Assembly: GCA_034509925.1 (NCBI GenBank)
Contig: CM067529.1
Coordinates: 10,627,501-10,691,500, forward strand
DNA from: Hirudinaria manillensis
Taxonomy: Eukaryota; Annelida; Clitellata; Hirudinida; Hirudinidae
Length of the DNA stretch: 64,000 nt
Direction: 5' to 3'
Both the position numbers and the translations under genes were made by a program. The notes under the pieces are model-generated. The model was given only the letters and a program-made list of their open reading frames with translations. It was not told the origin of the DNA and did no database searches. Shown here piece after piece: positions 1 through 64,000 of the stretch (position 1 is the first letter of the stretch; each line of letters begins with the position of its first letter).

Positions 1-1642
1 GTTGAACATGCACCAAATACTTTATTTAAATTCAAATGATGGAATGATTTACTTTGATGAAATTAAATCCTTTTTTCTTACCAGTGTCAATATCGGCATA
101 TACGCTAACTTCACAAAGTACCAGCATCTTTACTTGATAATGATTATCTCTCCTTATAGTCACTCGGTGGCCGAGAAGAATATATTTACATAAAAATGTA
201 ATTTCATGACCTGAATGATTTTTAATGGAAAATAAATTGATCTAATCATACATATTATATTGGTATATGTATCTGTTTTCTGTTACTCGTACAATCTTAT
301 AGAGTGAAATCCCAGTGTGCAGTCTTCAAGGGGTAGTTAATACAATAATTTTACTCAGAGAGTATTACTGAAATATTCTGACAAACCTTTTGTGATGGTA
401 GAAAATACTGTTTAATCTCTAATTTTTTTGCTCACAAGGGACTTAATGTATTCTCCATCTCGAATGTGTACTCAATTTCAGAATGGAAAATTAATTTAAG
501 TATAGATTTATGCAGTTGAATACTAAATAACGTATCCAATTTAAATTATGTATGTATGTAACAAAATTTGTCAAATCGCAATACTCCATTTTATTAGGGG
601 CCGTCCATAAAATGTTACTGTGACAAGTAAGACTGGCCTAAGAAATTGCTGAAGATTGTAAATCTTTATGAAACAAAAGTTCATGTGAATGGCAGCTATG
701 CTGTTTGTTATATAATTTGTTTTGTGAGTTTATTTTTAAGTTATTACGTTATTACGTCTACTACATAATTGTAAATTTATGGTTCGGATTTATGTGTCAT
801 ACCTTTGGGGTGTTAAATTTATGATTGATATTGAATTGACGTAAAATGGTCTAAATGGTCATACTTTATGGACGAGCACTTAGACAATAACTTAGATTCA
901 ATTAATCAAATACAAACTTAAAAAAAGAGCATTTACCTGACGTATTAGTAGATTTGTTGAAACTATCGCAAATATTGCCAGGATACACCATGTTATATCG
1001 TACAACATGGACGTCTATGTTATTCATGTGAGTTATACCAACTGGGCGTAACAACACATATACACATGAATTAGTCATCCGTCACTGTATCATCGATTTT
1101 AAATTTGAAAGATATTTAATTATTAATTAATAAAATTAGCGTTTGACAGAACTCACTTGATCTATTAGAACTGAATAAAACGATGACAGACTTTACAACA
1201 TAAACTCCGTCTAATAAACAATTCCACCAAATTTTCTCGGAATCCTTGTTAGTGCTAAAAGATATTGAACAAGTGTTTGGATTTTTGTCCACTGCCAAAC
1301 TCGATGAGGCATTCATATATGTCTGACTTTGTGATGTAGCGTTTTGTTCAACATAACTAACTAAAAACAGCGACATGAATCAGTTTAATTTTAAAATAAG
1401 CTACATAAAATCCTCTGAGAAATTTTGTTTTCAATTTTCTAAAGATATTATAATATAATAAGATTAATGGTAGTGACATTAAAATAATAATCTTTTATAA
1501 ATCAAAATGTGCTGTCACCGGTTGACCCGTTATTAAATTATTAATGGAATAATAGTTGAATAATACTTGACTTGCCTTTCAATAACGGTGATACCTTGGT
1601 GAATATTACCGCGAGGTATATTATCATCAAATTCAACTTCAT
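1..1642 (-). CDS. SPH-A, 5' part of a multidomain serine-protease-homolog gene (cut by window edge)
   Basis: Only the first four exons are inside the window: 1642-1576, 1360-1157, 1041-937 and 210-82. Joined they give 168 open codons, and all four match the other SPH genes in length and phase. Exon 1 encodes a signal peptide beginning MKLNLMIIYLAVIF. Exon 2 carries the start of the first FTP-type domain (TSQSQTYMNASSSLAVDKN, then a WW pair and LDGVY). Exons 3 and 4 complete it, ending LVLCEVSVYADIDT. Exon 1 ends in the GC donor AAAG|GCAAGT; the other introns are GT-AG. By analogy with SPH-D the rest (second FTP, LDLa, SRCR, protease fold) lies left of base 1. Homology to its neighbours is certain; whether the remainder is intact cannot be seen. 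Confidence 0.8.
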
Positions 1643-2329
1643 ATTTTTTAGATATTCAGAAATAAGTTGATACGCTTATGATTTGATTTTGTTAATACCC
1701 ACTCTATTATAGGCTCTATCATAATAGTGAAGCGGTGCAACTAGTACACAATAAAACATTATTAATGTATATTTGATAATAGGCAGCGATCAATTTAGAT
1801 AACAAGCAATGGATTTTTACGAAAAATTTGTTTACAACAAAATGTAAACTCTTTAAGCATGAAATTCATATTTAGCGAGGTCAGGTATAATCTCCCAAGT
1901 GCAGTAGAAATTGTAGAGGCCTAAGCAATTATCTGAATATCTCTGAAATTAATTCAGTTTCCTTAACTACCAGCTTGTAATTCATTTATTTCTGTGCATG
2001 TTACATTATTTTAACGTTTAAGTTATATTATTTTACCATTCTCGTTAAATTAGGAAACAAACTGCCGCATAGATGCAGAGGAGTTGGTGAAAATAATCAA
2101 ATCTCTATTCATCAGGAAGCCGATTAAAAACTAATGGGTGATATTGCAATCTTTTGCCGAAAGTTCTTTTGACACTTGGATGCTTTTTTTTTTCTCTTGA
2201 AAAATAATAAAATATCTTCTTGAAATAATAATATAAGAAATAAAATAATAAAATGCAAAGTAATTAGGCTATTTAGGAAATAAAACTTATCAGCTTAGAG
2301 TTCAAATTTGCTGAGTATTATTAAGATTC

Positions 2330-2440
2330 AGGTTCATGTAACAATGACTTCGTTGCCTCATAAAACCATTAGAATTGAAACGCATCCAGCGACATGCCGA
2401 AATGTGGTGTCACATGATCCATTACTAGAAGTGTCACATC
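2330..2440 (-). pseudogene. Fossil of an SPH terminal exon
   Basis: This stretch aligns by eye with the SPH-C 3' exon and its downstream flank (13501-13643). Shared words include the region around GGATCATCTTACGACATCAC in SPH-C, seen here as a diverged copy. On the minus strand it would follow an acceptor-like TAG and run to a TGA-like end, but the frame is broken. It is about 2.8 kb from the living end of SPH-B, so it marks a lost gene copy rather than an alternative last exon of B. An alternative is chance retention of a duplicated flank. Confidence 0.55.
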
Positions 2441-3219
2441 CCTCATTCCTCAGCAAGAATTCGTGACAGGCACGAAGCCAATAATCTATACTGCAGGACT
2501 TTTACAGAAAATTTATGAGTATTTGAAATTGTAAGATTTATTCACAATTTAAGTCTTAAATAATGTTTTGTCAAAGAAATTAGATTGTGCGCAGCAGATT
2601 CAAAACTTATAAAAACATTCTAAACACTCAGACTTTCGAACAACTGCAACAAAACTCATTCAACTTTCTCAACTCCAATTACTCAACTCTCCAAAACTCT
2701 CTCAGTCCTGGAAACTTCCAGGCCTGGAAAACTGGAGACACAAGTTCCTTCAATTTATCGGTGCAAAATAAACTAACGAGTTGATCGAACGACTCCACCA
2801 GTCCACTCTTGAGGTAATACGAAATGTACAACTCGGTGGCTATTTGGGTCTCCGCTTTTTGTTTTATTTCTCGCAAAAGAATAGAACTTATTCGAAACTT
2901 TAAAAGCTATAAAAAAACATTTTAAGCATCTTAATCATTAATTTGGTGCAGGAACACACGACTCATTAAAGCTCTAGCGAGCTTGTAAGATTTTTGGTCT
3001 TATATCACTATCAAGTTGATAAGATTCAAATTGAATCTCCTAGTATTCAAAGAAATTAGGAATCGCTGCCAGGTCGTTCGAATTTCTCCTATTTAGTCCC
3101 TGAAACGCATCTTTAAATCTATTCGTATAGACGTGTTGAGGGCATGGCGCACCTTTACTCGACTATCATTTAACTTTACTTCCCTCTCTTATTCTATCAG
3201 CTTTCTCTCAACTGTTATG

Positions 3220-3348
3220 TCACTTCTCCAATTTCATCCTTTTCTTTTCCCTCTCTTCACTCAATTTTAATTCTCGGAGAGCTAACTCTCTCTCACGCAA
3301 TTCGATTTTTCTCTGGTGACTCTCTTCTTGCAACTCTAGTCGCCTCAT
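3220..3348 (-). other. Short charged coiled-coil frame, possible mobile-element relic
   Basis: A 42-codon ATG-to-stop frame, rich in Arg, Glu, Lys and Leu, with the repeating pattern RRLELQEESHQRKIELRERE. It looks like the coiled-coil part of some gag-like or transposon-encoded proteins, and the surrounding 2.6-3.7 kb is less AT-biased than the flanks. No conserved catalytic motif is visible, and the frame is closed on both sides. I do not claim a function. Confidence 0.25.
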
Positions 3349-5211
3349 TCTTCATATCCATTCTCTCCATCGCCAACGCTTTCCATAATCATTCTCATCG
3401 AAAAGAGTATGCACAAAATCAGCATCAGATACCTCTGGCGACCCAGTAACATCCTCTGTCTCCTATCACTTCGAAATGGGCAATCGACTCAACGAAACTA
3501 TCTCACGTGGGCTGATGGATCGAAAGCTTAGATCGAAAGCTGGTTGAATGCTTCTTCCTCGAACAGAAGCAAACTGTTTGTAGATGTTTTTAGACCTATC
3601 CCGATGCTTCTCGCTTGATTGGTGCAGGTGGTCTTCTGTTAAGTTGACAGATCGGAAGTTTTAGATGATGCTCGCCGGGTTGATGAATAGTCAATAGCCT
3701 TCTCTCCGAAACTGTTCGTAAGATGTCACTATTCTTCGATGATTCATAATTCATGTGACTTTCTAAGGACTAGCAGATAGGAGACGCTTATGAAACAACG
3801 TAGCAGAAACATCCACCTTAATTCTTTCTCCATTCTTCAGAAAGTGGATTAAAAAGAGTTTAATTGATAATATTTCTGGAGTTAAAATGTTTAACATTAC
3901 TTCAAATTCACTAAAGAGACATGTTAGTAAGAAAGACGAAATACAAAAAAAAAACTGAATAAGAGGCGACTCTGGGCGTAATAAACGCAACTTATGATGG
4001 ACCTCCTTTTTATACTCAGCATCCATCAAATTGATCAAGTGTTGAAAGAAATTTTCAGCATCATTAATCTTAACGATACACGATTATCAGAATGATTAAT
4101 TTTAATGCCCGCATCCAATACGATTAAAGGACAATAAATTATTTTGATTAGTAGATTGCACTATGCAGGGAAGATAGATGTCATATTCAGAATGCTTATT
4201 GATTCATTTTGGATAAATGAAACTTTTTGATGGTCGTTTAGTTTTCTTTTCACTTGATTATTTTCATATTAGATATATCCGTCGCAATAAATCTTCTATT
4301 CTTTCTATCATTCCTTTGTAGAAACTGTTTTGTATATATTCAGGATGCTTGACAATGAAAGAAGCATAACAATTGACTTCGTTAGGATCATTAAGTGCAA
4401 AGTTCGTTCCGACTTTTACAAATAAGAAATGCATTTCAAACTGTATTGCTGTATTTCCTGTATTGCTAAATAATGCTTGATTATATGCAGTATGAAATTT
4501 TATATGGTCTTGTTAGCTAACTGAAGACAATGAGCTGCAGTGAGAATAGAACTGTCTTTAATACACTTCTTTCAAAATATGCTTCTCTACCTGCTATTAA
4601 AATTAAACAGATTTCGCTAAATAATGAATACCAAAGTGTCTGGACAATGACAGACGTGCATCATTTATTAAGTTTGAATATACATCAAACTTAATTTATT
4701 CAAATTAATGAGGCCGAATGTCGACGAGTTAGATAAGATAACATGTTTTAAAGATAACTGCTGATTACTTGGCCACTGAAACAATTCTTACTTAATATTA
4801 ATTATTTTATTTATCAAAACATTATAATTCCTCAATTGATAAAGGCCTCGATCATTGAAATATCCCCAACATTTGCATCGATATTGCCAAAACATCAGAT
4901 AATCTTGCAAATAATTCCGTCTAATGAAAATATTAAAATTTCTTGTTTATGAGATTGTTGACAAGGTGCTTAGGAGGGGTTTTCATTTCGTCAGATAATA
5001 CGTTCTGTCACGTAATCAATTTTCTACAAATATGCCATAATTAAAGCCATAGTTACAAAGAAACTTTATTTTAAAAATAAACCAACTAAACGAAAAAAAT
5101 TCAAGACACTCGGAATAAAAAAAGTGAAAAAATATTTATTTTGGGATCATTGAATGTAAACTAAAATGTTTAAATAAACTATCAAGAATTATTGAAAGCT
5201 AGGCTAGCAAT

Positions 5212-8200
5212 TTAAGCCAGGAATGGAGAACCAGCCAACAATAAAACGAGGAGGAACAGAAAATGTCCAGAAATATTTCGAGAAACTGCGCTATCTGTTT
5301 CTGTCCGTTTTGGGGCAATTGCTAAAAAATAATAATTTATTATTGAATTAATTAAAAAAAAAAACTTATTTTGACGGCGAGTTTTCAGTAAGAAAAAAAT
5401 TCTAAACGAATCACTTTCACCTGAAATGATTAATTCCATTTCATCATCGATTCTGTTGAAGACAGTCACTGAGCATGGCATTACTCCTTCAGTGATATCA
5501 ACTCCTATGGCAATACCAACCTGTACCCATGCTCCATTACTATCTTTGCATACCAACGGACTTCCACCATCACCCTACACACAAATTAAACAAAGATTTC
5601 TTCAGTGTTTCATTGATTCGAATTTCTAGACTGACAACTAACATTACATAAGTTAGTTCCAATGTCAGATAACACATCTCCAGCGCATAACATCTTGTGG
5701 TCCTTCAAGTATCTAGCGGCACTTGGAAAACTGTTATTATAAACTATTTCAGCGCAGAGATCAGTTGATTTGATATCAAAACGTTCTTGCAATAAAAATT
5801 TCGATTCTGTTCTAGCTGATAAATATTTTATAGAGTCAACAATGAACAAATGTGTAATCGAACACAATCCCGCTATACCTCTGTCAGTATCACCGAAGCC
5901 AGTCACCACACAAACGTCAAATGAATATAAAGTTTTATCATCCAATTTTCCTCTAGGTAGACAGATGGGCCGCACAAAATCCGTGTACTTGAGAGGGTAA
6001 GTAACTCTAATCAAAGCTATGTTTTTTACGAAAGGTATGGAGTTATATTTTGGATGCATAATTATCATGGACACTCTTAGTAGTCCAACTGATGGATCGT
6101 TCCTAATAGTTGTTCCAACTTTAACAAATACATCCGTATTTCTTGAAATGCCGCTATATTAAGTAATATTAAACACTGTAGCAAATTTAAATTTTGTAAG
6201 CCACTAACAGACAATACGATTCAAATAACCAATTATATATACTTAGTTTATCTAGATAAACTTCCATTTCTATAAAAATAAATTTGGCAGAATTGACGCC
6301 TAAAAAAAATTCTAAAGAAAATTTAGTCATCAGAATTATCTCGTTGACGTTGTGTTGTGAATACTTTATGTTTGAGAAGTATGTACTGTGAATGCATGTA
6401 ATACGTGCTAATACAGATGGGAAACATTACAGAATCAACATGCTCATAAGTTGCTGAAAAATACGTTTAATATATTTAAATATATATTTATATATATTAT
6501 ATATTTATATATATTATATATATATTATATATTTATTATATATATATATTATATATATTAAATATCTATTTAAATAATAATCCACTGTTGGATTATTTGC
6601 CTCGTGAATCTGCAGCTGAAAGAAGATCACCAATTCAGCCATTTAAGTTAAAACATATTTTTTGACAAAAATTCCATTGTTTTTATAATAGATTAAAATT
6701 TATTAAACGTACTCTAAGCACGAGGCTATCGTTAGGATCCATTCATTATCTATAATTGAGCCTCCGCATGCATACAATTTGTTAATAATTATCTGAACGT
6801 GCCATGGCCATGCACCTTTGGCTGCCAAATTACCATTGATGATATACGGTCCCATTTCAAGCTGAGAAAGCCCTCTTGTCCCACAGAATCCATAGTCTAA
6901 ATGCCACACGAAATGTAAATTACCTTGAAGTCGTATTAAAAATAAGCAGAAAGTAATCTTTATCTTTATATATTATAATATATGAAAGTTGTTTTTAAAA
7001 ATCAACATGTTAATAATTTACCATTACCTTGATTCGAGCACTCGATTTTTACGTATTCTTCCGGAACACAAAAATAAGGTGGACTGTGTGTAACGGGATT
7101 GATTATTAAATCACTCGTTATCATCATTATTTTAGTATAAGTTCTTAAATAATACACTTTATAATTTAAATTATGCCATTAATTATCTAACAGGCCTCAA
7201 TAATCAACTTGAAACCTAAGTCGCCACGATTCTACTCCTGGTAATACATTCTTATCATATTTTTTTGATTCCAAAAGCAATATTCTTGTCAGGCTCTCAT
7301 TGACATTCCCAGAGTACGACTTCTTGAAAATACTGTAATTATTATAATATTGACGTAAGATACGAGTCGATGTCTTAATTTGAACAAGTAAAAATATATG
7401 GATATTATACAAACATAATATAAGCTTAGAAAAAACAATCCAAATAGGTATATCGTTGTATCCCTATCATTAAACTATATACTCCCGATTTCGGATAATG
7501 TTCGTAGAGCAAATTATATTAAAAAATCGCCTCTAAGATCGTTAAGATAAATAAATAACCATCACTAAATTGTAATATGAGCAAAGATCTACCCCTGCAA
7601 ATGTTGTTCGCAGATAAATGCACTGAATTCAGGCAGCCAATATATTGAACAAATATGCATGTCCATTTGTCCTCTGTACTTTGACATTAAGAAGTTGTCT
7701 TTCAAAGAGACTAAAATTTAAAATGTTCTAATGCTTGGAAGTTCACTTATTAATCTAGTTTTATGTAATTTATAATATATAATTTTTAAATTGTAATATT
7801 AAATAGAACCATACAGCATCCGAACTCGTCACTGTGATCTGGGCACTCAATTTCACCGTCACAACGATCAGCATTATCAATACACGTACCAGATCCTCTG
7901 CATTTGAAGTTTCCATATTCGCAATCTATTCATTATAAAGAGGATTTAACCGGACCTCTAGTACTTGAGTAATGCTGTACCATTTACTGGCAGTACCAGA
8001 TACTTTGTAACCATGGTGGCATAATATTGAATAAACATTTTGCACGAATATCTTGTTGACCAAATTAATTATTAATTAAACAAAACCTTTTATACATTAA
8101 ATATAGACATCAGTAAAACAATGCTTCAATCTATACTTGGATGATTCAATGTATAAAATGCTGGTATTCAAAAATCAAAGTACTGTCTTCAAGTCAGAAT

Positions 8201-11200
8201 TCTATATTTGAATGTTTCAAGCAAAAATTTACCGCACAATTCTTTCTCATCCTCTCCCAATGGACAATCTTTCACGCCATCGCATTTCCAATTTTCTTTT
8301 AAGCAAGACCCGTCGATACATTTATATTGTGACAGTGGACAACCTTCAAAATAATTTTAAATATTATCAAGATATGTAATTGCAGAGCATTATATAAATT
8401 TCTTTTGGGTGAAATTATTGCAATGCTGACATAGTTGATTCATCAATAAAATAATTAATATTGAGTGCGATAGGCAATATGCCGATTTTTGCATATCTTA
8501 AAATCCATTTATAATCAAATTTTAATGATTATTATTCAATTTCTTGATTCTAGTGAAATAGCAAATCTATAATTCTCTGTGATTATAAAGTAAATAAATC
8601 TAACCGCAATCTAATTCATCGCTTCCATCAGGACATTGCTTTATTCTGTCGCATCTTTGGATTAAAGGTAAACAACGAGAAAGTAATTCGCATTTAAGGT
8701 CTGTATCCAGACACTCTTAATGGAATTATTTTTGCAATAAGTTTTTTTGATAAGTCATTTTTTTTTATTTTTAAATTTTTTGTCATATAATTAATACGGA
8801 ATCTAATTTGGTATATTAGACTCCAAACTTCTAATAAAGCGGACCTCTTTTCTACAGCATACATTTCCGTATTAGTCCTATATATATGGTCTAGATCAGA
8901 GGTTCTTAACTTTTTTGCTTTTGGTTAAACTTCTGAATTGTTATACCAATCATCTGAAACCCATTCTCAGATAAATACGGACTATGAAACGAAATTATTT
9001 CTTTGGTGGCTTTGCTTGCCAACGATTTGTGGTTGTCTTCTTTATAAGCCCTAGCCCATGAGTTCTTGACATTTGTTTGTACACATCTTTCATTCTAGAA
9101 TCATAACAACAATTCAGAAAGCGTTTCGTTAGTTTCATTATTGCTCAAATCAGTCCTACTGATATTGTCACTAAGAAAAGAATTCAATATCCTCAATGTT
9201 TTCTGAACTTCGTTCTAAGAAGGCATTGGAAAGAATTTTTTTTATTTCATTGACAGACTATAAGTGCCCTATAATGGGTGCCAGCGTGCTGCTTTCCAAT
9301 TTATATTCTGTGTTATTGAAAGAGGCCCGTTATGGAGTGCAAAGAACAGACATGGTGTCATAGACATAAGTCCAAGTCATAAATCCATTACACTTATTGC
9401 TATGATTCAGCTTATTCAACTATGGAAAGACGTCCGAAAGATATCTAAGCTTCTTTAACCAAGAATCATTTGCAAATGGACTCTAGTCCTTCTGCTTTCT
9501 TCAACGTTGAACAAAATTAGTTTTTAGGAGAGTTTTTTTCAAATACGAATAATCTCACAAGTACAATTTCTCTTGATTACCATCGAACATCATAATAAAA
9601 CAAATGTGCAATCAAATTTATTCATATCTTCATGCAAAGATATAAACGTGCGAAATTTTTGTTAACTAGACTTGATATCACTAATTGCTTTAACATTATC
9701 ATATATTGCATACTATTATCGCGAATTTCATCTTCATTTTGAACACTAACGTTGTATCTACAACCTGCACCACCAACGGTTTCTAGTTGGGTAATTACTT
9801 ACGAATGACAGATTAAGAAATGTCTCCACATCTTTTGCGTTACTTAAGAGGCTAAAAATTGGGCTAAATAATCTAGCCATAATACAACAAAATTTCACCT
9901 GAAGTCCATGGAGCTACGAAAACTTGTACCTCACAAAGTATTAACCATTGTGGTTTTATTCCTCCAAATTTCTTAATTGTTACAAAACTGCCCAGCATGG
10001 CCTTATCGACTGCCATTTTAAAAATTGCTGAATATTGTTTGCATGTTAAATTTATTTCTCCTCCTAAATGCAAAATACGTATATTATTAAATAAATCAAC
10101 AAATGGTTGCGACTAAGAATCTGATTAAAGTTACTCAAGTAATGATTTCAATGCATTTATAAATAAAATCCGAAATACTATTTTCTTTTAAATTTAAAAA
10201 AATAAATTTTGTAAAATAACTCATTGATATTTGTAAATATAATCCCTTGGGATAAAGTTTATACTGGTACATCCCTAATTTAAACATATGAAGCAAACAA
10301 ACTTTCAACTTCCTCCGGCGTCGGAACAGTAAATGATGCACATAAATGTTCCTCGAACTTGCTATCATCGTTGGACACATACACATTAAAGTTATTAAAT
10401 GTAAAGGCACCTACAAAAAAAAACGATGTTTCTTTTTTGGTGGACTTTCAAAACTATTTTAAACAATTTTTGAGATTGAATGAACATTTATTTTATAAGA
10501 ATAATTAGTTTAAAATGAGCAAATATTTTCTACAAAAGATAATTAAATATATTTGAGTAACATAAATTTTCAGTTTTATAAAAACTATCTATTTTATCAG
10601 TTTTAGCTTACCGGTTGAGTTTGGTTTAAATATTACGTCTACTCCTGAAATGTACACAGCTTTGTCAAGAACCACTCTCCACCATGCAAATTCTTCACCA
10701 TCGGCCTTAACTTTTCCACAAGTTTCTCTAAACCCATCAACCGGCAATGTTGACATGTATTGGAATAGCAAGCCACTTTGAAAGGTTGGTCTGCCATAAG
10801 CCAAGCTAACTGAAAATTATATATGCTTGAGTTAACGAAAAGAATATCTAATGCATGTTGAGCATGCACCAAATACTTTATTTAAATTCGAATGATGGAA
10901 TGATTTACTTTGATGAAATTAAATCCATTTTTCTTACCAGTGTCAATATCGGCATATACAGTAACTTCACAAAGTATCAGCATCTTTACTTGATATTTGT
11001 GAACTTTCGTTATCGTTACGCGGTTCCCACGAAGAGGTTTTATACATGTAAAATTAATTTCAAACTCTGAATGAAATTAAATGTCTTATACATTTATATA
11101 AAAAATACATATTTTACAGTGGTCTAGATTCTCAACAATTTGATTTTTCGCTGAAGTAATTGGAATAAATTTGGATATTTACAACTTGTAAAATATGCAA

Positions 11201-12512
11201 AGTAGCATTTGGAGATCGACTATAAACTGTGGGGGAACTCTTTACTCTTTATTATGCGTGATATATACTCAAATCTCGCTACTATACCATTCTCGCTGTT
11301 ATGCCACATTTGCTCGGTCCCAAAATGAATTTTCAATACAAAATAAATTTACTTTGCCACCCGAAAGGTTGCGATGGTCGCAAGTCTGATATGATGCAAG
11401 AGTGCGGCAGCTAACGATTTTGAAAGCTTTAGACTGAGCTGATGGATAACTTGAGAAATTGAAGTCGTTTTTATTTGATAAAATAGGACCATTTTTACAA
11501 ACCCTCGCTACTATGCCACGTTTGCTGGGTCACGACGGGTGGTATGGTATCGAGATTTGACTGTATAATATACATGGTTTTGTGATATTTAAAAAAAAAA
11601 TTATTATAATGTATTGTAATTTTTTTTTATAATTTGAACGTGTGATATATTTAGTAGGGCATGACAAAGTGAGACATTAGGGAGTTGGTTAAAATAAACA
11701 TACTTTATGAGTGATCCCTCAGACAACGATATCATCTTAGTTCACAGTATGACAATTTATTGAGTTATAATCAGATTCAATTATTCGGTTCCATGAAACA
11801 AAAATTTACCTGAATTACCAGTATATTTATCATATTGATTGCAGAAATTGTCACTCGAAAATTGGCTATTTAGCGAAATATAGATATATGTGTTATTCAT
11901 ATATTCGATACCAGCTGCCGATCGTAATATAAAGGAAATAAATGATTATTATTATTATTATTACTTATTATTGTGCATGAATTATTCAGCATTCATTGAA
12001 TCATCGATTTTAGAATCTAAAGATGGTAACTAATAAAAAAACTGGTAGCTAATAGATTTATAATTATTAACATATTAACGCTTGATGGCACTCACTCGAT
12101 TTGTTGGAACCGAATACAACGTTGACATACTTTACAATATAAACTCCATCTAGTTCACCCTTCCACCAAATAGATTCCGTAGAGTTCTTAATGCCAATAG
12201 TAATTGAGCAAGTTTTTACATTTTTGTCCACTGCCAAACTCGCTGAAGCATTCATATATGTCTGACTTTGTGATGTAGAGTTTTTTTCAACAAAATTGAC
12301 TAAAAATAGCAAAATTATATTTTTTAAACAGCAATGTACATTGCTATTTTCGAATAAATTGCTTAAACTCATCACAGAAACTTTGTGATAACTTTAGTAA
12401 ATGTTTTGTTAAATGCTTTTGTAATGTTATGATTTTAATTGCTAAACTTGCCTTTCAGTAACATCGCCGTTTTGGTAAGCATTACTATGAGATATATTAT
12501 CTTTAAATTCAT
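5212..12512 (-). CDS. SPH-B, FTP-FTP-LDLa3-SRCR-pseudoprotease, 18 exons, 829 aa
   Basis: Exons (high to low): 12512-12452, 12299-12096, 11914-11810, 11066-10938, 10809-10612, 10410-10303, 10063-9899, 8715-8605, 8343-8233, 7925-7815, 7710-7593, 7332-7216, 7083-7028, 6896-6713, 6153-5879, 5815-5643, 5574-5421, 5321-5212. All phases join without a stop. Signal peptide MNLKIIYLIVMLTKTAMLL; two FTP-type domains (about residues 28-323), three LDLa repeats with the SDE acidic motif, an SRCR domain, then the S1 fold starting YIINGNLAAKGAWPWHV. Catalytic positions: WILTIASC (His to Ser), KNIALI (Asp to Asn), GDGGSP (Ser to Gly), so it cannot be a classical serine protease. The C-terminus (FLFLLVLLLAGSPFLA) resembles a GPI signal. 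Likely a secreted or surface-anchored binding protein. Intron 1 is GC-AG. Confidence 0.85.
6470..6565. repeat. (AT)n-rich tract in SPH-B intron 14
   Basis: A 95-bp stretch of TATATA and ATATTTA units with local dyad symmetry, between the two protease exons at 6153 and 6713. Noncoding. Confidence 0.85.
8716..9898. other. Intron 7 of SPH-B with sequence shared with SPH-D
   Basis: A 1.2-kb intron between the second FTP domain and LDLa1. Parts of about 8900-9650 resemble 26520-27570, the same intron of SPH-D (for example around the shared CTTTGGTGGCTTTGC). The plus-strand open frame at 9264-9458 opens with an alternative start codon and has no family I recognise. On the minus strand, stop codons interrupt every reading I tried. 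It is most simply an old insertion inherited with the gene duplication. Confidence 0.45.
11263..11566 (+). mobile_element. MITE-like element, full-length copy, in SPH-B intron 3
   Basis: About 300 bp with terminal inverted repeats. The left end reads TATACTCAAATCTCGCTACT and the right end, inverted, reads TACAGTCAAATCTCGATACC; both termini abut TA. The interior is noncoding and is shared with other copies in the window (45741, 54367, 62514 and the 25737 fragment). Terminal CAGTCAA plus a TA target is typical of pogo/Tigger-like and related Tc1-mariner superfamily elements; the exact family is my inference. Non-autonomous: no transposase frame. Confidence 0.7.
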
Positions 12513-13539
12513 ATTCATACTTTTGAGATCTTAAAAATATATTGGTACATTTATACCTAATGGTTTGATCTAATAGATTTCCACTCTATTAAAGTCCCAT
12601 CATAAACGATAATCTATAAGGGGTGCAATTAATGTCAAACCATATTCAACGTAAAGTAATTAATGTTGTTTTGATAAAACATGATAAGTTACATAAGCAA
12701 TGGATTTATACGTTTATAGAGAAACTCTTTAAGCATGAAATTATACCAAATTTTTAAATGTTAAATTGATAGCGTATTAATAACGTGCCAAACAATTGTA
12801 TTATATAAAATAACTATTTGATTAGCTTAGCAGTTCGTTCAGACAGAATCTCTCTAAGTAGATATTGTATGAAATGGAAGTGGATACATCAGCCTCCTTT
12901 TAACTAATCCCATATAAATTTTGTTTATTTATGCAATTAAATTGTATTGCCATTTATTAATAAGCAGATTATTATTCAGAGTCTTTCATTACGAATTCAA
13001 TAATGCGTCGTAGTAGTTGGAGAGAGGCAGCAGACTTCAACACATCAGACTAACAAGTAATTCATATCTTCCATCCACCCTAAGATCAATTACATCAATT
13101 AACTGAATAGTTTTAATAAACTCGTCCTCACATTGTATGTAGTTTGCTTGCTCCCTGTTAATAACATTGTATTATGTTATCTTTTCTATTAAATTATATT
13201 ACCATTTATGCTGTTTTAGGAAACAAAATGCTGATTACATGCAGATGCAGATGCGAAATTAACCAAGAGACGATTAAAATCAGTAAATGATTCAAAATTC
13301 TTTTACCGAAAATTATTTTGAAACTTCCACTTTTTCTTATTCATTTGGTTAATGATAATACTTTGATAATACTTTAAAATACATAAAAGTCACTGTACAT
13401 TTCTTTCCATAAAATAATAAAAGATACCAAAGTGAAAGACCAAATAAACATACAATTATCGCTATTTAAAAAAAAAATTGAATTTGTTAGTCTTGTTTCT
13501 TAGATTTTAAATTTGCTGAGTGTTGTCAAGATTCAGTTC
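12513..13539. other. Intergenic region upstream of SPH-B and downstream of SPH-C
   Basis: About 1 kb of AT-rich sequence. It should hold the SPH-B promoter and the SPH-C 3' end. I see no extra gene, repeat array or conserved element that I can name. Confidence 0.5.
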
Positions 13540-16500
13540 TCATGCAACAATGATTTCTTTACCACACAAAATCATTAGAAATGAAGCTATTCCAGCAAGA
13601 TTCCAAAATGTGATGTCGTAAGATGATCCACTTTTCAACATTGCTAATGAAGTAATAAAAACGATTTACTCGGTACTTTTAATCCGAATATGCTGAACCC
13701 CAATTAAACTGAACAATTTCACCTAAAAGGAACATTTCAACCTCATCATCAACTCTATTGATGATATTAGTTGTACATTGCATTTTTACTCCAGGCTCCA
13801 ATCCTCCAACAAGACCGATTAGAATCCACGAATCGTCATCGAGTTTGCATACCAGTGGACTGCCACCGTCACCCTTCAAATAAAATAAGGAAAGATGTAT
13901 CCCATATTATATATATTCCAACAAGCAAACAACTGACAACACATGTGTTAATTCCAAATTCAGATGCCACAGTACCAGCACAAAACAATTTGTATGTTTT
14001 CACGAAATGAGAAGCATAACCCAAGTCCAATTGGTCCAATTTTCTTGAGCAATACCTCGGAGTTATGATATTCAAACGTCCTTGCAATAAAAATCTAGAT
14101 TCTCCTCGATCTTGAAAAAAGCTTCATCTTTGTAATAGTAAAATATTAATAAATTAAAGACCAAACAAATTGAATACCTCTGTCAACGTTACCGAAGCCA
14201 CTGACCACACAGTGGCGAAAATTTAACAGCGTTCCAACGTATAGTTTTCTAGCTGGCAGACAGATTGGTCGCACAAGGTCTGAATATGTTAAATTTGAAA
14301 TGAGTTTAAGTAAAGCCAAGTTGTGCTTAATGTATGGGTCTTTGAAATCGGGATGCATAATGATCTGTGATACTGGAAGGCTCTCAACTTTTGGATCGTT
14401 TTTGATATTTGTTCCGACTTTAATGAATAGCTCCCCGGAAATGCCTCTGTATAATATATGAATTAGCATAATAATAATAATAATAATATACCAAAACTTA
14501 GTAGAATTAAAAAATCATAAGCGTAAATATTTTGAAATTACAATACTATTACAAAATTATTGAACATACTTTACGCATCTGCCTGTGGTAAGAATCCATC
14601 TTGTATCTAAAATAACTCCTCCACATTTATACGATCTGTTGACAATTAGCTGAACGTGCCATGGCCAGGCACTTTCTGCTGCCACTTCGCCATTGATGAT
14701 GTATCTTCCTACATTCAGGTCAGGATTTGCTCTCATTCCACAAACACCTGTATGGCCTAAATACCGTTTAAAATTACGATGCAATTTGAAACTGCAACTA
14801 TATTTTCAATATTTGTCATAATATTCATAATGAAATGTAAATCAATGAAAAACAAAAAGATTTCACTATGAGTTGATATTAAACGATAGAAAACGTTTTG
14901 GCATTGTATGTCATAGACTAGCAAAAATTAAGACATTTTGTTTACCAGTTTCGATTTTCTTCTTGCATTCCATTTTTATATATTCTCCAGAAATACACGC
15001 AGTAACTGGACTGTTTATTTGATAATTAAACCATGATTAAACATCAAAATTAAACATAGTGTATTTTGTGTTTTGTTTTTATAAATAATATGAAGAAGTT
15101 ATTAGTTCAAGCTTAGTTCTTGCATATATATTGTTATTCAGCATATTATGCTAGACTACTAACCTTATTGCTCAGTGACTGCTATAAACGGTATTGTTAA
15201 TATCGGTATAGCGGCGGTAGTACTTCACCGATACCTAAACTGGTAAATTAGTTACAAGGAATCTGCTAGGAAGTGCGACAAAGGTCAGCAAAAAAAAAGA
15301 ATATGTTATCTTAAACCATATTTCTTATGCGATAACTATCAGTGGTTTAAATTTGTTAAAGGCTTTCAAACAAGGTATGTGGCACAAGTATATATCCCTC
15401 CGATTTACTTTTACCAAACCGTTGATTCACAGATTCCAATAAGATTACTTGCTGCTCTCCGAGATGTTACCTCCACGGCTCCGGCTGTCGAACTGACTTC
15501 TCTTGCGCTGTTGTCCTTGACATAGATTTTCGCGAGGCGCCAACGCACTGGCAAAAATCCAAGTCTCAGCTCTGTATCTATAGGATTGCTCTCACAGGTT
15601 TGACGCATAACTTCTCTTTTTTTTTTCTCATTCTCTTTTACGTAATAAGTGTATTAATCATAGGGTTTACGATTGACATCGATGTTTAACATTAATTTTC
15701 TTCCTGTGCTTCACGGATTACCTATTCCAAACAGTTTGAACGCTATTATCAAAATAATCCTTCTAAATTCCTGAACAAAATAATCAGAGCTGGTCCTAAT
15801 TGAGGGAATAGCTCAAGCCGATGTAAAAAATACGTTACGTCCTTATTTAGAATCATCTTTATGGACTTAAAGACTATTCCAGTATTAAGGACTTTCATGA
15901 GGAGGAACTTTATTTTATAGTCAAGGTAGTTTTTTATCAACACTTTCTATATTTTGCCCTGTCTATGTCAACACTAGTTCCGCCTAATTAAAGTTAAACT
16001 GATATTGGGAGTTTTTAAAATTTATTTAGTTTGAGATTTTTAAGTTTTATTTATTAAATTTTTAATACTTTAATTAAATTGAATGATAATTAGTTGAATG
16101 ATAAACTTAATAGGAATGTATAACCTATCTTCAAACTCTGTTAAGTCCGGTAAATCTTTCCTCCCAGGTTCGTATGATGTCAAAATCAATACTATAGATG
16201 GTTTTGACGTGATCTTCCCAGTGTACGATCTTGTCAAATCTCTGATATAATATAATTATCAATTAGGCAAACGTAAATTTTGGAAATAATAGCAAAGGAA
16301 CCCCCAAAGGTAATCTTCGCAAACACGATCACTGAAAGCTTTAAACCAATAATCTGAGCAGACATGATATCGGTCTTCACCTCTGAATTTTGACATTAGG
16401 AAGTTATCTTTTAAACTGTCTAAAAATAAATGTTTTCTAAATGCTTATGAAAATAAGATAAATCTAATATTAATAGAATATTAGATAAATCTAAAGCATA

Positions 16501-19500
16501 TATTTTGTTTGAATTATTAAACATACAACATCCATTCTCGTCACTGTGATCTGGACAGTCTACATTACCATCACAACGATAAATCATCTGAACACACCTT
16601 TTTCTTCTTGCACATTTAAATTTTCCATCACAATCTAACAAAAGATTATTTTGGCATTAAATTAATTTCATTCACCCTAGGTATTTCAAACATAAATTTA
16701 CCACATCCATCATTTTCGTCACTTCCTGTTGGACAGTCCTTTGTGCCATCACAGACCCATTCTTTTGGTATGCAGGTCCCTTCTCTGCATGTGTGTTGGT
16801 CTTCCGGGCATGCTTCAATGCAACGTGATATAATTGAAAATTAATTTTTGAAAGTTTCTTCGATCGAAACATTGCACAAGGGATTGTCTCAACATTGATA
16901 TTACTGAAATATTATTCACAGAAAGGCAAGCCATAAACAAAGGTCATTCAATTATATTTGATGAAAAGCCTAATTTGATGATTGTGCCTGAATGCCAGGA
17001 CCTCCTAATGAACTAACTGCAGGCATTTGTTGAAAGAAATTATTCCTCGGAGTGTACTGTCAAGAATCTTCTGAGAAAGTCCGTCTACTTTCAATCGTTA
17101 TGAAATATCCATTGATATCCAATAAATTGAAACTCCTTACACATTCCGTGGATGAACGGAATCTATTGCTTTATTTCCGTACCGAATTTACTATTTGTGG
17201 TTATGAGAGGCCCTTATCGGCCTCCCTCTATATGCCGACAGAAGCGATTTGGAAAGACATTATTAGCTTCTTCACGTGTGCATTTCAGCCTATTTGAAAT
17301 GTTTCCATCTCGCCTTTGCGAGACTTTCGATGGCCATCTTTTGTCGCATCTGCCTGTCAGATATACACGAAGTAGTCTTTATAAGACCATATTTGCTAGT
17401 CTTTATGTTTTTTTTTTCAACACGACAGATAGGTTTCCATATATTAATGTGTTATTCATTGTCTCTGTTTCTTTCATGCTGTGCTAAAAGCAATCGGTAA
17501 ATGGAGACTTATGTTTTATGATTTTTTTATTTGTATAATCCATAAACTCCACGACATTCCAGACCATGCCTACCGACCTCATGACAAATTCATGTATATT
17601 GAAACAGCAGACTTGAGAATTCTCACCTTATCATCTTACCCCTCTAGCATACCGATATTAAATGAATGCATAATTTTATTGAGCACTTTAAGAAATGATA
17701 AATACGGTATTTACTGCTTTGAAGCACCAGAAGAAACAATATTGAAATCAGCTCAAGGGTCTAAATAAAATAACATCCTGATATAACGACAAATTCGTTA
17801 AGACAATTACACGTTAATTATATTTCTCACTATGTTTCACGTTTAAAGAAAGAGAAGAAAATCTAAAATGATTTTTTAAATTTTGATGAAAATTAATGCA
17901 AACATACGGCAATGGAATTCATCACTTTCATCGGGACATTGAATAATTCCGTCGCACTTTTTTCTGTTTTCTAGACATTTTGAAGTGACTGTACAGAAAA
18001 ACTCTTCTTGTGTACAATCTTTTAATTTAATTTCAGTTACATTTATTAATAATACAACTATGGCTGATTTGAAATGGTTTGCCTTTCGTTTCAACACTAC
18101 GCAAAATCAAGATGGTGGACGAATGATTTATTTGACATGGATTGCTTGTTTCGTTAACATACATGGATCGATGGATAGATTATTAAATAAGTCATTAAAA
18201 GTCTAAACGCATCAAACGTTATTATTACTTCTAATCTTTGAAGGATATATTTGTATCTCACAGAGTGTCATCATATTTGGTCTCCGTCCATCATTCTTCT
18301 TTACAAAGGTTACGAATTTACCTTTTACAGGTGTGTCGTACTTTACTTTGATTAACTCTGAATCATACTGGCATGGTAGATACACGGATCCATCTGAATG
18401 TCACAAATTAACTAATCACAATTAATATTAAAATGAGAATTATTAAGTTACTAATAAGATTCCTAATACTTTTAACATATACACGTATGATATATATATA
18501 CATAGTTATTCGTGTGCATGCCTAATATTATGTCAATAATGATTTTGTATTAACACAATAAGTCATTCATTAGTGTCAATATTTTATTGCGACAACATTT
18601 AATTAAAAACATTAAAAGCAAATTTTTAAATTTATTTTAGTCAATTGCAGTCTTGCGATTTTGTTCGGTTTGTCATAAAAACACATAAAAGCCGATGATT
18701 TTAACTAAGGCTTATTTTCGGGACAAGATTTTCATAACAAACAAAATATCATTCTAGAGAATCACACTAGAATATAAATTCGTGGGTACTTAGTAAACGC
18801 ATACATTTAAATAATAGATTATTATTTCTTTCCTGTGATTATCACTAAAGTTACAAATTACAAAAGTCAACTTTCATATGGAGACGCTAAACCCACCATC
18901 ACCAGTATAATTCCGTGCGTTTGAGTTGGAATTTGAAGCTCTAAATAAAGGTGCTTTCGGATGCAGTATGAGCATATAAACATTTTTTTAATATTAAAAA
19001 CTATAATCAAAACTTATCAAATACAGTTTTGATCATCCAATAAACACCATGTTATAATCTAACTAACTTGATTCTTCTTCTTCTGTTGGAAGTTCAAATT
19101 TTGAACATAATTCCTGCTCTAATTTGTTTTCATCGTTTGACACGTAGACATCAAAGTATTTTAATGCTAGCATATAAGCTATAAATAAGATAATCGTATA
19201 GAATTTACAAGACAATTCCACTTTAATTATTGCATAATGTGTTATTTTAGCAAAAAATGTTATATGTAAGATATAGCATGTAAAAAAAATCCCAGCTATT
19301 AACAGTCATTCTATTGTAAAAACGTTACATTAATTTATATTATATGACAGTAATGAGATTACATTGGTTTATTTAACGACCTTTGGCTGGCAAAGTAGAG
19401 ATTCGTACTCCTGAAATTAATGAAGATTGTTCAAGGCTTACGCTCCACCATCCTTTGGTCTTTGGGTTGGTTACAAAAGTTGTACAAGTATTTCTATATC

Positions 19501-21218
19501 CATCAACTAGTAAATCCGGTTCGAAAACTTTGAATGACGGGTCACTTTGAAAGGTCGGCCTCTCATAAGCCAAGCTGACTAAAATGATACATTTTTATAA
19601 TTATTTCAAGTTACAGCAAACAAGTGCGATATAGATAAAATTGATTTTTGCCCGATTACAGCGCACTAGGACTCATCATATTACTTTTCCAACACGCACA
19701 AAAACATCTATTTAAAAGCATTTACATGTAGATGATGGAAGTTTAAGTAACAGAGAAGTAAAAAATAATATCCAGAAGCAAAATGATAAGAAAAGGGAGG
19801 AAATACATATAACCAAAATCGAGTCATACCAGTCTCTATGTCGACAAAAACATGAACTTCACAAAGCACCAACATTTTTCCTTTCTGATTACCCTCCTTC
19901 TTTATGATCACGTATTTTCCACTAACAGGTTTTAAGCATGTTATATTTAAGCGATCATCTGAAAGAAGTGTATACGTAGTAATTCAGCAGAATTATATAT
20001 TTATTGTTTTTGATTTTTTGACATAAAAACTAATTTTGTTAATAATTTGAAAATTTCCTATATATCAGAATTTGCTACGGTGTTGCGCATCGAACGGTTT
20101 CATACTATTGCATGTCCATAAATTGTTTTTTTTTTTTAAACTGTGGCAATAAACTGTATTTAATTTAGGTTCTTAAATCAAGCTTCTTCTTTTGTTAGCA
20201 TTAATTTAAATAATCACATTAACGCATTGATTTCGAGATGTTCCCTCACTTGAATGTTGAATTGTATTATGAATTATTTATGAATAATTTCACGTGGAAA
20301 ATAATTGTAATTTATAATATATTTATGAAATTGCATTTCGTATATAATAGAATTCAATTACGTATTCCTAGATCGTGGAGAGTAATTATTCCAGTAATTC
20401 GTTAGCATTAATTCTTTACTGTGAAGAGCTGTGTTACTTAAAAATAATTATTTACCTGAACTGATATTATCAGAACCTGAACTGTTATTATCAGAACCTG
20501 TACTGTTATTATCAGAATCTGAACTGTTATTATCAAATCCAAGAAAACGATTGCATCTCCAACTTTTTGTTGTCGAGCCATTTGGTGAAACGTAGACAGT
20601 CAAGTTATTCATGTAAGTAACAGCAACTGCGTCCAATATTTGTTCATTTACAATCACATAATTATTTACAATCACTTGTTGTCTACGCTGAAATACTGAT
20701 GTAAACATATCAATTTACATATTAATATTTAAAGCCTCTCACTAGATCTATTTGAATTATAATCGATGGAAACTATGACCACTCGATAATGCCCATCGAG
20801 TTCTCCTTTCCACCACACTTCTTCCTCGGAATTCATTTCACTATAAGCAATTGAACATATACTTCGATATTCGTCCAATGCATAATCTGATGAAGCATTC
20901 TTATATGTATGACTTTGTGACGAGGGATTATTTGGCACGAAACGAGCTGAATTCAATTGATTGAATTATTAAAAGAAAATTCTTTCTATTATAAAATATT
21001 ATAAAAATAGCTTTAATTAATAATAATTAATTTTAAAATTTAATATAAAATTTGAAATAATTAATAATGGTTTCGGTAATTGTTTATTTGCTAAGTTTAA
21101 TAATATGTCAAAAATCTCTTTAAATTGCCAATTTATTAAACGCTAACTTGCCTTCCAATAGGGACGTTGCTTCAGCGGCAGTTAAAATGCTACATATTAT
21201 ATATAAATTTATATTCAT
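13540..21218 (-). CDS. SPH-C, FTP-FTP-LDLa3-SRCR-pseudoprotease, 18 exons, 852 aa
   Basis: Exons (high to low): 21218-21152, 20946-20743, 20626-20456, 19958-19830, 19578-19381, 19178-19068, 18393-18229, 18018-17908, 16812-16702, 16634-16527, 16419-16302, 16241-16125, 15010-14946, 14756-14570, 14446-14178, 14110-13938, 13873-13723, 13643-13540. It is the most diverged copy. Signal peptide [19 protein letters not shown]. Exon 3 carries an extra low-complexity Asn-Ser-Asp-Gly linker (DNNSSD, DNNSTG, DNNSSG) not seen in the paralogs. Protease fold starts [17 protein letters not shown]. Catalytic positions: ILTTGRC (His to Arg), HNLALL (Asp to Asn), GDGGSP (Ser to Gly). The C-terminal exon ([21 protein letters not shown]) is hydrophobic but less GPI-like. 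Introns 8 and 12 are about 1.1 kb and hold unexplained insert-like sequence. Confidence 0.83.
15040..16100. other. Intron 12 of SPH-C with a GC-richer insert
   Basis: A 1.1-kb intron inside the SRCR coding part, where SPH-B, D and E have only about 130-140 bp. A GC-richer block at about 15411-15610 has an open minus-strand reading frame (the motif [17 protein letters not shown]) ending next to a run of T. This looks like an inserted mobile-element fragment. I cannot assign it to a family. Confidence 0.4.
16870..17850 (+). other. Unassigned insert in intron 8 of SPH-C
   Basis: A block between LDLa1 and LDLa2 exons with several overlapping plus-strand frames (17052-17297, 17152-17487, 17276-17500, 17481-17768), none over 111 codons, and stops and frame changes between them. 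Reading 16921-17150 forward gives a protein-like stretch ([16 protein letters not shown]) ended by a stop, as in a decayed transposon gene. SPH-B, D and E have no similar block here. Possible degraded transposase; not identified. Confidence 0.35.
20456..20545 (-). repeat. Short in-frame tandem repeat coding an Asn/Ser/Asp linker
   Basis: About four copies of an 18-to-21-nt unit (GGTTCTGATAATAACAGTTC type) at the end of SPH-C exon 3. Each unit encodes SDNNSSG-like residues and most contain an N-x-S/T glycosylation sequon. The repeat keeps the frame. Confidence 0.7.
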
Positions 21219-23001
21219 ATTCATAAATTTACCACAAATATTTAAAACGTGTTCATGCAGCCTTTGTCTACCAAACGTACATTTAGATAGTACGTAGTAT
21301 CTATTAACTGCACTACGTAATCTACAGCTGATAAATTACTGTTGTTACAAAATAATTTATGACTGAGAGACTACGACTTTGATAATAAAAGTGATAAAAT
21401 TCTAAATAATAAAAAGTGATATTCTCGTGCAAAGTATTGTTTTTTTTTTAAACGGATAAACGTTATATAAGCATTATTACCAGCGTTTAACTTATATTAA
21501 TAACCTAATTACTAATAAATCCTTTAAAATATTTTAACTTCACAATCGGACATTATTAATAAACATGCACTTAGAGATGACCTATGATTAAACCTTTAAA
21601 GGTATTTTTGCGATAGCAGTTATGCTTTCATAAACATTGACAAAGCCTGGGCGGGTTTGGACTTCCATCAAGGTCAAAAAAGGATCCGTAATTTATTTTA
21701 ATTTATTTATATTTAATTTAGTTTTTAAAATGTTAATAATACATATTAAAAAGTAGCAAATCACAAGCTGTGGATTTGTTTCTAAGTTTAATAAAACAAT
21801 ACATGTCACCAATTGTCTATGTAAGGTTTAAATTGTCGTGGAGCCTATAACAATGTTTCGGACAGAAACCATGAGGACACTCATTAATTTCTTATATAAG
21901 AAATGCTAAATGCTAAATAAAAGTCAGATATAAATCAATTCGAGAACATATTTTTATGGAGAGACTGTATAAAATAAATTACGAAATTGTAAATAAATAA
22001 ATATCGGTGTGTATGTATAGAAAATGATACTGTTGACGAGCGCCAACAGGAATCTTCAGAGAGGTAGCCTCGTCTACAAACGTTTCGGGCCTTGAAACCT
22101 CTGATGTTCTCCGGGGCCGAGCGACACCCGTTGATCAGACGGGTGTTCATCTCTTCATTCGTCCAGTCTTCTGCAAACCTGCCTTCCCTCTCTCTCCTGC
22201 TTCTTCCCACAGCACCATACACTGTTGCATACGAGACCTTCATACCACACAGCCTTCTATATATATCACAATCGAATCCGAACTCGAACAAAATAAATAT
22301 CGATGTGTATATATACATATATGTATAACCAAAGAAAGTAAAAATAAAAATTTATTAGTTTTTTTAAAACACGCTTTTGTATAGGAATGGATTAAAATGA
22401 ATGATGTGATTTTGTTTAGATGCTACCGGAAACTTGATATACTATGATTGAAATTTATACGTGCACGCCAAATACTAACTACATCTCATATATATAAAAC
22501 ATAACTTTTAATCTTTGTTCATCGGCATTAGATTCAGTTTGAAATTCTTATATGTTACAGATAGATAATGTTTCCAGTTACTACAAGCAACAATTGAAAA
22601 TAAATCCAAATGTAATATTTACGACAGATTCATGTAACGTCATCTTACAGACATACGTTTGCCACATTTCATCTCATTTCGATCAAGAGAACATGACTTT
22701 GAAATTTTTGAATGTTATTTATTTTTCAGATTAAAAAGTTAAAACATGAAATGAAATCTAATATTGCAAGATTTGAACGTCCACTTACAAGTTAATAGCA
22801 AGCATGTAACAATGCAGCAATTGACAAACATAAATTCATAAATCAAAATATTCATAAAAAAAATAGTGTGAAAACTAACCTGGACAATTTTGGATCATTT
22901 AATTTTTTTTTAGCAAATATGAAATGAAAATAATAATATTTGATCTTTGTAAACGCTAACTAAGAATTTTTAAATAAACAATTGATAGTCAAGCTAGCAT
23001 T
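21219..23001. other. Intergenic region between SPH-C and SPH-D
   Basis: About 1.8 kb. A GC-richer patch at about 22030-22270 stands out against the AT-rich background and is open on both strands (22092-22328 plus, 21935-22318 minus) without a recognisable product, so it is probably an inserted repeat fragment. The rest is featureless. Confidence 0.4.
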
Positions 23002-26000
23002 TTAAGCAGGGAATGTAGAGAAACACAACAGAAAAATCAGGAGAAATTGAACCAATCCAGGAATTTTTCGAGAATTTGTGCCATCTGATCTAAATGGACT
23101 TGACATAGGTTGAATTGCTAAAGAAATAATTGATTGAAAGGTCTATATAAATTAAATAGCTTATGAAACATCTTTTGAAGAATTATGAGAATCTTAAACT
23201 TACCATATACTGCGACTATTCTTTTTATGATTATGATATGATTATTGTTAACACAGGCACCCCATAATCAGAAGAATATCCCTTAGGGCTGCCACTTTTC
23301 TCGATTTTTGATTAGGAATTTTGAAATAAACTTATCCCAATTCATAAAAGAAATTAACATACTTAACGATTAATAATAATAATAATAATAATAAAAGAAA
23401 ACAAAATAAATTAGCACTTTCACCTGAACCGATTAATTCCAAATCGTTATCGATTCTGATGAAGACATTCACTGAACATGCCATTTCTCCCTCAATGACA
23501 TCATGTCCTGCAGCAATACCAACCTGTACCCATGCTCCATCAATACCTTTGCATACTAATGGACTTCCACTATCACCCTTCACATAAATTAAACACATGT
23601 CTATTCAGTGCTTCATTCGAGTTGCTAGACTGATAACTAACAGCACATAAGTTAATCCCAAACTCAGATGGCACATCTCCAGCACATAGCATATCATGAC
23701 TTTTCAAGTATGTTGAGGCATTATGATTATTCTTATCACGAAATATTTGTGCGCATCGATCAGTTGACATGATATTAAAGCGTCCTTGCAGTAAATATAG
23801 GGATTCTGTTTTAGCTGAAAAATAATTTATCGAATCAATAGTAAACAAGGAAGGAATAAAATCAAAATTCTATACCTCTGTCAGTGTTACCAAAGCCACT
23901 CGTCACACAATAGCGAAATGAATTCAAAGTTTTATCATCCAATTTTCCAGTAGGTAGACAGATTGGCCGCACAAAATCTGTATACGTGAGAGGGGAAGCA
24001 ACTTTAATTAAAGCCATGTTTTTTCCGAAATTTGTGGAGGTGTATTTCGGATGCGTAATGATCAAGGACACTTGTAATACTTCAGCTGTTAGATCGTTCT
24101 TGATAGATGTTCCGACTTTAACATATATAGCCGAGGGATTGGAAATGCGTCTACATGAAGTATTATTTAACACTGTAACAAGTGCTAAATTTGTACACCT
24201 CTGACAATTGAAACGAGTCAAATGAACGACACTATCTCTAAGTTAATTAATATATATTTCGATGAATATTCCATATATAAGCAGAAAAAGTAATTAAACG
24301 TACTTTAAGCACGAGGCCGTCGTTAGGATCCATTCCAAATCAATAATCGAACCTCCGCATGCGTACAAATTATTAATAATTATCTGAACGTGCCATGGCC
24401 ATGCACCTTTGGCTGCCACATCGCCATTGATGATATACGGTCCCATTTCAAGCTGAGAAAGTCCTCTTGTCCCACAGAATCCAAAGTCTAAATGCCACAC
24501 GAAATGTAAATTAATTTGAAGTTGCAAAAGAGTAAGAATGTAAACGTCATGCATGATATTATTTAATACGATAAAATTAACACGCTACTAATTATATCAT
24601 CATTTACCAGTAGAGGTTTCATTAAAGCATTCGATTTTCACGTATTCTTCCGGAACGCATTCTTGAGGTTTACTGTTTATATTATGTGTACAGTTACCAC
24701 TTATTCACAATTATTATTATTTTAATACTAGTTTAATCATTATACATTTAATAATTTAAATTATTAATTGATGTCATTAATTATCCATCAAACATCATTT
24801 ATCTATTTGAAACCTAAGTCTCAATGATTTAAGTCCCGGTATCGCATTCTCATCAATATTTTCTGATGCCAATAGCAAAATGTTAGACGGACTTCCCGTG
24901 ACTTTGCCAGAGTATGACTTCTTAATAAAGCTGTGATTATTGTAATACAGAAATAAGACACAATGTTTTAATGTTAACATAAGATGTTTTAATTTTTAAT
25001 TACTAGTAAAATATGGATATGGATATTATATAAACGTGATATCAATCAAGATCAGAAAATATATTCTATAAAGTGGCCCTTACAGTTATTGAGATGAATA
25101 AATAAATAAAAATGTAATATAATATGAACAAAACTTTACCTCTGAAATCGTTGTTCGCAGAGAAGAGCACTGAATTGAGGCAGCCAATTCTTTGAGCAGA
25201 CATGTATTTTCACTTCGCCTCTGTATTTTGACATTAGGAAGTTATCTTGCAAAGAGACTGAAATTAAAAATATTCTGATGCTCGGAAGTTCATAACTTAT
25301 TTTAATTTAAATTTTATTAATTATAATTATAAGAAGAATTATATTAATAAGTGTAACCGCACAACATTCGCTCTCGTCGCTGTAGTCTGGGCACTCAGCA
25401 TCACCGTCACAACGATAAGTAGTGTCAATACATTTTTTCAAACTTCTGCATTTGAATTGTCCCTCCTTGCAATCTATTAATAAAAATATAAATTATAAAT
25501 GGGATTGAATCAGACCTATAGTATTTAATTAATGATGTACTATTTACTGGTTGTACTTATAGCCATGACGGTATTATATTGAATCTGTATTTTGGACAAC
25601 TACCAGAATACATGTTCTCCAAATTATTTATTCATATTCATTACATCATATAAATTTTTTTTTAAACTAAAGACAGCAATATCTAAAACAGAACTTGTTT
25701 TCAAGAAATGTCTTCAAACCGTAAAGCTTCAATCAATACAGTCAAATCTAGCTACTAAGCCACCTCTCTTCTATGCCACTCTCGCTATTATGCCACGGTC
25801 CCGACGAAATTCAATCGAAAAAATAAACTTACTATGCCACCAGGCTCCTGACAATGTTTATCTAATATTATATCATGATATTAAGGACATATTCCAAGTC
25901 AGGCAAAAATTTACCGCATCCTTGGATTTCGTCGTCTCCCAATGGACAGTCACTCGTGCCGTCGCACAACCAATCGTTCTTTATGCAATGCCCCTCCTCA

Positions 26001-29000
26001 CATTTATACTCGTTCGGTGAACATGCTTCAAAACAAATTTAAATTTTATCGAGATATGTAATTGCAGTTCATTATATAATTTTTTTTTTGATGCAAGTAT
26101 TGCCATTCTAACATAGTCGATTTTTCTATAAAATAGTTAATATTGAGTGCATCTTAAAATTTATTCATAGTCAGTTTTTAATCAAATTTTTATGATTGTT
26201 ATTCAATTTCTTGTTTCGGATGAAATTGCAAATCTACAATTCTCTGTAAGATTAAAAAGTAAATAAATCTAACAGCAATTTAATTCATCGCTCCCATCAG
26301 GACATTGCTTTATTCTGTCGCATTTTTCGGTTGAAGGTAAACAACGAGAAAGTATTTCGCATCTATGCTCTGTAGCCAGACAATCTAAAAGTTAATATGT
26401 TTGCAATTTGTTGCATTTTTTCAATTTAAATGTTTTTGTCATGTAATTAATCTAATTTGGTATATTAGACGCCAAACTCATGACAAAAGTTTTCTACAGC
26501 ATGCATGAATTAGTCCTACAGTCAGAAGTTCTTAGCCTTTTTCTTTCATTTTCCCCAAAAGATATTCTTTCATATTGCAAATAAAGATTTCAATCAAATT
26601 TCTATAAGATCATGTTTCATATGAATAAACAAATAGGTTATCAGTGATATTTCCACTCCCGAATTTCTTTTTGAATCTCCTAAAAACTAGGACAGGCAGT
26701 TTTAGTCTGAACGATGCTTAAGCAGTATGATAGGGCTTTACAATTCAACTACTTATACTATTTATCAGATATACCTATCACCTAAAAACCATTCCTCTGA
26801 TAAATCTGAACTATGAAACGAAATTAGTTCTTTGGTGGCTTTGCATGCCAAAGTTTCGAAGTTTTCTTCCTAGTAAGCCTTAGCCCAGAACATTTCTTGA
26901 CATCTGTTCGTACACATCTTTCATTCTTGAATCACAATGAAGTTCAGAAAGCGTTTCCTTTTCGTTGTTACTCAAATCATTTCATTTATTCAAGACGAAG
27001 ACCTATAGATATTTTTTTATTGAGAAAAGGATTCAATATCCACATATTTTCTGAACTTCGGTCTCATTAGAAATTGTTTTTTTTTTTTTAGTTCCAAGAC
27101 AGGACGTCCAAATGTTCTACAGCAAGTGCCAGCATAGTGTTTCCAAACTTATCTTCTGTTATTGCCTGTGGCTTCTTACGTGCAACGCTCAAGTAGAGGC
27201 ACTGTGGGCACTGCAGAAAATGGAGTTCAAAGGACTGATGGATATGCTCTAATGGCTTGGACAAAAGTCAAGATTTTGAAAGTCGTCCATAGATTGGACA
27301 TGACTTTTTCAAAGGGATATCTTCAACTTGAAAGATTCAATTTTGTATCCTGTTGTGAAGACATCCACACCATGATACTGGAGGCTTATTCAACTATGAT
27401 TTAAAGCTTCTCTGAACGTTCAAGAAATAGAGATCAGATCTTTTCTAAATTCTAGTAATCTCATCAGCAGAACTCCTCTTTATTGTTGTCGATCATCACA
27501 ATGAAGCAAAAGAGTGCGATTGAGCTCATCCAAATCTTCAAACAAAGGCACAAACGTGCGATCTTTTTTTAACTCGACTTAATCTAATTAATTGTTTTAA
27601 TATCATTATAATTATTAATTTTATATTATCAAATATTGGCTTCCATCTTATTTTTGTATATTTATATTATTACTGTTACAACCTCCACCACCAAGAATTT
27701 ATGTTCTACACAAATGACAGATTGAGTAATGCCTCCACATCTTATTGCATAACATAAAAAACGTAAAAAAATAGTCTAAATAATCTGCAATATAACAAAA
27801 TTTCACCTGGCATCCATGGAGCTATGAAAACCCGTACTTCACAAAGTATTAACCATTGTGGTTTTATTCCTCCAAATTTCTTAATGGTTACAAAACTGCC
27901 CATCATGCCATGAACTGTCATTTTTAAAGCTGCTGAGTACTGTTTGCATTTTAAACTAATTTCTCCGCCTAAATATCGTGTTGATAAATAAATCAATTAA
28001 TGTTGCGACTGTTAAGAAACTGATTATATTTCGATAAATTCATATACTAAATAAATCCCGAAATGATTTTTTAATATAAAAAAATCTCATTGAAATAAAT
28101 TTGTTATAAAGTTTATACTGGTACAGCTCTAGTTTAAACACACATTCAATTTCTGCCGGTGTTGGAACAGTAAATGATGCACACAGATTTTCCTCGAAGT
28201 TGTTATCATCGTTGGACACATACACATTAAAGTGATTAACTATAAAGGAACCTACGAGTAATGTTGGTTAATTCCAATATAATTTCATTATAAACTAATT
28301 TATTACTTTTGATAAAATTAAGCAACTTAACTAATTGTTATCTTATAAAGCTAATAACTTCCACTATATTCGAGTGAAAGTTGATAAGTTTTCTAAAATT
28401 ATTATTTTTGTAATCATTAGTTTTCCTTCGCAATCATTTTAAGATTACCGGTTGCGTTTGGTTTAAATGCTATGTTTACTTCCGTTACGTACGAAGGTTT
28501 GTCAAGGACTACTCTCCACCATCCATATGGTTCACGATCGGCCTTAACTTTACCACAAGTTCCTCTAAACCCATCAACCGGCAATTTGGACATGTATTGG
28601 AATAGCGAGCCACTTTGAAAGGTTGGTCTGCCATAAGCCTTGCTAACTAAAAATTATACATTCTTGAGTTAACAAAAATGAGGTTTTATACATATTGAAC
28701 ATGCTTCGAGAATTTACTTAAATTCATTTAAAATTAAATGAAAAGAGCAATTCACTTTAATGAAATGTAACCTAGTTTCTTACCAGTATCAATATCGGCA
28801 TATACATTAACCTCACAAAGTACCAGCATTTTTAAATGATATTTGCTTGCTCTCGTTATCAGCACGTAATTTCCACTAAGAGGAATTTTACATGTCATGT
28901 TGATATGCAGTCCTGAATGAAATTAAATGGCATATAAATTGTTCTAATCATATGCATATTTAGATTGGTCTAAACTTATAACTCTTTAAAAATGAATAAT

Positions 29001-29911
29001 AATAAAAGTAAAAATATTTTTAAAGATTCTAAACTTATATGTTTTCTTCTATGTTAGATGTACAATCTTTATATATAACTATAGTACAAGTAGAGTACAG
29101 TATACAGTCTAGATAAGATACTTATTTATGAAAATTATGGACGATCACTTACACAACAACATCATCTAACATAGATGACAGTCTAACAATACATTGACTT
29201 CGGTTCAATTAATCAGTTCATGAAAAGGAAGAAAATTTACCTGGATTATTGGTAGATCTATTGAAATGATTGCAGAGATTCATCATGGACACTGGAGTAT
29301 TTCGCAAAATATGGACATTTAGGTTATTCATATTATCGATACCAACTGCGCGTAACATTGCAAAAGAAATAAACACATTAATTAGTCAGTCGTCCTTGAA
29401 TAGCCGATTTTAAAGTTTAGAGATAAGTAATTAGTAACTAATAAAGATTTACGTTTGATAGCACCCACTTGATGTATTGGAACTGAATAAAATGACGACA
29501 AACTTTATCACATAAACTCCATCTAATTCACCCTTCCACCAAATTTCCTCTAAACCTTTACAATCAGTGTAAGATATTGAACAAGTTTTTGGATTTTTGT
29601 CCACTGCGAAACTCGATGAGGCATTCATATACGTCAGACTTTGTGATGTCGCGTCCTTTTCAATATAATTAACTAAAAACAGCAACAAAAATCAGTTTTA
29701 TTTTAAAATAAATTAAATAAAATAGTCATAAATATTTTTATGTTAATTTGCTAAAAAGTTTTATAACAGTAGAGATTAATAGTTGTGATATTAAAATACT
29801 AATATATTAAATATCCCTCTGAATTACTAATTGAATAATACTTAACTTGCCTTTCAATAACAGCGCTGCTTTGGTGAATATCACCGTGATGTATATTACC
29901 TTTAAATTCAT
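23002..29911 (-). CDS. SPH-D, FTP-FTP-LDLa3-SRCR-pseudoprotease, 18 exons, 833 aa (reference copy)
   Basis: Exons (high to low): 29911-29851, 29672-29469, 29345-29241, 28912-28784, 28646-28449, 28251-28144, 27968-27807, 26384-26274, 26025-25915, 25473-25363, 25257-25140, 24930-24814, 24672-24608, 24487-24304, 24150-23876, 23814-23642, 23577-23424, 23117-23002. Residues: signal 1-20; FTP1 about 29-166; FTP2 167-322; LDLa 323-359, 360-396, 397-433, one exon each; SRCR 434 to about 545, ending C-x6-V-K-I-E-C then FCGTR; S1 fold about 549-795; hydrophobic tail 796-833 (GLVQFLLIFLLCFSTFPA). Catalytic positions: ILTTASC (His to Ser), KNMALI (Asp to Asn), GDSGSP (Ser kept). The bond before IING follows Tyr, not Arg, so tryptic activation is unlikely. 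Function probably adhesion or recognition. Confidence 0.88.
25737..25855 (+). mobile_element. MITE-like fragment (left end) in SPH-D intron 9
   Basis: Begins TACAGTCAAATCTAGCTACT, matching the terminal repeat of the 11263-11566 copy, and continues with the shared CTATGCCAC and GGTCCCGACGAAATTCAATC words before similarity ends near a TTACTATGCCACC. The right terminal repeat is missing. It lies between the LDLa2 and LDLa3 exons and does not touch coding sequence. Confidence 0.6.
26385..27806. other. Intron 7 of SPH-D
   Basis: A 1.4-kb intron holding sequence similar to SPH-B intron 7 (8900-9650). The open frame at 27162-27404 has no recognisable domain. I see no tRNA or snoRNA-like structure. 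Confidence 0.4.
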
Positions 29912-30792
29912 ACTTATATATAGTTATCTTCAAAAACATGTGATACGCTTATGATTTGAACTTGTAAATTCTTCTATTATAAATGAATCATAATCTTGAA
30001 GCTATGCCATTCATATTAACTACAAAACATAATTAATGTCCGATTGATAATAGGAAGTGACCAATCTAGATAATATGCAATGGATTTATTTGAACAATTT
30101 GTTTATAACGACATGTAAAATAAACTCTTTAATCGTGAAATTAAATCAAATTTATATTTATCGCAGCTGTCCGTTCAGATAGAATCTCACAGATGAAGTA
30201 GATAATTTATGAGAAGCATAAGCAACCCTAATAAATACATCGGTATTGTTTAAATCGCATCAAATCTTGTTAGCTTTAGTGAATGCAGGATGTTTTGATT
30301 TAAATGTACTTGTAAAGATATTAAGGTTTTGTCCCAAAACTATTTTTGTAAATTTATAAATAAATGACTTCCGTGAACAGATTAATCAACAAGTAAAAAC
30401 TTTGTATTTGAAATTTTTTTCATGAATTTTAGGAAGGCAATTAATTAAATCAATAGGGGTTTATTAAAGCCCACTCAATCATCCAGCTATGTCTTTACAT
30501 TACCACTTACACTCTCACAATTATATTTGTGAAGTTCACATTCCTAATCGCCTCATCATGTAATGTATCAATGCAATGCAGCGATGGCAAATTGTTTCCT
30601 TGCCGAACCAACAAAGCTTCAATTTAGTTAAACGACATGGACTAACTTACTCATATCACTCTGGTCAGCGGTATGGAGAAGCAGAGTAATAACTGGCAAC
30701 AGCTACTTAGCTTTTTTATGTCTACCCCAGATATCGAATTTTCAAAATGTCAGAAAATGTTCAAGTTGTTAAGAGCAGGGCTAGTGTAACAT
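29912..30792. other. Intergenic region upstream of SPH-D
   Basis: About 0.9 kb of AT-rich sequence between the SPH-D start codon and the end of the truncated copy. No gene or repeat that I can support. Confidence 0.5.
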
Positions 30793-32230
30793 TTATTTAA
30801 TGACTGCACTGATATAAACAGTTATAAAAAATAGGACAAATCTGGCAACACTTCGAGAACTTTTGTCATCGGTTGTTGGGTCAATACTTGGTTGTGGATT
30901 GATTGCTAATGAAATAATAAAAACAAACTGTTTTTTTTACCTGTTTTTGTCAAATTAAGATAAATAAGAAAAAGAAATAATGTTGAACCTGCATCAATTA
31001 ATTGGATGTCATCATCGATTCTAGTAAAGAAATTGGTTTTGCACATCTTCTTCGAACCAGGTTCCAATTCGGTAACAATACCAATTTGAATCCATGAGTC
31101 ATCATCTTCTTTGCAAACAAGTGGACTACCGACATCGCCCTGCATATAACAGAATCAATGAAATTATTTCGAATTACATTACAGTTCTAACACAACCGAC
31201 AGAGCATGTATTTATTCCAGATTCAGATGCCACAAGTCCCGAACAAAGCAGCTTGTTTTCATCGAATTTACTAAAGTTTTGATGATCCGAAACATTGTAT
31301 AAATCTGAACATGGATTTGCATTTATCTCATTCAAACGTCCTTGCAATAGAAACATGGATTCTGTCCGATCTTTAATAACAATAACCTAATTATAAAGGC
31401 CAATAAAATACCAAATATTTTGTAAACCTCTCTCAGTGTCACCAAAGCCACTGACCACACAGTGACGGAAAGATTTTAGCTTTCGATCATCTACTTTTCC
31501 AGTCGGTAGACAGATTGGTCGCACCAAATTTGTAATTTAAGAAACTATTGAATCTTTCGGAAAGATTTGTAATTATCTACCCAGATGATGAAAAAACAAT
31601 ATTGACGATATTAATTAAGCTTAAATTAGGTTTCAGGAACCTAACAAACCTCAAGAAATTGTCTTTGATGCTAAGAACACTGAATTATAGTTAACCGATT
31701 CTGTGAGCAGACGTAGATGTATTTGTGGCAGTTCAATTATGACGTTTCAATCAAATGAAGTCTTAGGAAAATCTAAATGTTTGAAAATCCAACTATAAAT
31801 TTTTATGAGCTCTCGTTGATTAGTTTAAATTGATAAAGGAGATAAAGGACAAGACCCGATTTTTTTTTTTAAATATAGGATGGATGTTGTCATTTGTTTT
31901 TTTTGTTTTTTTTTGAATTATTAAGACTTACCACAATGTCTAAAACACTGCCGATGAAGCAGAGTTGAATAGTTCTGAGCGTAAACAATTGTTAGATTAT
32001 TAAATCGCAGTCAAGATAAATTAGGATAAACGAATGAAAAATCTAAATAGCACTTAAGCGCAGAGTATTTTAGATATTCTCATTATTTTACTAAATTTAT
32101 ATGGACGTAATTAATAGCAAAAACCCAAATCTATAGACTATCCCTCGTAAGTAGCTTACGATATTGTTATGTGAAAGAAAAAATGGTCTTACAACATTGT
32201 CTCTCGTCACTGTAATCTGGACAGTCCTCG
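30793..32230 (-). pseudogene. Truncated SPH copy: protease C-terminal exons only
   Basis: Intact-looking pieces: part of exon 15 (about 31535-31427), exon 16 (31370-31201), exon 17 (31139-30989) and terminal exon (30905-30793, tail VARFVLFFITVYISAVIK). Upstream, the exon 15 frame meets a stop and its first two thirds are missing. Weak remnants of the SRCR exon (about 31650-31730, with a stop) and the LDLa3 exon (about 32190-32230, CPDYSDE) precede it. There is no signal peptide, FTP domain or protease N-terminal exon. The catalytic Ser position reads GDVGSP. It is a partial tandem duplicate that lost its 5' half; the surviving exons keep correct splice sites, so it might still serve as donor exons, but I call it dead. 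Confidence 0.8.
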
Positions 32231-32716
32231 GAACTTACCGACGGCGATCCTCATAGGAGATCCCCGATCTCCAAATGTTTGGCCCTTTGATATCTGAATT
32301 CGTTTATTACATAAGCACATTAATTAATTTTAACCTTTATTTTAAGCTCATTAAAAATTTTAATCGGCATAGTCTTTGGTCCCGGTTAAAAAAGTTTCGA
32401 GTGACAATATTTATAAATGCAAAGCTTCAGGAGGCTTAAAGTAGGCTACTCATGTGGGGTTATAACCTTTTGTTTATCCTTCTAAATGCTATATAACCAC
32501 ACAACGAACCTGCAAGCCCTTGGCAATATCTTGGCATTAACTCAAGGAGAAAGTCTGAAATTATTGCTTTATGCTGGAATGTTAGTTACGTTAGGTAGTG
32601 CACCAGATTTCAATAAAATTCTGGATGATAAATCCATATATTGTTCATTATTTGTTATGTTATTGGATGTGTCGAGTCAAGAGCCAGAATAATGTTTATT
32701 TGCACTTCTTTACATA
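32231..32716. other. Intergenic region between the truncated SPH copy and SPH-E
   Basis: About 0.5 kb. The plus-strand frame at 32486-32692 has no recognised product and overlaps nothing conserved; I treat it as noncoding. Confidence 0.45.
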
Positions 32717-35700
32717 TTAATGTTGATTGCATAAAACCACAACGACTGGAAATAGCCCAACAATGATCTGAGGAGATATGCCACCTGATGCTAGATCACT
32801 AGTAAATTCAAAATCCAAAGCTAATGAAATAAAAAAAATTAGATGTTTCACAATTTTTCACTAATATAAATAATTAAATTGAGAAAAACTACCTGAAGAA
32901 TATTGTGGTACTTCATAATCAATTCTAGTGATGAGATTAGTTAGGCACTTCTCGTGCCCTCTAAGTTCAAATCCGGATACTATTCCAATTTGAGTCCATA
33001 ATCCATCACCAAATAAGCATACCACTGGACTACCCTCATCGCCCTGCATTTAAATTTAGTATGGATTTATATGTTAATATTGTGTTGCATCACATAATAC
33101 AACCAACAGCACATGTTTTAATTCCATATAAATCTAATTCTTGTCCAGCACAGAAAATTTCTTCATTTAGAAACATTTGAATTTTAAAGGGAAGACCCGA
33201 AATATTGATTAAATCGTCGCAATGTTGGGATGTTATGACCAAACGTCCTTGCAATAAAAACATGGATTCTGTTCGATCTTGAAGAAAAATCAAACTAAGA
33301 GCGAAAAATATTTTACTGAACATAACATAATTTGTAAACCTCTATCAGTGTTACCAAAGCCACTGACTATGCAGAGGCGAAATGATTTTAGATCTCTCTC
33401 GTCCAGGTTTCCATTCGGTAGACAGATTGGTTTTACCAAATTTGAAAATTTTATCGGTGATTCGACTTTAATTAAAGCCATGTTTTTCTTTGAAGATGAA
33501 GCATTGTAATTTGGATGTACATTGATCTGAGACACCTGAAGTGAGTCGACCCCTGGATCGTTCTTGATATTTGTTCCGACTTTAACTAATATATCCGAGG
33601 CAGTTGAAATGCCACTTTAGAATAAAACAATTAATAATCACAAATTAATCGCAACTATTAAATAACAACTAATTATCACAAATATTAACATTGAACATCA
33701 GCTATTGCACATTAGATTTGATCAATTTGGCTTGTCTAAGAATAGTTTGGTGTCTTGGTTAAAGCTGAGGAAGGCGATGGGGTACGGCAAATTGTTAAAG
33801 GCGAGGCTCAGTTTCTTGGAGGGGATTGAGAGTAACTAACAGCATGGCTCCAATCTTGAAAGGATTAAGGTTGATTCGAATCAACAATCAATCGAATGTC
33901 ACCTTATGCATGGAAAATATATTAGTGAAGGAAAAGCGAAGAATAGATAAAAATGAAACATGATGACTGAAGCTACACTGTGTGGAAGGTATCATTTTTA
34001 GCACTTCCTCGTGTTTTACTAAGCTGAAAAACTCGAGACGAGAGCCTTTGGCTTGTTCGCCTAGATTATTCGCTCGACTCAATTTGTTTTAATAACGTGA
34101 TGAAAGTTGCAGAACGTACTCCAAACATGATGCTGAGGTAAGGATCCATTCTCTACCTAAAACGGATCCTCCACATTTGTAAAATTGGTTGACGATTATT
34201 TGAGCGTGCCATGGCCACGCTCCTACTTCTGCTAAATCGCCGTTGATGATGTAAGGTCTCAATTGACTGTGAGATTGAACTCTCGTTCCGCAATATCCTT
34301 CATTACCTGAAAGCCATGTTATAGTTAAAATTTGATAGTATAAATATAATTGAAATATATATTAGAAATATAACAATTATCTGTACCTAATTAATCTGTA
34401 TATAATTAATCAATTATCTCCAGTAATTATAGGTAATTTAAAGATTAAAAACTAATTTCAAGTTGCCGCAATGCAACAATAAACAATAATAAGCAGAATT
34501 TACGTGATTACCGACGCAATACAAAATAAAACAAACATAATTTACCAAATAAATTACTGCGGCGGCACTCGATTTTTACAAATTTATTCGAGAAACAATC
34601 CATCCTTGAACTGTTTTTTGACATGTCAATCATCATTTTTAACCGTTGTTATTTGTTTATTGATTTGATTACTTAACTAAGTAAATAAAGGTATTAGAAC
34701 TAGTAGTAGTAGAAGTAGCATTAGTAATGGTATAAAAAATAAACTTGAAACCCTAGTTTAAATGATGAAAGTCTTGGTATGGCATCCGTATTCTTTTGTT
34801 CTGACGGTAAAAACATTATTTGAATTGGCTTTGATGCAATCTCCCCAGCATACCATACTTTTAAAGAGCTGATCGAATATGTTGGAGATATCAATTAAGC
34901 TGATATGAACGTTTTTGTGGAATCTTAAGCAAAGTGAACCTCCGAAAATAGTATTCACAAATGAGGGTACTGAATTCAGGCAACCAATATCGTGAGCACA
35001 CATGGAAAAGCATTTCGCTTTTGTACTTCAACATCAGGAAGTCATCTAACAAAACGACTGAAATTAAAAATATTCGAAGTGCTTGAGAATTGGTTAATCT
35101 GAGTATCTCTTGTTTGTTTTTTTTTTTTCGTTTCATTTGAACTCACAACATCCGTTCTCGTCACTATAATCCGGACAGTCCACGACGCCATTACATCGAC
35201 CATCGTAGTCAATACATTTCTTATTTCGTGAACATTTGAAATCTTTCTCTTTACAATCTGTTCAAAGAAAAAAAAATGTATCAACAATCTTTCTTCAACT
35301 ATTTCAGGCATCAAAATACCGCATCCTGTTAATTCGTCGTCTCCCAATGGACAGTCTTTTGTGCCATCGCACAACCAATCTGTTGATATGCATTTCCCTT
35401 CTTCGCATCGATACTGAGATGGTGGGCATGCTTCAAATCATTTCTAAATGTACTCGTGAAATGGAATTATGCATTATGAACACATTGATTTAAATTTCGC
35501 ATATGCAGCAATGCAATCATTTAAGTAAGTTCTCAAATTATGAATGAAGAATTCCTTATGAAATTTTATTTATGAACTTTGGTATTGCAGATATATTAAA
35601 TATGTATTTGATTATAATAATATTATTATTATTATTATTATAACTTCTTTTTTGAGCCCAGTAAACAAAATGAAAATTGCCAAAGTAAACAGATCTTCCC

Positions 35701-38700
35701 AAGGTTCAGTCTTGAGGAGTGACATCATAGAAACTTAATGATCATCAGTTTACAGATAATTTTTAATCGTAAATTAGATTTTAAGCTGAGTTTTCCAAAT
35801 ATATTCAACAACAATTTATTTATTTATTTCTTTTTTTAATAATTCATGCTAAACTAACAACAATTTGATTCATCGCTCCCGTCTGGACATTGGTTTATTT
35901 TGTCACACTTTGTAGATAAGGATAAACAGGTCGAAGTGATTTCGCATTTAATCTCATCTGGTTGGCAATCTTCAAAAATTATTAAACTTTATTTGGCATT
36001 TTTATTTTTCATTGTTATGAATATCTCTCATTTGCAGTTGTAACATTTTGTTGTAAATTGACAGAAAGTATTAGTGATTTATTCAAATTGTCATTTTTAA
36101 TTTTAAGACTTTAAAAAATATTTGAAACGTGGGATTGCATTTTGATTTCTTTTTCAATTACTAGTTTATTAGTTTCTAAATTTGCTGTTCAGACTCATGG
36201 GCATACTTATTATTAAACATAATAATAATAATATTATTATTATCAACAATATTTATATTGTTAGTATTATTATTTTTTAATATTATTATTATCATTAATT
36301 ATCATAATTATCATATATTATCATTAATTATTACAATATTTATAATTATAATAATTATTACAGTATTACAATATTAATAATAATTATTATTCATTTATTA
36401 TTATATAATGATAATTAAAAATAATAAAAATAAACAAAATTACCTAAATCAGCGACGTATACTTGTACCTCACATAGCATTAACCATTGTGGTCTTTTAC
36501 CACCTGTCCTCTTAATAGTTACGAATTTACCTTTCATGAGTTTGTCCTTTGATTCTGGATTTGATGGATTTTCTTTGCAGTTTAGTTGTACTGATCCATC
36601 TAAATGTTATTTAATCAGATTAATACGATAATTAGAAAAGGTTGCTTACTAGAGGAATGACCGTGCTAACTTTCATTCTGTTCTTGTGTTGGAACAACAA
36701 ATGATGCACACAACTGTTCTTCGAAGTTTCTATCATCGTTGGAAATGTAGACGTCGCAATGGTTAAATGTCATCGTTTCTGAATACAAAGTTGCAATAAT
36801 AAAATATTTTAAATACAACGAATAATAATGAAAATGATGAATAATAATGAAATCCTTATTTAATGTTACTTACTGAAACAATTCATAAAATTGTTAATAT
36901 TGCAAGAACTTAAATTGTTTTGGGATTTTCGCACGGGTTTACATAACCAGATGAATTTGGTTTGAAGATCACGTTTATTCCTGATATGTGAAAGGGTTTA
37001 TCGAGAGACACCCTCCACCACCCAAAGTCATTTCCGTCGGCCTTAACTTTTCCACAAGTATCTTTGTAACCGTCAACCATTAATTTAGACATGTAATGGT
37101 ATATCCAGCCACTCTGAGAGGTCGGTCTGCCGTAAGCCAGGCTAACTGAAATAATAAAGACTTCAACTTCATTTATTCTACGGAGAGTATGATGTCTGAC
37201 TTTAAAGGTTATTATAACATTACATTGTTTACGTTTAATTGTTTTGATTAAAACTAAATGATGTTCTATTGAACACTTAATTATAACATCAAGACTGAAA
37301 TTAATCATACCGGTATCAACATCGGCATAAACATTAACTTCACAAAGCACCAGAATTTTGAATCCATATTTATTCATATTCCTGAGGATCACGTATTTCC
37401 CAGGAAGAATTTTCGAACATACCACGTATAAGTACGGAACTGGATGGAAGATTATTGCATCGAGAAATGTTTATAAAAGGCCTAATTATACATGATTCTG
37501 GATGACTAAGGCTTCGTGGTTAAAGAACCAAAGACTTTCACGTGAAATTTAATTTAAGCAATTAGGTTGCCAACCAAATTTAGATTAACACATTCAGTGA
37601 TTTTTTATTTAAATTTTTATATTTTTTTTTTTTTTTTTTTTTGAGAGTTTAGAGTTTATTGAACAAACAATTATGTACACCAACGAAACAAATTAAACTT
37701 AAAATACAAAATAAACTCATAGGGTCAGTCTTAAGGAAGCGCAAGCTTCCGCTAAACAGACTGGCCCTAAAAATCATAATATATATAATACAACCATGTA
37801 AACTCAAACAACCCTTACTAAATGAGACATACAATTTCTTAAACAACAGAAACAATAACTCAAAAGGACATGAATGAAAACAAGTTAATTCCCTAACTGA
37901 ATCTGGAATTGAAGTATATAATCTGGGCCCATAACATTGTATAGAAAATAATTTCAAAGTAGATTTAGCAAAGGTAGGACTGTATTCGTGAGTGTTACGT
38001 AAGAAATAAGAAGGATTGTTATAGGTATTGCTTGTTATGAAAAAATCTGAAAATATTTTAGGAATAGAATTGAAGTGATAGGCAAACATAAAAAGGGCAG
38101 TTTGTAAGTCATGAATTTGGGTTACACTTAGTAAATTATTGTTTGTAAAAGCAGAGACAGTCGATGATAGAGGCGGCAGCAGGAAAATGACACGCACAAT
38201 CCGTTTTTGTAATAATGATAACTGATGTAAGTGTGTCTTGTAAGTAGAAGCCCATATGATATTACAGTAAGTTAGGTAGGGATAGACAAGTGAAAAATAT
38301 AATGAAAGTGCTATTTTTGTGTTGATAAAAGGCCGTATCCTTGATATTATTCCAATATTTCTGGAGATGCGATTTTGTAAATAAGATATATGGTTTAGCC
38401 AAGAAAGGTGTTCATCTATTGTGATCCCTAAATATCTAATACTTGTGACTCTATTTAGGGAAAACTTATCTATGTAGAGAGAGGAGTTACATGCAATGAC
38501 CTTTCTGGAAGAGTGAAAAACCATAAAATTTGATTTATAAACATTGATAGATAAGCAATTACTCGCAAACCAATTTTTCAAAAAAGTTAATTCATTATTG
38601 AATAAAGTAATAAGACTATTTATGTTTTTCCCTAATGTATAAATAACAATATCATCAGCATATATTAATACTTTGAAAAGATCAGAGGAACATTGAAAAT

Positions 38701-39949
38701 CATTAATATAAATAAGAAATAAAAGGGGACCCAGTATAGAACCTTGAGGAACACCATAATCAATAAGAACATCAGAAGAACACACACCATTAAACATAAC
38801 CCTTTGACTTCTGCCACACAAATAATTTTTAAACCAACACAAAACGACACCTCTGACACCATATTATTCATCTTATTTTTTTTTTATTTAAAATTATATG
38901 CAAATTAAATATATTTAGAATAGACTAATCACAATGCCCAGTTAAATTTTAAAAATTATACAATATCTTGTAAATTCAAAATAACCTATTTTATGAATCG
39001 AATTTATAAAAAATAAAAAAATAATTTTTATGAATTTCGACCAATTTGTGATCAATTGCGAGAATTAAATCTATTCTTTACAGAAATTCGGCATTAATTC
39101 AATAGTGAAATAAAACTTATTCATTTACCTGGATTATTGGATTGATAATCCTCGATGTAATTGCACAGTTCATATCTCATCGGATTATATCGTGAAATGT
39201 AAACGTGAAGCTGTTCCATGGTATGTCTAGCGACTAAACATATTGAAGCAACAAATAATATAAAAACGATAATAATAATAACAATAATAAATAAAATAAT
39301 AATAATAATATAAATTTATGACAATAGAACGAAATTGTATTAATCATTCAACTCCATTCATTGATGCACCCTTTTAAAACCTTTAATTAATTAGATTTCA
39401 TCGACCTAACTTGTCTCATTGGAACTGAAAGCAATGGCAACTTTGGTCACTTTAAATATCCCATCAAGTTTTCCCATCCACCAAATTTCATCTTCGTCAT
39501 TCAACCCTTTAAAAGATATCGCACAGGTTTCCAAATTATCATCCACTGCCAAACTTGAATAGGCATTCATATGCGTGTGGCTTTGTGACGTCGCATTATT
39601 TCTAGTGAAATCAACTAAAAGTAACAATATTAACCAGTTAATAAAAAACACTACAGAACCTTTAGGCTATCTTTTATAGGCTCGTTTCGTTGTGGTAACT
39701 CTTTAACTTAAACTTTCAATAATATTTTTTTTTAAATTTTTGTTACGATGTTTTTATAAGGATAATTCGGCATTAATTGTATTGTAATTTAAAAAAAAAA
39801 CTAGTATAAGATAACAAGATGGAAACCTTATGGGACCTCAAAGTCTAAAAATCCCTTTAATATTACAATTAATTAAGAGTTAACTTGCCTTTCAATGAGC
39901 ACGATGTTTCGATAATTATTAACATGAAATGTATTACATAAAACTTCAT
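32717..39949 (-). CDS. SPH-E, FTP-FTP-LDLa3-SRCR-pseudoprotease, 18 exons, 826 aa
   Basis: Exons (high to low): 39949-39889, 39614-39411, 39233-39129, 37439-37311, 37145-36948, 36778-36671, 36599-36444, 35969-35859, 35430-35320, 35257-35147, 35057-34940, 34868-34752, 34610-34546, 34306-34120, 33614-33340, 33277-33108, 33043-32893, 32820-32717. Every junction keeps frame. Signal peptide MKFYVIHFMLIIIETSCS. Same domain order as SPH-D. The S1 fold starts YIINGDLAEVGAWPWHA; catalytic positions ILTSASC (His to Ser), KNMALI (Asp to Asn), GDEGSP (Ser to Glu). Tail PQIIVGLFPVVVVLCNQH is hydrophobic. Intron 3 is enlarged to 1.7 kb by a LINE in the same orientation. Most 5' gene of the array in transcription order. 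Confidence 0.86.
36210..36440. repeat. Imperfect AAT/ATT-rich low-complexity tract
   Basis: A 230-bp stretch made almost only of A and T in ATT, AAT and TTA triplets with local inverted repeats, inside intron 7 of SPH-E. It is noncoding. Confidence 0.7.
37621..38890 (-). mobile_element. 5'-truncated non-LTR retrotransposon (LINE) in SPH-E intron 3
   Basis: Bounds: a poly(A) tail (plus-strand T run at 37621-37642) at the 3' end and loss of homology near 38870 at the 5' end. The sequence TTTTTTATTTAAA occurs just outside both ends (about 37601 and 38880), a candidate target-site duplication. The 3' UTR is only a few bases. Same orientation as the host gene, inside an intron, so it need not disrupt it. 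Confidence 0.8.
37649..38842 (-). CDS. Partial reverse transcriptase, C-terminal 397 aa of a LINE ORF2
   Basis: Shows the second half of a non-LTR reverse transcriptase: [20 protein letters not shown] (the PQG motif), YADDIVIY (the catalytic YADD), the [18 protein letters not shown] region and [13 protein letters not shown] (the LG motif), followed by a thumb and C-terminal region. The endonuclease and the first RT motifs are missing, so it is 5'-truncated and dead on its own. The motif set fits the jockey/I/CR1 group better than RTE or L1, but that placement is tentative. The frame is uninterrupted, suggesting a recent insertion. The real ORF began upstream; the first Met shown is internal. 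Confidence 0.85.
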   Translation of the reverse strand: [397 protein letters not shown]

Positions 39950-40916
39950 TCTAATCAATTTTCTCTAATTGCTGAATGTGAATTAACAAATCTAACTAAT
40001 AAATCCCAATAACGTTGATAACGTTGAGGCAATGCAATTAACGCTGAGCCATTTTAAACGCAAAATAATTTATGACTATGTGATACTAAGTTAGATTATG
40101 GGTTGTGGATTTGTTTAAAGAAAATCGTCATTCGTGACACGAACATAATTTCTCCTAGCGAGAGCGAATCTGTTGAGGATATGAAATTTTGGTGGAACAG
40201 TTGGAATAGCCAGAGATCGGTGGAATTTGCTCTAATAAAAATTAATTTAAAATGATCCTTTAGGGTTCCGACGTTAATGTAAATATCAAAAGCATTCTCA
40301 AACCTTATGTATTTATCGAATTTTATTAAAAACCTGTACAAAGTACTGCCACCACAATCGTTGTATTGCAGCGAAGCAGATCTATATTATTAACTACCAA
40401 TCGCTTGCACTACACGTCGCGATTATAAAACATAACAATGGTAAGATGGCAGGATTTTCGAAAAAAAGCGTATTTTTACATTATATAGTTGTGGCATATA
40501 TGAAACCTATATAAAAACACTCCTCTAATCGAGCACTATGTTGTACCAACATTTCATAGCAATTGGTTAAGTACTTTCAGAGAACATTTACATGATACAT
40601 ACACACATTGCACTTTTATTTATATAGATATCCTTATCAAAATGTTATCTAAAAATAAAACTTATTTGGTCAAATATTTCCATATCAATTCAAAATTGAT
40701 TTCAATAAACTGAATACCTGTTATTTTAGGGGATATTTTACCTGTTATTTATTTCTGCAGAAAAAGGATGTCATCATAACGTATTAAAAAAAACCCAAAT
40801 ATAAATAGGCCCAAAAAATTTACATTCACGCAGAGCATATTAAATAGGACGTGAATATCGTTTACGTGATTTGATTGTCAGTGAAAGCCACATTTGAAAA
40901 CATTTGTGCAGCAGTT
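39950..40916. other. Divergent intergenic region between SPH-E and R1
   Basis: SPH-E is transcribed leftward and R1 rightward, so this 1-kb AT-rich gap must hold both promoters. The minus-strand frame at 40096-40341 has no recognised domain and no homolog in the window. Confidence 0.5.
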
Positions 40917-42143
40917 ATGGACTTTAAAGGATTGAGAAGTAAGAATTTGTTTTATGATTCTATAGTATTTATTGAAAAATGTGAATCTTCGTTTTATATT
41001 TTTTATGTTAAAAAGCTTTTTGATTTAAAATAAAATTAAAGTAACGTTCCATTTGTGAAAATTTATCTTGGCCAAAGGCGACATTTTCCATTGGATTCAT
41101 TTGGACTTTGCTTGTATCGTCATAATTTCTTGATAAGTTGTAATTTCCAATTATAGCCAATTTAAAAAAAAAACCTAGCCATCCTTATAAATCCTCTCAT
41201 CTATAAATCCATGCAGTGTGTTTTCTGGCAACTCTGCTTGGATCAATTTTAACAGAGTGGAACGTTTGCTGTAGAGATGAAAGTGAAGATGGGGATGACA
41301 TCTGCTGGTTTCTCAACAACACCAATGAAACAAGTTCAAATTACACCGAACTTCATGTTATTGTTTGCGACAAAAGTCTAAACGAAAGCAAACAAACATC
41401 GTGCATCGATGAACAAAATGATACAACCGCACATTTTGAGCTACTAAGGACACTTAATCAGTCAGTTTTTGGAAATATATTAAAAAGTCCGTCAAAAAAA
41501 AGTTTGATTTATAATTATACTTTAAACCCAAAAATCATTAAATTTATTCATTAATAATTTTTATTAGAATCACCGAAACTTCTCACACTTACGGACTCAT
41601 TACGGCCCAGAGAATACTGTACTATTGTCGAATTAGTTAATAATTCTCAACTTTGTCATAACAAGTCAACTTCCAACAACACACTACAATGTCTGAGAGG
41701 TACCTCTTTATTATGAATGTCTTAACAATAAAGTTGACTGACTTGATACTTAATTTCCAAACTTGACAGATGATCAAGAAGTAGTAACTTCAACTTCAAC
41801 TTGGGAAGATAAAAAGGATGTTGCAATAGGGGTTGGAGTTGGTGTATCGATGGGAATATTAATTATTCTTGTCAGCATTTCAGCCATTTACCTTATAAAA
41901 CGGAGGTAGATTTTTTTTATCTTAATTGAAAATGTGCAGCATATTCTTTGTTGTATGATTGGAGCAGGATAACTTAGGTTTCGAATTACCATTATCTCAG
42001 AAAATGTATTTTTTTTGCACTCGATATATCACTTTAAGTTTGATATTTATTTGCAAGTTAATCACTTGATTTAAAAAGTTTGGCTTTATAATTTCTATTT
42101 TTTAAGTCTATTATGAAATTGTACCATCATTGATAACCATAGT

Positions 42144-42230
<87 letters not shown>

Positions 42231-42871
42231 TAATAATAATAGTATTACTATTGCAGTTATTAAGAATGACTATTAACCCATTGAGCGCGTGAGTGCGTTT
42301 GAAGCTCATGACGATTGAGTATTTATAAAACTTTAATATGCTCAAAAGTACTTATATAGAAAAAAAACTTATTCGGTTACCAAAATGTTTGGGATGAAAG
42401 CAAAATAAGTGCAGTAAATTATTTAAAGCTAAAGTTTTATATTAATCATAAATAATTTAATGTTAAAATAATCTATAAAAGCGAAACTTCGTTGAACAAA
42501 GCGCAATGTATATGACACTCCTTAAGTTGTCCAACTTTAATATGTTCATAATAATGAATAATTGCTTTTACGATTCTATTTACTTGCAAATCAGAAATTG
42601 AATGTTTATTTGCAGAACGAAGAAAATCAACGAAAATTTAAAACCATTGGACGTTGAAAATGAAAATTCTCCATCTCCAGTAACACAGTCTGTGATACAC
42701 GACACAACAATATCCTACGCTGATCTGCATTTTAATGAAAACAATCCCGCAAGCAAAAACCATGAGATAGGCGTTCAAAACACCAATTATTACGACAACA
42801 AGAAAGTTGTTTCATATTATCCTGAAAGCATTTACAAAAATGAAGATGAAGATATTTATGGAATTGAATAA
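40917..42871 (+). CDS. R1, single-pass membrane receptor with ITIM, 5 exons, 271 aa
   Basis: Exons: 40917-40938, 41217-41486, 41568-41699, 41770-41905, 42616-42871; phases join cleanly. Exon 1 gives MDFKGLR; exon 2 adds the hydrophobic signal core MCFLATLLGSIL. The ectodomain has paired cysteines (CCRDESEDGDDICWF) and many N-x-S/T sites. Exon 3 ends NNTLQCLRG, matching the end of the C-type-lectin-like fold in R2 (HAFVCLQG) and R3 (RFMCLKG). Exon 4 is the transmembrane segment (VAIGVGVGVSMGILIILVSI) with a basic stop-transfer IKRR. Exon 5 is cytoplasmic with ISYADL, a consensus ITIM (I-x-Y-x-x-L), plus further Tyr. Probably an inhibitory-type surface receptor. The exon 2 donor (AAAA|GTCCGT) is weak and is the least sure boundary. 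AATAAA at 42903. Confidence 0.72.
42147..42242. repeat. (AAT)n microsatellite
   Basis: About 30 copies of AAT with one slip, in intron 4 of R1. The minus-strand open frame over it is poly-Tyr and is an artefact. Confidence 0.97.
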
Positions 42872-43318
42872 GTCTCGTAAAAGTTGAAACTTAAAAACAT
42901 GTAATAAAATAAAACGCATAATAAAGAATTTTACAAAACATTTACATTAAAGAAGAGTCTGTGTGGAATGCTTTTAGAAATTAACTGAAAAATTATGTTA
43001 AAAATATCGAAAAGATTTTTTGGCCCACATTTAAACGTTTGGAGTGTTAAAGTTCATAAATTTAAAATAAAACAAGACTGAATATATTAGAGTAAAAGTA
43101 ATGCCTGCTGTCGATGAACAAAATAATATTAAATATTAGAAAACATCTAACAATTATAAACATTTCATCAATTCTGGGCATTTAAAATTTTTTGAAAGAT
43201 ATTTTGCAACTGCAAAGATTAAATCAACGTAAAATCCCACATATTGTTGGTATAATAATCATTTCATGTCCACAATAAGGGGATCAAGGAAATTCTTTAC
43301 ACGTCCAATTTATTGGCC
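42872..43318. other. 3' flank of R1
   Basis: Holds the probable R1 polyadenylation signal (AATAAA at 42903-42908) and AT-rich sequence. No gene seen. Confidence 0.5.
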
Positions 43319-43560
43319 ACTCGCTCGCTCGCTCACTCACTCACTCACTCACTCACTCACTCACTCACTCACTCACTCACTCACTCACTCACTCACTCAC
43401 TCACTCACTCACTCACTCACTCACTCACTCACTCACTCACTCACTCACTCACTCACTCACTCACTCACTCACTCACTCACTCACTCACTCACTCACTCAC
43501 TCACTCACTCACTCACTCACTCACTCACTCACTCACTCACTCACTCACTCACTCACTCAC
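43319..43560. repeat. (ACTC)n tetranucleotide microsatellite
   Basis: About 58 uninterrupted copies, led by three CTCG variants. The Thr-His-Ser-Leu open frames across it are artefacts. It lies directly before the fossil R2 exon. Confidence 0.98.
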
Positions 43561-43599
43561 AGATCATCACATAATGAATCTAATGAGTAGTTGTGGAAT

Positions 43600-43774
43600 G
43601 GAACAGGAAACCTAGAGAGTAAGAGGAGCGACGCAAATGAAAATATTGGTGACAAAATCTTCAACGAATGTGGACTGTAGGAAAACTGCCATTCCAGATG
43701 AGGATCATTACGAGGATCTTATCGTCTCTAAAAATCCCGAACATCAATTCAACTACTACCTCAAAATTGAATAG
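43600..43774 (+). pseudogene. Fossil R2-type cytoplasmic exon
   Basis: Reads IPDEDHYEDLIVSKN in one frame and then a stop, clearly related to the R2 tail (VPDEDHYEGLVVYEN). No transmembrane exon or lectin exon precedes it; the tetranucleotide array sits where they should be. It is a leftover of an older P-R2-R3 unit. Confidence 0.75.
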
Positions 43775-44099
43775 CCTTACAATCGTACCCCACATGTCTG
43801 TCGTAGAAAATAAATTGTTACAAAACTTTTAAGGGTAAAAACGCTGTGAAACTAAATTTAGTAACATGCAATTACGTAATAGTATGGAGTTTTCTGTGAC
43901 TCAGGACATCATCACGCTCGCAGAATTGCATTTTGTTTGCATATCAAATTTAATGAACTGATGTCATAATTTTTTGTTACAACATAACAAGCGGGAGTAA
44001 TGTACTCGACCAAATTATTTTGGAGGTAAGTATAGAAATTATTGAATCGACTTTGTTATAAAAATTGTTTGTGGCAATTATTTATACCATTATTATTAA

Positions 44100-44530
44100 T
44101 ATCATTTTACCATCACGTTGTTGTTGGCAACTGGATGTTTAAAGCTTATAAATGCAATGATAAACCACCCTTCTTTCAGTTGCATTTGTAAGGTTTTAAA
44201 ATATGGATGCAAAACCGTATCTTATATTCTTTCACTCTCGTATGATGTAAGATCCAAATGTTGTGTAGGCGAACACATTGATTGTTTAATGAGCACTATT
44301 GAAGGCATCGATAAGAATGCTATCTTGACAGCGGAGATAATACAATATCGGTTTGTTTAAAACGGCTGTTGGCAGCAATGGCTCGGCATTTCAGCCGAAA
44401 CAATGTTGATTGAAAATGATCTGTTTTTGATTACAGATGCGCACAAATATATTAAAGAGAAATGGCTTGTAAACTTGTTAAAAATATGTCCTGCTATCGA
44501 CTGGGAATCCAAACTCTTCGTTAACTAATT
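44100..44530 (+). pseudogene. Fossil C-terminal part of a P gene
   Basis: The frame at 44190-44360 matches P residues near 350-400 (YILSLSYDVRSKCC, EHIDCLMSTIEGIDK versus P1 EHIDCSLSAIEGINK), then hits a stop. Further words (the ICPA-like end at about 44485) match the P C-terminus after a frame change. The first three quarters of P are absent. With the exon fossil at 43.65 kb it preserves the order R2 then P, without R3. Confidence 0.8.
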
Positions 44531-45740
44531 CACGATGTTTGCGTGATTCAAACATTGAAGTCGAATGTTGAAAGAAATTTTGCATAATTACGTGTTTTAG
44601 ACAGCAATACATGAATCAAACATATATTTGATAAATAAATTCTATATCACTAAGTGATACATTGAACAAACATCCGCCACCTAGGGAATGTAGATTAAAT
44701 ATTTTTGTAAAATTACATAATGGAATGACGTGAGACCCGCATTTGTAATTTATAAAATCGCGGGCTACGTTTCGAGACTTCATAATTTAATCATAAATGA
44801 ATATATTATCGGCGTTTCAATAGGTAGAATTAATTTATCACCTAAATGTTTCTCTTTAATTAGTTAATTTGATTATAAAACTTTAAAACTTTAATTAAGA
44901 CTACAACTATATTTAAAATAATTTTCGTATTTACGGGCAGATTCTAAAAAAATGAATTTATTTATATAAAAATTAATTTATTTGGTTTTAAATCAAGGAG
45001 GAATTTTAGAAAATATTTATATATTTTTAATTTTGTTTAAATTATTCAGCAGAATTCATTTGAGGAACGCGTGGACAGTGAGACCAATCGAATTTAGTTC
45101 CTTTACCACGTGGGAATACAATGGCAGATAATATTAATTACGATTCCAACCAAATTGTTTACAATTAGAAAGTTACCGTTAAATCATTCAATTGATTGTT
45201 GTTATGATTAACGCATATCCCTGACGAATCTCAACACTTTGACTGATTAACGCGAAAGATGGCGCTTTTCACAGGAATTTCAAATGTATAAGTTAAAAAG
45301 TGCTCAAATACTTTTATAAATTTATACCTAAACAAATGAATGCTTACGATACTGTGAATCACCATTAATAATGACATTCTATGGTCACATTTATGGTCTA
45401 TGGTTCTTAGACTTACTAGATCTTTCTGAACGTGATAATCGGTTCTTCAGGCTTCAGGCATGTGTCTGAGACGGGCGGCCACTTGTTACGACTTTGCACG
45501 TGAACGATCCGATTATTTGGATCTCTAACTTCAAAATTTAAAGACTTATGGGTGAGTGATGATTAAGGAAATTGATGGAACATTCCATGGATTTTGATTC
45601 GTCTTATGGGCAATGTTGACCGGGAGTATAAGTCGGAATGAGAGTGAGTGTCGAGATTTTATGTGAGAATTGCGAATTGGAGTGAAGATTAGCAAATTTC
45701 AGCTCAGAACCACATAGGAACGGCAGGACAATTTAAAGAA
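44531..45740. other. Intergenic region before the tandem array
   Basis: 1.2 kb. The leftmost 200 bp resemble the 3' flank of P. The rest is unique, slightly GC-richer after 45400, without a gene I can support. Confidence 0.45.
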
Positions 45741-45996
45741 GCGCCACTACATCACGTGCAAGACAGTGGAGAAAGCGGTGGTCGCAGGTATGGTGTGATG
45801 CAAGCTTCGGCAACGAGATCTACTGAAAGGAGATGCGACAGCCATCCTGTTAAGAGAGCTTTGGACTGATCTGGTGGGTAACTTGAGAAAATAAAGCTGT
45901 TTTTATTTGATAAAATAAGGCCATTTCTACAAACCTTCGTAACTATGCCACTTTGCTCGGGCCCGACGGGTGGCGTAGTGGCGAGATATGACTGTA
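45741..45996 (+). mobile_element. MITE-like remnant at the start of tandem unit 1
   Basis: Shares about 250 bp with the right part of the 11263-11566 element, including the end GACGGGTGGCGTAGTGGCGA and the terminal GACTGTA. The left terminal repeat is missing. Similarity between units 1 and 3 begins exactly where this remnant begins. Confidence 0.65.
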
Positions 45997-46249
45997 ATTT
46001 GTATGAAGAAGTCAGAAAATATTTTAGAAAAATCGTATCGCGAATTGAGTAATTGGTTGTAAAATATAATAATTTTTTAATAAACAAATAAATAAATTGA
46101 TAAATTAATTAATTAATTAATAAATTAATTTAAAAAAAATCAGACCTTTTGAATTATTCAGAATCTTTCGTTCTACTCATTCGTAAAGGCGACAACAGCG
46201 ACACGAAATATAACTACAAAACATAACAGATTATAGCAGTTAAAAAAGA

Positions 46250-47581
46250 ATGATTCCCGAAAATTCTGAATTTGAATCCATGGTTTCAGTTTTGACGAAA
46301 GCAATGACGGTAAACGTTATCGCACTCCAAAGAATTACAAAATCCGATGACCCAGTGGAAGCATTGAGGCAGGACGTTGGAAAAAAGTCGTTGAAAGAGT
46401 GGTTGGAAATGGGTTATGCTCAGGCTCTCGGTCTCATAATGATGGAACTCGTAAATAGTTGTAGAAGGGATTTAATGGAAAATTATTTAATGCTAGTAGA
46501 CGCTATCATTCCACCCGCGCCGGATTTTATGGACAGCAATGTTCCTACGAACATTTTCAATAGTTCATCGACCAAAAACAAAAAAGAAATTGAAGAATTT
46601 ATATCCGTGATAACGATGTCTGTGGCAAAAAGTTTGTCTTTAATCTATCCATTCGGTAATATAAACAAATCCCTTCTTCTAAGACTCGCTTACCATAGTA
46701 GTAAGCTGAGCTTAAACAATTTGTGGTCTTGCTATTATGATACAATCGCAGATTTCCACTTGGGTCCAACTTGCCAAAATTTATCTCGCACTGCCTTGAT
46801 ATTGGTTGCGATATTACTCGAGAAAATGCCAATATCCTGGCTAAAAGTTAACTTTGACGGCAATATTGTTTTTGATATCAAAATGATATTTTTTCTGAAT
46901 GACGAAGGCAAGTGCCGTCATATTGATTATCTACGAAAGGTTTGTCATAACTTGAACTGTGACGATATTTTCGATTTACCGAATGCTTTGAAAACCACGC
47001 AGGATTTTGAGTTTAACGGACAATCTCTTAGAACGGATCTGAAAAGGGCATTAATGTTGATCAGCTCCGAACGATCTAAGGAATATTTTTTCAAACACTT
47101 CATTATCGATGGCCTCCTGCAGAAATTTCATTTGCTCTTGTGCAAACCTTCTGATGCCGTTGTTCGGTCATCCGCCAATAAGTCATTTCTCACCGTAATT
47201 CAAGACTTAGACGTTGACATTCAGGATCGCAGGGGGAAGATGATCGCATTCAGGAACCTTGTTGAACTGGTTGTCAAAACCTTATCTTATATTTTTTCAC
47301 TTGCGTGTGATGTAAGATACAAATGTTGTACAGTCGAACACATTGATTGTTCATTGAGCGCCATTGAAGGCATCAATAAGATTGCTGTCGTGACAGCGGA
47401 GCTACTAGAATCTCTCTTTGTTTTAAACGGCAGTTTCGACCAATATATCTACATTCCTGCTAAGAACAAGTTAATTGAGGAATATCTCTTTAAGATTAAG
47501 ATTGGAGACGAATATAAATACATGAATAGGGATTGGTTCGTAAGAATTATAAAAATATGTCCCTCTGTGTTCTATATATGA
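46250..47581 (+). CDS. P1, intronless protein of unknown family, 443 aa
   Basis: One uninterrupted ATG-to-stop frame; the start is supported by the paralogs, which begin at the same place after a conserved leader (GGCGACAACAGCGACACGAA upstream). I do not recognise the family. No signal peptide or convincing membrane span; the composition is Leu-, Lys- and Glu-rich and looks mostly alpha-helical, in the manner of helical-repeat or scaffold proteins, so a cytosolic location is likely. Landmarks: SDDPVEALRQDVG (31-43), IPPAPDFMDSNVPTNIF (86-102), ISWLKVNFDGNIVFDIKMIF (195-214), EHIDCSLSAIEG (368-379). Every other confident gene here has introns, so P may descend from a retrocopy. Against P2, differences fall in patches and are largely amino-acid-changing. 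Confidence 0.8.
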   Translation: MIPENSEFESMVSVLTKAMTVNVIALQRITKSDDPVEALRQDVGKKSLKEWLEMGYAQALGLIMMELVNSCRRDLMENYLMLVDAIIPPAPDFMDSNVPTNIFNSSSTKNKKEIEEFISVITMSVAKSLSLIYPFGNINKSLLLRLAYHSSKLSLNNLWSCYYDTIADFHLGPTCQNLSRTALILVAILLEKMPISWLKVNFDGNIVFDIKMIFFLNDEGKCRHIDYLRKVCHNLNCDDIFDLPNALKTTQDFEFNGQSLRTDLKRALMLISSERSKEYFFKHFIIDGLLQKFHLLLCKPSDAVVRSSANKSFLTVIQDLDVDIQDRRGKMIAFRNLVELVVKTLSYIFSLACDVRYKCCTVEHIDCSLSAIEGINKIAVVTAELLESLFVLNGSFDQYIYIPAKNKLIEEYLFKIKIGDEYKYMNRDWFVRIIKICPSVFYI

Positions 47582-48170
47582 ATTTCCTGCTGACTAATTC
47601 GGTCAAAAATGACAGGCATCATAAATTTGTTTTTGAATGATATTATTTAATTCACAATGGCTGGGGACATTTTATTTCCTTCTGATGTCCACCGGATCTT
47701 AATGAAATTTTGCATACTTATGTACATTTTTGTGACCAATCGTAAAATTGAATTTGTTAAAAAAATAAATAAATGCTAATAGAAATATTTAATACTTCTG
47801 ACACCTGGAAAATACAGATTAAATAATTAATAAATTTACACGGTGGAATAACAATTTACAAGATCTACGATCTATCATTGGCGGATACAAATTTTATATT
47901 GAAGCCAATGTCCTTTTTTTTTATATTTTGAGTAAAAATAATAAATTTTAATATATTCGTTAGAATGTTGTAAATAGTTTTCATTGTTTTAGTTCATCAT
48001 GAAATAAAAAAATTATAATTATTTTTTATTTTGTGCATTTTAAACTGATATTGTAAATCTGATATTATCATACAGGAAGTATTTAGAATAAAGCATTTAG
48101 TATTAAAAAAAATCGAAATAGTATGTTAATCGCTGTTACGTTTAACTGAGGTTTTGGCCGGTTGCGAAAT
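47582..48170. other. 3' flank of P1
   Basis: Contains AATAAATAAATG near 47765 as a candidate polyadenylation region and AT-rich sequence, nearly identical to 55977-56565 in unit 2. No further gene. Confidence 0.55.
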
Positions 48171-48173
48171 TTA

Positions 48174-48246
48174 AGGCGAAGTCGAACACCTGGATTCGAA
48201 CCAGACCCGACACACTGACAATTAGACGTCCTCATACTACGCCATT
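48174..48246 (-). ncRNA. tRNA-like SINE head with pol III boxes
   Basis: On the minus strand it has an A-box-like TGGCGTAGTATG and a perfect B box GGTTCGAATCC with a five-pair T stem. The ends can pair as GGCGTAG with CTTCGCC (six of seven), but seven extra bases lie between the T stem and the 3' arm, so it is not a normal tRNA. A T run follows about 70 bp downstream. Best read as the head of a tRNA-derived SINE or a tRNA pseudogene, copied with the tandem unit. Confidence 0.6.
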
Positions 48247-48533
48247 TGAAGAAGGTTACACGCTGGCTAAGAACGGGACTTGATAAATTTATGTGGACTG
48301 TGGGCGAGACCAAGACAAAGCGACACGCGAGCCGGTTCAATAAAAGATTATGTAAATATTGATCATGTGAGTAAGTTTTTTGTAGCATCGTTTCAGCTAT
48401 GTGATAGTTGTAGAAGGAAGTAGAGGCTATTTGAAACCGAAGGAGCCTATCTAATTCAAAATAAGATTTAGCCAAACTACTTCCTTAAAAATGAACAGCC
48501 TTACAATAGCATTCCACATTTGTAACACAACAA

Positions 48534-49987
48534 ATGGAAGTAATGTCTGCATTGAAGTTATTAGCTGGTAAGAATAGAAAGTTCCGCAACAAAATTATTA
48601 CATACTTTTTTGATATGGTTATCCTTGTCATTATTGTTAATGATTGTATGTTCAAAATTTACATTGAATTTGTTATAAGTAGGTATAATAACACCAGAAA
48701 TATTTTTATTTCAGAATATTTGGTAATTTATGGATTAATTTAGCAAAATGCCACTATTATTGTGATGATGATGTTGGAATATGTTTGTACACCAACAAAA
48801 CATTGGTTAGGAGTTGGAACGAAGCCCGTGAAAATTGTCGCTTAAACGGAAGTATTTTATTGGAAATTTATGACGAAAAATATAAAGAAGTCGTCATTAA
48901 TGCTATTCACAAGTTTCAGTTAGAAAAATATTATTTAATGTTTGGATTGGAATATGTCAATAACCAATTTCGATGGTCCTCAGGTAAGTATTTTAAATGA
49001 ATAATTTATTAATTATTTTTTCAACATTTGTTTTTCAATATTTTTATTTTCCTTGCTAATATAAATTTTAGGGAAAAGAGTGACATTAACCTTTACCAAA
49101 AAATATGAATTCAATGGAACTTGTTATGCATTCCTGGTGGTGAATGGATCCCAATTATCTATTTCTCCTTTGTGTGATAATTATCCTCCCAATCACGCCT
49201 TTGTGTGTTTACAAGGTTTTCAATTTTGCAAAACATCAATCGAGACGTCCTATCCTGACTCTTTAATGTTATAACTTTTCAGTCAACAAAAACTTTGTGA
49301 CAGAGATACCTGATGAAGTTTATACATCGCAAGAATCGTTTGAAGTTTCTCATTTCACCAGTTCTCAATTGACCAACAATATTGGTGAACAACAACCCCT
49401 CAAGCTGGCAATTGGAATTGGTGTCGTTGTCCCAATGATTGTCATCTCTCTCGTTGTGTTTGTTGTCTATGTACGAAAACGAAGGTGAATCTTTTTTTAT
49501 TTTATCTCTAACCAATTTTGTTGCATTTGTCTACATTTAGTTATATTTAGGATAGAAGATTGATAGGAAAATAGAATATGCTATTGTCGCTTAGTGATCC
49601 ACAATCATACTACACCAAAGCATTCTATATGAATTTGTGCTCTGCTGTTACTGAAGTGTTTTTTTTTTTTAATTTTAAAAATCTAGGTAATAATTTGAAC
49701 ACGATATAATTTATTGATCAACGTATTACACTTTTAAAGGTTTTCCATTGTTTTTTTGTTTTTTTTACAATTGTTTAAGGTCCAAGAGATCAGCATTCGT
49801 CTGTCATGTTACCTCAAAAAAAGCAGAAGAGAATTGCAAGTCGAATGAAAATTCCACTGATATGAAAGCTTCAGTAAATGTGAATGGCAGGACAATTGAC
49901 GTTCCAGATGAGGATCATTACGAGGGTCTTGTTGTATATGAAAATAACCATCACCATTACGACATCATGGGTTCTGAGAAATATTAA
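48534..49987 (+). CDS. R2a, C-type-lectin-like membrane receptor, 5 exons, 275 aa
   Basis: Exons: 48534-48567, 48744-48983, 49072-49215, 49283-49484, 49780-49987. Exon 2 holds the first half of a C-type-lectin-like fold (CHYYCDDDVGICLY, SWNEARENCRLNGSILLEIY, ending FRWSSG); exon 3 the second half (GTCYAFLVVNGSQL, FVCLQG). Exon 4 has a short stalk, the transmembrane segment (LAIGIGVVVPMIVISLVVFV) and RKRR. The tail has YEGL and, nine residues on, YDIM, a YxxM motif of the PI3K-binding kind. The Ca-binding EPN/QPD and WND motifs of sugar-binding lectins are not seen. The signal peptide is weak: an alternative exon 2 acceptor at 48714 hits a stop, so I used the acceptor at 48743. The 5' end may be wrong. 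Confidence 0.7.
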
Positions 49988-50606
49988 GTTACGCGTTTAC
50001 TTAAAGTAATACTTTAATATTTAGATTTTTGATTCTGATTTCATTATTCGGTGTGAAAGTGAAACTGAAGCAAATATGTATAAAATATAATTATGTATGA
50101 TATAAAGTATAATATTTGATATAATGTTATAAATAATGTATGAGACGAAATGTCTTGTAATATAAGCCATAATTTTATTAGTAATATTGTTGTTTTGTGC
50201 CTTGTGATTGTAGAAAAATAATGTTTATAAAAATTGAATTTTTCATCGGCTTGGATTGTATCTTACAAACTCTGAAATAAATATATTTTCCTGAAAACAT
50301 TTCAATTCAATATTCATTTTATAACTATTTAAGATTGAAATTATCTTAATAAAGGACTTCCAACCACTGGTCTCAATATGTATGCCTGTTCACCAAATCA
50401 CATTCAGAGTGGCTGATGCGAGATGTTATACGCTCGTTGATTGTCTGGTTTAGATATAATATATGATTAGTTGATTTTAATTTAGAAATAATTCATAACC
50501 CATTTGATTAATTCAATTGACCTCTGGTATGGTATTAAATGATAGTTCAATAATTACTTTCAATTTAAAATTTAATCACTTTAAAGTTCAAAATTCAATA
50601 TAAAAC
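49988..50606. other. R2a 3' flank and R3a promoter region
   Basis: AATAAA near 50276 is a plausible R2a polyadenylation signal. Otherwise AT-rich with no gene. The matching part of unit 2 is longer by about 0.8 kb. Confidence 0.5.
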
Positions 50607-51906
50607 ATGAAGACGCAAGGTCTAAAAGGTTTATTCAGCTTTTTCAGAATAGTTTTAAATCTCTTAGCAAATTTAATCATATTTGTTGGGTGTTTTATTT
50701 TTGACTGTGAATTAATTACATAGTTTCATTGTTATTTGTTGCGTTGTGGCTAAATGGAAGAAAATGTGACTTCTGTTGCGATGAAAAATCTGTGATCTGC
50801 CTGTTTACCAACTCTCTAGACACGGCAACAAGTTGGGAAGAAGCTCAAAGATATTGTTCTAGAAATGGAAGTATTTTGCTGGAAATTTACGATGAAAAAT
50901 ATAAAGATATTACATGCAAAGCTTTTATCGTATGTAATGGATCTCAGTTACGCATCGAACCATTTTGTGCTAACTTGAATGAAGGCCATCGATTCATGTG
51001 CTTAAAAGGTAATATCGATGTTTTTTATTGATTTTAAAATCAACTCATTTAACAATTCCTCATTTTAGACAAAATCCGTGAGACAACCAAAACTAAATGG
51101 AACCAAATCTCAACTACTGAAACGACAACAAACAAAAACAAATTTACAACCACTCAAATCATTAAAGACACACACACAACATCACTCTACAACGATGTCC
51201 ATCAATCAACTAAACCTCAACAACAGAATAACAACATTGCATTAGTACTCTGTACCGGCATTACACTCCCAGTAATTATTATCTCTCTCATCATTTTGAT
51301 TATTGTCCTTGTAAAACGAAGGTGGGTTGTTTGTTTAGTTTTTCGTATTCATTTTGAAGCCACATTTATAACCTGTGTGACCTCTATTATAATTAATTAA
51401 TTTTGTATAATTAGTTAATGTAGTTTAAATTCTGCCCAAGCACCATTATGCTTTGACATTCAGCGATCCAATTTGAGATGCCTACAAAACCATATCATAA
51501 CAAAGAATTTTTAAATGAAAATATAAAATTGATCAACGTTTACCATTATTTTGAAAATCATTACAAATAAATACTTCTACAAGCGCGTGGATGTAATCGA
51601 CAAACTATTAGAGAACTGTACAAGTAAATTAGGACGTTGATATATAATTTATATATTGCTTTTCTCTTGTTGAATCTTTATAATTTTATCAATCAAACAA
51701 ATTTTATATCATGTATTTTATTTTATTATAGGTCAAAGAAAGTAAACGACGATGTTAGTTCTCTGGAATATGTCAGCGATCTCCCATCAGTAACTCCTTG
51801 CAATAGGACATCATTATATTATGCTGATTTGGAATTAAAAGGAAATACTTCTGAATATAAAGAACAAAAGCTTTCTATGGGAAATCCTTTTTATGTACAA
51901 AAATAA
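50607..51906 (+). CDS. R3a, C-type-lectin-like receptor with ITIM and shortened lectin domain, 4 exons, 244 aa
   Basis: Exons: 50607-50628, 50724-51008, 51069-51321, 51732-51906; all in frame. Exon 1 MKTQGLK, then signal core SLLFVALWLNG. The lectin domain starts CDFCCDEKSVICLF and SWEEAQRYCSRNGSILLEIY but passes straight from EKYKDI to TCKAFIVCNGSQL: the middle, including the exon boundary that R2 has there, is deleted in frame. The stalk is Thr/Gln/Asn-rich, the membrane span is TLPVIIISLIILIIVLV followed by KRR, and the tail contains LYYADL, a consensus ITIM (L-x-Y-x-x-L). Probably an inhibitory receptor if expressed; the shortened fold may not be able to bind a ligand in the usual way. 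Confidence 0.72.
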
Positions 51907-54424
<2,518 letters not shown>

Positions 54425-54653
54425 ATTTATATGAAGAAGTCAGAAAATATCGTATCGCGAATTGAGTAATTGGTTGTAAAATATAATAATTTTTTAATAA
54501 ATAAATAAATTAATTAATTAATTAAAAAAATTAATTAAAAAATAAGTCAGACCTTATGAATTATTCAGAATCTTTTGTTCTACTCATTCGTAAAGGCGAC
54601 AACGGCGACACGAAATATAACTACAAAACATAACAGATTAAAGCAGTTAAAAA

Positions 54654-55976
54654 ATGCAATCATTCATTCCACCATATTCTGAAGTTGAATTCTTGCTTTC
54701 AGGTTTGTCGAAAGCAATGACGGAAAACGTTCTCGCACTCGAAAGAATTACACACTCCGATGACCCAGTGGAAGCATTGAGGCAGGACGTTGGAAACAAG
54801 TCGTTGAAAGAGTGGATGGAAATAGGTTATGCTCAGGCTCTCGGTCTCATAATGATGGAACTCGCAACTAATTCGTATAGTGGTTTAATCGATAGATATT
54901 TGATGCTAGTAGACGCTGTCATTCCACCTGCGCCGGATTTTATGGACAGCAATGTTCCTACGAACATTTTCAATAGTTCATCGACCAAAAACAAAAAAGA
55001 AATTGAAGAATTTATATCCGTTATCATTGTGCCTGTCGCTAAATTACATAGTAGGGATAAGATAAAGGAACCCCTTCTTCTAAGAATCGCCTACCACAGT
55101 AGTAAGCTGAGCTTAAACAATTTGTGGTCTTGTTTTTATCCTACAATCGCACATCGTTATTTGGGTCCAATTTTCCAAAATTTATCTCGCACTGCCTTGA
55201 TATTGGTTGCGATATTACTCGAGAAAATGCCAATATCCTGGCTAAAAGTTAACTTTGACGGCAATATTGTTTTTGATATCAAAATGATATTTTTTCTGAA
55301 TGACGAGTGCAAGTGCCGTCATATTGATTATCTGCGAAAGGTTTGTCATAACCGTGACGATATTTTCGATTTACCGAATGCTTTGAAAACCACGCAGGAT
55401 TTTGAGTTTAACGGACAATCTCTTAGAACGGATCTGAAAAGGGCATTAATGTTGATCAGCTCCGAACGATCTAAGGAATATTTTTTCAAACACTTCATTA
55501 TCGATGGCCTCCTGCAGAAATTTCATTTGCTCTTGTGCAAACCTTCTGATGCCGTTGTTCAGTCATCCGCCAATAAGTCATTTCTCACCGTAATTCTAGA
55601 CTTAGACGTTGACATTCAGGGTCGCAGGGGGGAGATGGTCGCATTCAGGAACCTTGTTGAACTGGTTGTCAAAATCTTTTCTTATATTCTTTCACTTGCG
55701 AGTAATGTAAGATACAGATGTTGTACAGACGAACACATTGATTGTTCATTGAGCGCCATTGAAGGCATCAATAAGATTGCTGTCGTGACAGCGGAGCTAC
55801 TAGAATCTCTCTTTGTTTTAAACGGCAGTTTCAACCAATATATCTACATTCCTGCTAAGAACAAGTTTATTGAGGAATATCTGTTTAAGATTAAGATTGG
55901 TGAGAAATATAAATCCCTAAGTGAGGAATGGTTCGTAAGCCTTAGAAAAATATGTCCCTCTGTGTTCAGATTATGA
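54654..55976 (+). CDS. P2, intronless protein of unknown family, 440 aa
   Basis: Full-length paralog of P1. The N-terminus differs in sequence and length (MQSFIPPYSEVEF), a three-residue indel occurs near residue 237 (CHNRDDIF versus CHNLNCDDIF), and the last ten residues differ. Long blocks are identical, for example NLSRTALILVAILLEKMPIS and QDFEFNGQSLRTDLKRALML. Sharp difference patches lie near residues 1-30, 70-83, 124-143 and 162-176. No domain family recognised; no signal or membrane segment. Confidence 0.8.
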   Translation: MQSFIPPYSEVEFLLSGLSKAMTENVLALERITHSDDPVEALRQDVGNKSLKEWMEIGYAQALGLIMMELATNSYSGLIDRYLMLVDAVIPPAPDFMDSNVPTNIFNSSSTKNKKEIEEFISVIIVPVAKLHSRDKIKEPLLLRIAYHSSKLSLNNLWSCFYPTIAHRYLGPIFQNLSRTALILVAILLEKMPISWLKVNFDGNIVFDIKMIFFLNDECKCRHIDYLRKVCHNRDDIFDLPNALKTTQDFEFNGQSLRTDLKRALMLISSERSKEYFFKHFIIDGLLQKFHLLLCKPSDAVVQSSANKSFLTVILDLDVDIQGRRGEMVAFRNLVELVVKIFSYILSLASNVRYRCCTDEHIDCSLSAIEGINKIAVVTAELLESLFVLNGSFNQYIYIPAKNKFIEEYLFKIKIGEKYKSLSEEWFVSLRKICPSVFRL

Positions 55977-56565
55977 ATTTTCTGCTGACTAAATAGGTCA
56001 AAAAAGACAGGCATCATAAATTTGTTTTTGAATGATATTATTTAATTCACAATGGCTGGGGATATTTTACTTCCTTCTGATGTCCACCGGATCTTAATGA
56101 AATTTTGCATACTTATGAACATTTTTGTGACTAATCGTAAAATTGAATTTGTTGAAAAAATAAATAAATGCTAATAGAAATATTTAATACTTCTGACACC
56201 TGGAAAATACAGATTAAATAATTAATAAATTTACACGGTGGAATAACAATTTACAAGATCTACGATTTATCGTTGGCTGATACACATTTTATCTTGATGC
56301 CAATGTCCTTTTTTTTTTATATTTTGAGTAAAAATAATAAATTTTAATATATTTTTTAGAATGTTGTAAATAGTTTTCATTGTTTTAGTTCATCATGAAA
56401 TAAAAAAATTATAATTATTTTTTATTTTGTGCATTTTAAACTGATATTTTAAATCTGATATTATCATACAGGAAGTATTTAGAATAAAGCATTTACTATT
56501 AAAAAAATCGAAATAGTATTTTAATCGCTGTTACGTTTAACTGAGGTTTTGGCCGGTTGCGAAAT
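55977..56565. other. 3' flank of P2
   Basis: Near-identical to the P1 flank, including the AATAAATAAATG stretch. No gene. Confidence 0.55.
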
Positions 56566-56568
56566 TTA

Positions 56569-56641
56569 AGGCGAAGTCGTACACCTGGATTCGAACCAGA
56601 CCCGACACACTGACAATTAGACGTCCTCATACTACGCCATT
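56569..56641 (-). ncRNA. tRNA-like SINE head, unit 2 copy
   Basis: Same A- and B-box-like elements as at 48174-48246 (B box at 56587-56597), copied with the tandem unit. A single base differs near the 3' arm. Not a functional tRNA by the same argument. Confidence 0.6.
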
Positions 56642-56916
56642 TGAAGAAGGTTACACGCTGGCTAAGAACGGGACTTGATAAATTTATGTGGACTGTTGGC
56701 GAGACCAAGACAAAGCGACACGCGAGCGAGTTCAATAAGATTATGTTAATATTGATCATGTGAATAAGTTTTTATAGCATAGATTCAGCTATGTGACACT
56801 TGTTAGAGGCTAATTTGAACAGAATGAGCCTATCTAATTCAAAATAAGATTTAGCCAAACTACTTCCTTAAAAATGAACAGCCTTACAATAGCATTCCAC
56901 ATTTGTGACACAACAA

Positions 56917-58375
56917 ATGGAAGTAATGTCTGCATTGAAGTTATTAGCTGGTAAGAATAGAAAGTTCCGCAACAAAATTATTACATACTTTTTTGATATG
57001 GTTATCCTTGTCATTATTGTTAATGATTGTATGTTCAAAATTTACATTGAATTTGTTATAAGTAGGTATAATAACACCAGAAATATTTTTATTTCAGAAT
57101 ATTTGGTAATTTATGGATTAATTTAGCAAAATGCCACTATTATTGTGATGATGATGTTGGAATATGTTTGTACACCAACAAAACATTGGTTAGGAGTTGG
57201 AACGAAGCCCGTGAAAATTGTCGCTTAAACGGAAGTATTTTATTGGAAATTTATGACGAAAAATATAAAGAAGTCGTCATTAATGCTATTCACAAGTTTC
57301 AGTTAGAAAAATATTATTTAATGTTTGGATTGGAATATGTCAATAACCAATTTCGATGGTCCTCAGGTAAGTATTTTAAATGAATAATTTATTAATTATT
57401 TTTTCAACATTTGTTTTTCAATATTTTTATTTTCCTTGCTAATATAAATTTTAGGGAAAAGAGTGACATTAACCTTTACCAAAAAATATGAATTCAATGG
57501 AACTTGTTATGCATTCCTGGTGGTGAATGGATCCCAATTATCTATTTCTCCTTTGTGTGATAATTATCCTCCCAATCACGCCTTTGTGTGTTTACAAGGT
57601 TTTCAATTTTGCAAAACACCAATCGAGACGTCCTATCCTGACTCTTTAATGTTATAACTTTTCAGTCAACAAAAACTTTGTGACAGAGATACCTGATGAA
57701 GTTTATACATCGCAAGAATCGTTTGAAGTTTCTCATTTCACCAGTTCTCAATTGACCAACAATATTGGTGAACAACAACCCCTCAAGCTGGCAATTGGAA
57801 TTGGTGTCGTTGTCCCAATGATTGTCATCTCTCTCGTTGTGTTTGTTGTCTATGTACGAAAACGAAGGTGAATCTTTTTTTATTTTATCTCTAACCAATT
57901 TTGTTGCATTTGTCTACATTTAGTTATATTTAGGATAGAAGATTGATAGGAAAATAGAATATGCTATTGTCGCTTAGTGATCCACAATCATACTACACCA
58001 AAGCATTCTATATGAATTTGTGCTCTGCTGTTACTGAAGTGTTTTTTTTTTTTTTAATTTTAAAAATCTAGGTAATAATTTGAACACGATATAATTTATT
58101 GATCAACGTATTACACTTTTAAAGGTTTTCCATTGTTTTTTTTTTGTTTTTTTTACAATTGTTTAAGGTCCAAGAGATCAGCATTCGTCTGTCATGTTAC
58201 CTCAAAAAAAGCAGAAGAGAATTGCAAGTCGAATGAAAATTCCACTGATATGAAAGCTTCAGTAAATGTGAATGGCAGGACAATTGACGTTCCAGATGAG
58301 GATCATTACGAGGGTCTTGTTGTATATGAAAATCACCATCACCATTACGACATCATGGGTTCTGAGAAATATTAA
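56917..58375 (+). CDS. R2b, C-type-lectin-like membrane receptor, 5 exons, 275 aa
   Basis: Exons: 56917-56950, 57127-57366, 57455-57598, 57666-57867, 58168-58375. Nearly identical to R2a: the only coding change I see is Asn to His in the tail (YENHHHHYDIM versus YENNHHHYDIM). Introns differ by a few bases in T runs. The same weak signal-peptide issue applies, so either both copies work with that start or both share a misread first exon. Lectin-like, transmembrane and YEGL/YDIM tail features are as in R2a. Confidence 0.7.
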
Positions 58376-59805
58376 GTTACGCGTTTACTTAAAGTAATAC
58401 TTTAATATTTAGATTTTTGATTCTGATTTCATTATTCGGTGTGAAAGTGAAACTGAAGCAAATATGCATAAAATATAATTATGTATGATATAAAGTATAA
58501 TATTTGATATAATGTTATAAATAATGTATGAGACGAAATGTCTTGTAATGTAAGCCATAATTTTATTAGTAATATTGTTGTTAGTGCCTTGTGATTGTAG
58601 AAAAATAATGTTAATAAAAATTGACTTTTTCATCGGCTTGGATTGTATCTTAGAAACTCTGAAATAAATATATTTTCCTGAAAACATTTCAATTTAATTT
58701 TTATTGTTTTATACCGTACGAAAATCACAACTGGAAACGAGCGTGCCTCATCGCCAGAGGTACACAAAACCAAAGATTCACATAATCTTACAACAATAAC
58801 AAATTTAAATTACTTCTATTTAATGAAAATTGATTCAGAAGCTAATAAAATAACAAATAAATTCAACCCTGTGGGATTCCTTGTATCAACCCTAACAAGT
58901 TATTTCTTTTCAAACATCATCTGGAACAGCTTCAGTTCATGTTTTCATTAAACTTTACCTCACATTAATTAATTTGAGAAGCCCCCCGGGTTGCAACAAT
59001 ATTCATAAAGGACATAAAAATGTATTATGCAATGATTATGTAATTGGATGTTTTAATACCACTATAAAATTCCTTCTCTTAAGATGATATGCCAATTTGG
59101 TAAGCGTTTAAAGACGATGTGATCAACTCTACTTTATTTGTGATGGCTATAATTCTACAAAAATAAAATTTAAATTTAATTTTGTTTAATTAGCTCGAAA
59201 AATATTAATTAAATATTACATTATATATTAAATTATAAACATTGTCGTTGTTGATATTCTATAGCTAATCATTTAATAGTTTGGGAAAATGTCTGTTTCA
59301 ATTTACACAGATCCAATTAGAGCGATGGTTCAAAGGTTACGGAGATGAACTGATGATCATCTAATTTAATATAAAGAACGTATTTTTTTCATTAACTTGC
59401 TCATTTATTGTAAGTAATTTTTCCAAATAAGTTTATTAAACATAATCGCAAATACATTAAATTTTAAATGTAAATAATCTGTCTAAACATTAGCAACTAT
59501 ATAAAGTAAAAACGTGACCGTAAGATGAAAACACAAAAAAACACCAAGTAGGATCTAAACTCTTGGGAATATCTCAACCACGTAACAAACGCATAACGAT
59601 TCCATTCAGATGGCTCAGAGAAATAAGAAATGAGCTACTTAAACGATTAAACACAGGATGTCCCAGGTTATGAACATGTTCGTTAATATCTTAAAAAATA
59701 AGATCTTTATCTTAAAGGTAGAACTCTAGAGAATTGTTGTGCAGTTCAAGAATTACCTTTAATTTCAACTTTAATCACTTTAAAGTTCAAAATTCAATAT
59801 AAAAC
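58376..59805. other. R2b 3' flank and unit-2-specific spacer
   Basis: The first 320 bp match unit 1; then about 1 kb (58700-59760) has no counterpart in unit 1, before homology resumes near 59760. I see no gene, terminal repeat or poly(A) that would name the insert. The CCCCCCGGG near 58985 is unusual for the local base composition. Confidence 0.45.
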
Positions 59806-60989
59806 ATGAAGACGCAAGGTCTAAAAGGTTTATTCAGCTTTTTCAGAATAGTTTTAAATCTCTTAGCAAATTTAATCATATTTGTGATTATCAGGTTAAT
59901 TAATGATTAATTTATGATGAAAATTTTAATTGTAGAAAGAATAGCTATTCAACTACCAATAAACGTTGGAATTTTTAATGAAACATGCAAAGCTTTTATC
60001 GTGTGGAATGGATCTCATTATCGCATCGAACCATTTTGTGCTAACTTGAATGAAGGCCATCGATTCATGTGCTTAAAAGGTAATATCGATATTTTTTATT
60101 GATTTTAAAATCAATTCATTTAACGATTCCTTATTTTAGACAAAATCCGTGAGACAACCAAAACTAAATCCAACCAAATCTCAACTACTGAAACAAACAA
60201 AAACAAATTTACAACCATTCAAATCATTAAAGACACACACACAACATCACTCTACAACGATGTCTATCAATCAGCTGAACCTCAACAACAGAACAACAAC
60301 ATTGCATTAGTCGTTGGTACCGGCATTACACTCCCAGTAATTATTATCTCTCTCATCATTTTGATTATTGTTCTTGTAAAGCGAAGGTGGGTTGTTTGTT
60401 TAGTTTTTCGTATTCATTTTGAAGCCACATTTATAACCTGTGTGACCTCTATTATAATTAATTAATTTTGTATAATTAGTTAATGTAGTTTAAATTCTGC
60501 CCAAGCACCACTATGCTTTGACATTCAGCGATCCAATTTGAGATGCCTACAAAACCATATCATAACAAAGAATTTTTTAATGAAAATATAAAATTGATCA
60601 ACGTTTACCATTATTTTGAAAATCATTACAAATAAATACTTCTACAAGCGCGTGGATGTAATCGACAAACTATTAGAGAACTGAACAAGTAAATTAGGAC
60701 GCTGATATATAATTTATATATTGTTTTTCTCTTGTTGAATCTTTATAATTTTATCAATCAAACAAATTTTATTTATTTTATTTTATTTTATTACAGGTCA
60801 AAGAAAGTAAACGACGATTGCAGTACTCTGGAATACGCCAGCGATCACCCATCAGTAACTCCTTGCAATAGGGCATCATTATATTATGCTGATTTGGAAT
60901 TAAAAGAAAATACTTCTGAATCTAAAGGACAAAAGCTTTCACGGGAAATCCTTTTTATGTACAAAAATAACAAATTGAATTTTTGGTAA
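59806..60989 (+). pseudogene. R3b, degraded R3 paralog lacking the signal and first lectin exon
   Basis: Pieces: 59806-59827 (exon 1, same as R3a), 59936-60079, 60140-60386, 60797-60989. The 59936 exon is 144 nt, the same length as R2 exon 3, and keeps the original exon start (RIAIQLPINVGIFNETCKAF). However, the exon coding the signal core and first half of the lectin domain is gone. The tail keeps LYYADL, but a one-base deletion changes the C-terminus (LSREILFMYKNN instead of LSMGNPFYVQK). The joined frame is open, so a short cytosolic or mis-targeted product is possible; I call it a probable pseudogene. Confidence 0.65.
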
Positions 60990-62513
60990 GACTGAACTGT
61001 CTGGTACACAAAAGAGTATTTAATATAACATTTACAATAAGCTGTTAAAATTCGTTGCTAAATTTTAATATAAATAAATGCAAGAATACGTGGTTTTTTT
61101 TTCACGCACACATTCTTTATTCAATGAAAAAAAAAGCACTTAATATAAAACAACAGTAGGCCAGAAGGGATTTACATCCCGCTGGGTGGCTAACCGTTTG
61201 CAACATAAATTATATAATAAATGTGATATATAGTACATAAATAATATATCAAGAATAAGTCGGATATTGGAAAAAGGATTAGTGGTGGATTCAGACAGCA
61301 CATTCAGACAACATTCAATTAAGCACTTCTGCCACCTGGGGACTAAGGGATAACTAGTTTATACGAGATTTTTATGAGCACATTGTATACACCTGCTGTC
61401 TATTTTAATTTCTTAAAATCAGTTTTCATTCAATGAAACTCTGATCGGGTTTCAATGTACACACTTTTCTTGTCAACTATGAGCAGCTATAGTTTTAGAA
61501 GCTTATTATTGGTGAAATAAACTCAAATTAATGAATAAACTGATAACAATTTCCTATTTTCAATGGTTAATTCATATTTAATAACTTAAAAATAAAGTGA
61601 ACAATATTATATTACCAATCTGCTATTCATACAAGTTTACTTTCAACTACTGCCAATGTACGTAAATCAAAGAATAAAAGTCATGTTTTATAAATAAGTA
61701 ATAAAATATTTTCGCCCGTGCTTCTATTTTTAGTCCTAACAAGTTTCTATGTTTTCGGGCATCTAAACGAAATTATTGCATTCAATTTGAAGCCATTTCG
61801 ACATAAAATCCTGAATTAAAATTTGCGATTGTATGACTAAAAGTAACGCGACCATAGATTTTATCTCTTTAAAATACCATGTGTCATTTTGTTAAGCTTC
61901 TTAACAATGAAAGCCGATGTGAACAACTGTGATCGTCGAAAATGACAAACAAAACTTAAAATTATTATTCGTTGCTGAGAATTTTGTTGAACTCGGAACA
62001 TTCTAAAACTCATCAGAAACTATATTGAGACAACTGTAAACAAGTAAACTGAAAATAAACGTCAAGTGTAATTGAATATTCGTCCATAAGTATGCTGACT
62101 CAAGCAAACCAACCAAACCCGCCTAATCCGTGAACCATTGCGAGAGTCCTTTTATAGGGACATGGAGTATTTGAATACGACGTGGTAACAGATATGTTGC
62201 AGTGAAAATAACGGAATTAATTAATAGAACACTATATTTTTATATTTAATATAATTAATAAATTTAATAATATTAAGTTTTGAATTAGTGACCGTTTTCT
62301 TTCTTCGCAGATCCTGATAGAGAGATTATTCAAAGTTTCGCAACGGCTAGGAAGATAAAGAATATTATATTTTCACATTAACTTCGTTACTAACTGAAAA
62401 TAATATTTCTAAAAATGTATTTAATACAATGTATACGATAAAAGCTTTGCATGTTCCAACAAAATTTCCAACGTTTGCAGGTAAAAAAGAACATGGCATG
62501 CTTTTCAAGTGTA
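60990..62513. other. Noncoding tail of unit 2
   Basis: Copy of 51907-53410 from unit 1, ending in the common words TTTCCAACGTTTGCAGGTA and AACATGGCATGCTTTTCAAG just before the next MITE remnant. No gene. Confidence 0.6.
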
Positions 62514-62770
62514 AATCGCCACGACATCACGTGCAAGACAGTGCAGGAAGCGGTTGTCGCAAGTATGGTGTGATGCAAGCTTCGGCAACGAGATCTGCTG
62601 AATGGAGATGCGACAGCCATCCTGTTAAGAGAGCTTTGGACTGATCTGGTGGGTAACTTGAGAAAATTAAGCTGTTTTTATTTGATAAAATAAGGCCATT
62701 TTTAAAAACCTTCGTAACTATGCCACTTTGCTCGGGCCGACGGGTGGCGTAGTGGCGAGACTTGACTGTA
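62514..62770 (+). mobile_element. MITE-like remnant at the start of unit 3
   Basis: Corresponds over its whole length to the 45741-45996 remnant, ending GAGACTTGACTGTA. It marks the beginning of the third tandem unit. Confidence 0.65.
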
Positions 62771-63031
62771 ATTTATATGAAGAAGTCAGAAAATATTTTA
62801 GAAAAATCGTATCGCGAATTGAGTAATTGGTTGTAAAACATAATAATTTTTTAATAAATAAATAAATAAATAGATTAATAAATAAATAAATTAATTAAAA
62901 AATAAATTAATTAAAAAATAAATCAGACCTTATGAATTATTCAGAATCTTTTGTTCTACTCATTCGTAAAGGCGACAACGGCGACACGAAATATAACTAC
63001 AAAACATAACAGATTATAGCAGTTAAAAAAA

Positions 63032-64000
63032 ATGATTCTCGAAAATTTTGAAATTGAATCCATGGTTTCAGGTTTGACGAAAGCAATGACGGTAAACGTT
63101 CTCGCACTCGAAAGAATTACAAACTCCGATGACCCAGTGGAAGCATTGAGGCAGGACGTTGGAAACAAGTCCTTGAAAGAGTGGTTGGAAATGGGTTATG
63201 CTCAGGCTCTCGGTCTCATAATGATGGAACTCGTAACTTGTTTGAGATGGGATTTAATCGAAAAATATTTGATGCTAGTAGACGCTATCATTCCACCCGC
63301 GCCGGATTTTATGGACATCAATGTTCCTAAGAACGTTTTCAATAGTTCATCGACCAAAGACAAAAAAGATATTGAAGAATTTATATCCGTTATCATGGGG
63401 CCTGTCGCTAAATTACATGGTAGATATGTGATAAACGAACCCCTTCTTCTAAGAATCGCCTACCATAGTAGTAAGCTGAGCTTAAACAATTTGTGGTCTT
63501 GCTTTTATCCTACAATCGCACATCGTTACTTGGGTCCAATTTTCCAAAATTTATCTCGCAATGCCTTGATAATGGTTGCGATATTATTGGAGAAAATGCC
63601 AATATCCTGGCTAAAAGTTAACTTTGACGGCAATATTGTTTTTGATATCAAAATGATATTTTTTCTGAATGACGAGTGCAAGTGCCGTCATATTGATTAT
63701 CTGCGAAAGGTTTGTCATAACCGTGACGATATTTTCGATTTACCGAATGCTTTGAAAACCACGCAGGATTTTGAGTTTAACGGACAATCTCTTAGAACGG
63801 ATCTGAAAAGAGCATTAATGTTGATCAGCTCCGAACGATCTAAGGAATATTTTTTCAAACACTTCATTATCGATGGCCTCCTGCAGAAGTTTCATTTGCT
63901 CTTGTGTAAACCTTCTGACGCCGTTGTTCAGTCATCCGCCAATAAGTCATTTCTCACCGTAATTCTAGACTTAGACGTTGACATTCAGGGTCGCAGGGGG
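63032..64000 (+). CDS. P3, 5' part of the third P paralog (cut by window edge)
   Basis: Open for 323 codons from ATG at 63032 to the window end, no stop. Starts MILENFEIESMVSGLTKAM. It mixes features of both siblings: P1-like near the start, P2-like at CFYPTIAHRYLGPIF and CHNRDDIF, and private changes at MELVTCLRWDLIEK and VAKLHGRYVINEP. That mosaic suggests exchange among copies. R2 and R3 of unit 3 presumably lie beyond the window. Confidence 0.8.
   Translation, partial: MILENFEIESMVSGLTKAMTVNVLALERITNSDDPVEALRQDVGNKSLKEWLEMGYAQALGLIMMELVTCLRWDLIEKYLMLVDAIIPPAPDFMDINVPKNVFNSSSTKDKKDIEEFISVIMGPVAKLHGRYVINEPLLLRIAYHSSKLSLNNLWSCFYPTIAHRYLGPIFQNLSRNALIMVAILLEKMPISWLKVNFDGNIVFDIKMIFFLNDECKCRHIDYLRKVCHNRDDIFDLPNALKTTQDFEFNGQSLRTDLKRALMLISSERSKEYFFKHFIIDGLLQKFHLLLCKPSDAVVQSSANKSFLTVILDLDVDIQGRRG

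Follow-up and report, generated by a model that had tools for sequence, protein, structure and literature searches.

Within the window, i.e., the whole 64,000-nucleotide stretch of Hirudinaria manillensis DNA analyzed here, three paralogous genes (P1–P3) lie downstream of the decayed remains of a relative (Table 1). As first read from the letters alone, P1 and P2 each form an uninterrupted frame without introns, and P3 is completed beyond the window end. A genome-wide search placed these genes in an array of eight copies (C4:10.674–10.736 Mb), all with open frames. The shared blocks described earlier were recovered as near-identical stretches at about residues 178–219 and 238–325, while P1–P3 diverge at residues 1–30, 70–83, 124–143, and 162–176, and P1 and P2 also at the C-terminus.

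Table 1 Features of the P locus, in window coordinates
Feature	Position	Strand	Remarks
Decayed 3' fragment of a relative	44190..44543	+	Upstream of P1; 72.5% to L012 protein, two stops
First tandem unit, ~8.4 kb (P1 and non-coding)	45939..54342 (approximate)	+	
P1	46250..47581	+	443-aa intronless frame; N-terminal half, predicted armadillo-like, of a protein of TRIP12 type; without HECT
Variable patch, P1 residues 63–77	46436..46480	+	Variable elsewhere too: top third of variability, three other clusters combined
Shared variable patch, P1 residues 122–141	46613..46672	+	In-frame 4-residue indel
Shared variable patch, P1 residues 156–184	46715..46801	+	
Putative armadillo-repeat-like unit, ~P1 residues 257–301 (mapped by eye)	47018..47152	+	Part of family profile matching ARM proteins
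Shared variable patch, P1 residues 334–368	47249..47353	+	
Shared variable patch, P1 residues 408–430	47471..47539	+	Near P end; longer relatives continue from here toward HECT
P2	54654..55976	+	440-aa paralog; P8, ~52 kb away, near-identical
P3	63032..64000	+	Paralog running past window end; full frame of 437 aa seen in L011

The sequence-only reading could assign no known domain. This holds for P by itself, which returned nothing significant against Pfam and PDB sequences (best 0.26 and 0.47), but not for the family, whose identity came to light only because longer genomic relatives were examined. P1 has 77 genomic matches, many inside frames of 700–867 aa, and a HECT domain (PF00632) was found, whole or in part, in all nine long frames scanned (E 2e-12 to 7e-61). 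For each of the four relatives tried (L037, L034, L053, and L028), the best solved-structure match was TRIP12, which led the next molecule by ~103, 88, 87, and 45 bits, respectively, the assignment being a comparison with solved structures only and not a tree of all HECT subfamilies. Overall, P1–P8 are HECT-less paralogs that belong, in H. manillensis, to a large family of TRIP12-like HECT ubiquitin ligases, each encoded by a single exon, and their derivation from an E3 ligase is almost certain. A viral origin was rejected: when viral contigs were searched with one peptide pattern of the N-terminal profile, the 35 candidates included no relative.

P1–P3 show no HECT in a Pfam search, and the complete P frames stop ~50 residues short of the HECT start of their relatives: the last aligned P1 residues correspond to residue 411 of L028, in which HECT begins at residue 461. 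Across HECT-less frames, at most 26 residues could be aligned beyond the HECT start. Using ten family proteins as tblastn queries, eight of them with HECT whole or in part, we detected no HECT remnant 3' of P at E ≤ 0.01 in the window and eight array or neighbor loci. Among the matches listed (129 of 171 candidates scored), the nearest HECT match on C4 lies ~450 kb from the array, and a HECT exon spliced to P is therefore unlikely. The 52 family genes examined comprise 17 with the catalytic cysteine (TC) motif, 7 with a full HECT lacking this motif, 5 with a half HECT (C-lobe missing), and 23 without HECT. HECT-less lineages lie deep in the family tree, and none of the 31 genes of the P clade has a HECT with the catalytic cysteine motif, in a tree that is unrooted by an outgroup and in which long branches meet. 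Since the HECT of the family is homologous to that of TRIP12, we infer that catalysis was lost in the P lineage, on a tree without an outgroup root.

From sequence comparison, P is probably an N-terminal helical module of armadillo (ARM) type. Specifically, a profile of 52 N-terminal regions matched ARM proteins and the ARM region of TRIP12 (E 0.002) by summing weak repeats, each insignificant singly in the three alignments shown, and a profile built from 20 of 24 members with a full HECT matched ARM proteins, with TRIP12 absent. We regard an ARM fold for the P module as likely. The AlphaFold model of P1, with three window sequences as input, was poor (mean pLDDT 47.5), and a Foldseek search with it gave no match at E ≤ 0.001. 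Many of the matches, all weaker than this threshold, were armadillo proteins and designed repeats, which we take as a hint only. In TRIP12, a HEL-UBL region is described between ARM and HECT, and the ARM module is reported to bind the acceptor ubiquitin and a K48-linked chain (PMC12440805); a ligase-independent role of TRIP12 has also been reported (PMC10589240). By eye, the stretch between the ARM-like part and HECT in the leech relatives seems too short for HEL-UBL.

The P copies exchange sequence. Nucleotide differences bear out the earlier description of P3 as a mosaic: it is closer to P1 in alignment codons 1–90 and to P2 in most of codons 121–240, and is distant from both in parts of codons 331–450. 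Gene conversion or other recombination among the copies, likewise proposed, is strongly supported by the PHI test (131 informative sites; none of 2000 permutations reached so low a value) and by 5' and 3' flanks that pair the genes differently. Homology in all 28 array pairs covers at least ~290 bases 5' and 600 bases 3' of the gene, and in many pairs it ends shortly outside these limits. When the P1 unit is compared with the P2 unit, in-gene bins are 86–98% identical, while 22 of the 29 downstream non-coding bins (200 bases each, 47700 to 53400, counted by eye) reach at least 96%, the remaining 7 being lower, down to 50%.

Of five further clusters examined, four are again variable at the positions of the P patches, both catalytic and non-catalytic clusters being among them, with patch-profile correlations of r 0.53, 0.60, and 0.39 (each 0 of 410 shifts) and 0.34 (5 of 410); the L042/L043 profile is not common with P (r −0.03). 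The patches had been called largely amino-acid-changing. This is true of the raw counts, i.e., 102 non-synonymous vs 19 synonymous changes in the patches of the earlier reading, the C-terminal one taken as 415–443; but site numbers alone predict ~3.8 non-synonymous changes to 1 synonymous, and the normalized ratio is 1.42. As these patches had been chosen for amino acid difference, we rejected them as proof of positive selection. When other clusters were used instead to define the patches, the contrast between hot and cold positions of P varied with the threshold (p 0.02, 0.50, and 0.60 at three thresholds). In addition, the P1 model gave 46.5 non-synonymous changes in 119 helix codons and 36.7 in 53 loop codons, a comparison put aside because of the quality of the model.

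Diversifying selection, the other part of the earlier claim, finds support outside the P array and is not established within it. There, whole-gene N/S was 1.07–1.29 at kappa 1–2 (not significant) and ~1 in most pairs. By contrast, the HECT-less C6/C11 cluster displayed 156 non-synonymous and 17 synonymous changes, i.e., a normalized N/S of 2.5–3.0 at kappa 1–2 (p 8e-5 at kappa 1; counts ignore recombination). A family-wide hint came from six clusters, in which N:S was higher in N-terminal parts than in HECT (Mantel–Haenszel odds ratio 1.61, p 0.0018). The pairs L019/L020 and L028/L032 differ by too few changes to be informative. Singly, L042/L043 showed an excess in the N-terminal part (N/S 2.76, p 0.004), and none was established for the other clusters.

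These patterns bear directly on an explanation by ordinary constraint, in which P proteins would be functional HECT-less regulators, conversion would homogenize some stretches and leave older, loop-like ones, and no positive selection would act on the P patches. Synonymous change in P is itself raised in the patches (0.258 per site vs 0.142 in conserved blocks), so that recombination and relaxed constraint could explain the patches; the high identity of non-coding bins relative to the gene, the array-wide N/S near 1, and the fragile hot/cold contrast point the same way. The excess in C6/C11 and the higher N:S of N-terminal parts across six clusters do not, and we consider this explanation unlikely, if still a serious contender. 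The absence of the catalytic part and the N/S near 1 of most array pairs would also suit decaying by-products, i.e., truncated HECT genes, little expressed and drifting to pseudogenes, and stops are indeed present in several family copies, including five 50–51% fragments in and beside the P array. However, the eight open array frames contain no stops vs 9.0 expected if neutral (P 1e-4), HECT-less lineages are deep, and four older HECT-less pairs display dN/dS of 0.34–0.64. We thus view decay as improbable, and P has very probably been kept as a functional protein.

Patchy hypervariability and mosaics had suggested exposed self/non-self recognition proteins of the allorecognition type. This is very improbable and was left unsupported, given the ancestry in a TRIP12-like intracellular enzyme and hydropathy values, the only criterion used, that give no sign of a secreted or membrane protein (maximum over 19 residues 1.67, first 25 residues unremarkable). 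A selfish cassette carrying the P gene, mobile or toxin–antidote-like, might account for the bounded flanking homology and for single-exon copies on many chromosomes, but we give it equally little credence, as no inverted repeats of at least 100 bases occur in 44000–64000, many close relatives arose as neighboring copies along a single chromosome, and the viral-contig search with one peptide pattern found no relative.

With the enzyme half gone, the frames intact, and the patches swapped, P genes probably encode binding proteins or decoys. Our best overall reading, for which we see roughly even chances, is that P proteins, themselves non-catalytic, bind a target or ubiquitin and either compete with the catalytic paralogs or redirect them. 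None of our literature searches listed a report of this kind. Specifically, P would be an intracellular binder whose ARM module attaches to a fast-changing target and/or to ubiquitin chains; the bound target might be shielded from the catalytic paralogs (decoy, dominant negative) or, alternatively, brought to them (adaptor). Shuffling of the variable patches by recombination between tandem copies would fit a conflict in which the opponents are parasites, symbionts, or selfish elements; a role as non-catalytic decoy or adaptor in such a conflict is plausible, at somewhat less than even chances. More speculative, and rather unlikely as a whole, is a leech intracellular recognition repertoire built from one ancient TRIP12-type ligase, with dozens of catalytic ARM-HECT copies and repeatedly derived enzyme-free ARM copies, the latter serving as decoys or adaptors against fast-evolving opponents, and with recombination and selection diversifying common ARM surface patches. 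The P genes are in any case no longer unrecognized, their family now being placed, and whole clades with an intact, patch-variable module lacking the enzyme offer natural material on what an ARM module does alone. Since genomes and transcriptomes of H. manillensis are already published, first expression tests could be made without new sequencing.

F-box and MATH-BTB proteins, adapters of cullin ligases, form ubiquitin-system families in nematodes and plants that are lineage-expanded and evolve fastest in their recognition part. The leech family similarly belongs to the ubiquitin system and is expanded in one lineage, yet it consists of HECT ligases, some members being without the enzyme. If the repertoire outlined above were true, its enzyme-free and catalytic members would be a HECT-based counterpart of the nematode F-box/MATH-BTB arsenals. 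The family also poses the question of whether an evolutionary arms race can recruit HECT ligases as it does F-box and TRIM proteins. Among TRIM proteins, E3 relatives without ligase activity have been reported as RING pseudoligases (PMC11992055); these retain their RING domain, whereas in P the HECT domain is gone. TRIP12 itself and yeast UFD4 have an ARM module followed by HECT, an order that the leech family, with its probably ARM-like module, would share; for the four relatives tried, TRIP12 was far ahead of any other HECT. TRIP12 ligase activity is reported to be essential in mouse embryos (PMC3196520), and TRIP12 is usually present as one gene: a table in Marin (2010) gives one TRIP12 in every column but that of C. 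elegans, which has none (PMC2837046). Unlike TRIP12 and UFD4, the leech genes are single-exon, encode ~700–870 aa where HECT is present, and occur in dozens of copies, with P lacking HECT altogether.

P alone had no significant match in Pfam or the PDB, and to this extent the sequence-only reading, which could assign no known domain, holds; for the family it does not, since longer relatives carry a C-terminal HECT domain. Many P1 relatives sit within frames of 700–867 aa, and all nine such frames scanned had this domain, whole or partial. TRIP12 was the best solved-structure relative of each of the four proteins tried, leading the next molecule by ~103 (L037), 88 (L034), 87 (L053), and 45 bits (L028). 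Overall, the genome contains at least 145 HECT matches; counted by eye, ~65 of these span most of the HECT profile and lie in frames that run for ≥600 aa without interruption, some of them possibly last exons. Part of these matches represent subfamilies undetected by P1, and other HECT subfamilies seem to have expanded as well. Stop-free HECT frames of ~925–1016 aa missed by P1 were observed on contigs C3, C10, C13, and others. Marin's table gives totals of 9–28 HECT genes and one TRIP12 per column, except for C. elegans, which has none (PMC2837046).

A six-frame search with P1 yielded 77 genomic matches, and our gene sample combined the best 30 of these with hand-picked longer frames. P1 was matched by 57 of the 68 frames of ≥250 aa in the loci examined; with three window duplicates and one fragment dropped, 53 frames were aligned, representing 52 genes since one of them, L013_68, belongs to the same gene as L014, being its 3′ portion separated by a locus end. 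Among these 52 genes, a full HECT is encoded by 24, with the catalytic cysteine (TC) motif in 17 and lacking it in 7; 5 encode half a HECT, and 23 none. HECT-less frames had at most 26 residues aligned beyond the HECT start; in pairwise alignment P1 ends ~50 residues short of it, and by eye members of the C6/C11 cluster stop somewhat earlier. In a tree of the N-terminal part (52 rows), where long branches leave certain placements unsure, a 31-row group (support 98/97) united all 23 HECT-less genes, all 5 half-HECT genes, and 3 full-HECT genes without the motif. Its neighbor, L053, retains the motif, while four loci missing it (L042, L043, L045, and L046) lie on the opposite side of the tree, which requires seven architecture changes. 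As the root was placed at the midpoint, we infer from TRIP12 homology that HECT was lost rather than gained in the HECT-less members. An M60 (enhancin-like) peptidase gene lies beside L042, and frames beside L043 look similar, judged by their ends.

The N-terminal module is likely, short of proof, armadillo (ARM)-like. A profile of the 52 N-terminal regions matched designed armadillo repeats (best E 9e-7, a summed value, single repeats being insignificant in the alignments shown) and the TRIP12 ARM region (E 0.002). When the profile was built from 20 of the 24 members with a full HECT, the motif being present in 16, it matched importin alpha (E 0.02) and, more strongly, designed ARM proteins (E 4e-8), but not TRIP12. 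The predicted P1 structure, of low quality, is mainly helical.

The open frames claimed for P1, P2, and P3 were all present, P3 being truncated by the window end and complete beyond it in L011. Eight close copies form a single array, P1–P8 corresponding to L004, L009, L011, L008, L005, L006, L007, and L010, in that order. A 53% relative of P1 lies ~100 kb upstream on the opposite strand, five stop-bearing fragments (50–51%) lie inside and beside the array, and contig C3 carries relatives at 44–47%; the remaining matches (23–42%) are spread over many chromosomes. The genome also yielded a single short match passing the hirudin-family cut-off (E 5.8e-6, interrupted by a stop), where 0 of 14 control genomes gave one.

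Coordinates of the P genes, their array, and other observed features
Feature	Coordinates	Strand	Remarks
P1	window 46250-47581		intronless
P2	window 54654-55976		intronless
P3	window from 63032		intronless
P array	C4:10,673,750-10,736,129		six-frame search
Trinucleotide repeat tract	window 53463-54392		~900 bases, directly upstream of P2; reads as poly-Met or poly-Ser
Reverse transcriptase frame	window 37652-38842	(-)	PF00078, E 3e-14; probably non-LTR retrotransposon
Trypsin-like serine protease frame	window 5610-6071	(-)	PF00089, E 1.5e-7; probably an exon
Possible galactose-binding (F5/8 type C-like) domain	window 36910-37422	(-)	under Pfam cut-off
M60 (enhancin-like) peptidase gene	L042 6445-7860	(-)	adjoins cysteine-less HECT copy L042 on C3

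The gene conversion or recombination proposed for these copies was supported by the PHI test (131 informative sites; observed 0.167, permuted mean 0.235, 0/2000 permutations as low) and by conflicting flanks, which disagree over which copies pair. Relative to the ATG (gene end ~+1320), P6/P7 similarity spans −1500 to +1963 and is lost from there to the locus end, P1/P2 similarity starts at −311 and continues to the locus end (+2828), and P2/P8 similarity (99%) spans −395 to +2005 plus a preceding simple repeat. In the P2/P8 comparison, a tract similar to the trinucleotide repeat upstream of P2 is seen upstream of P8.

Variable patches are for the most part a family-wide trait, as diversity profiles are correlated across several clusters and variable regions overlap. 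Over the N-terminal part, amino-acid diversity in the P array correlated with that of C6/C11 (r 0.53), C10 (seven rows; r 0.60), and C12 (r 0.39), each with 0/410 circular shifts as high, and with L045/46 (r 0.34, 5/410), but not with L042/43 (−0.03, 233/410). For the ten pairs among other clusters, fewer than 10 shifts were as high in four only. Most patches noted from sequence (residues ~1–30, 70–83, 124–143, 162–176, and the C-terminus) are overlapped by regions variable in three other clusters, whose top third includes 63–77, 122–141, 156–184, 334–368, and 408–430.

Evidence for the diversifying selection suggested earlier was mixed, with an amino-acid excess in C6/C11 but no clear one in the P array itself. 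The six HECT-less C6/C11 genes displayed 156 nonsynonymous and 17 synonymous changes, i.e., a normalized ratio (N/S) of 2.5–3.0 at transition/transversion parameter kappa 1–2 (p 8e-5 at kappa 1), recombination being left out of account. The eight P copies displayed 178 and 46, i.e., N/S of 1.07 at kappa 1 (p 0.37), 1.29 at kappa 2 (p 0.06), and 1.53 at kappa 4 (p 0.005, all one-sided), while two-state sites (81 transitions vs 108 transversions) indicate a kappa of ~1.5. There were 0 stops vs 9.0 expected if neutral, which partly follows from comparing open frames, although all eight copies of the array are open. With patches defined from the other clusters, N/S in the P array was higher at hot than cold positions for the top third (1.36 vs 0.67, p 0.02), but not clearly so at stricter cuts (1.05 vs 0.91, p 0.50; 1.14 vs 0.90, p 0.60). 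Patch variation in P may stem either from selection or from tolerance of change. Across six HECT-bearing clusters, N:S was greater in the N-terminal part (Mantel–Haenszel 1.61, p 0.0018, all eight C10 rows included), with Fisher p of 0.03 to 0.43 for clusters taken singly and a reversed contrast for the half-HECT pair L021/L029.

No report of this family was found in the literature searched, outside which most subscription papers fall, and none of its papers contained the whole words "Hirudinaria" and "HECT" together. "HECT" and "ubiquitin" each occur 0 times in the main text of the GigaScience leech paper (PMC10087013) and in PMC11897028, and "ubiquitin" 0 times in PMC10671345.

Taken together, P lacks the enzyme and retains the module, its copies recombine, and its patch positions are shared with several other clusters. 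The P protein may be an intracellular non-catalytic binder that serves as a decoy or adaptor alongside catalytic paralogs, and we would guess at conflict with parasites, symbionts, or selfish elements as the driver. In TRIP12, the ARM domain is described as one arm of a pincer that binds two ubiquitins, the acceptor and, in a K48 chain, the distal one (PMC12440805), and TRIP12 is described as controlling TGF-beta signaling through recruitment of SMURF2 to SMAD4, a role that does not depend on the ligase activity (PMC10589240).
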